Shown: positions 1-64,000 of the stretch, in pieces
Position numbering within the stretch: position 1 is the first letter of the stretch
How the letters are laid out: each line of letters starts with the position of its first letter
DNA from: Pseudomonas caricapapayae
Lineage (GTDB): Bacteria; Pseudomonadota; Gammaproteobacteria; Pseudomonadales; Pseudomonadaceae
Reading direction: 5' to 3'
Length of the DNA stretch: 64,000 nt
Assembly: GCF_001400735.1 (NCBI RefSeq)
Contig: NZ_LJPW01000059.1
Coordinates: 1 to 64,000 of the forward strand
Notes under the pieces: model-generated
Databases searched by the model: none
What the model was told of the DNA's origin: nothing
The model's input: only the letters and a program-made list of their open reading frames with translations
Made by a program: the position numbers and the translations under genes

Positions 1-3000
1 GATGCCGTTGTACTGGTTCGCGACTTGCATCTGCTGGCCTGGTTCACGGAAACATCCCCGGTCGACACCGCCACACTGTCGCCTGCAATGCGAGCACGAC
101 TGCCCGGTTACATGGTGCCGCGCGCATTCACGCGTCTGGCGTCACTGCCCTTGACGGCCAACGGCAAACTAGATCGCCGCGCGTTACCTGACCCGGACCC
201 GGCATACCTGCTGGGTCAAGCCTACGAGGCGCCCAGCGGCGAGGTTGAAATCGCCATGGCGGCTATCTGGGCGCAGGTGCTGGGCGTGGAGCGAGTGGGG
301 CGGTACGACAACTTTTTTGAATTGGGCGGTCACTCCTTACTGGCTGTGAATCTGGTCGAGCAACTGCGCCACGCCGGGCTAGCGGCAGACGTGCATGTGC
401 TGCTCAGCCAGCCAACGCTTGCCGCTCTGGCCGCTTGCCAGGTTGATTCTCAGGCGTTCAAGGCCCCCGCGAACCTCATCCCGCCAGGCTGTACGCGGAT
501 CACGCCGGAAATGCTCAGCCTGGTCTCGCTCGAACAGACCACCATTGATCGTATCGTTGCCCATGTGCCGGGCGGCGCTGCCAATGTGCAGGACATCTAT
601 CCGCTGGCACCCTTGCAGGAGGGCATTCTTTATCATCACCTCACCGCAGAGCAGGGCGACCCCTACCTGCTGCAATGGCGCCTGGCATTCGACACGCCGG
701 AGCGTCTGTACGCGTGGGCGGCTGCATTGCAGCATGTCATCAACCGCCATGACATTCTGCGCACCTCTGTGGTCTGGGAAGGTCTGGAAAGCCCGCAGCA
801 AGTGGTCTGGCGTAACGCCGAACTGACCGTGCAGGCCATCGAGTTCGATGCCGAAAAGACTGAAACGGCGATCATCGACCGCTTGCAGCGGCGATTTGAC
901 GCCCGTCATCATCGACTGGACCTGTCTCAGGCACCGTTGATGCGCCTGGTGCATGCCCAGGAGCCGGCGAGCGGCGAAACCGTTGCGATTCTGCTGTTCC
1001 ATCATCTGGTGCTGGATAACACCGCGATGGAAATTGTCAGCCGCGAGATGCAGGCTCTGCTGTTCGGCCAGTACGCTGACCTGAAGACGCCGGTGCCTTA
1101 TCGTAACTATGTGGCACAGGTACGCCTGGCCAATGATGAGGCCGATCATGCGGCGTTTTTCAGTGAAATGCTTGGCGACGTGGAGGAACCCACCCTGCCT
1201 TTTGGCGTGCAGGACGTGCGTGCAGACGGCAGCGGTATCGAGGAACACCGATGTTCACTCGATCGTACGCTTGCGCTGCGGCTGCGCGAGCAGGCGCGGC
1301 AACTCGGTGTAAGCGCTGCAAGCCTGATGCACGTCACCTGGGCGCGGGTTCTCGGTGTGCTTGCCAACCGACGCGACGTGGTGTTTGGCACCGTATTGTT
1401 GGGGCGCATGGGTGGTGAGGGGGCTGACCGGGCGCTAGGCGTATTCATCAATACCCTGCCGCTGCGCGTTGATACGACACTGGCCACTCGCACAGTCGTC
1501 CAGACGGTCCATTCGACCCTTTCTGCGCTGATCGCTCACGAGCAGGCTTCGCTGGTACTCGCGCAGGGTTGCAGCGCGGTGGCGGCAGGTTCGCCGCTGT
1601 TCAGTGCGCTGCTCAATTATCGCCACAGTGCTGATGTGAAACCGCATGACGGCGAAGGTCTCTGGCAAGGCGTACGGGTGCTCGGTGGTGATGTACGCAG
1701 CAATTATCCGTTGACGCTCAGTGTGGACGACCTGAGTGAAGGCTTCGACCTGCAGGTGCTGGCACTGCAAGGCATGGGCGCTGAGCGCATCGCAGGCTGG
1801 GTGCTGAATACGCTGGAGCATTTGCTGGAAACGCTGGAAGAAGCGTGGCCACTGAAGCTGGATACCCTTTCGATTCTCGATGCCGAAGAGCGCAGCCATC
1901 TGCTGGGTGATTTCAACGCCAGTGAACAGGTGTTTGCGCAGCACGGCACCGTGCAGGCGCTGATCGAAGCGCAGGCAGCCAGCCGACCTGACAGTGCAGC
2001 GGTGATTCAGGGTGGCAATGCGCTGACGTACGCTCAGCTCAACCAGCGCGCCAATCGCCTGGCCCATCACCTGATCGGCATGGGTGTAACAGCAGATGAA
2101 CGGGTCGCACTGTGTCTGCATCGTGGCCCACAGCGCCTGGTCGCCATGTTGGCGGTACTCAAGGCCGGTGCTGCCTACGTGCCGGTGGATCCGGTCTACC
2201 CGGCGCAGCGCATTGCGTATCTGCTAGACGACAGCGCACCTCGTGTGGTGCTGACCGAAGACTCGACCTACGGTCTGGCAGGCGATGCTGCGCAAGTGAA
2301 CATTGAGCGGGGTACCTGGCTTCATGAGTGCGCCAGCAATCCGTGCGTACCGGGTCATGACCAGCAGAACCTGGCTTACGTAATCTACACCTCCGGTTCG
2401 ACCGGCCAGCCCAAAGGCGTCATGGTCGAGCACTGCACGCTGGTCAACCTGGTTCACTGGCATTGCCAGGCGTTCGATCTGCAGGCTGGCAGTCATACAG
2501 CGAGCGTGGCCGGTTTCGGGTTCGATGCCATGGCCTGGGAGGTGTGGCCCGCGTTGTGTGTCGGGGCCGTGCTGCATCTGCCACCAGCACAGGTCGGCAA
2601 CGAACACGTGGATGAGCTGCTCGACTGGTGGCTGGAACAGCCACTTCAGGTCAGTTTCCTGCCCACTCCGGTGGCTGAGCAGGCGTTCAGACGCCCGCAT
2701 CAGCATCCGACGTTGCGCACGCTGCTGATCGGCGGTGATCGTTTGCGTCAGTTCGACAGCGACCCGGGCTTCGCCGTGGTCAACAACTATGGCCCGACCG
2801 AAACCACGGTAGTGGCCACCTCCGGTGCGGTCAAACCAGGCGGTCCGCTGCACATCGGCGGTCCGATTGCCAATACCTGCGTGTACGTGCTGGATGAACA
2901 GTTGCAGCCAGTACCTGTGGGTGTCATCGGCGAGCTATATATCGGAGGTGCGGGGGTTGCGCGTGGTTACCTGAACCGGCCGCAGATGACCGAGGAGCGG

Positions 3001-6000
3001 TTTGTTATCGACCCGTTCAGCCAAAAGGCACGGGCACGCCTGTATCGCAGTGGCGATCTGGTGCGCTGGAATGCCGATGGCAGCCTGGACTACCTGGGGC
3101 GCAACGATGATCAGGTAAAAATTCGCGGCATGCGTATCGAACTGGGCGAAATCGAATCGGCCCTGACCCGCCAGGCCGAAGTGAAAGACGCCGTGGTGCT
3201 GGTGCGTGGCGAGCGTTTGCTGGCCTGGTTTACCGAAAACGCCCCCGTTGAGCCTGAAGTCCTGCGCGAAGCGCTGCGCGCGCGTCTTCCTGCTCATATG
3301 GTGCCGCTGGCCTTGACCCGCCTGGATGTCATGCCCTTGACCAGTCATGGCAAGCTGGATCGCCGTGCCTTGCCGGATCCGGAGCTGGAAGCGTTGACCG
3401 GGCAGGCCTACGAAGCGCCCCGAGGTGAGACAGAGACCGTCATGGCCGGACTCTGGGCGCAAGTGCTGGGCCTGGAAAAAGTCGGACGTCACGACAACTT
3501 CTTCGAGCTGGGTGGCCACTCGTTGTTGGCGGTCAGTCTGGTCGAGCGCTTGCGTAATGCCGGCCTCGGCGTCGATGTCCGTGTGTTGCTTGGCCAGCCC
3601 ACCGTCGCCGCACTGGCTACATCCGTGGGCAAAAGTCGCGAAATTTCGGTGCCGGCCAACCGCGTTCCAGTCGGTTGCACACACATCACGCCGGATCTGC
3701 TGAGCCTGGCACAGCTCGATCAGACGAGCATCGAGCGCATTGTCGCCACGGTGCCTGGCGGCGCGGCCAACGTGCAGGAAATCTACCCGCTGGCGCCGCT
3801 TCAGGAAGGCATTCTGTATCACCACCTGACTGCAGAGCAGGGCGATCCGTACTTGCTGCGACTGCGCATCAACATCGACACCACGGAGCGCCTGGAGGCG
3901 GTGGCCGATGCACTGCGCAAGGTCATTGCACGGCATGACAGCCTGCGCACTGCGATCGTCCGGGAAGGTCTGGATGCGCCGCACCAGGTGGTCTGGCGGC
4001 AGGCCGAGCTTATGGTCGAGCGCGTACCGCTGGCGCAAATCGACGCGCCCGCAGGCTCTGCGCGCATGGACCTGAGCTGCGCGCCGCTGATTCGCCTGGC
4101 GTACTGCCCGGACGCGACAGGCTCCGGCCTGTCTGCAACGTTGATGTTCCATCACATCGTGGTGGATGCCACTGCGCTCGACGTCATGCGCGAGGAAATG
4201 CTCGCCTGCCTGCGCGGCGAGCCTGATCCGGCGAGACCCGCAGTACCTTATCGCAACTATGTGGCCCAGGCGCGGCTGGGTGTCAGCGAAGCAGAGCACG
4301 AAGCGTATTTCCGTGAGCAACTGGGCGATATCGACGAGCCCACGCTGCCGTTCGACCTGCGCGATGTGCAGGGTGGCGGACACTCCATCGAAGATGCGCA
4401 ACAGCTGCTGCCTGATGCGTTGTCAGAACGTTTGCGCAGTCAGGCGCGGCAACTCGGGGTCAGTGTCGCCAGCCTGTTCCACCTGGCGTGGGCGCGCGTT
4501 CTGGCAGCAGCCACCGGCACCGACCGTGTGGTATTCGGCACTGTATTGCTGGGTCGTCTGCAGGGTGGTGCGGGCGCCGACCGTGGCATGGGCATGTTCA
4601 TCAACACGCTGCCGCTGCGAATTGATCTGGAGACTCTCGGGGTGCGCGAAGGCGCACGCGCTACTCACGCCAGGCTTGCGGCACTGCTGGCTCATGAACA
4701 TGCGTCACTGGCTCAGGCCCAGCGCTGGAGCGGAGTGGCCGCGCCCTTGCCGTTGTTCAGTGCGATTCTCAACTACCGACACGCCGCCGGTCAGGCCCGC
4801 CAGGATGCGCAGCGTGATGCATGGCGTGGTCTGGAGATTCTGGCCAGCGAGAAGCACACCAATTATCCGTTAAGCCTCAACGTTGATGATCTGGGCGACA
4901 GCCTGCGTTTGAATGTAACAGTGCCTCCTCAGGTGGGCGCGCAACGCATCTGTGGCTATGTTCAGCAGGCGCTGACTGGCCTGGTCGAGGCGCTTGAATG
5001 CCAGCCGGATCTGCCTGTACAACATCTTTCTGTGCTGGACGCCGAGGAGCGCCAGCGCGCGCTGGTCGATTTCAATGCCACTGAGGTTCATCACGATCTT
5101 CAGCAAACCCTGCAAGGGCTGTTTGAAGCCCAGGCGGTGCGCACGCCTCAGGCTGTCGCGTTGCGCGCCGGGCGTTCGCAACTGAGTTATCGACAGCTCA
5201 ACGAACAGGCCAATTGCCTGGCCCATCACCTTATCGATCTGGGTGTGCAGCCCGATGACCGCGTAGCGATCTGTGTCGAGCGCGGCATGTCGATGATGGT
5301 CGGCCTGTTGGCGATCCTCAAGGCCGGTGGTGCCTACGTGCCGCTCGACCCAAGCTACCCGCGCGAACGCCTGCACTACATGGTCAAGGACAGCGCGCCG
5401 GTTGCTTTACTGGTACACACCAGCACACGCAATCTGCTCGAATGCGAGCACACCTTGCGGGTCGATCTGGACAGCGCAACCTGGGACATGCGGCGCGTCG
5501 ATAACCCTCGTGTCTATGGCCTGACGCCTAACCATCTGGCGTATGTGATTTACACCTCAGGCTCCACCGGCACGCCTAAAGGGGTGATGGTCGAGCATTG
5601 CAACGTCAGTAATCTGGTGCAATGGAGTTCACGACTGTGTCCGCCGACCTCGGGCAGCGCATTGTTGCAAAAGACACCGATCAGTTTCGACGCCTCGGTC
5701 TGGGAGATTTTCTGGCCACTGACCAGCGGTATCCCGCTGGTATTGGCCCGACCTGACGGCCAGCGCGATCCTGCTTATATCGTGCAAGTGATTCAGGAGC
5801 GTCAGGTCAGCGTGGTGCAGTTTGTTCCTGTATTGCTGCAGCAATTTCTCGACCTGCCACAGAGCAGCCAGTGCCACAGCCTGACCGACATCGTCTGTGG
5901 TGGTGGCGAGCTGACCGCTGCTCTGGCCAGACAGTTGCGCAAACAACTACCGCAGGTCCGCCTGCACAACGTTTACGGCCCGACCGAAACCACCGTGGAT

Positions 6001-6854
6001 TGCAGCGTCTGGACACTGGAGCCCGACGAAGCGGTGCCGGAGCGTACGTTGCCTATCGGCCGCCCGATCAGCAACACACGGCTATATGTACTTGATGCCT
6101 ATGACCAACCTGTACCGCAAGGTGTTATCGGCCAGTTGCATATTGGCGGTGCCGGGGTAACGCGTGGCTACCTGAACCTGCCACACGCCGACGCCGAGCG
6201 CTTTATCGACAGCCCGTTCGTTGCAGGCGACCGGCTGTACCGGAGTGGCGACCTGGTACGCCAGCAGGCAGGCGGCAACCTCGAGTTTCTCGGTCGCAAT
6301 GACGATCAGGTGAAAATCCACGGATTGCGTATCGAGCCGGGCGACATTCAGGCGTGCCTGACCGGTCATCCGGGGATCGAGCAAGCCGTTGTACTGGTTC
6401 GCGACGAGCAACCGGGCGGTCAGCGACTGGTGGCCTATTACACCGGCATACCGCTGCCGGTCGAGACACTGCGCGAGGTGCTGCGTGCGCAGTTGCCGGA
6501 TTACATGGTGCCAGCACTGTTTGTGCACCTGGACGCCATGCCGCTGAGCCCCAACGGCAAGCTGGACCGCAAGGCTTTGCCTGCACCGTGTGGCGACGCA
6601 CTGCCGACCCGCCTTTACGAAGCGCCACAAGGCGCAACAGAGGTCTTGCTGGCCAGGCTCTGGAGCGAATTGCTCGGGGTCGGGCAAGTAGGGCGTCACG
6701 ATAACTTTTTCTTATTGGGCGGCCACTCGCTGCTGGCGGTCAACCTGACGGCGCGCCTGCGCCAGGAAGGCATCGAAGCCGATGTCCGGGCACTTTTCGA
6801 ACAACCGACGCTGGCAGGCTACGCAGCCATCACAGAGAACATGGAGATTATCCT

Positions 6855-6858
<4 letters not shown>
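1..6858 (+). CDS. syfA: Lipopeptide nonribosomal peptide synthetase, SyfA-like (5'-truncated by window edge)
   Basis: The open frame runs from base 1, so the 5' end lies outside; 2285 codons are present. Visible order: end of adenylation domain 1, carrier T1 (GGHSLL, Ser about residue 112), C2 (about 150-600), A2 (643-1110), T2 (about 1173), C3 (1220-1660), A3 (1697-2180), T3 (about 2242). There is no thioesterase. Both C domains begin with the IYPLAPLQEGILYHH-type motif of dual condensation/epimerisation domains. By the ten-residue Stachelhaus code, A2 reads DAWFLGNVVK (Leu) and A3 reads DAWQVGVVDK (Gln). That matches residues 2 and 3 of syringafactin, a linear octapeptide surfactant used in swarming by P. 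syringae. The protein ends in a short tail, NMEIIL, that may dock onto SyfB, whose start codon overlaps this stop. Assignment to SyfA rests on module order and specificity. The missing first module cannot be judged. Confidence 0.9.
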
Positions 6859-24634
<17,776 letters not shown>

Positions 24635-24638
<4 letters not shown>

Positions 24639-24691
24639 GACGGCGGGCAGGGTTAAAGCGTTATGTCGGCCATACACGAGGCCGAAACTGA
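24635..24691 (+). pseudogene. Vestigial translationally coupled start after syfB (18 codons)
   Basis: An ATG at 24635 overlaps the syfB TGA (ATGA) and has a well-placed GGAG at 24624-24627, the usual arrangement for a coupled downstream operon gene. The frame closes after 18 codons, beginning MRRRAGLKRY. In described syringafactin loci, MacA/MacB-type exporter genes follow syfB, so this could be the start of such a gene whose body was deleted. The encoded residues are too few to identify by homology; this is inference from position only. Confidence 0.35.
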
Positions 24692-24792
24692 AGGCGGTAA
24701 ACGAGTGCATGGGCGGGGCGATCGATATCGCCTCGTCCTCTGGTATCAATCAGCTGTTCAGCCTGCGCTTCAACAGTGATCCGAAACAGTGT
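24639..24792. other. Intergenic region between convergent syfB and LuxR gene
   Basis: About 150 bases. Apart from the 18-codon frame, no gene is visible. It contains one hairpin-forming sequence at 24717-24732, listed separately. Confidence 0.6.
24717..24732. terminator. Possible bidirectional hairpin between syfB and luxR-type gene
   Basis: GGCGAT and ATCGCC form a 6-bp stem around a 4-base loop, between two convergent genes. No T-run follows on either strand, so intrinsic termination is doubtful. Confidence 0.25.
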
Positions 24793-25473
24793 TCAGCAGG
24801 CCGAACAGGCGCCTTCGGATGAGCCATACATCCAGCGCATCAGCGAATGCCGACCGCTGATGCCCAGTTTGATGGCGGCGCGGCGCTGGTAACTGCCGAC
24901 CGTATTGACCTTCAGCGCAAGCCGTTCGGCCTGCTCGATAGCGGTGTGCCCGGCAAGCAGACCGATGCACACTTGCGTCTCCCGCTCGGACAATGTCAGA
25001 CCTGTTTCGCGCAGTCGATCATGAAAACGCGCTTCAACGCTTTCGGTTTTCTTAGGCTCGACATTGATCATGGTCAGTTGCAAGGCATTGACATGTTTTT
25101 CAAGTATCGAGAACAACAGTGGGGAAAGCGCACTTAACTGACGACGTTCACGGTCCGAAAACTCATGCGCCGGCAGCGCGCGGAATACCGTTATCTTGCA
25201 ACTGAAGTTTTCCGAGGCGTGGGCAGGATAAAGATGAATCGAGTCGTTCAGCAGCAAGGTCCCGCGCGACGACGTCACCGTTTCGTTGAACACCGTCGGT
25301 GCCAACGCGGTCAGTGTTTGCCAAGGCTGTGGCAGTGAAGAAAGGTGCGTGGCGTCCACGGCAAGCTGAGTGTCGATGAGCTTGTGGAACATGCTGGAAA
25401 AATGGCCGCTGCCGATGCTGGCGATGGCCCTGCCAATCTGCGGTAGTAAGGTATGAGGCATTGAGTCATCCAT
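24793..25473 (-). CDS. LuxR-type helix-turn-helix transcriptional regulator
   Basis: 226 residues. The C-terminal third is a typical LuxR/FixJ-type HTH: it starts LTLSERETQVCIGLLAGHT and continues through a recognition-helix region at about 180-205. The N-terminal 150 residues match no domain I can name; there is no clear receiver domain or autoinducer-binding signature. LuxR-type regulators commonly flank lipopeptide synthetase genes in Pseudomonas, and this gene converges on syfB with about 150 bp between, so a role in surfactant control is plausible. It could equally regulate the neighbouring aldehyde dehydrogenase block. A second in-frame ATG four codons downstream (25461) could be the true start, because the ribosome binding site is weak for either. 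Confidence 0.85.
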   Translation of the reverse strand: MDDSMPHTLLPQIGRAIASIGSGHFSSMFHKLIDTQLAVDATHLSSLPQPWQTLTALAPTVFNETVTSSRGTLLLNDSIHLYPAHASENFSCKITVFRALPAHEFSDRERRQLSALSPLLFSILEKHVNALQLTMINVEPKKTESVEARFHDRLRETGLTLSERETQVCIGLLAGHTAIEQAERLALKVNTVGSYQRRAAIKLGISGRHSLMRWMYGSSEGACSAC

Positions 25474-25743
25474 GATTTCAGAACTGCTGACAAGAGCTTA
25501 GACGCGAAACGCGAAGGGTGGTCACATCAACTCCGCGGCGAGTGATAGGGACGCCAGTGCGCCGCGTTAGATGCGTCTTAGAACACGACTAGTTCAGGCC
25601 GAAAAAGAATAACGCCCCGATGTTACATAAATAATGGAGCATCACAAACAGTGATATTCACCGTCGTTCCGGTAGGTTTAGCGAACGGGCACAGCGAGCC
25701 GGGGGCGACATCCTGTCACCTGACGCAGTCGCCCGCCTGGAGA
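25474..25743. other. Intergenic region between LuxR gene and aldehyde dehydrogenase
   Basis: 270 bases with no convincing gene. It holds the LuxR-gene promoter region (reading leftward) and the 3' flank of the dehydrogenase gene. Two inverted repeats are visible: ATCAC/GTGAT at 25641-25655, which could be an operator, and GGGCGAC/GTCGCCC at 25703-25734. Confidence 0.6.
25703..25734 (-). terminator. Hairpin downstream of aldehyde dehydrogenase gene
   Basis: A perfect 7-bp stem (GGGCGAC/GTCGCCC) with an 18-base loop lies 10 bases past the dehydrogenase stop. There is no U-tract, so it may only stabilise the 3' end. Confidence 0.25.
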
Positions 25744-27180
25744 CTATTTGCCGAGCATGAGGCGGGTTATCAGGCGCGTCAGCCGTCCATAGGGGGCCGA
25801 GACCTTGTCGGACATGTTGAAGCGACTGAGCTTGAGAACGCCGCGGGCATGGGACAGGCGGACGAAGCCCTCATAGCCGTGATAGGCCCCGGTACCGCTT
25901 TGCCCGACGCCGCCGAACGGCAGATCATCCTGAGTGGCATGCAGCATGGTGCCATTGATGGTCACGCCGCCCGAATGTGTGCGGTTCAACACCAGATCCA
26001 CGGACGTCTTGTCGTTGGAAAAGCAGTACAGCGCCAGAGGTGCAGGACGCGCATTGATAAAAGCGATGGCTTCATCGAGGGAGTCATAGGCAAGTACCGG
26101 CAGCAATGGACCAAAAATCTCCTCATGCATCAGGTCTGCTTTCAAGGGCACCTGCGTGAGTGCCATGGGCGCAATCTTGCGCTCGCGGGTCGACACCGGC
26201 GCGTTGTGTTGCCAGGCCTTCGCCCCTGTTGCGATAGCCTGGCTGGCCATGGCCACAAGCCGGTCGTGGTGGCGCTGGGAAATGATCGAGGTGTAGTCCG
26301 GATTGCCATCGAGCGTCGGGTAAAGTTTTTTTGCTGCAGCCAGCCACTCGCTGGCAAAGCTGTTGACCTGTTCACGCGGGACGAGAACATGATCAGGCGC
26401 TACGCAGGTCTGACCGGCGTTGAACAGCTTGCCGATCGCGATCATCCGGGCGGCTTTTTTGATCGAAAAGTCATCGCATACCACAACTGGCGACTTGCCA
26501 CCCAGCTCCAGTGTCACCGGTGTCAGATTGCGCGCCGCTGCGGCCATGACCTGGCGACCTACCTGGGTCGAGCCGGTAAACAGCAGATGGTCGAAAGGCA
26601 GCTCACTGAATTGGCCCGCCAGCGCAGCGTCTCCAGTGACCACTACGACCTGTTCGGCGGGGAACGTCTCGCCCAGCAGTTGCTTGAGCAGTGCAGAGGT
26701 CAGGGGCGTCAATTCCGAAGGTTTGATCATCACCCGGTTGCCAGCCGCCAGGGCCTCGATCAACGGCACCAGCGTCAGCGTCAGCGGATAGTTCCACGGG
26801 GCCAGAACGCCGACAACGCCCAGCGGCTGATACATGACGTTGGCAGTAGCGGGCTTGAAGACGATACCGACCTTGCGCCGGGAAGGCCGCATCCACGCTT
26901 TGAGGTGCGCGCGAATATGCTTGATGCCATTGATGACAGGCATCAGCTCACCGAGTCTGGTTTCAGCGAACGAACGGTTGCCGAAGTCTGCACAGACCGT
27001 TTCGAGCAATCTGTCCTGATTGTCGCTGACCATGCGCAAAACAGCATTGAGGTGTGCAATTCGTTGAGCGTAGGAGGGTGCGCCCCGTGCCAGCACTGCA
27101 GCGCGCTGCGCCTCGAAAAGCTCGGTGAGCCCCGGGGCGGGAGACGGCGTGGTTAGCGTAATCCTTGCGGGCTGGTTCAT
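25744..27180 (-). CDS. Coniferyl-aldehyde-type NAD(P)-dependent aldehyde dehydrogenase
   Basis: 478 residues, full length for the aldehyde dehydrogenase superfamily. Visible family features are the cofactor-loop motif FTGSTQVG (201-208), catalytic Glu225 in ELGGKS and catalytic Cys259 in NAGQTC. The sequence resembles proteins annotated as coniferyl aldehyde dehydrogenase (CalB group), which oxidise aromatic or long-chain aldehydes to acids in the cytosol. The C-terminus (RLTRLITRLML) is hydrophobic and basic, as in fatty-aldehyde dehydrogenases that associate with membranes. The start ATG has GGAG seven bases upstream. The gene lies 153 bp downstream of a TetR gene on the same strand, an arrangement that recalls the laoC-laoR pair of long-chain alcohol oxidation in P. 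aeruginosa. No alcohol dehydrogenase partner is present, so the true substrate is open. Confidence 0.88.
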   Translation of the reverse strand: MNQPARITLTTPSPAPGLTELFEAQRAAVLARGAPSYAQRIAHLNAVLRMVSDNQDRLLETVCADFGNRSFAETRLGELMPVINGIKHIRAHLKAWMRPSRRKVGIVFKPATANVMYQPLGVVGVLAPWNYPLTLTLVPLIEALAAGNRVMIKPSELTPLTSALLKQLLGETFPAEQVVVVTGDAALAGQFSELPFDHLLFTGSTQVGRQVMAAAARNLTPVTLELGGKSPVVVCDDFSIKKAARMIAIGKLFNAGQTCVAPDHVLVPREQVNSFASEWLAAAKKLYPTLDGNPDYTSIISQRHHDRLVAMASQAIATGAKAWQHNAPVSTRERKIAPMALTQVPLKADLMHEEIFGPLLPVLAYDSLDEAIAFINARPAPLALYCFSNDKTSVDLVLNRTHSGGVTINGTMLHATQDDLPFGGVGQSGTGAYHGYEGFVRLSHARGVLKLSRFNMSDKVSAPYGRLTRLITRLMLGK

Positions 27181-27333
27181 GACGCTGCTCCTGTGGCTGC
27201 GTGTTTTTATAAGAGTAGATGCGGTGTTCCGGTCACGTCCTGGCTCACGTGACCCTATACAACCATCGCGGACCTATGAAGGGGCGATCCGGACGCGTCA
27301 ACAGGCCGAAACGGTCAATCTGTAGTCGCGCCT

Positions 27334-28020
27334 TCATTTGCCGGTTTCAACGCCAGGCTCGGACACCAGACGATCCAGATGGCTGACGATCATCGCCGCC
27401 ACCAGTGCGCAGGTCTCTGCCGGGTCCAGGGGCTCATCGAACAACAATTCGATGGTGGCGTGAATCATTTCTACTGCGACACGGGCAACCATGGCTATTC
27501 GCGCGGGATCGGCTTCGGGAATAGCGCTGGCAATAATAGCGGCCTGGGCTTTGGATACCCGGCGGTGGGAGTCGAGGCGCACATGTTCCAGTGCAGGAAC
27601 TGCCCTTAATGCCTTGAGTGTCCACATACCACCCAACGTGGCGTCGGTAACCCGGTAGGTATCCAGAATCAACTCGGCGAGGGCCTGCTCCAGAGCCTGC
27701 GGCGTACCCGCGATCAGCTCGGGGGTGATCCAGTGATCGATACGCTCGTTCTGCTTCTCAAGCAGGCGTTCCCCCAGCACCGTCAACAGCGCGTATTTGT
27801 TGGGGAAATAGCGATACAGCGCAGGGGGTGTAAGACCTGCCCGCTCGCATACCAGGTTGGTGGACAAGCGCTCTATGCCGACTTCGCACAAGGTTTTGGC
27901 CGTGGCGACCAGAATGCGTTCGTACGTCTCGGTAGCGCGCTGCTGCGCCGGCAGCTTCTTGCGCTCTGCGGTTTTCCCTGCGATCTGCGCAGGAGCGGTT
28001 TCAGTGTTCAGCCTGGCCAT
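27334..28020 (-). CDS. TetR-family transcriptional regulator
   Basis: 228 residues. The N-terminal HTH spans about 28-80: it starts RATETYERILVATAKTLCEVG and ends with the typical recognition segment TPPALYRYFPNKYAL. The remaining helical part would be the ligand pocket. It is divergent from the seven-gene operon beginning with the DUF2147 gene, with 162 bp between, and a perfect 16-bp palindrome (28090-28105) lies in that gap. The dehydrogenase gene is the next gene downstream on the same strand. The simplest reading is a repressor of both arms that senses a substrate of the pathway, probably an aldehyde, acid or sugar derivative. Target and ligand are inferred from position only. Confidence 0.88.
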   Translation of the reverse strand: MARLNTETAPAQIAGKTAERKKLPAQQRATETYERILVATAKTLCEVGIERLSTNLVCERAGLTPPALYRYFPNKYALLTVLGERLLEKQNERIDHWITPELIAGTPQALEQALAELILDTYRVTDATLGGMWTLKALRAVPALEHVRLDSHRRVSKAQAAIIASAIPEADPARIAMVARVAVEMIHATIELLFDEPLDPAETCALVAAMIVSHLDRLVSEPGVETGK

Positions 28021-28089
28021 AAGTACCTGTCAAGAAAGAGTGGGGCGCCAGCATGACGGTCGAAAAAAACAGTTGCTCGCCGGTAAAAT

Positions 28090-28105
28090 GATAGTTATAA
28101 CTATC
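28090..28105. promoter_or_regulatory. Perfect 16-bp palindrome, probable TetR operator
   Basis: GATAGTTATAACTATC is identical to its reverse complement. It lies in the divergent promoter region between the TetR gene and the DUF2147 gene. A partial copy of the half-site (CTATCATAACT) follows at 28118-28128. Size and location fit a TetR-dimer operator; binding is inferred. Confidence 0.65.
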
Positions 28106-28182
28106 GTGTAGCGATGACTATCATAACTGAAGCGTCGTTAATGTGACGGTCTGTTAAAACAAAAAATAAAAAAGGTGACCCT

Positions 28183-28608
28183 ATGAACGCACGGCAATGG
28201 CTTTTCCTCTCTTCGGTTCTGATGTGCTCTCCCGGCATTCATGCGGCTGCAGGTCCGCTGGAGGCAAAGGGGCTTTGGCTGACGGCGGAAAAAGACGCCG
28301 TGGTCAGGCTTGACGACTGCGCGGACAAGCCAGGCGCTATCTGCGGACAGGTTGTCTGGGTCAAGGATGTTGCTTCGGGCAGCAGTGACTGCGGTGTGCA
28401 GATCCTGCAACTGTCCCGTTATGACCAGGATGCCTGGCGCGATGGCTGGGTGTATGACCCCCGTGATCAGAAAAAATATAAGGGTGCCGTCCGGGTCAAG
28501 GACGGACGCCTCAATGTAAGGGCTTTTGTCGGCACCGAAGTCCTCGGCAAGACAGAGCAATTCGAGCGTATCGCAACACTGCCTCCTGCCCCGGTTTGCA
28601 AACTGTAA
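28183..28608 (+). CDS. DUF2147 family secreted protein
   Basis: 141 residues with a clear signal peptide (hydrophobic core about 5-20, cleavage probably near HAAA at 20-23). The mature part matches the DUF2147 pattern: a leading GLW, a central GQVVWVKD segment, then DGWVYDPRDQKKYKG and a C-terminal FERI. Such proteins are periplasmic or exported and of unknown function. Four cysteines (mature region) could form disulphides. The start has AGGTGA five bases upstream. It is the first gene of a seven-gene same-strand run, 28 bp before the outer-membrane protein gene, and directly follows the probable TetR operator. No catalytic role can be assigned. Confidence 0.85.
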   Translation: MNARQWLFLSSVLMCSPGIHAAAGPLEAKGLWLTAEKDAVVRLDDCADKPGAICGQVVWVKDVASGSSDCGVQILQLSRYDQDAWRDGWVYDPRDQKKYKGAVRVKDGRLNVRAFVGTEVLGKTEQFERIATLPPAPVCKL

Positions 28609-28636
28609 ATCCGGCCCTTTAGCGTGGGAGAGAATC

Positions 28637-29518
28637 ATGCACACTTATACATTCCGTTATGTAATGGCTGCAGCACTGTGCTCTGCAGCAGGCTCGAACC
28701 TGGCTATCGCCGATGAAATGTCCAGCTACGCGGTGGATATCACTGCCAAGGCCAGCTCTGACATACGTACTCGAGGCATTTCCGATTCCCTGAATCGACC
28801 GGGCGCCAGGGTGACCATTCAGGTCGCTCATGAAACAGGCCTGGTGGCGCTCGCCGAATTTTCCACCGTCAGCAAAAAACAGTTCCTCGACGGTGATGGT
28901 CTGGGCGTGCTGCTCGCCGGCGGGTATCGCTTCGGTGATCCCGACGCCTGGCACTACGGCGTGGGGCTGGCGGCCGAGATGTTCCCGGGGGCTCAGTTCA
29001 AAGCGCCCAATCGCTTCGATTTCGAAACGTTCACGCCGGGCGACCAGCATACGACAAATTACAACAGCCAGTTTGCTGTGCTCGAAGTCGGCTATGGCGC
29101 GCTTGAAGGACGAATCGCCCGGGTTCTGTCGAAGAACTACCGGGGTGCCAACAGCGGTGGTGTATGCGGGGCGCAATTGCAGTTCAACGAAGACCCGACC
29201 AAAGGCCTGGAATGCTATGCCAAGGGTGACCGCAATTCCCGGGGCAGCCTGTTGTATGACCTGGATTACAAATACGCTCTGGGCATCAATACCCAACTCA
29301 AGTTGCACGCCGGTTATCAGCAGATCGCCAACTTCTCGGAAGCAGATTTCGCTGATTATGGTGCAGGGCTGGTTCATCACTGGTGGGGGTTTGACTGGGG
29401 TCTCGACTGGGTAACGACCAAAACCAGGGCACGTGAGCTGTATATGGCCGAGGACGACGGGCATGTGCGGAGCACGGACGGCAATCGCTGGGTAGCGTCG
29501 ATTTCCCGCACATTCTGA
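28637..29518 (+). CDS. TorF-like outer-membrane beta-barrel protein (putative porin)
   Basis: 293 residues from the ATG preceded by GGGAGAG. The signal peptide (about 1-26) ends near NLAIADE. The rest is rich in alternating polar and aromatic strands and ends in a terminal Phe (SISRTF), the classic signal for outer-membrane barrel insertion. The start of the mature chain (SYAVDITAKASSDIRTRGIS) resembles the conserved Proteobacterial TIGR02001/TorF group, thought to form small-molecule channels. It sits between the DUF2147 gene and the kinase gene with gaps of 28 and 10 bp. Its likely job is uptake of the compound handled by the kinase, aldolase and aminotransferase. Substrate unknown; the family call is moderate. 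Confidence 0.75.
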   Translation: MHTYTFRYVMAAALCSAAGSNLAIADEMSSYAVDITAKASSDIRTRGISDSLNRPGARVTIQVAHETGLVALAEFSTVSKKQFLDGDGLGVLLAGGYRFGDPDAWHYGVGLAAEMFPGAQFKAPNRFDFETFTPGDQHTTNYNSQFAVLEVGYGALEGRIARVLSKNYRGANSGGVCGAQLQFNEDPTKGLECYAKGDRNSRGSLLYDLDYKYALGINTQLKLHAGYQQIANFSEADFADYGAGLVHHWWGFDWGLDWVTTKTRARELYMAEDDGHVRSTDGNRWVASISRTF

Positions 29519-29528
29519 GTAGACCTTT

Positions 29529-31157
29529 ATGACTTCGCTTTTCATTTCCCGGACGCCTGAGGCGGCCACCGGCCTGGAGCAGCTCGTCCTCGCTATCGAC
29601 CTTGGAACCTCTGGTTGCAAGTGCGCACTGGTCTCCATGGACGGTGACATCCGGGCCTGGGCGTTTCATGGTGTGCCGTTGCACGTCAGTGGCCTGAGTG
29701 CAGAGCAGGAACCCGAGGACTGGTGGAATGCGTTTCTGCTCGGGGCCAGCGAATTGCTGGGCGCAGATCCGCTCAGACGTCGCCAGGTGGTGGCCATCTG
29801 CTGCTCCACTCAAAGTGAAGGCACGGTGTGTGTCGACCGCAACGGTGTTGCGGTCGGCCGGGCATTGCTGTGGCTGGACAAGCGCGGTGCCGACTCCATC
29901 AAAAAGCGTATGGGCGGGGGCTGGTGCAATCTGGGCGGCTACGGGCCGCTCAAACTCTGGCGTTCGTTGCGACTGACAGGCGGGGTGGCGTCACTGTCCG
30001 GGATGGACTCGGCCGGGCACATGGCTTACATCCTTGATCATGACCCGGCACGCTATGAAAAGACCCACAAGTTTTTGAATGTGCTCGATTACATGAACAT
30101 GCGTCTGTCGGGGCGCTACTGTGCAACGGGCGACTCGATGCTGACCGCCTGGATTACCGACAATCGTGACCCGCACAGCATTCGCTACGATGACGGCCTT
30201 ATCAGGGCGCTGGGCATTGATGCTGGCAAGCTGCCTGATCTGGTCGGCTCGACAGAAGTCATCGGCACACTGAAACCCGAGCTTGCAACGGTACTGGGGC
30301 TGCCACGATCAACGCCGGTGGTTGCAGGAGCCGTCGACACCTCGGCAGTCGCTGTTGGCGCGACGGTGCGTGACTTCGCTCCGCACCTTTATCTGGGCAC
30401 CTCGTCCTGGGTAGGCGCGCATGTACCGTTCAAGAAATCCAGTGTCCGTCACCATATTGCTGCGGTTCCCAGTGCGGTCAAAGGCCGCTATCTGGCAATG
30501 GCCATGCAATCGGCCGCAGGGGCCAACCTGTCGTTTCTACGCGACAAAGTGCTCTATCACCCGGACGAATTGTTGAGTGATGAACAGCAGCCCGATGTAT
30601 ATGCCTTGCTTGACCGCATCGCAGCCAGAGTGCCACCGGGTTCGCGGGGGCTGATCTACACGCCCTGGTTGTGTGGCGAACGCTCTCCGGTAGGTGACCC
30701 GAGCCTGCGTGCCGGGTTGATCAACCTGAAGCTCGAACACTCCAGGGAAGACATCATCCGGGCCTTCATGGAAGGCGTTGCGCACAACACTCGCTGGATG
30801 CTGGAACCGTTCTCGCGGTTTATCGGCCAGTCGAGTGGAATCATCGTGGCCACCGGTGGCGGAGCGCAATCGGATGTGTGGTGCCAGATCATGGCCGATG
30901 TCTGCGGGCGGGTCATCCAGCAACCGCATAACCCTATTCAAACCAACGCACGCGGTGCCGCTTTCATCGCTGCGGTAGCGCTCGAAAAATTGCAGTTTAC
31001 CGATCTTCCGGCGTTGCAGAGGCCTCATCGGCTGTACGAACCATCACCGTCGATCCGCAGCCTGTATGACGACCGCTTCGCGACGTTCAAGGAAGTCCGC
31101 AAACGCCTGGCACCGCTCTATCGCAGGTTGAACCCATCGCAGGAGACGACACCATGA
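29529..31157 (+). CDS. FGGY-family carbohydrate kinase (xylulokinase-like)
   Basis: 542 residues. The first ATP-binding motif LAIDLGTSGCKC (21-32) and the second-domain segment with the likely catalytic base Asp270 (GAVDTSAVAVG) are both present. So is the phosphate-binding region GGGAQSDVW near 440-450. The family phosphorylates polyols or ketoses such as xylulose, ribulose, fuculose or glycerol in the cytosol. Residues 375-400 (YTPWLCGERSPVGDP) match the xylulokinase branch. It is followed at once, by an ATGA overlap, by a class II aldolase. A kinase-aldolase pair like this usually means phosphorylation of a ketose and then cleavage to dihydroxyacetone phosphate and an aldehyde. The actual sugar cannot be read from the sequence. 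Confidence 0.85.
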   Translation: MTSLFISRTPEAATGLEQLVLAIDLGTSGCKCALVSMDGDIRAWAFHGVPLHVSGLSAEQEPEDWWNAFLLGASELLGADPLRRRQVVAICCSTQSEGTVCVDRNGVAVGRALLWLDKRGADSIKKRMGGGWCNLGGYGPLKLWRSLRLTGGVASLSGMDSAGHMAYILDHDPARYEKTHKFLNVLDYMNMRLSGRYCATGDSMLTAWITDNRDPHSIRYDDGLIRALGIDAGKLPDLVGSTEVIGTLKPELATVLGLPRSTPVVAGAVDTSAVAVGATVRDFAPHLYLGTSSWVGAHVPFKKSSVRHHIAAVPSAVKGRYLAMAMQSAAGANLSFLRDKVLYHPDELLSDEQQPDVYALLDRIAARVPPGSRGLIYTPWLCGERSPVGDPSLRAGLINLKLEHSREDIIRAFMEGVAHNTRWMLEPFSRFIGQSSGIIVATGGGAQSDVWCQIMADVCGRVIQQPHNPIQTNARGAAFIAAVALEKLQFTDLPALQRPHRLYEPSPSIRSLYDDRFATFKEVRKRLAPLYRRLNPSQETTP

Positions 31158-31837
31158 GTCACGTCCAACAACAGATCGTCGACCTGTCGCGGCATCTTTC
31201 ACGCCGCGGCTTCTTTGCCGCTACCGGCGGCAATCTGGCGCTGCGGATCGACGCGCTGCACATCGCGGTCACACCGTCGGCCACCGACTACTTCAGCATG
31301 CGCCCGGAAGATGTCTGCGTGCTGCGACTCAAGGATCTGAAGCAATTGTCGGGAGAACGCTCGCCCTCGGTAGAAAGCGAGCTGCATGCCAAAGTCCTGC
31401 GCAGTCGGCCGGATGTCAATTGCAGTATCCATACCCATCAACCACTGGCCAGCGCCTGCACATTGTTCGGCAAAGCACTGGACGTGCCTTACCCGCCGCT
31501 ATGGAAATCGCTGGGTAAACGCATTCAACTGGTGGGTTACGCACCGTCCGGCTCCGGCTGGCTCGCCGGCAAGCTCGGACGTGCCATTCGGCCTGACCAC
31601 AATGCCTACCTGATGCGCAACCACGGCGTCTTGTGTTGCGGCCCGGATATCGAGACCACCCTGACGCGCCTGGAGGATCTGGAAACATTCTGTCGTGACC
31701 ATCTTCTCAACCAGATCAAAGTCAATACCCGTGGAAAACCTGAGTCACGCGCCGCAGTAGCCCGACTGATCAGTGCCTTGACCAGCTCCAGCTCGCACGC
31801 ACTCAGCCCTCAGACTTTTTCAGAGACTCAATCATGA
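31154..31837 (+). CDS. Class II aldolase (FucA/AraD family), metal site intact
   Basis: 227 residues, the usual size of fuculose-phosphate aldolase-type enzymes. Key residues align with the FucA active site: catalytic Glu74 (SVESELH), zinc ligands His93 and His95 (SIHTHQP) and His157 (RNHGVL). The phosphate-binding motif GNLALR (26-31) is also present. These zinc enzymes cleave ketose phosphates or epimerise pentulose phosphates in the cytosol. Start and stop overlap both neighbours by ATGA (kinase upstream, aminotransferase downstream), so the three proteins should be made in fixed ratio. The substrate is presumably the kinase product. Methylthioribulose dehydratases share this fold, so a lyase role cannot be excluded. 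Confidence 0.85.
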   Translation: MSHVQQQIVDLSRHLSRRGFFAATGGNLALRIDALHIAVTPSATDYFSMRPEDVCVLRLKDLKQLSGERSPSVESELHAKVLRSRPDVNCSIHTHQPLASACTLFGKALDVPYPPLWKSLGKRIQLVGYAPSGSGWLAGKLGRAIRPDHNAYLMRNHGVLCCGPDIETTLTRLEDLETFCRDHLLNQIKVNTRGKPESRAAVARLISALTSSSSHALSPQTFSETQS

Positions 31838-33315
31838 ACAAACCTCTTGATCCTGCCCGCGTGCCTGAAATTCCCGAATCGGCTGTATCGCAATGGCCCG
31901 ATGTCGATTCACTCTACCGCCGGTTCGACGAACTGGTGAAGCAACCCATACGCCCCATCAAGCGTGAAGCGATGAGCAAGGTCATGGGTTATTTCGACGA
32001 ACGCTGTCAGGGTTCGAAGCGCCTTTCCGAGGCCGCCAAAAAAGTCATACCGGGAGGCGTGCAGCACAACCTCGCATTCAACTATCCGTTTCCGCTGGCT
32101 TTCTCCCAGGCCAAGGGTGCGCACCTGACGGATGTCGATGGCAATCGCTACACCGATTTTCTCCAGGCAGGCGGCCCTACCTTGCTGGGATCGAATCACC
32201 CGGCCATTCGCGAACAGGTCAACCGTATCCTCGACGAGTGCGGACCGGTGACCGGCTTGCTGCATGAGTACGAGGTCAAGCTGGCCGAACTGGTCTGCCA
32301 AGTGATGCCGGGTGTGGACATGCTGCGCCTGCTGGGCTCGGGAACTGAGGCGGTGATGGCAGCGGTTCGTCTGGCCCGCGCCTATACCCGCAAGAAGTGG
32401 GTAATCAAGATTGGCGGAGCCTATCACGGCTGGAGCGATCAGCTTGTCTATGGCATGCGCCTGCCGGGCACCGGCCGCATGGAAGCCGTGGGCATTCCGC
32501 GAGGTGCCACTGCAAATACGCAGGAAAGCCCGCCCAATAATCTCGACGCATTGCGCCGCAGGCTGCAGATCAATCGCTTGCGTGGTGGCACCGCAGCAAT
32601 CATGGTCGAACCCTTTGGCCCGGAAAGTGGCACCCGCCCGGTGCATGCAGACTTCAACCGACAGTTGCGGGCACTGTGCAACGAGTTCGACGCGCTACTT
32701 ATTTTCGACGAGGTGGTCACCGGATTCCGCGCGGGACTGGGTGGCGCACAAGCTTATTTCAACGTTATGCCGGACATTACGGTACTGGGTAAATGCCTGA
32801 CGGGGGGCTACCCCATGGCAGGTGCCATTGGCGGACGCAGGGACGTGATGCAGCTGCTTGCCGGTGGTATCGGCACATCTTCCCGGCGGGCTTTTGTCGG
32901 CGGGACGCTGTCGGCCAACCCGCTGTCGTGTGTGGCCGGTTATTACGCGCTGCTCGAAGCACGCCGTCTGAACGCACCGGCGCTGGCGGGCAGGGCGGGC
33001 GACCGCATGCGCGCAGGGCTGGACGAAATCATCAACCGGCGCGGCTTGCCCTACGTGGCGTACAACATGGGCTCCATCGTGCATCTGCAGACTTCCGGCG
33101 TGTTGCTGCTCGACACCGGTAATCCGCTCAAGCTGCTCAGAGCACGTAATGAGGCCAAGACCCGCAAGCACATGATGGAGGAGATGGGCGCGGCCTATAC
33201 CGCTCACGGCCTTGTGACCCTGGCGGGCAGCCGCCTGTACACCAGCCTGGCGGACACTGACGATGTAATCGATGACGCTCTCGAGCGGTTCGACACTGTT
33301 TTTCAACTGGTGTGA
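31834..33315 (+). CDS. Class III aminotransferase, glutamate-1-semialdehyde 2,1-aminomutase-like
   Basis: 493 residues. The PLP-binding Lys is Lys320 in TVLGKCLTGGYP, the cofactor-contacting Asp is in LIFDEVVTGFR and GSGTEAVMAA is the phosphate-binding loop. This signature set is closest to HemL-type glutamate-1-semialdehyde aminomutases, but the protein is about 65 residues longer, with an N-terminal extension (1-70) ending just before SKRLSEAAKKVIPGG. It lies inside a sugar-type operon rather than with tetrapyrrole genes, so it probably transaminates an aldehyde or ketone made by the neighbouring aldolase. HemL-like enzymes outside haem synthesis occur in several natural-product and amino-sugar pathways. 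The start overlaps the aldolase stop (ATGA). Confidence 0.87.
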   Translation: MNKPLDPARVPEIPESAVSQWPDVDSLYRRFDELVKQPIRPIKREAMSKVMGYFDERCQGSKRLSEAAKKVIPGGVQHNLAFNYPFPLAFSQAKGAHLTDVDGNRYTDFLQAGGPTLLGSNHPAIREQVNRILDECGPVTGLLHEYEVKLAELVCQVMPGVDMLRLLGSGTEAVMAAVRLARAYTRKKWVIKIGGAYHGWSDQLVYGMRLPGTGRMEAVGIPRGATANTQESPPNNLDALRRRLQINRLRGGTAAIMVEPFGPESGTRPVHADFNRQLRALCNEFDALLIFDEVVTGFRAGLGGAQAYFNVMPDITVLGKCLTGGYPMAGAIGGRRDVMQLLAGGIGTSSRRAFVGGTLSANPLSCVAGYYALLEARRLNAPALAGRAGDRMRAGLDEIINRRGLPYVAYNMGSIVHLQTSGVLLLDTGNPLKLLRARNEAKTRKHMMEEMGAAYTAHGLVTLAGSRLYTSLADTDDVIDDALERFDTVFQLV

Positions 33316-33325
33316 GGTGAACACC

Positions 33326-33946
33326 GTGCGCGATCTACTTCGAAAACAATGGCTTGAGCTGCGCGAACGCCTGATGGGTCAGGCGGACTCGCACAGCAGT
33401 GTCTCATTGCGGTTACCGGGCGAGCAGGGCATGTGGCTCGGCAAGCTCGACGACCTGGCACCGCAGGCCGTCGCCTGGTCCGATCCTGCGCAAGACGAGC
33501 GCCAGACCCATGCGGCTATTTATCGGGCACGTGCCGATGTCGGCGCCATCCTGATCGGCGGCGGGGCTTTCGCAAAAAGTCTGGTCGATTTTGGCGGCGT
33601 CCTGCCGATTCTATTTGATGAGCAGGCACGCCACATAGGCCACATGGGCTCGCCCGCCAGTCCCGATCAGTCCCTGGCGCGTGCGTTGACGCGTGGCGGT
33701 AATGCCGCCGTCATCGATGGCACGCCGGTGGTCATGGGGACTACCGGTGCCCGAATGGTGCTCAACGCTGAATTGTTCGAAAAATGCGCCAAAGCGTACA
33801 CCTTGGCCAAGGCATGCGGCACCCACCTCACGCTATTGCCCTGGTGGGTGGTGCTGGTCGCCAACGGAAGGCTGATGAAAGACGAGAAGCGGGCCGCGCA
33901 GTGTTTTGCCGACGGCAAGATCCCGCCTGAAACCCGCGGTTACTGA
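33326..33946 (+). CDS. Degenerate class II aldolase/adducin-like protein without metal ligands
   Basis: 206 residues from GTG 33326, chosen because GAGGTGA sits five bases upstream. An earlier GTG at 33317 is possible. The fold signature is recognisable (QTHAAIYRARADVGAIL, like the ESxLHxxIYRxRPDVxAV of class II aldolases), and the Glu equivalent (Glu58) and following His62 remain. The metal-binding HxH is replaced by Gly78-Gly79-Gly80 (ILIGGGAFA), and the later NHG His is also missing (VVMGTTGARM). It is therefore unlikely to bind zinc in the usual way. Its place right after the aminotransferase suggests a structural or regulatory partner of the intact aldolase, or an enzyme that has changed chemistry. 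Gap to the preceding gene is 10 bp. Confidence 0.72.
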   Translation: MRDLLRKQWLELRERLMGQADSHSSVSLRLPGEQGMWLGKLDDLAPQAVAWSDPAQDERQTHAAIYRARADVGAILIGGGAFAKSLVDFGGVLPILFDEQARHIGHMGSPASPDQSLARALTRGGNAAVIDGTPVVMGTTGARMVLNAELFEKCAKAYTLAKACGTHLTLLPWWVVLVANGRLMKDEKRAAQCFADGKIPPETRGY

Positions 33947-33968
33947 TACTTCCGAAGAGGCACATGGC

Positions 33969-35144
33969 ATGCAAACGTCGTCCGCTGTAACTCGCAGACA
34001 TCTGAGTGCCGCCCTGGCACTGGGCTCGGTCGCGGTGTTGATGGTAGGCCTGCAACCGCTGCTTCTGGGCGAACTGCTCGCGCAACGTCATGTGTCACTC
34101 GAAGGCGTCGGGCTCGTCGCCATGGGCGAAATCGTGGCGCTGGGGCTGGGCGTGGTACTGGGTGACTTGCTGCGGTCGATGCTCAACCTGCGTCTGCTTA
34201 CGGTCATCGCGATCTTTTGCGCAGCCGGGATGGACCTTGTCACGGCCAACGTAACTGGCGACGGACCATTAACGGCAGCGCGGGCGCTGGCGGGACTGGC
34301 CGAGGGTCTGCTGTTGTGGGGGGCGGTCAGCCTGATTGTTCAGGGGCCTGCGCCGGATCGGGTGGCAGGTGTGTTCATGGTGGTTCAGACACTGGCTCAG
34401 GCACTGATAGCCGCAGCACTCGCGTACCTGATACTGCCTGATCAAAGTGTCTATGCCGGCTTTGTGTTTCTCGGGATTCTGACCGCAGGCTCCGTGCTGT
34501 TCGTTGCCTGGCTACCCATACGCCTGCCGCAACAGCCTGACAAACAACCGGAAGTATCAGGCTTCAAATGGAACCTGAAGCAGGTGCTGCTATTGATGTT
34601 GGTGTTCATGCAGCTCTCGGCGGTAGGCGGGCTTTGGGCGTACCTTGAGCCGCTGGGCATTCATGCGGGGCTGGATGCGCATTCAGCCCAGTTGCTGGTA
34701 TCCGCGATGTTGTTCATGCAGGTTCTGGGCGGGTGTCTGGGCATTCTGCTGGTGCGCCGGGTGCCTGACTATTCGATGCTGGCCGCCGCCGCACTGCTCC
34801 TGGCGAGCATTGCGCTGGGCATGTATATAACGGCTGATCAGGGCGTAACTGTATTTCTGGGCCTGTGCGGTCTTTTTGCCCTGATCTACCTGATGCTGAC
34901 GCCGTTTCAGGTGCGCATTGCGCTTCAAATCGACCCCTCGGGACGCATCGCCGGGCTCATTCCGGGCATGCAACTGCTGGGCTGCGCATTCGGACCGCTA
35001 TTGGCGTCGCAGTGGGTGTCTGGCGACAACGCTCAACCGGTGCTGCTGGTCAGTGTCTGGCTGTCGGTCACGGCGCTGTGTCTGATTGTGCTGTTGCATC
35101 GGCGGGCTGTCGGCAGACAGGTTGGTGTTGCACGTGGAGCGTGA
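33969..35144 (+). CDS. Major facilitator superfamily transporter
   Basis: 391 residues with about 12 predicted membrane segments and a charged central loop (about 195-212, LPQQPDKQPEVSGFK). No substrate signature is recognised; general organisation is that of sugar-efflux or drug-type MFS carriers of the inner membrane. The start ATG 33969 has AAGAGG about eight bases upstream; the overlapping ATG at 33964 is out of frame. It is the last gene of the seven-gene operon, 22 bp after the degenerate aldolase gene, and would move the pathway's substrate in or its product out. Confidence 0.85.
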   Translation: MQTSSAVTRRHLSAALALGSVAVLMVGLQPLLLGELLAQRHVSLEGVGLVAMGEIVALGLGVVLGDLLRSMLNLRLLTVIAIFCAAGMDLVTANVTGDGPLTAARALAGLAEGLLLWGAVSLIVQGPAPDRVAGVFMVVQTLAQALIAAALAYLILPDQSVYAGFVFLGILTAGSVLFVAWLPIRLPQQPDKQPEVSGFKWNLKQVLLLMLVFMQLSAVGGLWAYLEPLGIHAGLDAHSAQLLVSAMLFMQVLGGCLGILLVRRVPDYSMLAAAALLLASIALGMYITADQGVTVFLGLCGLFALIYLMLTPFQVRIALQIDPSGRIAGLIPGMQLLGCAFGPLLASQWVSGDNAQPVLLVSVWLSVTALCLIVLLHRRAVGRQVGVARGA

Positions 35145-35149
35145 CGGCG

Positions 35150-35416
35150 TAGCCATCGCGGATTCCGAGCGTGCCGGCCCAGGCGGAAATACTCAAGCTT
35201 CTGCAGACCCTGCGCCGTGATACTGGCATGACCACGATTCTGGTCAGCCATGACATCAACACCGTCGCCCATTTGTGCGATAGGGCAGTGCTGATCCGTC
35301 AAGAACGTGTCGAAAGGCATCGTGATCGTGTCGCTCTGGGTTCACTGGCAGAGGCAGCCTTTGACCGATCATCACCGGAATTTCATGTCAGAAGTGATAC
35401 AAAAAGCTACGTGTAG
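35150..35416 (+). pseudogene. C-terminal remnant of an oligopeptide-type ABC transporter ATPase
   Basis: About 80 codons match the last part of Dpp/Opp-type ATPases: AQAEILKLLQTLRR, then MTTILVSHDINTVAHLCDR with the switch His, then a degenerate tail. A TAG at 35150 closes the frame upstream. Walker A, the signature motif and Walker B are all missing, and no partner permease genes are present. A GTG at 35171 could be read as a start but no ribosome binding site supports it. This is a leftover of a deleted transporter operon and marks a recombination boundary just upstream of the achromobactin locus. Confidence 0.7.
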
Positions 35417-35560
35417 CGTTTTTCCGGCATTGATTTCTGGTCCGGGTGAATGACCCGGATGCGGCGCAGATCAACGCGTTGGAGGCGAATGACCCCGGTT
35501 TCACGCAGCGGCGACGGGCTTTTTGAAAAAAAGAGCGTGGACTCGGGATATAACACTAAT

Positions 35561-35579
35561 TAGAATCAGTCTCATTTGG
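35561..35579. promoter_or_regulatory. Fur-box-like site upstream of acsS
   Basis: Read on the minus strand, CCAAATGAGACTGATTCTA agrees with the 19-bp Fur consensus at about 11 positions. It lies 27-45 bases before the sigma-factor start codon, where Fur would block transcription when iron is plentiful. Binding is inferred. Confidence 0.5.
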
Positions 35580-35605
35580 CGCACCCATCGCTCAAGGCTT
35601 TTGAC

Positions 35606-36115
35606 ATGACTGAAGCAGCGACGCTCTCACAGCAGACCTTGCATTCCCTTTACCGCGATCATCATGGCTGGCTGGAAAGCTGGCTGCGCAAACGCATGGG
35701 GAATGCCTGGGATGCTGCGGACCTGAGTCAGGATACGTTCCTGCGTGTGCTGTCCAGCTCTCAGCAGATCGCCGATATGCAGGAGCCACGCGCGTACCTG
35801 CTGACCGTGGGCAAACGCCTGCTCAGTAATTTCTACACGCGGCGAAGCCTGGAACAGGCTTACCTGGAAGCACTGGCGCAGTTGCCTGAAGACAGCGTGC
35901 CGTCTCCCGAGCAGCGCTGGCTGCTGCTGGAAACCCTACAGGCGCTGGACGAGTTGCTCGACGGGCTGTCGGCAGTGGTGCGTCGCGCGTTTCTCTGGAG
36001 CCAGCTCGAGGGGCTGGGGTATCGGGAAATTGCAGAGCGCCTGGGTGTATCCGAACGTACTGTAAAACGTTACATGGCGCAGGCCTACGAACACTGCCTG
36101 CTGGTGGAGTGGTGA
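35606..36115 (+). CDS. acsS: ECF sigma factor, FecI/AcsS-like
   Basis: 169 residues. Region 2 spans about 5-75 (HSLYRDHHGWLESWLRKRMG, then DAADLSQDTFLRVL) and region 4 spans about 100-165 (GLGYREIAERLGVSERTVKRYM, the HTH that reads the -35 element). This is the FecI iron-starvation class. The ATG at 35606 has AAGG upstream and begins a normal region 2; a TTG ten codons earlier is less likely. The FecR-type gene overlaps its stop, and the TonB receptor follows. In P. syringae B728a the equivalent gene next to the achromobactin operon is called acsS and activates it. A Fur-like box lies just upstream. Confidence 0.9.
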   Translation: MTEAATLSQQTLHSLYRDHHGWLESWLRKRMGNAWDAADLSQDTFLRVLSSSQQIADMQEPRAYLLTVGKRLLSNFYTRRSLEQAYLEALAQLPEDSVPSPEQRWLLLETLQALDELLDGLSAVVRRAFLWSQLEGLGYREIAERLGVSERTVKRYMAQAYEHCLLVEW

Positions 36116-37077
36116 TTCGCTCGACCCCTTCCAGCGAAGAACGCGAGGTAGTACGCAGGGCGGCGCAGTGGCTCGCGCTTCTGGAATCCGGCGGTGCCAG
36201 CGAAGAAGATCACGCCATGCTGCAGCACTGGCGCGATAGCTCTGCCAGTCATGAGCGCGCCTGGCAAAAGGCGCAACAGCTGCGGCAGCGTTTTTTCGGC
36301 CTGCCTGCCAATCTGGCTATGGCTACTCTGGATCGTCCCGACAAGGCAAGACGCGCGGCGCTCAAACGGGCGCTGGGCGCTGTCGCACTGGTCCCTACCG
36401 CCTGGCTGGTGGGCCGTCAGCTGCCACTGGATGTCTGGCGCGCCGACCTGCAAACCTCCGTCGGCGAACACAAGCGCCTGTCGCTAGCCGATGGCAGCAC
36501 CTTGCAACTGAACACAGACAGCGCGGTAAACGTCGATCTGGGTGCACGCCGAATCAGCCTTGTGCGGGGTGAGATAGCACTCAAGGTGCCGGGCAGTGCA
36601 GCGCTGACAATCAACGGTCCTTACGGGCGCATCGTGGTCAGTCAGAGCGAAGTCTGTGTACGTCTCAACGAAAGCGACTGCCGCGTATCGGTGGTCAGCG
36701 GTCTGGTGCAACTTTATCCGTTGCAGGGGCCCGTGCTGGCATTGCGTGCGCAACAGCAGGTCAGCCTCAGGCAGAGCGGAGCAGGGCCGGTCAGCGCCTT
36801 CGACGCCTTGCTGCCCGGCTGGCGAGACGATGTATTGACCGCGCAGAACCAGCAACTGGGGGATTTCCTGCGTGAGCTGGGTCGCTATCGTCCCGGCTTG
36901 TTGCGCTGGGAACCGGCACTTGAAACCCTGCGAGTGACGGGCAGTTTCAGGCTCGACAATACCGACCGCGTACTTTCGTTGCTGGCTGCCAGCCTGCCGG
37001 TGGAGGTGCAGATGCGTACCCGCTACTGGGTCACGCTGGTGCCTCGAAAAAACATTTCGACAAAAAATAATGCGTGA
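36109..37077 (+). CDS. FecR-type anti-sigma factor / transmembrane sensor
   Basis: 322 residues. It has an N-terminal cytoplasmic sigma-binding domain (about 10-60, WLALLESGGASEEDHAMLQHW), one membrane segment near 85-105 (AVALVPTAWLVGRQL region), and a periplasmic FecR domain (about 110-210) beginning TSVGEHKRLSLADGSTLQLNTDS. The C-terminus ends in a DUF4974/STN-like segment (VTGSFRLDNTDRVLSLLAAS). It holds the adjacent sigma factor inactive, or activates it, according to the state of the TonB receptor. The GTG at 36109 or the one at 36112 overlaps the acsS stop, so the two are translationally coupled. Confidence 0.9.
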   Translation: MVIRSTPSSEEREVVRRAAQWLALLESGGASEEDHAMLQHWRDSSASHERAWQKAQQLRQRFFGLPANLAMATLDRPDKARRAALKRALGAVALVPTAWLVGRQLPLDVWRADLQTSVGEHKRLSLADGSTLQLNTDSAVNVDLGARRISLVRGEIALKVPGSAALTINGPYGRIVVSQSEVCVRLNESDCRVSVVSGLVQLYPLQGPVLALRAQQQVSLRQSGAGPVSAFDALLPGWRDDVLTAQNQQLGDFLRELGRYRPGLLRWEPALETLRVTGSFRLDNTDRVLSLLAASLPVEVQMRTRYWVTLVPRKNISTKNNA

Positions 37078-37147
37078 AGCTGTCCCTTTTTTTTGTCTCG
37101 CTGGTCATTTCAGGTAAGTGCACAAAAAAATACGAGAGTTTCCCTCT

Positions 37148-39550
37148 ATGTCCGCAGTGTCTTCCTACCGTTTGCGTCCGCTTTTGCATTTCAGCCTTTT
37201 GCTGACGTTGAGTTCCAGTCCGTTGTTTGCCTCGACCAGTTGGGCCGAAACCTCGGGCAGGCGTGCCTATGAAGTGCCTGCCGGCAGCCTGAGCGCCGCG
37301 CTTACCCGTTTTGCCGGTCAGGCCGGGGTCAACCTGTCGGTAGATCCCGCATTGGTGAACGGTCGAAACAGTTCAGGTCTGTCTGGCGAGTTTGCGGTTG
37401 AGGAAGGGTTTGCACGCCTGCTGCAAGGTTCCGGCCTGCAACTGGTGCCGGTCGGTGAACAGGCCTACACACTGGTCCCGGCCCCTGAAGGCGCTGGTTT
37501 GCAACTCGCACCTACCTCGATTGTCGGTGATAGCGGTTCTACGGACGGCCAGGAGTACGCAGGTGGCCAGGTGGCCCGCAAAGGTTCGCAAGGGATGCTG
37601 GGTTCTCGGGATTTCATGGAAACGCCTTTCAGCATGACCACTTACACCAAGGACGCGGTGAAAAACCAGCAGGCCCGCACCCTGGGCGACCTGATTGCCA
37701 GCGATCCTTCGGTACGTGCCACCAACCCGGCAGGCGGGCGCTACGAACAGTTCACCATTCGCGGCTTCAGCCTGTTCAACAGTGATGTCTCCTACAACGG
37801 CTTGTACGGCATCCTGCCCACCTACACGATCGACATGGAAATGGCCGAACGGGTGGACATTCTCAAGGGACCAAGCCAGTTGATTAATGGCATTTCGCCG
37901 CGCGGCAGTGTCGGCGGCGGAATCAACGTGGTCCCCAAGCGTGCAACGGATAAACCCATCACCGAGCTGACCACCAGCTATGCCTCCAAAGGGCAGGCGG
38001 GCGCAGCCGTGGATGTGGCACGCCGGTTCGGTGAAGACGACAAGTTCGGTATCCGTTTCAACGGCGTCAAACAGTCCGGCGACACGGAATGGGATCATCA
38101 GAGCGTTGATCGCGACATGGCCGTGCTGGGCCTGGATTTCCGCGGCGACCGTCTGCGTCTGTCAACGGATATCGGGCACACCGAACGTGACACCGATGCC
38201 CCTCAGGAGCGCGTGCAGGTAGGTGCCAATGCGAAGGTACCGAATGCCAACGATGTTCGTGACAACTATGCGCAGTCCTGGAGCAAGGCACGTACCCGGG
38301 ATACCTTCGGCGCAGTGAATGCCGAATATGATCTCAGCGACTCGGTCATGCTGTACGGCGGTGTCGGTGCGCGTAAGAGTAACCACGATTTCCTTCGTCA
38401 TGCGGTATCGGTCACCAACGATGCAGGCGACTTCAGCGTTCAGCCGCGTGACTTCACGCGTGACGAAAATGTCCGCACGGCCACCGCTGGCGTGCGCAAC
38501 TGGTTCCATACCGGGCCGGTCAGTCACGAAGTCAATCTGGCCGCCAGTTATTTCTATATGGACTTTGAAAACGGCGGTGCACGTTATGCTGCCGCGCCCA
38601 GCAATCTCTATAACCCGGTCGATACGCCGACACCTGCCAACCCCACGCGTGCCGACTCCAAGGTTTACACAGAAAACCGTTTCAGCGGCGTTGCCCTTAC
38701 CGACACACTGGGTTTCTTCGATGATCGCCTTCTGCTGACACTCGGTGCGCGCTGGCAACGCGTCAAGGTTGATGACTGGACCGACGACGTCAAAGGCGAC
38801 ACGGCATACGACGAGGAAAAGGTCTCTCCATCAGGCGGCATTCTGTACAAGGTGACCGACGATCTGTCCGTGTACGCCAATTACATGGAAGGCCTGAGCC
38901 AAGGCAAGATCGCTCCGTCGACCTCGGTGAACGAAGACCAGATCTTCCCGCCGTTCGTCAGCCGGCAGGTTGAGGTGGGGGCCAAGTATGACCTGGGGTC
39001 ATACGCCTTCACCGCCAGCGTATTCCGGATCAAGCAACCAGCCTATGAAACCAATACGACGTCGCGAGTCTTTGGTCCGAACGGCAAGCGCCGCAACGAT
39101 GGTGTCGAGCTGACCATGTTCGGCGAACCTCTCAAGGGCTTCCGCCTGCTGGGCGGTCTGATGTACATCGACAGCGAACTGACCAACACCGTCAACGGTG
39201 CGTTCGACGGCAACCGGGCTCCGGCCACACCCAAATACAACGTCAATCTGGGGGCCGAATGGGACGTGCCAAGCGTCAAGGGCCTGACCCTGACCGGCCG
39301 TGGCATCTATACCGGCTCGCAGTACCTGGACCAGGCCAACAGCAAAAGCATCGACTCTTCCGAGCGCTTCGACGTAGGCGCGCGGTATGCGTTCAAGGTC
39401 GATCAGAAGGACATCACGTTGCGCGCCAACGTCGAGAACGTCATGAATAAGTACTACTGGAGTTCGGCCGGCGCATCGGATGACAGCGAACCGGGGCTGA
39501 CCCTGTCGACACCCAGGACCTATCTGCTTTCAGCCACTATCGGGTTCTGA
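37148..39550 (+). CDS. TonB-dependent ferric-siderophore receptor with signalling domain (achromobactin receptor)
   Basis: 800 residues from ATG 37148, which has a GAGAG about nine bases upstream. Signal peptide about 1-35. A secretin/TonB short N-terminal domain follows (about 42-95, YEVPAGSLSAALTRFAGQAG), the part that signals to FecR. The plug domain (about 145-270) includes TIRGFSLFNSDVSYNGLYG and ERVDILKGPSQLINGISP. The C-terminal barrel ends in Phe (SATIGF). It is an outer-membrane receptor that takes up a ferric hydroxycarboxylate siderophore using TonB energy. It lies between acsS/fecR-type genes and acsF, so ferric achromobactin is the likely ligand. Confidence 0.92.
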   Translation: MSAVSSYRLRPLLHFSLLLTLSSSPLFASTSWAETSGRRAYEVPAGSLSAALTRFAGQAGVNLSVDPALVNGRNSSGLSGEFAVEEGFARLLQGSGLQLVPVGEQAYTLVPAPEGAGLQLAPTSIVGDSGSTDGQEYAGGQVARKGSQGMLGSRDFMETPFSMTTYTKDAVKNQQARTLGDLIASDPSVRATNPAGGRYEQFTIRGFSLFNSDVSYNGLYGILPTYTIDMEMAERVDILKGPSQLINGISPRGSVGGGINVVPKRATDKPITELTTSYASKGQAGAAVDVARRFGEDDKFGIRFNGVKQSGDTEWDHQSVDRDMAVLGLDFRGDRLRLSTDIGHTERDTDAPQERVQVGANAKVPNANDVRDNYAQSWSKARTRDTFGAVNAEYDLSDSVMLYGGVGARKSNHDFLRHAVSVTNDAGDFSVQPRDFTRDENVRTATAGVRNWFHTGPVSHEVNLAASYFYMDFENGGARYAAAPSNLYNPVDTPTPANPTRADSKVYTENRFSGVALTDTLGFFDDRLLLTLGARWQRVKVDDWTDDVKGDTAYDEEKVSPSGGILYKVTDDLSVYANYMEGLSQGKIAPSTSVNEDQIFPPFVSRQVEVGAKYDLGSYAFTASVFRIKQPAYETNTTSRVFGPNGKRRNDGVELTMFGEPLKGFRLLGGLMYIDSELTNTVNGAFDGNRAPATPKYNVNLGAEWDVPSVKGLTLTGRGIYTGSQYLDQANSKSIDSSERFDVGARYAFKVDQKDITLRANVENVMNKYYWSSAGASDDSEPGLTLSTPRTYLLSATIGF

Positions 39551-39911
39551 GTCGAATCGGGTCCTAAACCGACGCGAGTGCCCAGGGACGGGCTTACCCG
39601 CGTGCTGAACAAACTGGAAGTACGCAACGAGGTATAAACAGGCAGCGATAACATAATCAATGTAGCGACAGTGACAGAAGCATCGGTTATTTCAATATTC
39701 TGTTTCTGCGTTGTAGACCTGTCACACGTGCCCATCCAAGTAAAGGCACTTTAAATATTACCGATCTTAAGACTGGCCCGTTCGCGCGCCTTGCAACTTA
39801 TCGCGCGCGCACGCTCGGACATTTAAATTTTCATCGTATTTTTAATACAACGGGTTGCACTTTCAGGGAAATGATAATAGTTTGCATCCGGAATCCAGCG
39901 AGGACTTACAG
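39551..39911. other. Intergenic region between receptor gene and acsF
   Basis: 361 bases with no credible gene. The second half is A+T-rich (for example ATTTAAATTTTCATCG near 39821) and contains the probable acsF promoter and a Fur-box-like site at 39867-39885. No clear terminator for the receptor gene is seen. Confidence 0.6.
39867..39885. promoter_or_regulatory. Fur-box-like site upstream of acsF
   Basis: GGAAATGATAATAGTTTGC matches the 19-bp Fur consensus at 13 positions, including an unbroken AATGATAAT. It is 27-45 bases before the acsF ATG and includes a -10-like GATAAT, so Fur-iron would be expected to block the achromobactin operon. Confidence 0.65.
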
Positions 39912-41288
39912 ATGTTGAATAATGGCCTATTGCACTCTACTACGTCGCAGAAAACCAATGCCAACTATCTGGACCGGCAGAGCCAGTTTGAATCCAATGT
40001 AAGAAGTTACCCGCGAAAGTTGCCATTGGCCATCGCCAAAGCGCACGGAGTGTGGGTGACGGATGTTGAAGGCACCACCTACCTGGACTGCCTGGCCGGC
40101 GCCGGAACGCTAGCGCTAGGCCACAATCACGAAGCCATCATGGCCAGTCTCGACAGCTTCCTGACGTCCGGAATGCCGATGCACACCCTCGACCTGACCA
40201 CAGCGGTGAAGGACGCCTTCAGCGAAACGCTGCTGAGTCTGCTGCCGGGGCAGGGACGCGATTACTGCCTGCAGTTCTGCGGTCCATCCGGTGCCGATGC
40301 TGTCGAAGCCGCGATCAAGCTGGCCAAGACTGCTACCGGACGCCACAACATCATCAGCTTTTCCGGCGCTTACCATGGCATGACCCACGGAGCCCTGGCG
40401 CTGACCGGCAACACTGCGCCGAAGAATGCTGTCGCCAACCTCATGCCTGGTGTGCAATTCCTTCCGTACCCCCATGAGTACCGCTGTCCCCTGGGCATTG
40501 GCGGTGAAGCCGGCACGGATGCGCTGAGCTACTACTTCACCCAGTTCATCGAAGACGTGGAAAGCGGCGTATCCCTGCCAGCCGCTGTGATTCTGGAAGC
40601 GGTACAGGGCGAAGGCGGCGTCAACCCGGCACCTGCCACATGGCTGCGGCAGATTCGCGAGGTGACCCGCAAGCACGGCATTCTGCTGATTCTGGATGAA
40701 GTGCAGGCGGGCTTCGGACGTACCGGCAAGATGTTCGCCTTCGAACACGCCGGGATCGAACCCGACATCATCGTCATGTCCAAGGCGGTTGGCGGCGGCC
40801 TGCCGTTGGCCGTGCTCGGCTTCAAGCGCGAGTTCGACGCCTGGGCACCGGGCAATCACGCGGGCACGTTCCGCGGTAATCAGATGGCGATGGCCACCGG
40901 CCTTGCGACGCTTGAGGTGCTGCAACGGCAGAACCTCGCTGCCCAGGCTGCCAAACGGGGCGACTGGCTCAAGGAGAAGCTCGGCCTTTTGCAACAACGC
41001 TACCCGATGATGGGCCAGGTGCGCGGACGCGGGCTGATGCTGGGCATCGAGATCGTCGATGAGCGCAAGCCGGCCGACCGCCTCGGCAGTTTGCCAATGG
41101 ACCCGGAGCTGGCAGTTGCGATTCAGCAGCACTGTTTCAGGCAAGGATTGTTGCTTGAGCGGGGCGGCCGAAATGGCAATGTCATCCGTTTGTTGCCGCC
41201 GTTGATCATTACCGAAGAACAATGCCAACTGGTGGTTCAGCGATTCGAGGATGCCCTCAAGGCAGCCGTGGCCCAGCGCCGCAAATAA
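39912..41288 (+). CDS. acsF: Diaminobutyrate--2-oxoglutarate aminotransferase, AcsF
   Basis: 458 residues. Class III aminotransferase: PLP Lys291 in [26 protein letters not shown] with the cofactor Asp, and [17 protein letters not shown] in the phosphate loop. It is most like EctB/DABA aminotransferases, which make 2,4-diaminobutyrate from aspartate semialdehyde and glutamate; diaminobutyrate is a building block of achromobactin. ATG 39912 is chosen for its GAGGA seven bases upstream and the Fur box before it; an upstream in-frame TTG at 39855 would place the box inside the coding region. First gene of the long acs/cbr operon; 226 bp separate it from acsD. Confidence 0.93.
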
Positions 41289-41514
41289 ACAGTTCGACAC
41301 AGCACACAAGTAACAGGGTCACCGCGCGCACACCAGAACATGCAAACAACGTTTGACTGAGCGAATCAATCGCACGCCGTGCAAACACTTATACCGTGGC
41401 GGGCTATAGGCAATAAGCCATATAGACAGTTGAGCCGTTGTGCTTCAAGCGGTACACCCGCGCTTGTTGCAACGTCATTTAAACAGTAAGCGTCAAGGCG
41501 ACTGTGGAGCAGAC

Positions 41515-43299
41515 ATGACCAATACCGATCGCACCGTTTTATCAAACATGGTGAGCGAACTGGCAACCACTCGTGCATTACTTAATTGCCTGATCAAGGA
41601 GTTTGCATTGCCCGAACACTGCCTTCATTACACCTGGCCCCAAGGCATGCAAGGTATTGCACCGGGCAGTTTTGTGGATGGCGGACAATGGAAAGGCATT
41701 CCACTGACCATCAGCCTGCCCAATCAGCAACAATTCTTTGTGCTGGTGGACCGCCGTGACCATCTGGGCAGTCATCGCTACCTTTCCGATGTTTACGCAC
41801 GCCAGGGGCAGGGCACCTGGCACTGCCTGGCCTTTGCCGAGTTCGTACGGCAACTGCTGGCGGCCTGCGAGCACATGACCCGGGCCAGCAATGACGAGCT
41901 GCTCGATCAGGTTCTGCAAAGCCAGCACCTGACGGCTGCCATCGTTGCCCACAACATGACCGGTCAGCACCCGGCGCCCCTCAGCGGCTACCTGGCGAGC
42001 GAACAGGGCTTGTGGTTCGGTCATCCCAATCACCCGGCCCCCAAGGCGCGTCTGTGGCCGGCACATCTGGCTCAGGAGACTTACGCACCCGAGTTTCAGG
42101 CGCAGACCGCGCTGCATGTGTTTGAAGTGCCGCTGGACGGGCTGCGGATTACCGCCAATGGTTTGAGCGAGTCGGAGGTGATGGCAGGGTTCGCCGACCA
42201 GTCACGGGCGCGACCGGGGCATGCTCTGATCTGCATGCATCCGGTGCAGGCCCAACTGTTCATGCAAGACCGTCGCGTACAACGCCTGATCGAGCTCGGG
42301 CAGATCAGCGATCTCGGCACCAGCGGACCGCTTGCCAGCCCGACAGCTTCGATGCGCACCTGGTACATCGAAGGGCATGACTACTTCATCAAGGGCTCAC
42401 TGAACGTACGCATTACCAACTGCGTTCGGAAAAATGCCTGGTACGAACTGGAAAGCACGCTGATCATCGACGAATTGTTTCAGCGCTTGCAGCAGACGCG
42501 CCCGGAAACCCTGGGCGGCCTGTCCACCGTGGCCGAACCCGGTTCGATGAGCTGGGCTCCAGCAGGCGCAAGCGAGACTGACGGCCACTGGTTTCGCGAA
42601 CAGACGGGCGCAATTCTGCGGGAAAATTTCTGCCGCCGGTCCGGCGCAGACTGCAGCGTGATGGCGGGCACCCTGTTTGCACGTGATCTGCGTTCACGCC
42701 CATTGGTGCATGACTTCCTGCAGGGTTTCAACGGCGGCGCACTGGAGGACCGGCACCTGCTGGACTGGTTCGACGAGTACCAGTCCTTGCTGCTGCGCCC
42801 GGTCATGGCGCTGTTCTTCAATCATGGCATCGTGATGGAGCCGCATTTGCAGAATGCGGTACTGATTCACGATAACGGTCGTCCGCAACAACTGCTGCTG
42901 CGCGACTTCGAAGGCGTCAAGCTGACTGACGAGCTGGGCATCAAGGCTATTCAGGTCGGGCTGCACCCACGGATTCGTCAGTCATTGCTCTATACACGCG
43001 AACAGGGCTGGAACCGCATCACCTATTGCCTGCTGATCAACAACTTGTCCGAGGCTGTGCTGGCCTTGAGCTGGGAGCGTCCGCACCTGGCCCCGCAGAT
43101 GTGGCAACGGGTCGAGCAGCAGTTGCAGCGGATTCGTGACGAACTGGTGCTGCCTGCGCCAGAGCTGGACGCGCTGATCGCCGGCCAGCCGATCGCCTGC
43201 AAGACCAACCTGAAGGTCCGGCTTGCCGCCAAGGCCGACCGTGAGGCCAATTATGTGCGCCTTGCCTCACCGTGGGGTACGGAGGCACGTTATGCATAA
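41515..43299 (+). CDS. acsD: NIS siderophore synthetase AcsD (IucA/IucC family)
   Basis: 594 residues from ATG 41515 (GGAG six bases upstream). IucA/IucC synthetase: the conserved ATP-site region SPTASMRTWY-type segment near 285, the motif ICMHPVQAQLF (the family's HPxQ, here HPVQ), and the C-terminal FhuF-like part with GIVMEPHLQN. AcsD is the type A enzyme that uses ATP to join citrate to an amine or alcohol precursor (serine/ethanolamine), the first condensation in achromobactin assembly. It acts in the cytoplasm with AcsC and AcsA. Its stop overlaps the acsE start by 8 bases, indicating coupled translation. Confidence 0.93.
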   Translation: MTNTDRTVLSNMVSELATTRALLNCLIKEFALPEHCLHYTWPQGMQGIAPGSFVDGGQWKGIPLTISLPNQQQFFVLVDRRDHLGSHRYLSDVYARQGQGTWHCLAFAEFVRQLLAACEHMTRASNDELLDQVLQSQHLTAAIVAHNMTGQHPAPLSGYLASEQGLWFGHPNHPAPKARLWPAHLAQETYAPEFQAQTALHVFEVPLDGLRITANGLSESEVMAGFADQSRARPGHALICMHPVQAQLFMQDRRVQRLIELGQISDLGTSGPLASPTASMRTWYIEGHDYFIKGSLNVRITNCVRKNAWYELESTLIIDELFQRLQQTRPETLGGLSTVAEPGSMSWAPAGASETDGHWFREQTGAILRENFCRRSGADCSVMAGTLFARDLRSRPLVHDFLQGFNGGALEDRHLLDWFDEYQSLLLRPVMALFFNHGIVMEPHLQNAVLIHDNGRPQQLLLRDFEGVKLTDELGIKAIQVGLHPRIRQSLLYTREQGWNRITYCLLINNLSEAVLALSWERPHLAPQMWQRVEQQLQRIRDELVLPAPELDALIAGQPIACKTNLKVRLAAKADREANYVRLASPWGTEARYA

Positions 43300-44500
43300 G
43301 TTGCCGGAAACCGTGCTGGCCGCCATCAAAGAAGCCCAGGCGCTTGAAACCGACCCGCTGGCGGCTTTTGTCTACGATCTGGACGCCTTGCAGCAACACG
43401 TCAGCGAGGTCATGGCAGCTCTGCCTGCGGGCGTCGAGTTGTACTACGCGATCAAGGCCAACAGCGAAGCGCCAATGCTGGAAACCCTGGCACCGCTGGT
43501 CAGTGGCTTCGAAATCTCCTCCGGGGGCGAAATCGAGCGGGTGATGGCCTGTCCGACACGCAAGCCCTATGTGTTCTCCGGCCCTGGCAAACTTGATTCC
43601 GATCTGCGCTCGGCGCTGCTCAACAAGGTTGAGGCCATCCATCTGGAGAGCCTCAATGAAATTGCCCGCCTGCAACGTCTCGCCGAACAGACGGGACGGG
43701 TGCAGGCCGTGTTCCTGCGCATCAATCCCCACCTGCCCGCCGCACAGTCGAGCAAGCTGGCAATGGCCGGCACAGCGACCCCGTTCGGCATTGACGAAGC
43801 CGATCTGGCCGAAGCCGTCGGACGCGTAGACAGCGCCAGCCACCTGACGCTCAAAGGCTTCCATGTACATGCCATGTCGCATCAATTGTCGGTCGAACGT
43901 CACGAGCAGTTGCTGGATTTCTATCTGCAGCGCTGGCAGGAGTGGAAGGCGCTGGCCAGTTACCCGGACCAGTTGACCCACTTCAACGTTGGCGGCGGCA
44001 TTGGCGTCGATTACCTGAACACCCGGCAGTTCGACTGGCAGCGCCTGTGTCGCTATCTGGAAAAGCGTCTGGGCGAACAACATGACGCACCGATCCTGCG
44101 CTTTGAGCCGGGCCGTTTCATCAGTGCCTACTGCGGCTACTACGCCATTGAGGTCCTGGACAGCAAAACCAGCCACGGCGAGCATTTTCTGGTGTGTCGG
44201 GGCGGCACTCATCAGTTTCGCCTGCCGGTCGCGCAAAGCCATGACCATCCGGTTATCCATCTGCCGGGCAGGCCGGCGACTGCTGCCTCGGAAGAGCGGG
44301 CCTACACCGTTGTCGGGCAACTGTGCACGCCCAAGGACGTACTCAGCCGCCGCCAGTCGCTCAAGGGCGTGAGCATCGGTGATCTGCTGGTTCTGCCGCT
44401 GGCCGGGGCGTATGGCTACAACATCTCGCATGTCGATTTTCTCTGCCATCCACGACCGGCACAGCACTTCGTGCGTAACGGCGAACGGGTTCGCCAATGA
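43292..44500 (+). CDS. acsE: PLP-dependent decarboxylase AcsE (fold type III)
   Basis: 402 residues. It resembles the LysA / ornithine-diaminopimelate decarboxylase group: PLP Lys55 in YYAIKANSEAP, the phosphate-binding glycines NVGGGIGVDY (about 230-239), and FEPGRFIS near 270. In achromobactin synthesis this decarboxylase supplies the ethanolamine moiety from serine or a citryl-serine intermediate. ATG 43292 has GGAGG about six bases upstream, inside the end of acsD. The stop overlaps the next gene by ATGA. Confidence 0.92.
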   Translation: MHKLPETVLAAIKEAQALETDPLAAFVYDLDALQQHVSEVMAALPAGVELYYAIKANSEAPMLETLAPLVSGFEISSGGEIERVMACPTRKPYVFSGPGKLDSDLRSALLNKVEAIHLESLNEIARLQRLAEQTGRVQAVFLRINPHLPAAQSSKLAMAGTATPFGIDEADLAEAVGRVDSASHLTLKGFHVHAMSHQLSVERHEQLLDFYLQRWQEWKALASYPDQLTHFNVGGGIGVDYLNTRQFDWQRLCRYLEKRLGEQHDAPILRFEPGRFISAYCGYYAIEVLDSKTSHGEHFLVCRGGTHQFRLPVAQSHDHPVIHLPGRPATAASEERAYTVVGQLCTPKDVLSRRQSLKGVSIGDLLVLPLAGAYGYNISHVDFLCHPRPAQHFVRNGERVRQ

Positions 44501-45903
44501 CTTTGAACGTGCCACGCCGTTGGGTGGTGTTCAATGTGCTGCTCGGCACACTGACCGTCAGCCTCAGCAACAGCTCGCTCAACCCGGCGCTGCCAACGTT
44601 CATGGAGGCGTTTCGGGTCGGCCCCTTGCTGGCCACCTGGATCGTCGCGGGGTTCATGACCAGCATGGGCATGACCATGCCGCTGACCAGCTTTCTCAGT
44701 CAGCGCATCGGCCGTAAACGGCTGTACCTCTGGGGCGTAGCGCTGTTCATCGGGGGTTCCCTGCTGGGCGCACTGGCCGGTTCCATCGCGCTGGTGATCA
44801 CTGCGCGAGTGGTGCAGGGCATCGCCAGCGGGTTGATGATTCCGTTATCGCTGGCGATCATTTTCTCCGTGTATGAAAAACATGAGCGGGGCAGGGTGAC
44901 AGGGCTCTGGAGCGCAGCCGTGATGCTTGCTCCGGCGCTCGGTCCGCTGTGTGGCAGCCTGATGCTGGAGTGGTTCAGTTGGCGCTCGCTGTTCCTGATG
45001 AATGTCCCTATCGGACTGCTGGCCTTGTTGTTGGGCCTCGGTGTGCTGCCGGACTCCGAACCTGTCGAGCGCAAGCCGTTCGACCTGATCGGTTACCTGC
45101 TGGTTGCCTCCGGCATTGGCTTGCTGATGATAGCCATCAGCCGTATGCATCAGGCCCAGGCGCTGCTCGACCCGTTGAACCAGGGCATGGTGCTGATCGC
45201 GGTGGCCTGTCTGATCGCGTTCGTGCGGGTTGAATTGAGCCGCAAGGCACCGCTGCTGAATCTGCGGCTGTTCAACCTGCGCGGCTACCGTCTGAGCGTG
45301 ATCATTGCCGTGGTGCAATCGGTTGGCATGTTCGAATGCCTGGTCCTGTTGCCGCTGCTGGTGCAGACAGTGCTGGGCTACAACCCGATCTGGACCGGCC
45401 TGGCACTGCTCTGTACCGCCGCCTTCGCCAGTCTGTTCGGCCAGTGGGGCGGCAAGGCGCTGGACCGGCATGGTCCACGCACAGTGGTTGCTATCGGCCT
45501 GCTGCTGACCGGTATTTCAACCTTCGCGCTGGGCATGCTCAAGGCTGATACCGCCATTGGCGTGGTGTTCGTCTTGATGATGATTCGTGGCGCGGGTCTC
45601 GGGCTTTCCTACATGCCGGTGACAACGGCCGGGCTCAATGCCTTGCCCGAGCCGATGGTCACTCAGGGCGCGGCAATGAATAACATATCCCGCCGTCTCG
45701 TCGCGTCGCTGGCAATTGTCATCGCGTCGCTGTGGCTGGAGTTCCGCCTGAACACTGCGGGACCGGCTGCCACACCATCGGCCATCAGTGAAGTCTTCAT
45801 CGTCACCGGCCTGCTGATCCTGCTGGCGCTGCCGTGTGCCTGGCGCTTCCCGCTTAACGACGAACGCAGCGAGGCTCAGCCCGGTGCGGTCGAACCCCGA
45901 TAA
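44497..45903 (+). CDS. MFS transporter of the DHA2/EmrB type (probable achromobactin exporter, YhcA-like)
   Basis: 468 residues with about 14 membrane segments, the size and layout of the DHA2 drug:H+ antiporter family. The early motif ARVVQGIASGLMIPLSLAI is the motif-C-like stretch. Located between acsE and acsC and coupled to acsE (ATGA), it matches the yhcA position in known achromobactin clusters. The probable role is export of the finished siderophore across the inner membrane; that is inferred from context. Confidence 0.88.
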   Translation: MTLNVPRRWVVFNVLLGTLTVSLSNSSLNPALPTFMEAFRVGPLLATWIVAGFMTSMGMTMPLTSFLSQRIGRKRLYLWGVALFIGGSLLGALAGSIALVITARVVQGIASGLMIPLSLAIIFSVYEKHERGRVTGLWSAAVMLAPALGPLCGSLMLEWFSWRSLFLMNVPIGLLALLLGLGVLPDSEPVERKPFDLIGYLLVASGIGLLMIAISRMHQAQALLDPLNQGMVLIAVACLIAFVRVELSRKAPLLNLRLFNLRGYRLSVIIAVVQSVGMFECLVLLPLLVQTVLGYNPIWTGLALLCTAAFASLFGQWGGKALDRHGPRTVVAIGLLLTGISTFALGMLKADTAIGVVFVLMMIRGAGLGLSYMPVTTAGLNALPEPMVTQGAAMNNISRRLVASLAIVIASLWLEFRLNTAGPAATPSAISEVFIVTGLLILLALPCAWRFPLNDERSEAQPGAVEPR

Positions 45904-45924
45904 TTTTTCGTTCGAGGTATGAAC

Positions 45925-47778
45925 ATGGCTACCCCTTTACCGCTGAAACGTAACGCTGCTTCACCAGAAACGGCCACAGGTGCCTGGCTGGCCGATGTCG
46001 ACACCGCACGTTACGAAAAAGTACAGCGCCGCGTGATCGGCCAATTGCTGCAAACCTTACTGTACGAGGCTGCACTGCCTTACCGGTGCACACGGCTGGA
46101 CGATCATCGGCATCACTTCACAGTCGCCACAACTGAAGGGGTGGAATACCACTGTGACGGACTGCTGAGTACCAGCTTCGAGCTGATCCGCCTGGATCAC
46201 GCCACCCTGGAGAGGGTAACCGGCGAAGGTGAGCGCAGTGTGCCGGATTTGCATCTGGCGTTGACCGAGCTGCTGAGTCCGTTCAAGGACAGCCCGCATC
46301 TGGCGCGCTTTATCCAGGAAATCGAGCAGACCCAGCTAAAGGACCTGCAAGCCCGCACTCAGGGTTATCGACCCGCAAGGCCCGCGCACGAGCTGGACGT
46401 GGACGCGCTTGAACAGCATTTCATGGATGCCCATAGCTATCACCCGTGCTACAAGTCGCGGATCGGCTTTTCCTTAAGTGACAATCGCCACTACGGCCCT
46501 GAATTTGCCACGCCTGTTGCGGTGGTCAGGCTGGCGGTGGCGAAATCGAGCGCGTCGGTCGGTCATTCACGCAACATGGATTTTCCGGCGTTTATCCGCC
46601 AGGAACTGGGTACACAGCGCTGGCAGGAAATCGCCCGGAATCTGGCCGCGCAAGGCAAATCCATCGACGATTATCAGCTGATGCCGGTACATCCGTGGCA
46701 GTGGGACAACGTCACGGTATCGACCTTCTATCCGGAACTTGCCAGCGGCGAGCTGATTTATCTGGGAACTTCGAGCGACGTCTACAAGGCTCAGCAGTCG
46801 ATTCGCACCCTGGCCAATGCCAGCCAGCCCAAGCGACCTTACGTCAAGCTGGCCATGAGCATGACCAATACCTCCAGCACGCGAATTCTGGCGCGGCACA
46901 CCGTGCTCAACGGTCCGATCATCACCGACTGGCTGCACCAACTCATCGCCACCGACAGCACCGCTCGTGCGCTGGATTTTGTGATCCTCGGCGAAGTCGC
47001 CGGTGTCAGCTACGACTACCGCCATCTGCCGGAATCCCGCTCGGCACAGACTTACGGCACGCTGGGTGCGATCTGGCGCGAAAGCCTGCATCAATACCTC
47101 AGGGACGATGAGCAGGCAGTGCCGTTCAATGGCCTCAGCCACGTCGAAAATCGTTATGACGACGGCGACCAGACGCCGTTCATCGACGCCTGGGTCCGCC
47201 AGTACGGTCTCAAGGAATGGACCCGACAATTACTGCAGGTCACGGTGCCGCCGATCATTCATATGCTCTATGCCGAAGGTATCGGCATGGAGTCCCACGG
47301 GCAGAACATCGTGCTGATCGTCAAGCAGGGCTGGCCGCAACGCATCGCCCTCAAGGACTTTCATGATGGCGTGCGTTATTCGCCCGCGCACCTCGGACGC
47401 CCCGAGTTGTGCCCGGAGCTGGTCCCGCTGCCCGCCAGCCACGCGAAACTCAACCGTAATTCGTTCATCGTTACCGATGACGTCAACGCGGTGCGCGACT
47501 TTTCCTGCGACTGCTTCTTCTTCATCTGCCTGGCTGAAATGGCGATCTTCCTGCGCCAGCACTACTCGCTGGACGAAACTCTGTTCTGGCAGATGACCGC
47601 AGATGTCATTCTCGACTATCAGCGCGCGCATCCGCAGCATCGCGACCGCTTCGAGCTGTTTGACGTGTTTGCTGCGTCGTATGAAGTGGAAGAGCTGACC
47701 AAACGTCGCCTGCTGGGTGATGGCGAACGCCGGTTCCGTTCGGTGCCCAACCCGCTGCATGCCTGCAGGCCGCAATGA
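45925..47778 (+). CDS. acsC: NIS siderophore synthetase AcsC (IucA/IucC family)
   Basis: 617 residues from ATG 45925, which has GAGG seven bases upstream; the ATG at 45919 is too close to that site. Family motifs: KSRIGFSLSDNRHYGPEF (about 173-190), MPVHPWQWDNV near 252, KLAMSMTNTSSTR in the ATP site, and GIGMESHGQNIVL in the C-terminal part. AcsC is one of three NIS synthetases in achromobactin assembly and forms a later amide bond between the citrate core, diaminobutyrate and 2-oxoglutarate units. I do not assign the exact step from sequence. The stop overlaps acsB (ATGA). Confidence 0.92.
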   Translation: MATPLPLKRNAASPETATGAWLADVDTARYEKVQRRVIGQLLQTLLYEAALPYRCTRLDDHRHHFTVATTEGVEYHCDGLLSTSFELIRLDHATLERVTGEGERSVPDLHLALTELLSPFKDSPHLARFIQEIEQTQLKDLQARTQGYRPARPAHELDVDALEQHFMDAHSYHPCYKSRIGFSLSDNRHYGPEFATPVAVVRLAVAKSSASVGHSRNMDFPAFIRQELGTQRWQEIARNLAAQGKSIDDYQLMPVHPWQWDNVTVSTFYPELASGELIYLGTSSDVYKAQQSIRTLANASQPKRPYVKLAMSMTNTSSTRILARHTVLNGPIITDWLHQLIATDSTARALDFVILGEVAGVSYDYRHLPESRSAQTYGTLGAIWRESLHQYLRDDEQAVPFNGLSHVENRYDDGDQTPFIDAWVRQYGLKEWTRQLLQVTVPPIIHMLYAEGIGMESHGQNIVLIVKQGWPQRIALKDFHDGVRYSPAHLGRPELCPELVPLPASHAKLNRNSFIVTDDVNAVRDFSCDCFFFICLAEMAIFLRQHYSLDETLFWQMTADVILDYQRAHPQHRDRFELFDVFAASYEVEELTKRRLLGDGERRFRSVPNPLHACRPQ

Positions 47779-48551
47779 TGCTGAGGACCAATACGCTCAA
47801 AAGCAGACTCGGCAGCGGGCAGCCGGTGTACGGGCTGATCAGCTCGATTCCGGCCCCGGCTGCCATCGAGTTGATCGCCGAGGCCGGTTTCGACTTCGTG
47901 ATCATCGACATGGAACACGTGCTGATCAACCCGGAAACCGTGGAGAACATGATCCGCGTAGCGGAGAGCTACGGCCTCACGCCGCTGGTGCGGGTCGCCG
48001 ATCTCAACCCGAAAACCCTGCTGCGCCTGCTCGATGGCGGCGCGCAGGGTATCGTTTTGCCGATGATCGAGAGTCCCGGGCAATTGGCGGACGCCATTGC
48101 CGCCTGCAAATATTACCCGCTGGGCCGTCGCAGCCTTAACGCCGGTCGTCCCGGCTCGTTCGGCAAGCACAGCCTGGCGCAGTACGTGGAGGCCGCCAAT
48201 CAACAGATCATGGTGGTGGCAATGATCGAAAGCGCCGAAGGCGTGCGCCGCGCCGCAGAGATTGCAGCTGTGCCGGGGCTGGACATGATTCTCGAGGGGG
48301 CCGCAGACCTGTCGCAATCACTGGGCATGCCCTGGCAGATCGATCAAGCCGATGTACAACAGGCCTTGCTGGCTACCTGGCAAGCGACCAGCGCAGCAGG
48401 CGTCGCCTACTGCACGATTCCCCGTCAACCCGGCGACGCTGCCCGCTGGCAGGCGCGCGGGGTCAATGCCTTTGTCCTCGGGGACGAGCGCGGCATAGCC
48501 TTTCGTGCACTTCAGGCCCGCCTGGCTCAACATTCAGCAGAAGGAAAATAA
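47775..48551 (+). CDS. acsB: HpcH/HpaI-family aldolase AcsB
   Basis: 258 residues. The family pattern is clear: GLISSIPAPAAIELIAEAG at the start, DFVIIDMEHVLINPET with acidic metal ligands, PLVRVADL, GIVLPMIESPG and DLSQSLGMPWQ near the end. HpcH/HpaI enzymes are metal-dependent class II aldolases or lyases acting on 2-oxo acids and citryl-type compounds. In achromobactin clusters AcsB is present but its exact contribution is not settled; supply of a citrate- or oxo-acid building block is plausible. It sits between acsC and acsA with only a 3-bp gap to acsA. Confidence 0.9.
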   Translation: MMLRTNTLKSRLGSGQPVYGLISSIPAPAAIELIAEAGFDFVIIDMEHVLINPETVENMIRVAESYGLTPLVRVADLNPKTLLRLLDGGAQGIVLPMIESPGQLADAIAACKYYPLGRRSLNAGRPGSFGKHSLAQYVEAANQQIMVVAMIESAEGVRRAAEIAAVPGLDMILEGAADLSQSLGMPWQIDQADVQQALLATWQATSAAGVAYCTIPRQPGDAARWQARGVNAFVLGDERGIAFRALQARLAQHSAEGK

Positions 48552-48554
48552 ACG

Positions 48555-50438
48555 ATGAACTTCACTTCACTCGCCGCTGACCTGGTCATGCAGGATCTGG
48601 TCGACTGCCTGCTGGCTGAAGATTTCTTTGGCCGCGAGCCATTGAGCCTGCAGGACAACGCTCACTGGCAATCCCGTCACCCACAGGCCCCGAAGCTGGC
48701 AGCGCAGAACAGCGCACAGCAGATCTGGGAATGGTGCTGCGATGACGCGGAACAGCGCTTCATCAGCATCGCCTTGCGCCCCGGCATTACCCAGCAATGG
48801 GAAAAAGAGCCCGGCACGCCGGTGCTCGGCCGTCAGGCTGAGCGCTGGACCCGGCTGTCTCCGGAAGATTTCATGAAATGGGTGTTCGCCGGCAAGGCGA
48901 CGCTGCTTCAGGACAGCGAGCGGCAAGACAATGAAAAGGGCATAGCACTGTTTCTCGAGGTGTTGCGCATCAGCGTGTGGCAGACCGCGTTGTCGCTGGA
49001 TCATAAGGTCGACGAGCACAACCTGATGGCTCAGGACGGCGCTACGTTCTTCAGGACGATGGAGCAGTGGGCTTCGTTGCGCGATCGGCCCTATCACCCG
49101 CTGGCCAAGGCCAAACAAGGTTTGAACGAGCGGGAATACCTGCAGTATCAGGCCGAATTTGCCCAGCCGGTGGCGCTGAACTGGGTCGCTGTCGACAAGA
49201 CCCTGCTGCAGTGCGGTGACGGAGTAGGGGATGTGAACGAGTCTTTCCCTGCCCGCTATCTGCTGCCAGAGCACCTGCAAGCTGGTCTCGAACAGGAATT
49301 GCAAGCGCGCGGCATTGCCGGCAGCCATGTGGCATTGCCGGTCCACCCGTGGCAGTTCGAACATGTTCTGCAGGCCCAGTTGGGCGATGCATTTGCCAGC
49401 GGCGATTGTCAGCGCCTGACCTTCAACGAGGCAGCAGTGTATGCCACCTCATCGCTGCGCTCGATGACGCCATGCTTTGCCAGCCCCGATTACCTCAAGC
49501 TGCCCATGGCCATCTATTCGCTCGGCGCATCCCGCTATCTGCCCGCAGTAAAAATGATCAACGGCGGCCTGAGTGAAAAGCTGTTGCGCCAGGTTGTCGA
49601 CAAGGATGAAACCCTGAGCCGCTCGCTGCACCTGTGCGATGAACGCAAATGGTGGGCGTTCATGCCACCTCAAGCCACCCTGTTCGACGAAGGGCCTCGG
49701 CATCTTTCGGCGATGGTGCGCGGCTATCCGGCAGCCTTGCTCGACGATCCGGACTGCCGCCTGCTGCCGATGGCGGCGCTGGGTACGCCGTTACCCGGCA
49801 GCAATCGGCATTTCTTCGATGAATGGATGGATTATCGCGATCTGCCGCGCAACCAGGCTTCGGTACTGACGCTGTTCCGCGAGCTGAGCCACAGTTTCTT
49901 CGACATCAACCTGCGCATGTTCCGCCTGGGTATGCTCGGCGAAGTGCATGGCCAGAACGCAGTGATGGTCTGGAAAGACGGCCAGGCGCAAGGTCTGTTG
50001 TTGCGCGACCACGACTCGTTGCGTATTTTCGTGCCGTGGCTGGAGCGCAACGGCATGCACGATCCGGAATATCGCATCAAGAAAGGCCATGCCAATACCC
50101 TTTACCACAACTGCCCTGAAGACTTGCTGTTCTGGTTGCAGACACTGGGGATTCAAGTAAATGTGCGGGCAATCATGGATACGCTGGCCCAGGTATATGA
50201 CGTACCGGTAACAGCGCTGTGGACGGTATTGCGCGATGTTCTGGATAATCTGATCACAACCATCGAATTTGACGACGAGGCGCGTGCCATGATCAGGCAT
50301 CAACTGTTCGAAGCCCCCAATTGGCCGCAGAAACTCTTGCTTACCCCTATGATCGAGCGCGCTGGCGGACCAGGCAGCATGCCCTTCGGCAAAGGCGAGG
50401 TGGTCAATCCGTTCCACAGGTTGCGCCGTGCAACCTGA
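48555..50438 (+). CDS. acsA: NIS siderophore synthetase AcsA (IucA/IucC family)
   Basis: 627 residues. Motifs: HPLAKAKQGLNEREYLQYQA (about 178-197), LPVHPWQFEHVLQ near 262, KLPMAIYSLGASRYLPAVK in the nucleotide site, and LGEVHGQNAVMVW in the C-terminal part. It is the third NIS synthetase of the operon and completes achromobactin by joining building blocks to citrate with ATP. ATG has AAGGA about nine bases upstream. The last 11 bases overlap the cbrA start, so synthesis and uptake genes are one transcription unit. Confidence 0.92.
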   Translation: MNFTSLAADLVMQDLVDCLLAEDFFGREPLSLQDNAHWQSRHPQAPKLAAQNSAQQIWEWCCDDAEQRFISIALRPGITQQWEKEPGTPVLGRQAERWTRLSPEDFMKWVFAGKATLLQDSERQDNEKGIALFLEVLRISVWQTALSLDHKVDEHNLMAQDGATFFRTMEQWASLRDRPYHPLAKAKQGLNEREYLQYQAEFAQPVALNWVAVDKTLLQCGDGVGDVNESFPARYLLPEHLQAGLEQELQARGIAGSHVALPVHPWQFEHVLQAQLGDAFASGDCQRLTFNEAAVYATSSLRSMTPCFASPDYLKLPMAIYSLGASRYLPAVKMINGGLSEKLLRQVVDKDETLSRSLHLCDERKWWAFMPPQATLFDEGPRHLSAMVRGYPAALLDDPDCRLLPMAALGTPLPGSNRHFFDEWMDYRDLPRNQASVLTLFRELSHSFFDINLRMFRLGMLGEVHGQNAVMVWKDGQAQGLLLRDHDSLRIFVPWLERNGMHDPEYRIKKGHANTLYHNCPEDLLFWLQTLGIQVNVRAIMDTLAQVYDVPVTALWTVLRDVLDNLITTIEFDDEARAMIRHQLFEAPNWPQKLLLTPMIERAGGPGSMPFGKGEVVNPFHRLRRAT

Positions 50439-51333
50439 TCAGGCCCTGCATCCTTCGCGGCGCACGGTACTGCGTCTGTCATTGGGGTTGCTGGCGCTGC
50501 CGGGCATTGCCTGGGCAGCGCCACCAAGAGTGGTCACGTTGTTTCAGGGAGCATCCGACAGCGCGGTGGCATTGGGCATCACGCCGTGCGGCGTGGTCGA
50601 TTCCTGGAGCGAAAAGCCGATGTATCGCTACCTGCGCCCGGCGCTGGCGGCGGTACCGCATGTGGGCCTGGAAACCCAGCCGAGCCTTGAAGATATAGTG
50701 CTGCTCAAACCGGACCTGATCGTCGCATCACGTTTTCGCCATCAACGCATCGCGCCGTTGCTCGAGCAGATCAGCCCGGTCCTTATGCTGGAGGAAGTGT
50801 TCGAGTTCAAGCGCACACTGGCAATGATGGGCGCTGCATTGCAGCGTCAGCAGCAGGCCCTGGAACTGCTGGGGCATTGGCAACAGCGTGTGACGCAATT
50901 GCGTGGCCTGTTACAGGCTAAATTCGCTGGACGCTGGCCGATCACTGTGTCGGTTCTCGACATTCGCGAGGACCATATTCGCAGCTATCTGCCTGCCAGC
51001 TTTGCAGGTTCGGTGCTTACCGAACTGGGCTTTGCCTGGACGCAGGCTGCTCGAGAAACACGCGGCGTGTCCCTTAAACTCAGCAGCAAAGAGAGCTTGC
51101 CTGTGGTCGATGCTGACCTGTTCTTCATTTTTCAGCGCGCGGACAGCAAAGCCGCGCAGCAAAATTACGACAAGCTGGTCCAGCACCCGTTCTGGCAGCA
51201 GTTGCGCGCCGCGCAGGACCGTCAGGTATGGCGCGTCGATGCCGTCGCCTGGAGTCTGTCCGGAGGCATTCTGGGTGCCAACCACATGCTCGACGAAATC
51301 GCCCGCGTGGCAATGGCGGACAGTCCCTCATGA
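50428..51333 (+). CDS. cbrA: Periplasmic ferric-siderophore-binding protein CbrA
   Basis: 301 residues, starting at GTG 50428 inside the end of acsA. The N-terminus has twin arginines and a hydrophobic core ([20 protein letters not shown]), so it is exported, possibly by Tat. The rest is a FecB/FepB-like cluster A-8 binding protein: [17 protein letters not shown] at the start of domain 1, [16 protein letters not shown] in the middle, and [20 protein letters not shown] near the end. It hands ferric achromobactin from the outer-membrane receptor to the CbrBC permease. The stop overlaps cbrB (ATGA). Confidence 0.92.
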
Positions 51334-52319
51334 CGACTGCGGTAAAACTGGGGCTGGGACTGTTGGTATTGATAATGTGCATGGGATTGAGCCTGGCCAC
51401 CGGAGCCAACTGGATATCGCCCTCTGCAATAGTCAGAAGCGTGTGGCAGCCCGACGCGCTGAGCGCTATCGAGCATGTGCTGCTGGATACCCGCCTGACG
51501 CGCACCCTGATGGCCGTCGCCGTGGGTTCCAGTCTGGCGGTTGCCGGCGCGCTGATGCAGGCCCTGACGCGCAACCCGCTGGCGTCGCCGGGATTGTTCG
51601 GCATCAATGCCGGGGCGACGTTTTCCATCATTGCCTGTTCGTCGTTGTTCGCGCTTTCGTCCATGAGCCAATGGCTGTGGTGCGCCTTCATCGGTGCAGC
51701 GGTGGCAGGGACCCTTGTCTGGGTGATCGGCAACCGAGGGCAGGGCAGCCTCAACCCATTGCGGATTGTGTTGGCCGGCGCAGCGATCACCGCGCTGTTT
51801 ACCGCGTTCAGTCAGGCCCTGCTGGTGGTCAACCAGGACGGCCTGGACACCGTGTTGTTCTGGCTGGCGGGCTCCTTGTCGGAACGCGATCTGGGCACTG
51901 CCGCGCCATTGCTGATCTGCGTGGTACTGGCTCTGAGCGGATCACTGCTGCTCGCCGGGCAGGTCAATGTGCTCAATACCGGAGAAGCCATCGCCACCGC
52001 TCTGGGCCAGCGTACCGGGCTGATTCGTCTGCTCATGAGCATCGTGATCATTGCTCTGGCAGGCAGCGCAGTGGCATTGGCCGGGAGCATCGGTTTCATC
52101 GGGCTGCTGGTGCCGCACATGGTGCGCAAGACGCTGTCCATCGATCACCGCTGGCTGCTGCCCGGTTGCGCGTTGCTGGGCGCAACGCTGTTGTTGCTGG
52201 CCGATACGCTGTCGCGGGTGGTAATCGTGCCTCAGGAAGTACCGGTGGGTGTGATGACCGCGCTGTTCGGTGCTCCATTCTTCATAGCGCTGGTACGGCG
52301 GGGGGCACGTTATGGATAG
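51330..52319 (+). CDS. cbrB: FecCD-type iron-siderophore permease CbrB
   Basis: 329 residues, about ten membrane segments. FecCD features: [33 protein letters not shown], and the C-terminal [16 protein letters not shown] loop that contacts the ATPase. It pairs with CbrC in the inner membrane to import ferric achromobactin. ATG 51330 overlaps the cbrA stop. Confidence 0.93.
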
Positions 52320-53343
52320 GCACCTGACCGTGCGCTACCCGGGATTTTCCCGGCAGTTCAGCCTGACGGCATTGCTGCGCTTGGTGATTGCCGTAACGCT
52401 GACCCTGATGATCGCACTGAGCTCGTTGGCCCTGGGCAAAATCAACCTGTCGCCCGCGACCCTTTTGAATGTATTCAGCGGTCAGGCGGACGCCAGCCTG
52501 ATCTTCATTGTCGAGCAGTTGCGCATGCCCCGGCTGGCACTGGCAGCGCTGGTCGGAGCTGCTTTGGCGGTGTCCGGGCTGATCCTGCAAAGCATTATTC
52601 GTAACCCGCTGGCGTCGCCGGACTTGTTGGGCATCACCAGCGGTGCCAGTGCGGCAGCCGTGTTGTATCTGTCGTTCTTCTCGGCTGCATTGGGCACGCA
52701 GTTTCTACCCTTGGCCGCCGTCTCCGGCGCAGGATTGGCCGCGCTGGTTATCTATCTGCTGGCGTGGAATCAGGGCGCCTCGCCATTACGCATGGTATTG
52801 ATCGGCGTAGGGGTATCGGCTCTGCTGGCTGCGGTGACGACGTTCATTCTGGTGTTCAGCCCGTTGACAACCACCTTGTCGGCTTACGTCTGGCTGACCG
52901 GGAGTGTGTATGGTGCCAGTTGGCCAGAACCCCGCGCGCTGGCAGGCTGGCTGTTGTTGACACTGCCGTTGCTGGTGCTGCTCGCTCGCCAGGTGCGCAT
53001 GCAGCAACTCGATGACGGTCTGGCGCTGGGCATAGGCGTCAGGGTGCAATGGCTGCGCGCCGGACTGCTGCTGGTGAGCGTTGCGCTTGCAGGCCTGGCG
53101 GTCGCATGGGGCGGGGCAATTGCCTTTGTTGGCTTGATCGCGCCGCATATTGCCAAACGCCTGATGCCGCCGGGGTTTACCGGTCAGGCGCTGATGTCGG
53201 CGCTGATTGGTGCAGACCTTGTCATGCTTGCCGATCTTGCCGGGCGTACGCTGTTCCTGCCGCTGGATCTGCCTGCAGGGATTTTTGTCGCGGTGCTGGG
53301 CACGCCGTTTTTTCTTTATCTATTGATTAACCAGCGGCATTAA
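52312..53343 (+). CDS. cbrC: FecCD-type iron-siderophore permease CbrC
   Basis: 343 residues, about ten membrane segments, parallel to Cbr[33 protein letters not shown] and the ATPase-contact loop [18 protein letters not shown]. It is the second half of the heterodimeric permease. Its start overlaps the cbrB stop by 8 bases. Confidence 0.93.
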
Positions 53344-53353
53344 GGAAATACGG

Positions 53354-54145
53354 ATGGCGTCAATCGCAACCCACGACCTGACCCTGAGCTACCAACGCCA
53401 GGTGATCATCGACAGCCTGGATCTGCAATTGCCTGCAGGCCAGGTGACCGTGCTGATCGGCAGCAACGGTTGCGGCAAAAGTACCTTGCTGAAATCCCTC
53501 GCGCGTCTGCTCAAGCCACAGCAGGGCAGCGTGGTGCTCAACGGTGCAGACATCCATCAGAAGTCCACCGCCACAGTAGCGCGTGAACTGGCGATTCTGC
53601 CGCAAATGCCAAGCGCCCCGGAAGGTATCTGCGTACGTCAGCTGGTGGCGCTGGGCCGTTATCCTTACCAGAACTGGATGCAGCAATGGTCCGTTCAGGA
53701 TGAAGCCATGGTCGAGCGAGCGCTGGCCCAGACCGGCATGCAGGCGTTGGCTGACAGGCCCGTCGATGCGCTATCGGGCGGTCAGCGTCAGCGCGCGTGG
53801 ATCGCCATGACCCTGGCGCAGGATACCGATATCGTATTACTCGACGAGCCAACGACCTTTCTCGACCTGGCTCACCAGATCGAAGTGCTGGACTTGTTGC
53901 GCGACCTCAATCGGCAAGAAGGCAAAACCATCATCATGGTCCTGCATGACCTGAATCTGGCGTGCCGTTATGCCGATCACATGGTCGCTGTCCACGAGCG
54001 CACCGCCTTCGCTCAGGGGCGTCCGGCCGACATCCTCAGTGAAGCGCTGGTCAAGCAGGTCTTTGGCCTCAATTGCCGGATTATCGCCGATCCATTCTTT
54101 GGTACACCGTTGTGCATTCCCTTTGGCAGGGAACTGCCGCAATGA
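53354..54145 (+). CDS. cbrD: Iron-siderophore ABC transporter ATPase CbrD
   Basis: 263 residues. Walker [11 protein letters not shown] (35-44), signature [10 protein letters not shown] (about 140), Walker [11 protein letters not shown] (about 160-169) and switch His in [15 protein letters not shown]. This is the FepC/FhuC-type ATPase that powers CbrBC. It has AAGGA before the ATG. The stop overlaps the FhuF-like gene (ATGA), so the operon continues. Confidence 0.95.
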
Positions 54146-54921
54146 GTCTGGTGCACGCTTTCACCGAGCCCGAATGGGCGCTGCTGTCCGGGGCGCTGCA
54201 GCTCAGGCAGGCAAGTGACCGCGATCCTCGCTCGTTATCGCCCCGCGCCCTGCTGGACGAGGAGGTGTGCGAACAAGTGCTCGAGACGTTAGGGCCTGTC
54301 ATCGGCTCTCCGACGCAGACAATCACCGCATCACTGCTGGCCAAGCGCTTCTCCTTCCTGAGCACGGGTGCCTGTCTGTACGCCATGTCGGTCTACGACA
54401 AGGGTTTGATCCTGTCGCTGGACAACAGCGTTATCGAATACGCACACGATGACGGCCTGTGGACCTCTTCAATGCCCTTGGTCGATGTGACGCCTGTGGG
54501 TTATGAACCCGGCACTCGCGAGGCGTGGAGGGAGCTCATCGTCGCAACCTTGTTCCGCGAACTGCTGCAGCCATTGTGGGAAACCTTCAACCGCGTCACC
54601 GGCATATCCCGGCGCATCCTCTGGGAAAACACAGCCGTACGCGTCTATTCGCTGTACGACAAACGCATGGAAAAGATTCAGGACCCGGCAATTCGGCAGC
54701 GCTATGAGGGCGACTTCGACTGGCTGCTGAATCAGGCAGACCCGGCATTGTTCGGCCTGAACTACAACCCGTTGAAACACTTCCGGCGCCCCCCCGTTTT
54801 GCTGGAAGCTGAAGGCAAAAGCGTCCGTTTTCGTCGAACCTGCTGCTTCTATTACGACGCCAGCAACCCTGTCGAGTATTGCTCGACCTGTCCGTTACTG
54901 AGGCCCAGGAAATCCCGATGA
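54142..54921 (+). CDS. FhuF-like ferric-siderophore reductase (2Fe-2S)
   Basis: 259 residues from ATG 54142. The C-terminus carries Cys234-Cys235 and Cys247-Cys250 (RRTCCFYY ... EYCSTC), the C-C-x(about 10)-C-x2-C pattern that binds a [2Fe-2S] cluster in FhuF. The rest matches the ferric-iron reductase/transporter family ([22 protein letters not shown] near the middle). FhuF-type enzymes reduce the iron in imported ferric hydroxamate or carboxylate siderophores in the cytoplasm and so release it. Position after cbrABCD fits iron release from ferric achromobactin. The stop overlaps the RraA-like gene by ATGA. Confidence 0.85.
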
Positions 54922-55538
54922 ACAAGCACATTGCACACCGCCAGCAACCGCTGAGCAACGCCGTCATAGAGCAATACCGGGGCATTGCGTCCTCCACCAT
55001 CGGTCACCTGACCGACCGTGGTTATCTGCCCGGGATCAGACCGTTGTTCGAAGGTGCCCGGCTGGTCGGTAACGTCGTCACGATCAAAGTACAATTGCCC
55101 GACGGCAGCATTTTGCGCGATGCACTGCTGAACAGCCTGCCCGGCGATGTGTTGGTGATCGAGTGCGTCGGCGACCCGCATTGTGCCTGCTGGGGCGAGC
55201 TGCGTACCTTGGCCGGACTTATCAAGGGGCTGGCCGGCGTCATCGTTTCAGGCGCAGTGACCGATGTCTCCGCCCTGCGCGAACATCGCCTGCCGGTGTT
55301 CAGCCGGGGAATCAGCGCCGTGACCACGCGGAGCCTGGGGGAGAGCGGCGAGCTTAATGGGCGGATCGATATCGGTGGGGTCGTTGTCAATCCGGGAGAC
55401 ATTGCCATCGGTGATGACGACGGCGTGTTTATCCTCAATGCGCAGCAGGCGAGCGAGCTATTGCCTGGGTTACTGGCGAAAGAGCTCGCGGACAGGGAGC
55501 GGCGAGAGGAGCTTCTGGGACGCCTGACCAAGGGGTGA
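54918..55538 (+). CDS. RraA / HMG-aldolase-like protein with altered active site
   Basis: 206 residues. It belongs to the RraA-like fold shared by 4-hydroxy-4-methyl-2-oxoglutarate/4-carboxy-4-hydroxy-2-oxoadipate aldolases and the RNase E regulator RraA: PGDVLVIECVGDPHCACWGEL, then GLAGVIVSGAVTDVSAL and LPVFSRG. In the aldolases the pair Arg-Asp (GAVRD) binds pyruvate and metal; here it reads Thr115-Asp116, so the substrate Arg is missing. It is the last gene of the achromobactin operon, coupled to the FhuF-like gene. It may act on 2-oxoglutarate- or oxaloacetate-like compounds linked to achromobactin, or it may be non-catalytic. This gene is not in the basic published acs/cbr set as I know it. 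Confidence 0.8.
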   Translation: MNKHIAHRQQPLSNAVIEQYRGIASSTIGHLTDRGYLPGIRPLFEGARLVGNVVTIKVQLPDGSILRDALLNSLPGDVLVIECVGDPHCACWGELRTLAGLIKGLAGVIVSGAVTDVSALREHRLPVFSRGISAVTTRSLGESGELNGRIDIGGVVVNPGDIAIGDDDGVFILNAQQASELLPGLLAKELADRERREELLGRLTKG

Positions 55539-55564
55539 GAATTCTGCAGCCAATGAGTGCATGT

Positions 55565-55586
55565 CATCGAGCAGCGATGCGTTTTT
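55565..55586 (+). terminator. Weak intrinsic terminator after the achromobactin operon
   Basis: A 5-bp stem CATCG/CGATG with a 5-base loop is followed two bases later by TTTTT (55582-55586), 26 bases past the last stop. The stem is short, so confidence is low. Confidence 0.35.
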
Positions 55587-55817
55587 GAGTACACCTGACA
55601 GACGTTACGTACAGCGCCTGGAATTCGTTGAGCCGTGTTTCAGCCCTTGTTCAGATCAAGAGAACATTGACAGCCGGCTTTCAACTTCATTCCGTAAATT
55701 TTTACAATTATTCACCCTGTGATAAACGTTATCGCCTTGGCAAATAGTCAGTTTGGATCCTAAATAAAATTTTAGAATGTATACCCGGCTTTTCCGACCT
55801 TTAGTTGACTAAAGCGC

Positions 55818-55844
55818 TAAAGGTTTCGATGTAACGACCGATGA
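55818..55844 (+). promoter_or_regulatory. FliA (sigma-28) type promoter for chemoreceptor gene
   Basis: TAAAGGTT, exactly 11 bases, then ACCGATGA. The consensus is TAAAGTTT-N11-GCCGATAA, so 7 of 8 and 6 of 8 bases match with ideal spacing. It is 35 bases before the start codon of a chemoreceptor gene, the kind of gene FliA usually controls. Confidence 0.7.
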
Positions 55845-55878
55845 AGTTTGCAAGCCCAAACTGTCCCGGATAGCCGCA

Positions 55879-57195
55879 ATGTTCAACTCTCATTTGAAAA
55901 ACACCAACAAGGCATTGGAGCGCCGTCTCGCCATGCTTGAGCAAGCGGGGCAAGTCTTGAACCTGGAGACCGTGGCCGCTGTTCTGGATGGCGCGGGCAA
56001 CGTGCAGACAGTCAATGCGTTGTTCGAGACAGAGCTGAGCTATTCACAAGCCGAGATTGCGGGACGCAGCCTCACCGAACTGAGCCCGCCAGAACTGAGC
56101 GGCGATGTTCACCAGAAGCGCGCACTGGCGGCGATCCGGGATGGCAAGCATTTCAGCGGCACGCTGCGGCTGGTCAGTAAAACAGGGGCAAGGGTGTGGC
56201 TGAGGACCGTGGTCGTACCCTTTAAAAATGAAACGGGCGGCATCGAGCAGATCACCCTGTACTCGAGCGTTCTGACACGAACGATTGAAGCCTCACGAGA
56301 AAACGAAGCCCTCGTGAACGCTCTGCAACGCTCCACTGCCGTTATCGATTTCACCCTTGATGGAATTGTCATATCCGCCAATGACAATTTCCTGAAAGCG
56401 ATGGGTTACGAGTTGAATCAGATAAAGGGAAAACACCATAAGATTTTCTGTTTGCCTGAAGAATCCAGCTCCGAGGCATACACTCTGTTTTGGGAGAGAC
56501 TGCGCCGGGGTGAGTTCATCGTTGACCGTTTCCGGCGAATTGACAAAGCCGGGCGTGATGTATGGCTGGAAGCGTCCTATAACCCTATTACCGATGCCAA
56601 CGGCAAGCTTTATAAAATTGCCAAGTTTGCAACAGTCATTACTGAGCAGGTTGAGCGTGAGAAAGCTGTCGCCGAAGCGTCGGAGATGGCTTATCAAACA
56701 TCTATCGATACGGACGGCAGCGCACAGCAAGGCAGAAAAGTAATCAAGGATACGCTGCAGATGCTGGGCCAACTGACGATTTCGATGGAAGAGGCCACGC
56801 GCGGCATCGAGGCACTGGACTCGCAAAGCCAGGTGATCGGAACGATCATAAAAACCATCAGCGGAATCGCCGAGCAAACCAATTTGCTCGCCTTGAACGC
56901 CGCTATCGAAGCCGCCAGGGCAGGTGAACAGGGCAGGGGATTTGCGGTGGTGGCCGATGAAGTACGCCAGCTGGCTTCTCGAACAACCAAAGCAGCGGAA
57001 GAAATTGTAAACGTCGTTAAGAAGAATCAAAGTCTGGCTTCAGAAGCCGTGGGGGTAATCGTACGCAGTACCGAGCAGGCTTCTGAAGCTCTGGTGCTGG
57101 CCAACGACGCAGACCGCGTTATCGAAGAAATCCAGCAGGGCGCGAACACAGTGGTACGGGCCGTCAGCCGGTTTGTGAACCAGCGTGCCGGTTAA
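55879..57195 (+). CDS. Soluble PAS-PAS methyl-accepting chemotaxis protein, BdlA-like
   Basis: 438 residues with no membrane segment. Two PAS domains span about 25-130 ([20 protein letters not shown]) and 145-260 ([20 protein letters not shown]), followed by a short MCP signalling domain (about 275-435) with the conserved hairpin tip [19 protein letters not shown]. This layout and size match BdlA of P. aeruginosa, a cytoplasmic receptor that controls biofilm dispersal, and Aer-like redox receptors. No haem- or FAD-specific residue can be assigned confidently. A FliA-type promoter precedes it, linking expression to motility. There is only a weak ribosome binding site (GGATAG). Confidence 0.87.
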
Positions 57196-57291
57196 GTATG
57201 AACAGTCGGGCCGACTCGGGGAATGACTTGAGGTCGCTGCACCTCGTGCTTCGAGGATCAAAGAGTCCAGCGTTCAGATAAATGCTAATGA

Positions 57292-57318
57292 GCCTGCCCC
57301 CGGAAAACAGGGGCGGGC
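57292..57318. terminator. Bidirectional terminator hairpin between chemoreceptor and phosphoesterase genes
   Basis: GCCTGCCCC and GGGGCGGGC form a 9-bp stem with one G-T wobble around a 9-base loop, between two convergent genes. There is no strong T-run on the plus side; the minus side is moderately T-rich. Confidence 0.5.
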
Positions 57319-57365
57319 ACACGGAGCATTCAGTAACGCAACTGCGTAGAAGCCGATGGCGTGCG

Positions 57366-58484
57366 CTACGGTGCCCGGCGAAGCGTAATCCGGGTCAGCT
57401 CGGACGGCTGGCCCAGACGGATGGCAAATCCCGGCCAGAGCGCGGTACCGTTGTTGACGTACAACTGCATGCTGCCGACCTCATAAAGGCCCGATACAAA
57501 TCCGCCGTTGGCCAGTGCCAGGAGTCGGTGAAGTCCGAAAATCATGCCGCCGTGGGTGTGGCCGGAAAGTTGTAACGCCACCCCTTGTGTCGCCGTTTCT
57601 TGCGCGTTTCTGGGCTGATGGTCGAGCAGGATGATCGGTGTGTCTTTTGCGATACCGGCAATGGCCTTTTGAAGATCGGGCGCGGGGAAACCGGTTTCAG
57701 GTGCTGTCACATCGGTGACGCCAGCCAGAGCGATCCGTGCGCCGTCGTGCTCGATCAAAGTGTGGCTGTTGGCAAGTGGCACCATCCCTAATGAAACAAA
57801 GTGCTGCATCCACGCCTGGTTGTCGAAAAAATACTCATGATTGCCAGGAATGACATACACACCGTCCGGCGCACGCAAATCACGCAAGGCGTCGATATCC
57901 TGCTTGCGGTCGCTGAGCGAACCATCGATCAGATCGCCGGTGATGACGATAAGGTTCACACCCAGCGTATTTGACTGTTGCACCACCGCCCGCGTCCACG
58001 ATGCATCAAACAGACGACTGATGTGCATGTCCGTCAGTTGCAGGATTTTGTAACCCTCGAATTGCGGAGGAAGGTTTTTAATCGCGATCTGGAGATCCTT
58101 CACAGGCGGCACGCGCACCGCCTGCTGGACGCCGATTGCAGCCAGCAACAAGGCCGCCACACCGATGACGTAGCGCAGATTTACCGGAATGGTCAGCGTG
58201 CGCTGGCGTAACAGCATTGTCAGTAACGTACCGACATCGACGATGATCTGGAGCACTGCAAGCAGCAGAATGGCACCGAACGCCCAGTTGAACAGCATGA
58301 CGATGCTGCGTGGAAATTCCGGCGAGAACACGCTGCCGGAAGAGAAACGGCAATAAAGATGGTATTGCGAAGCCAGGACAAGTAGCAGAGCAACGGCTAT
58401 TTTGACCGATAAGGCCCATGGCATCGGCGCTATGAACCTGCCAATGACATAGAGGCAGGGCATGCTGAACATAACGTGAAACAT
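57366..58484 (-). CDS. Membrane-anchored metallophosphoesterase
   Basis: 372 residues, starting at the ATG preceded by AGAGGAG on the minus strand; a longer frame upstream lacks such a site. The N-terminal 150 residues contain about four membrane segments. The rest is a calcineurin-like phosphoesterase with all metal motifs: LTDMHISRL, VITGDLIDG, IPGNHEYFF and LSGHTHGGM. It resembles YaeI/YkuE-type enzymes, some of which act on phospholipid or UDP-sugar head groups; the substrate here is unknown. It converges on the chemoreceptor gene. Catalytic side predicted cytoplasmic or periplasmic depending on topology, not decided. Confidence 0.88.
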   Translation of the reverse strand: MFHVMFSMPCLYVIGRFIAPMPWALSVKIAVALLLVLASQYHLYCRFSSGSVFSPEFPRSIVMLFNWAFGAILLLAVLQIIVDVGTLLTMLLRQRTLTIPVNLRYVIGVAALLLAAIGVQQAVRVPPVKDLQIAIKNLPPQFEGYKILQLTDMHISRLFDASWTRAVVQQSNTLGVNLIVITGDLIDGSLSDRKQDIDALRDLRAPDGVYVIPGNHEYFFDNQAWMQHFVSLGMVPLANSHTLIEHDGARIALAGVTDVTAPETGFPAPDLQKAIAGIAKDTPIILLDHQPRNAQETATQGVALQLSGHTHGGMIFGLHRLLALANGGFVSGLYEVGSMQLYVNNGTALWPGFAIRLGQPSELTRITLRRAP

Positions 58485-58738
58485 CAACGTGCTCCTCTGG
58501 CCATTATCTTGTGCTCCCCTGACATCCCGGTATGCATGACTCGATGCCTTGCCACAGCACCGTTGAAGGTCATTGTGCCAATGCAGAACTCCGACACGAA
58601 CAGGCCCGTACTGCCAAGTCTCTTGTAACGCATTTACCCTGCTCCTCATCAAATACCCGGATACAATCATCAGGCCACAGAATTACGAGACTGGCAAGTT
58701 CCGAAATATATGGGTAGAGTTGCTCATCGCACAAAAGG
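58485..58738. other. Divergent intergenic region, phosphoesterase / TetR
   Basis: 254 bases, presumably holding both promoters. No strong inverted repeat or gene was seen. Confidence 0.5.
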
Positions 58739-59422
58739 ATGGACAGGTTGATTGCAAAAGATCTGGATAACGCTCCGGCCCGACACGGCGAGGCGCCTGG
58801 CTTGCCGAAACCGGCTCGCGGGCGCAAGCGTGATCCGGCGCGAGACGCAGCCATTCTCGACGCAGCAATAAACGTGCTGGCAGAGTCCGGCTATGACGGC
58901 ATGACCATGGACATGGTTGCGTCACGCGCCGGAGCGGGCAAAGCAACGGTTTATCGTCGCTGGAATTCCAAGGCGGAGCTGATCGTCGACGCCGTCGCCC
59001 ACCTGAAACACAGCCAGGTAGATCTGCACAGTCTGCCTGACACAGGCTCTTTAAGAGGCGATTTGCTTGCCATGCTCAAGCCACAATCGGCTGAAGAGGG
59101 CGAGCGCAAAATGCGTGTGATGGCCGGTCTCGCCTCCGTGTTATTGCGGAGTCCGCAGCTGGCTGAAGCAGGGCACGCGGCGATTGTCGAGCCGTGGGCC
59201 ATGGTCAATCGCGTGCTGATGCAACGCGCGCTTGAACGCGGCGAGATATCGGCGAACGCCGATGTGGACGCCGCATGCCAGGTGCTTCCCTGCATGGCGG
59301 CTTATCGCGCCCTGGTTCAGCGCAAACCGTTTGATTTGCATTTCTTGACCGCCATGATCGATGGCGTGCTACTGCCTGCACTGGGCGAGTCGAAATCGGC
59401 AAGGGATGAAGCCGAACAGTAA
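58739..59422 (+). CDS. TetR-family transcriptional regulator
   Basis: 227 residues. HTH at about 35-85: it starts RDAAILDAAINVLAESGYDG, then VASRAGAGKATVYRRWNSK, the typical TetR recognition region. The C-terminal part matches the TetR_C_11-like domain in general size. The ribosome binding sequence AAGGA touches ATG 58739, so a TTG three codons later (58748) may be the true start. It is followed by remnants of a tryptophan-dioxygenase-like and a dehydrogenase gene on the opposite strand. Its targets are unknown; with no intact gene beside it, it may be an orphan. Confidence 0.85.
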   Translation: MDRLIAKDLDNAPARHGEAPGLPKPARGRKRDPARDAAILDAAINVLAESGYDGMTMDMVASRAGAGKATVYRRWNSKAELIVDAVAHLKHSQVDLHSLPDTGSLRGDLLAMLKPQSAEEGERKMRVMAGLASVLLRSPQLAEAGHAAIVEPWAMVNRVLMQRALERGEISANADVDAACQVLPCMAAYRALVQRKPFDLHFLTAMIDGVLLPALGESKSARDEAEQ

Positions 59423-59478
59423 AACAGCCTTGACGTACACTGATATCTCGATATCGACACTGCCCACAGCACGATGAC

Positions 59479-59800
59479 TTATGAGCGGTTAATGGCGGCC
59501 CAAAGCTCCACAAATATCGGGGTGAAAAGCGTTGATTTCAAATAGCTCAACCCGGCGGAACCACCGGTGCCTGTCGATGAACCTATCGTGCGCTCGACCA
59601 GTTTGGCATGGCGAAAGCGCCATTCTTGCAACAGTGAATCCAGGTCCAATAGCTGGTTCAGCAACAACGCTTCGTAAGAAGGCCGTTGGGGAGGCAAGCA
59701 AGGCGTTGATCAGCCGCAACTGTCGATACGGGTGCCAGCGTACTTTGACGGAATTATTTACCCCATCTTGGGGCTGAACGCCTGTGCAACAGAAAAGACC
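59479..59800 (-). pseudogene. Tryptophan 2,3-dioxygenase-like C-terminal remnant
   Basis: About 70 codons (59479-59697, minus strand) match the C-terminal end of tryptophan 2,3-dioxygenase: LLQEWRFRHAKLVERTIG, then GTGGSAGLSYLKSTLFTPIF and VELW. The haem-ligand and substrate parts upstream are absent. A piece in another frame (HPYRQLRLINALL, around 59700-59760) may continue it across a frameshift. Not functional. Confidence 0.65.
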
Positions 59801-60000
59801 TGCTTCATGGCGTTGAGAGCTGAAGCAAGGGCGCAGGGAGACTGATGTCGAGGCCATACACGCAAGAGTGGTCCGGCAGTTTTGGCCTCGACTTGCTCAG
59901 CCTCGCACGCGATAGCAAGAACTCGCTTGAATACCTGGTCAACGCCATGAATGCGATCAACGGAGCAGCATCTGAAAGTACATTCAGCGTCGCGCCGGTC

Positions 60001-60450
60001 TCAAGGAATAAGCACTGCTTTATCGCTGCTGCCGGCTTCCACGGCTTTGTACTGTGTGATGCCATCTACAAGCGCTATTTCCGTTACTCCCTCAGGTCGA
60101 GGCAGTACACCCTCATCGAAGTAGTGACCGAAATCCTTGAGCATTGCTGCGCATTGAGTGTTGTCGTAAAGAAGGGAATTGACGCCGACAAGAACACCTC
60201 CTTTGCGATATAGCGCCAACGCGGGGAAATCGACCATCCCGTCTGCGGGAGCGGCGATTATTGCGATTTGTCCAAAGTTTGCCAGCGCTGATACGGCAGC
60301 CGGGAGCCAAAACCCAGTTGTGTCGAAGATGACGTGCGCCCCACCAGGAAAGACCTCGAATACTTGGCGTTCAAGCGATGCTGCGCTATCAAGCACGATT
60401 GCGTCGTACCCCTTGCGCCTCAGGACCTCGGCGTGTTCAGCCTTGCGCAC
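60001..60450 (-). pseudogene. C-terminal fragment of a quinone-oxidoreductase-type (MDR) dehydrogenase
   Basis: 149 codons. It looks like the second half of a zinc-independent MDR/quinone oxidoreductase: KAEHAEVLRRKGYDAIVLDS after the nucleotide-binding fold, FEVFPGGAHVIFDTTGFWLP, GQIAIIAAP, and the family ending KAVEAGSSDKAVLIP. The N-terminal catalytic domain is missing. Just upstream on the same strand, GTSVLC in another frame is what should precede VRKAEHAEV, so there is a frameshift as well as a deletion. Any start codon used now would be fortuitous. Confidence 0.7.
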
Positions 60451-60914
60451 AGCACTGATGTGCCTTTATCACCCCGTCATCAATTGGATGACCTTGCCCA
60501 CCACCTGTTGAGGGTTCATAACGCTTATCTGATCGGCTCATGCATTGTCTTCAAGGATGCGCTGTAACATCACTCGTCAATCACTATCGAGCAGTCCGGT
60601 TTTTAATGGGGAAAGTGATGAAAAACTTGAAGGACGTGGCGCGCGCAGTGGCGGCGCAGTAGCCAACGATTGTGAGAGAGTGCGAAAGATCGACAGCCCA
60701 GGCCACCGAAACTTCGGTTCCACATTTTTATCTGCTGCAAGAGGAGGAGGGCAGGCCCGCGTTGGCGTGTAAAATTGCTGAAGTTAAGGCTTCACATCTC
60801 CCTCACGTCTGCCCTCGCGTTCATCCTCTTCCAAAGGCTTCGAGAAAGCCCGCAGAGCGTGCTTTTCTCGTGGACGGATTGGTCATTGCGCTCAACGGTA
60901 AGGACTTCGCAACA
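60451..60914. other. Degraded region with no intact gene
   Basis: About 460 bases. It contains the frameshifted upstream end of the dehydrogenase remnant. A plus-strand frame starts at 60618 (MKNLKDVARAVAAQ) after GGGGA but meets an amber codon at codon 15; the frame then stays open to 60959. No recognisable product. Confidence 0.5.
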
Positions 60915-61406
60915 TTACTTCGCCGCGAGTTGTTGGGCCTGCTGCAACTGATCGGGTGAAATCTTGTGGGCGCGGGCCTGTTTTACCAAGGCGTTGTTGG
61001 CAGTCGCCAGGCCAGCGGTCAGGGTTGAGATCTCCGTGACCAAAGCGCCAATTTTGGATTTTTTGATTTCGGGATCCATACTCTGATCCGCCATGAGTGA
61101 CTGTAACTCTTGCTGTTTCTCCTCAATCTGTCGCTTCAGCTCGCGAATCATCTTGAGGGTTTTTTGCGTCTGGTCTGGTAAGCCGCTTGATTCGATATCG
61201 GCATTCGACTTTGGCTTATTGTCGTCGGCAGACTTCTGAATGCCCGCACTGGACAATGAAATTTTTACCCCTTCGGCCGGAACCGCAGTTGACGCTGCCG
61301 AAGACGACTCAAGCGACTCATCCGTAACCTTGCCAGTGTCAGGACTGGACGCAGGGACGACCGTGGGCGTGAAGCTGAAATTGGAGAGCTGAGTGGAGAT
61401 GTTCAA
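60915..61406 (-). CDS. Hypothetical protein with coiled-coil C-terminus
   Basis: 163 residues from a TTG start at 61406 with GAGG eight bases upstream; a longer frame reaches 61460 from another TTG. No ATG or GTG start is available. The N-terminal half is Ser/Thr/Ala/Pro-rich and contains GVKISLSSAGIQKSA, a pattern I associate with small uncharacterised Pseudomonas proteins. The C-terminal half is a charged heptad-like helix (KTLKMIRELKRQIEEKQQEL) followed by a second helix (about 120-160). No signal peptide or membrane segment. It stands alone between decayed genes and the hydrolase. Function unknown. Confidence 0.65.
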   Translation of the reverse strand: MNISTQLSNFSFTPTVVPASSPDTGKVTDESLESSSAASTAVPAEGVKISLSSAGIQKSADDNKPKSNADIESSGLPDQTQKTLKMIRELKRQIEEKQQELQSLMADQSMDPEIKKSKIGALVTEISTLTAGLATANNALVKQARAHKISPDQLQQAQQLAAK

Positions 61407-61549
61407 CGTGTATGCCTCATGAGATGCCCGAAGTACGCCATCGGTACGGAAATGTAGCAAAACGTATCATTATTCTACATCGGCCGGTTCTACAAAATCT
61501 GTAGCTTCTGATTCCCTGAGCAAGAAAGCTATCGCGGTTGTTCTGCGTT

Positions 61550-62476
61550 TTAGCGGTTAGCGTCGGCCAAGCCAGTCTCAATGAAGCGAACGGAACTCTC
61601 CATTGCCTGCTGACCCTCTGGCAGCATGGTGGCGTAGAAGTGCCAGGCGTGGAACATCGCAGGCCACACTTCCAGGTTTACGCGAACGCGGTTGTCGGCC
61701 AGGTGAGTTGCAAGGCGCATTGCATCACTCAGCATCAGCTCGTTCTCGCCGATCTGCACCAGGATGGGTGGAAGACCGGTGACGTCCGCGAACACAGGTG
61801 AGGCCAGAGGATGATTGGCCAATGCGTCCCCTAGGAATGCTCTGGCGAGGATGTCTAAGACAGGCTTGGAGTTTAGAGGATCCAGACCTTCACGGTTGCT
61901 CATGGAAGCACCGGTGTGTTCAAGGTTTGCCCACGGCGAGATGGAGGAGCCAACCGCAGGCAATGGAAGCCCTTTCGATTTAGCCGCAACCATGACGCTG
62001 ATAACCATCGCGCCGCCAGCCGACTCACCAGAGAATGCAATTTTGTTAGCCGGGATTTTCTGCTCAAGCAGCCACTCGTAGGCGCGCAGTGTGTCATCAA
62101 TAGCGGCTGGGAACTTGTGCTCAGGGGCAAGGCGATAGTCCGGCATGTACACACGAGCACCGAGCATTTTCGCGTAGTTGCCGCCGATGCCGTGGTAGCC
62201 GTCTGGACGACCTACAATGTAGGCGCCGCCGTGGATGTACATCACTACTGCGTCAGTCTTGATCTCGTCCGGGGTAACCAGTGTGCCGGGTACACCACCC
62301 ATGTCGATTGCTTCAAATTTGACGCCAGCTGGCGCTGGATTTTGCGCGAGCATTTTTGCGTAGGAGTCGCGAATGTCGCTCATTTTCGTGGTGGTATCGA
62401 TTCCCTTAAGAACGGGTACCAGATCGCTCAGGCTGTTTGCCCATGTCTGGACGGCTGCTTGGACTTTAGTGTTCAT
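61550..62476 (-). CDS. Alpha/beta hydrolase of the hormone-sensitive lipase (HSL) type
   Basis: 308 residues. The oxyanion-hole motif HGGAYIVG (about 82-89), the nucleophile elbow GESAGG, the later acid position in the SPVFADVTGLPPILVQIGENE segment, and a C-terminal His in FHAWHFYA make up the HSL/esterase family IV triad. No signal peptide, so it is a cytosolic esterase acting on short or medium acyl esters or lactones. Start ATG has GAGG six bases upstream. It is divergent from a LysR gene with 121 bp between and an inverted repeat there, the usual layout for a LysR regulator and its target. Confidence 0.9.
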   Translation of the reverse strand: MNTKVQAAVQTWANSLSDLVPVLKGIDTTTKMSDIRDSYAKMLAQNPAPAGVKFEAIDMGGVPGTLVTPDEIKTDAVVMYIHGGAYIVGRPDGYHGIGGNYAKMLGARVYMPDYRLAPEHKFPAAIDDTLRAYEWLLEQKIPANKIAFSGESAGGAMVISVMVAAKSKGLPLPAVGSSISPWANLEHTGASMSNREGLDPLNSKPVLDILARAFLGDALANHPLASPVFADVTGLPPILVQIGENELMLSDAMRLATHLADNRVRVNLEVWPAMFHAWHFYATMLPEGQQAMESSVRFIETGLADANR

Positions 62477-62535
62477 GATGACCTCAATTGATCGCTGGGA
62501 GCGGATTAGCTAATGGAGATACTATGCGTATTATT

Positions 62536-62552
62536 GGGGAATAGGTTTCCCC
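62536..62552. promoter_or_regulatory. Inverted repeat in the hydrolase/LysR divergent promoter
   Basis: GGGGAA-5 bases-TTCCCC is a perfect 6-bp inverted repeat midway between the two divergent starts. It could be the LysR-regulator binding site; binding is inferred from position. Confidence 0.45.
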
Positions 62553-62597
62553 ATAACAGGTGCTAAGTCGACCGAACGTTGGGACCATTGAGGCCGT

Positions 62598-63515
62598 ATG
62601 GAACTCCATAATCTGAATGATATCGCCGCATTTGTAAGCTCGGTAAACGCTGGAAGCTTCACTGCGGCGGCAAAACAGCTTGGCCTTACTCGCTCTGCAG
62701 TGGGGAAGTCGGTAGTCAGGCTCGAGGCTCGTTTACAGGTACGTTTACTGAATCGCACTACGCGTAGCTTGAGCATGACCGATGACGGCCAGGTTCTTTA
62801 TGAACGCTGTGTGGGCGTTCTTCAGGATCTGGACGACGTGGAGGATGCCCTTGCGTTTCGTCGTTCGACACCCAGTGGGCGATTGCGGATGAGCCTGCCG
62901 GTTGCACTGGGCAGACTTCATATCCTTCAACACATTGAGTGCTGTCTTAAGGATTGGCCCTCCCTGAGCGTGGATATCACCTTTTCTGACAGGCTGGTCG
63001 ATCTGATCGATGAGGGATTTGATTTGGCCATACGCATTGGGCCACCGAAGGAAGATTCTCGGTTGTTAACGCGCACTCTGGCCTACCAACAAATGATTAC
63101 CTGCGCTTCCCCCAGATATTTGGCGGAGCATGCCGAGCCTAAAACGCCTGAGGATTTAACCGAGCACCAGTGCCTGCATTTCGTGAGCGGTGGGAGATTG
63201 CTTCCTTGGAATTTTCGCGTGAATGGTAGCTCTGTGTCCGTTACTCATGGTGGAAGGCTACAGATGGACAGCGCTGAGTCATTACACCAGTCAGCTGTAG
63301 GTGGCCTGGGTATCGCCACTCTTCCGTCCTACGTGGTGAACGACGATTTGAGGAGCGGCAAGCTTGTTCAATTGCTCGCTGGGTATGCAGAGGCCGCAGA
63401 GCCTATTCGGGTGATCTACCCTAGCAAGCGGCACCTATCTCCAAAAATTCGACTCTTCATCGATAAGCTCGTGGAGGCTTGGTCACCATGCCCACCCTGG
63501 GAGCAGCATTCGTAA
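62598..63515 (+). CDS. LysR-family transcriptional regulator
   Basis: 305 residues. Winged HTH at 1-60 (FVSSVNAGSFTAAAKQLGLT, then SAVGKSVVRLEARLQVRLLNRTTR) and a LysR substrate-binding domain at about 90-295 (RLRMSLPVALGRLHILQHI, LVDLIDEGFDLAIRIG). This is the subgroup that often controls an adjacent divergent oxidoreductase or hydrolase. GAGG lies five bases before the ATG. The probable target is the neighbouring esterase; the inducer is unknown. Confidence 0.92.
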   Translation: MELHNLNDIAAFVSSVNAGSFTAAAKQLGLTRSAVGKSVVRLEARLQVRLLNRTTRSLSMTDDGQVLYERCVGVLQDLDDVEDALAFRRSTPSGRLRMSLPVALGRLHILQHIECCLKDWPSLSVDITFSDRLVDLIDEGFDLAIRIGPPKEDSRLLTRTLAYQQMITCASPRYLAEHAEPKTPEDLTEHQCLHFVSGGRLLPWNFRVNGSSVSVTHGGRLQMDSAESLHQSAVGGLGIATLPSYVVNDDLRSGKLVQLLAGYAEAAEPIRVIYPSKRHLSPKIRLFIDKLVEAWSPCPPWEQHS

Positions 63516-63909
63516 AAGCAGAAGCCGGCGCTTCATCGTGCACAAGTTGGTCAATGTGTCCACACCTCCACTGACCAAGTGTTTCGCACGGCTGACACGT
63601 TCGGGTATTGGATATTTTACGATGAGCTGAGGAGGGTGGTCGTATTCTGCGATCAGACTCGTGATACGTATCTCGTGGCGCAACTGGATCCCCGATCCCC
63701 CAGTCCGGAAAAAATATGGATATTGATCGACTCAATCGCATCAAGCGGGGTTAGCGAAAAAAGCGTTTACCTTTTACGTAAATTGACCACAGTAGCAGCT
63801 TCTCAAACGCCACCAGCTTTAACCGATCGGTACTCTCTGGTTTTTCAATTGCGGACGGTATGGCACCTTCAATACCTGCGTCCTAAGGGCGCTATGGACT
63901 GCTTCATCA
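63516..63909. other. Region without recognisable gene after LysR gene
   Basis: 394 bases, A+T richer than the main clusters. A palindromic GAAGCCGGCGCTTC at 63521-63534 follows the LysR stop but lacks a T-run, so termination is uncertain. No coding frame with a ribosome binding site or family match was found. Confidence 0.5.
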
Positions 63910-64000
63910 ATGAGGGAGGCGAAGGTCATTGCTCAAGATCGCGCCGGCGAGGGACGCTGGTCGAAACTCCTTCAGATCCTCGATCTCCTAGAGGATATGT
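63910..64000 (+). CDS. Possible start of an unidentified gene (cut by window end)
   Basis: An ATG at 63910 opens a frame of 30 codons that runs off the window. Its later part (GRWSKLLQILDLLEDM) has the look of a real amphipathic helix. There is no clear ribosome binding site before the ATG. Too short to identify. Confidence 0.25.
   Translation, partial: MREAKVIAQDRAGEGRWSKLLQILDLLEDM

Follow-up and report, generated by a model that had tools for sequence, protein, structure and literature searches.

What is the substrate of the seven co-directional genes that occupy 28183..35144 on the forward strand of the window, the 64,000-nucleotide stretch of Pseudomonas caricapapayae DNA analysed here (Table 1)? 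Sphingoid bases, lipids with antimicrobial activity, occur in both plants and animals, and we judge it rather probable that the operon serves to break down such bases (sphinganine, phytosphingosine, sphingosine) by a predicted route in which the head is deaminated, phosphorylated and split off by an aldolase; a sugar is probably not what it acts on. The gene block, a palindrome, the enzyme families, their catalytic residues and a repeated sphingolipid neighbourhood in other lineages were observed and form the basis of this reading. A preliminary description of the locus held up in its transcription unit, its operator, its distinct gene block and the chemical roles of the enzymes; its suggestions of a sugar or amino-sugar substrate and of biosynthesis were not supported. 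The genes are separated by gaps of 28, 10, -4, -4, 10 and 22 bp, and re-examination confirmed this run together with the perfect 16-bp palindrome and the divergent TetR gene. In the TetR-operon intervals of other loci, the palindrome was exact in 7 of 56 and carried one mismatch in 16 more (23/56 with at most one mismatch). Both a single transcription unit and a probable TetR operator are supported; at this operator TetR would repress the operon until a ligand appears. Three promoter-like sites were found in 27900-35600, with 2.7 expected by chance. When the inner 14 bases of the operator were searched genome-wide, the reversed control also gave one match, which left the result uninformative. 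No Rfam match at the gathering threshold was found in 24500-40000, and there was no island signal, the GC of the operon region (0.58-0.62) lying within the range of its surroundings.

Table 1. Features of the operon and its upstream flank, in window positions; locus counts refer to the 80 loci examined (best 80 of 203).
Feature	Position	Strand	Family or basis
Class 3 aldehyde dehydrogenase (ALDH), putative oxidiser of long-chain aldehyde	25744..27180	-	Pfam Aldedh
TetR-family regulator, divergent from operon	27334..28020	-	Pfam TetR_N; relatives in 61/80 loci
Promoter-like site, weak, ending at palindrome	28060..28089	+	9/12 consensus matches
Perfect 16-bp palindrome, predicted TetR operator	28090..28105	.	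recurrence in other loci
DUF2147 protein	28183..28608	+	PF09917; signal peptide by eye; relatives in 49/80 loci
TorF/Gcw_chp putative outer-membrane channel	28637..29518	+	PF09694; 49/80 loci
FGGY kinase, predicted to phosphorylate C1 of keto-diol	29529..31157	+	PF00370/PF02782
Class II aldolase, intact metal site, predicted ketose-1-phosphate aldolase	31154..31837	+	PF00596
Class III aminotransferase, predicted remover of sphingoid-base 2-amino group	31834..33315	+	PF00202
Aldolase paralogue, metal histidines absent	33326..33946	+	
MFS transporter, predicted carrier	33969..35144	+	PF07690; 66/80 loci

The block of kinase, aldolase, aminotransferase and aldolase-like genes was complete and in order in all 80 loci (best 80 of 203), confirming the conserved gene order for which a check had been proposed. 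No published description of the block was found in the open-licence PubMed Central literature, and both results support the earlier claim of a distinct conserved block without a named pathway. It occurred in Proteobacteria, at one Acidobacteriota locus and on one Clostridia plasmid, the one plasmid on which gene context in Firmicutes was read. In a draw of 299 genomes from the phylum, 4 matched at E 1e-140, all of them Pseudomonas, so the block has a patchy distribution.

Both FGGY domains of the kinase scored above the Pfam cut-offs (117 and 102 bits), and its best NCBIfam match, xylulokinase (XylB, TIGR01312), fell below its cut-off (225 vs 380 bits); D24, D117, R119 and D270 were present in 83/83 aligned rows. 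In the aldolase, E74, H93, H95 and H157 were likewise retained in 83/83 rows, and we take them to be the catalytic glutamate and the three metal-binding histidines of class II aldolases. The top NCBIfam matches of this enzyme, all below cut-off, were enzymes acting on ketose 1-phosphates; from its sequence, it is predicted to cleave a ketose 1-phosphate to dihydroxyacetone phosphate (DHAP) and an aldehyde, and the paralogue lacking the metal histidines is probably its partner subunit. The L-rhamnose and L-fucose pathways consist of an isomerase, an FGGY kinase, a class II aldolase and an aldehyde dehydrogenase. Like the proposed route, they use an FGGY kinase and a class II ketose-1-phosphate aldolase to yield DHAP and an aldehyde. 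However, the operon has a class III aminotransferase in the isomerase's place, and its kinase and aldolase score well below the sugar-family cut-offs.

The aminotransferase reached 279 bits against TIGR00713 (HemL), whose cut-off is 527, and a separate true hemL is present in the same genome. That HemL carries the motif SPVRAF, whose arginine is presumably the substrate-binding Arg32 of HemL; QHNL[AS]FN replaces this motif in 82/83 aminotransferase rows (one locus, L079, gave no pattern match), and the GSA-aminotransferase arginine is missing from the operon enzyme at the corresponding place. GSA aminomutases scored far better in the PDB search (E 1e-67) than FumI, and that they are the nearest structures counts against a sphingoid base as substrate. 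The 'aminopentol aminotransferase' 6hbs, which we take to be FumI, was a distant match (E 3e-26). Relatives of the aminotransferase were very many, and the named ones among those listed were labelled only GSA aminomutase or class III enzyme. The structure model of the protein was too poor for use (pLDDT 52).

Sphingolipid genes were located within 8 kb of the block in 21/80 loci (SphC relatives at 19, neutral ceramidase at 5, endoglycoceramidase at 1), with SphD relatives at 18/80 and cytochrome c at 17/80. The neutral ceramidase neighbour matched PDB 2zws at E 1e-118, and at one locus (L083) an endoglycoceramidase (PDB 6jyz, E 7e-93) immediately precedes the kinase. A single run holds all genes in Marinobacterium, Acidovorax and Pseudoduganella and closes with ALDH-sphB-sphC-sphD; ceramidase and sphBCD adjoin the block in the P. 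alcaligenes group. The SphC and SphD proteins of this group were 70-74% and 73-77% identical, respectively, to those of other Pseudomonas genomes, in which the genes for cytochrome c, FAD oxidase and PLP protein are followed by a convergent SphA-like porin gene and an AraC gene. The same arrangement is published for P. aeruginosa (PMC3900636), and the cytochrome c, FAD oxidase and PLP genes adjacent to the block are, judged by this order, sphBCD. On the aminotransferase tree, the linkage of block and sphingolipid genes required at least 10 changes, 5 of them forced by well-supported branches, indicating that the linkage recurs. No sphingolipid-specific genes were found at the loci of the window's nearest relatives (L005-L008). 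Two genomes (G067 and G161, loci L105 and L106) carry sphBCD with DUF1302/DUF1329 and no block, L105 also having a ceramidase. Unlabelled neighbours numbered 77 in 17/80 loci; the Pfam scans covered 17 of these neighbours and a few others elsewhere. SDR22 is not claimed as a 3-ketosphinganine reductase; the 60 of its 608 PDB matches shown were generic short-chain dehydrogenases.

The operon might instead degrade a sugar- or amino-sugar-like compound, the sphingolipid neighbours then reflecting growth on glycosphingolipids or plant debris of which the block handles the sugar or inositol-glycan parts. FGGY kinases and class II aldolases are classical sugar enzymes, endoglycoceramidase frees glycans as well, and the neighbours of the block include a galactarate dehydratase (L026) and, at L077, an alpha-galactosidase accompanied by a solute-binding protein. 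We nevertheless consider this explanation unlikely: the P. alcaligenes-group neighbours are those of sphingolipid breakdown, sphBC is linked to sphingoid bases themselves (PMC11893366), no sugar isomerase was seen among ten recurrent neighbours scanned, and the ALDH of the window is a class 3 enzyme near fatty aldehyde dehydrogenase. The plant sugar or amino sugar of the preliminary description is disfavoured by the sphingolipid genes found elsewhere and by the absence of the arginine from the aminotransferase. Against the PDB, the ALDH matched a steroid aldehyde dehydrogenase (9nxl, E 2e-100) and a fatty aldehyde dehydrogenase (4qgk, E 4e-89), and ALDH-family matches occurred in 41/80 related loci; its suggested role as oxidiser of the aldehyde released by the aldolase is thus supported.

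A second alternative keeps the chemistry and changes the substrate: another 2-amino-1,3-diol or a long-chain amino alcohol, for instance a fungal sphinganine analogue of the fumonisin, AAL or myriocin type, would be degraded, with sphingolipid genes adjacent as the compounds co-occur. FumI is an aminotransferase that takes the C2-amino group off hydrolysed fumonisin (PMC2933618), a precedent for the step proposed here on a sphingoid-like backbone, and an aminopentol aminotransferase appears among the PDB relatives of the operon enzyme. SphC, ceramidase and endoglycoceramidase were absent from 59/80 block loci, endoglycoceramidase having been sought in part of the loci only. However, the ceramidase, endoglycoceramidase and sphBCD relatives indicate ordinary sphingolipids, and the wide spread of the block and the abundance of aminotransferase relatives fit a common substrate. 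We hold this alternative to be distinctly unlikely. FumI itself is a distant relative of the operon enzyme, and the abstract of PMC2933618 describes no kinase-aldolase step.

With sphingoid bases as substrate, the steps of the operon would be as follows. Entry of the base would rely on the TorF channel together with the MFS carrier. The aminotransferase would convert the 2-amino-1,3-diol to a 1,3-dihydroxy-2-ketone with a ketose-type HOCH2-CO-CHOH head, and the FGGY kinase would place a phosphate on C1. The aldolase would then split the 1-phosphate into DHAP and a long-chain aldehyde (a 2-hydroxy aldehyde in the case of phytosphingosine), which the class 3 ALDH would oxidise to a fatty acid. 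As a set, transamination, phosphorylation, C-C cleavage and aldehyde oxidation, the roles read from the genes at the outset, are supported. The TIGR02001 match of the channel falls below its cut-off. A Spinster-type sphingolipid carrier was considered for the MFS protein and found unsupported, as the family profile found no relative among PDB sequences at E 0.001. Since aldolases and aminotransferases can work in both directions, the block might also run in reverse: condensation of DHAP with a long-chain aldehyde by the aldolase, and addition of the amino group by the aminotransferase, would give a sphingoid-like amino lipid for export, for which an MFS carrier is present. This direction is highly improbable, as an ATP-using kinase would be useless in it and the neighbours are degradative by homology. 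Breakdown is favoured because the ATP-using kinase occurs together with an aldolase, which, along with these neighbours, disfavours the biosynthetic role considered earlier.

In the genome of the window itself, no SphC-type FAD oxidase matched at E 1e-60 (60/249 Pseudomonas genomes did match), and no SphD-type PLP protein matched at E 0.001 in a search run without a positive control genome. Ceramidase and AlaR20 also had no match there. The best match to the SphR-like AraC protein was 34% identical and lay on another contig; it was 67-71% identical to the AraC gene product of the P. alcaligenes-type sphingolipid locus. An AraC-FMO-SDR set adjoins the block in P. alcaligenes-type loci and is found on another contig in the window's genome, at 67-82% identity. 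Its FMO (E 1e-150) was present in 9/249 Pseudomonas genomes, and 8 of these 9 belong to the 15 block-bearing genomes, vs 0.54 expected (p 1.7e-10, shared ancestry ignored). This association speaks for the sphingoid-base reading, as does the recurrent linkage described above. SphC co-occurred with the block no more than by chance (5/15 against 60/249, p 0.28). Counting against that reading are this chance-level co-occurrence, the missing SphC, SphD, ceramidase and AlaR20 matches in the window's genome, the 59/80 loci without a marker, the marker-free loci of the window's nearest relatives, the two genomes with sphBCD and no block, and the sugar-type neighbours at L077 and L026. The block could act on a small product remaining after SphBCD rather than on the sphingoid base, and block followed by sphBCD in a single gene run in several lineages is consistent with this, as is a SphBC product given as not known in PMC11893366. 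However, the window's genome has the block without a SphC or SphD match, so the block seems independent of these proteins, and genome-wide co-occurrence with SphC was at chance. These results make action after SphBCD very unlikely, and SphBCD was rejected as an obligate partner of the block. The reported inhibition of P. syringae pv. tomato by phytosphingosine (PMC8776846) would count against sphingoid bases as substrate if that strain carries the operon.

The P. aeruginosa SphR regulon (sphA, sphBCD, cerN; PMC3900636, PMC11893366) acts on the substrate class proposed for the operon, and sphC or ceramidase relatives adjoin the block in 20/80 loci. However, that regulon uses a periplasmic oxidase, a cytochrome c and a PLP protein controlled by an AraC activator. 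The operon contains none of these enzymes; its own have no signal peptide by eye, and its flanking regulator gene is of the TetR family. In the eukaryote-type route, sphingosine kinase and sphingosine-1-phosphate lyase yield a long-chain aldehyde and a phosphorylated head. The proposed route would yield the same two kinds of product, but the lyase retains the nitrogen (phosphoethanolamine), whereas here deamination would come first, with DHAP as the released head. A Pfam scan of the operon found neither sphingosine kinase nor sphingosine-1-phosphate lyase.

The operon is a concrete candidate with defined, assayable chemistry. We see about an even chance that it represents an undescribed, widespread bacterial pathway in which sphingoid bases are degraded as pseudo-sugars, the head leaving as DHAP and the nitrogen being conserved in an amino acid. 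Such a pathway would operate in Pseudomonas and Xanthomonas associated with plants, without adjacent sphBCD, and, in a related form, in very abundant gut and rumen anaerobes. If true, this would assign a role to an aminotransferase family that is strongly conserved and whose named members, among those listed, are labelled only GSA aminomutase or class III enzyme; it would also suggest that dietary or bacterial sphingolipids are usable by gut and rumen anaerobes.

By similarity, the window (genome G000, contig C149) comes from a Pseudomonas of the P. syringae group; the P. amygdali aminotransferase (locus L005) shares 98% identity with the window's. Gene coordinates and Pfam matches bore out the preliminary description of a seven-gene operon with gaps of 28, 10, -4, -4, 10 and 22 bases and a divergent TetR gene. 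Elsewhere in the window, a 5927-aa non-ribosomal peptide synthetase (NRPS) with two terminal thioesterase domains, seen by eye, is followed by a LuxR-type regulator gene, a pairing that we take to be reminiscent of syringafactin-type lipopeptide loci. The short open stretch immediately 3' of the MFS gene resembles the final part of an ABC-transporter ATPase (TTILVSHDINTVAHLCDRAVLI) and is apparently a gene remnant. The region immediately 3' of the operon looks like a siderophore locus; its diaminobutyrate transaminase scores above the curated cut-off of PRK06931.

Positions of the features in the window
Feature	Position	Strand	Basis
NRPS	6855-24638		by eye (thioesterase domains)
LuxR-type regulator gene, GerE domain	24793-25473	-	Pfam
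Aldehyde dehydrogenase (ALDH), beyond the TetR gene	25744-27180	-	
TetR gene, divergent from the operon	27334-28020	-	
Palindrome, predicted operator	28090-28105		
Seven operon genes, in order: DUF2147, Gcw_chp (TorF-type putative porin), FGGY kinase, class II aldolase, class III aminotransferase, weak class II aldolase relative, MFS	28183-35144	+	Pfam
Short open stretch	35147-35421		
Sigma factor, FecR-like and TonB-type receptor genes, then diaminobutyrate transaminase	35576-41288		by eye (first three)

The aminotransferase search of genome contigs gave 203 relatives, and the best 80, picked by similarity and hence not a random sample, were analysed. The kinase, aldolase, aminotransferase and aldolase-like genes (the block) were complete and in the same order in 80/80 of these loci. 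Among the best 80, the block occurred in Gamma-, Beta- and Alphaproteobacteria and, in one locus (L070), in the Acidobacteriota genus Granulicella. Other window genes were found less uniformly by tblastn at E 1e-10 (MFS 66, TetR 61, DUF2147 49, TorF 49, ALDH family 41), and the MFS gene was fused to a short-chain dehydrogenase (SDR) gene in the two P. fluorescens-group loci scanned (L009 10103-12109, L017 10138-12108). An identical block arrangement was present on a Burkholderia plasmid. A Butyrivibrio plasmid (Clostridia; L086 5882-10479) carried kinase-aldolase-GtrA-aminotransferase without the aldolase-like gene, and its ALDH lay about 5 kb further on, with a transposase and other genes between. 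When the Butyrivibrio aminotransferase was the query, 7613 of 8000 scored candidates (only those with the most shared words) reached E 1e-120 or better; QHNLAFN was found in 119 of the 120 matches listed and QHTLAFN in one, and the few named rows included Treponema, Lachnospiraceae and Coriobacteriales. Metagenome proteins include extremely many members of this aminotransferase family.

The palindrome GATAGTTATAACTATC occurred once in the window, 0.02 occurrences being expected at up to 3 mismatches. Its inner 14 bases had one genome occurrence at up to one mismatch, a weakly informative count because the reversed control pattern also had one. Across 56 other loci, the closest match in the TetR-operon interval had 0 mismatches in 7, 1 in 16, 2 in 3, 3 in 14, 4 in 14 and 5 in 2, and a symmetric variant (TAGTCATGACTA) was present in 6/56. 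Perfect matches were found in P. cerasi (L007) and in the P. oryzihabitans group, whose TetR is 63-66% identical over the best segment; single mismatches included the loci closest to the window (L005, L006, L008) and the P. fluorescens group. A weak promoter-like site abuts the 5' side of the palindrome, such sites numbering 3 against 2.7 expected by chance. On this conservation, with at most one mismatch in 23 of the 56 other intervals, TetR control of the operon is likely.

Neighbour genes of the block loci were called with our own script and clustered; in L034, two core genes absent from these calls were recovered by tblastn. Genes that recurred beside the block encoded a neutral ceramidase, an AraC regulator and three further proteins: a cytochrome c, an ALO-type FAD oxidase and a PLP protein of alanine-racemase fold. 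The ceramidase is related to 2zws (E 1e-118), a neutral ceramidase of solved structure, presumably that of P. aeruginosa. The cytochrome c, oxidase and PLP protein were identified via relatives' loci fetched from Pseudomonas genomes. In two of these (L107, L119), cytochrome c, FAD oxidase and PLP genes were followed by a convergent outer-membrane protein gene and an AraC gene; no match was found for the PLP gene of L119, and the outer-membrane protein of L107 belongs to a phenol-degradation family. A third locus (L118) had the same gene set interrupted by a transposase-like gene. Judged by gene order and family, the L107/L119 arrangement corresponds to the published P. aeruginosa sph locus, which PMC3900636 describes as sphB cytochrome, sphC oxidase, sphD PLP enzyme, convergent sphA and sphR. 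In the P. alcaligenes group, the proteins linked to the block were 70-74% (SphC) and 73-77% (SphD) identical to the fetched Pseudomonas proteins, and SphC relatives of Beta- and marine Gammaproteobacteria were 38-48% identical to P. alcaligenes-group SphC.

Among the 80 loci, SphC was present in 19, SphD in 18, cytochrome c in 17 and ceramidase in 5, with SphC or ceramidase in 20; the rough chance expectation for SphC alone, kinship ignored, was 0.06 of 80 loci. An Oxalobacteraceae locus (L083) carried, immediately 5' of the kinase, an 873-aa GH5 relative of endoglycoceramidase (6jyz E 7e-93, 2osx E 4e-24), bringing the loci with any of these three to 21/80 (endoglycoceramidase was sought in part of the loci). 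In Marinobacterium, Amphritea, Rhodoferax, Acidovorax and Pseudoduganella, the genes formed a one-direction run, DUF2147-TorF-kinase-aldolase-aminotransferase-aldolase-like-MFS-ALDH-sphB-sphC-sphD; some of these runs carried an additional DUF2147 or SDR gene. Loci of the P. alcaligenes group had DUF1329-DUF1302 flanking the block, with sphBCD too in most and ceramidase too in five of the 80 loci. A Pseudomonas locus (L105 8105-17376) with sphBCD, AraC, DUF1302, DUF1329 and ceramidase together, without the block, is a natural comparison. In a tree of the aminotransferase, made by a quick method from 83 rows, linkage of the block to sphingolipid genes needed at least 10 changes, 5 changes being forced by well-supported branches, pointing to repeated gain or loss of the linkage.

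Among the proteins of the genome, the window aminotransferase ranked second as a HemL match, far under the family cut-off, and a separate true hemL was present. HemL SPVRAF was replaced by QHNL[AS]FN in 82/83 aminotransferase rows and in the Butyrivibrio protein. The lost arginine corresponds to Arg32, the binder of the substrate carboxylate; its loss suggests a substrate without a carboxylate at that site. The aldolase kept its catalytic glutamate and three metal-binding histidines, and the kinase its aspartates, in 83/83 rows. The top NCBIfam relatives of the aldolase, all below cut-off, were MtnB and fuculose- and ribulose-1-phosphate aldolase, whose substrates are ketose 1-phosphates. The aldolase-like protein shares the class II aldolase fold but lacks the metal histidines; its own residues (FDEQxRHxG, EKC) were invariant in 19 sequences, suggesting that it is under selection, and we would guess that it is a partner subunit.

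The head of a sphingoid base is a 2-amino-1,3-diol. Removal of the amino group by the aminotransferase would give HOCH2-CO-CHOH-R, a ketose head, and the kinase and then the aldolase would convert the ketose-headed lipid to DHAP and a long-chain aldehyde. Oxidation of this aldehyde would be the last step, which the ALDH fits because it is a class 3 enzyme near fatty aldehyde dehydrogenase. Alternatively, the kinase may act ahead of the aminotransferase. The kinase-then-aldolase order in the sequence that we infer for the operon is like that of rhamnose/fucose breakdown, and FumI (PMC2933618) offers a precedent for C2-amino group removal from a sphingoid-like backbone.

The window genome had no match to SphC at E 1e-60, and none to ceramidase, SphD or AlaR20; the last, another protein with the alanine-racemase fold, is 22-25% identical to SphD and adjoins the block in 8/80 loci. 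Sphingolipid markers were also absent from L005-L008, the loci closest to the window. Across 249 Pseudomonas genomes, the block aminotransferase was found in 15, SphC in 60 and ceramidase in 4; block and SphC co-occurred in 5 genomes (3.6 expected, p 0.28), block and ceramidase in 2 (0.24 expected, p 0.02), kinship ignored in both. SphC thus often adjoins the block without accompanying it in general. A strong genome-wide companion of the block is instead the flavin monooxygenase (FMO) encoded in the P. alcaligenes-type locus, which at E 1e-150 was found in 9/249 genomes; 8 of these 9 belong to the 15 that bear the block (0.54 expected, p 1.7e-10, kinship ignored). In the window genome, an AraC-FMO-SDR set (L136 5797-8501, L137 185-2442) lies on contig C112, separate from the operon, and is 67-82% identical to the P. 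alcaligenes-type sphingolipid locus; in another genome (G126), roughly 1.1 Mb separate FMO and block.

Our search of open-licence PubMed Central papers found none that describes the block. PMC11893366 states that the SphBC product is unknown and names sphBC-independent systems as open; PMC8776846 reports that phytosphingosine inhibits P. syringae pv. tomato. The original interpretation is supported in part: an enzyme set for C-C cleavage and transamination stands, but gene context moved the likely substrate from a sugar-like compound to sphingoid bases. On gene-context evidence that is indirect for the window and good for the family, sphingoid bases are most likely the substrate of the block.
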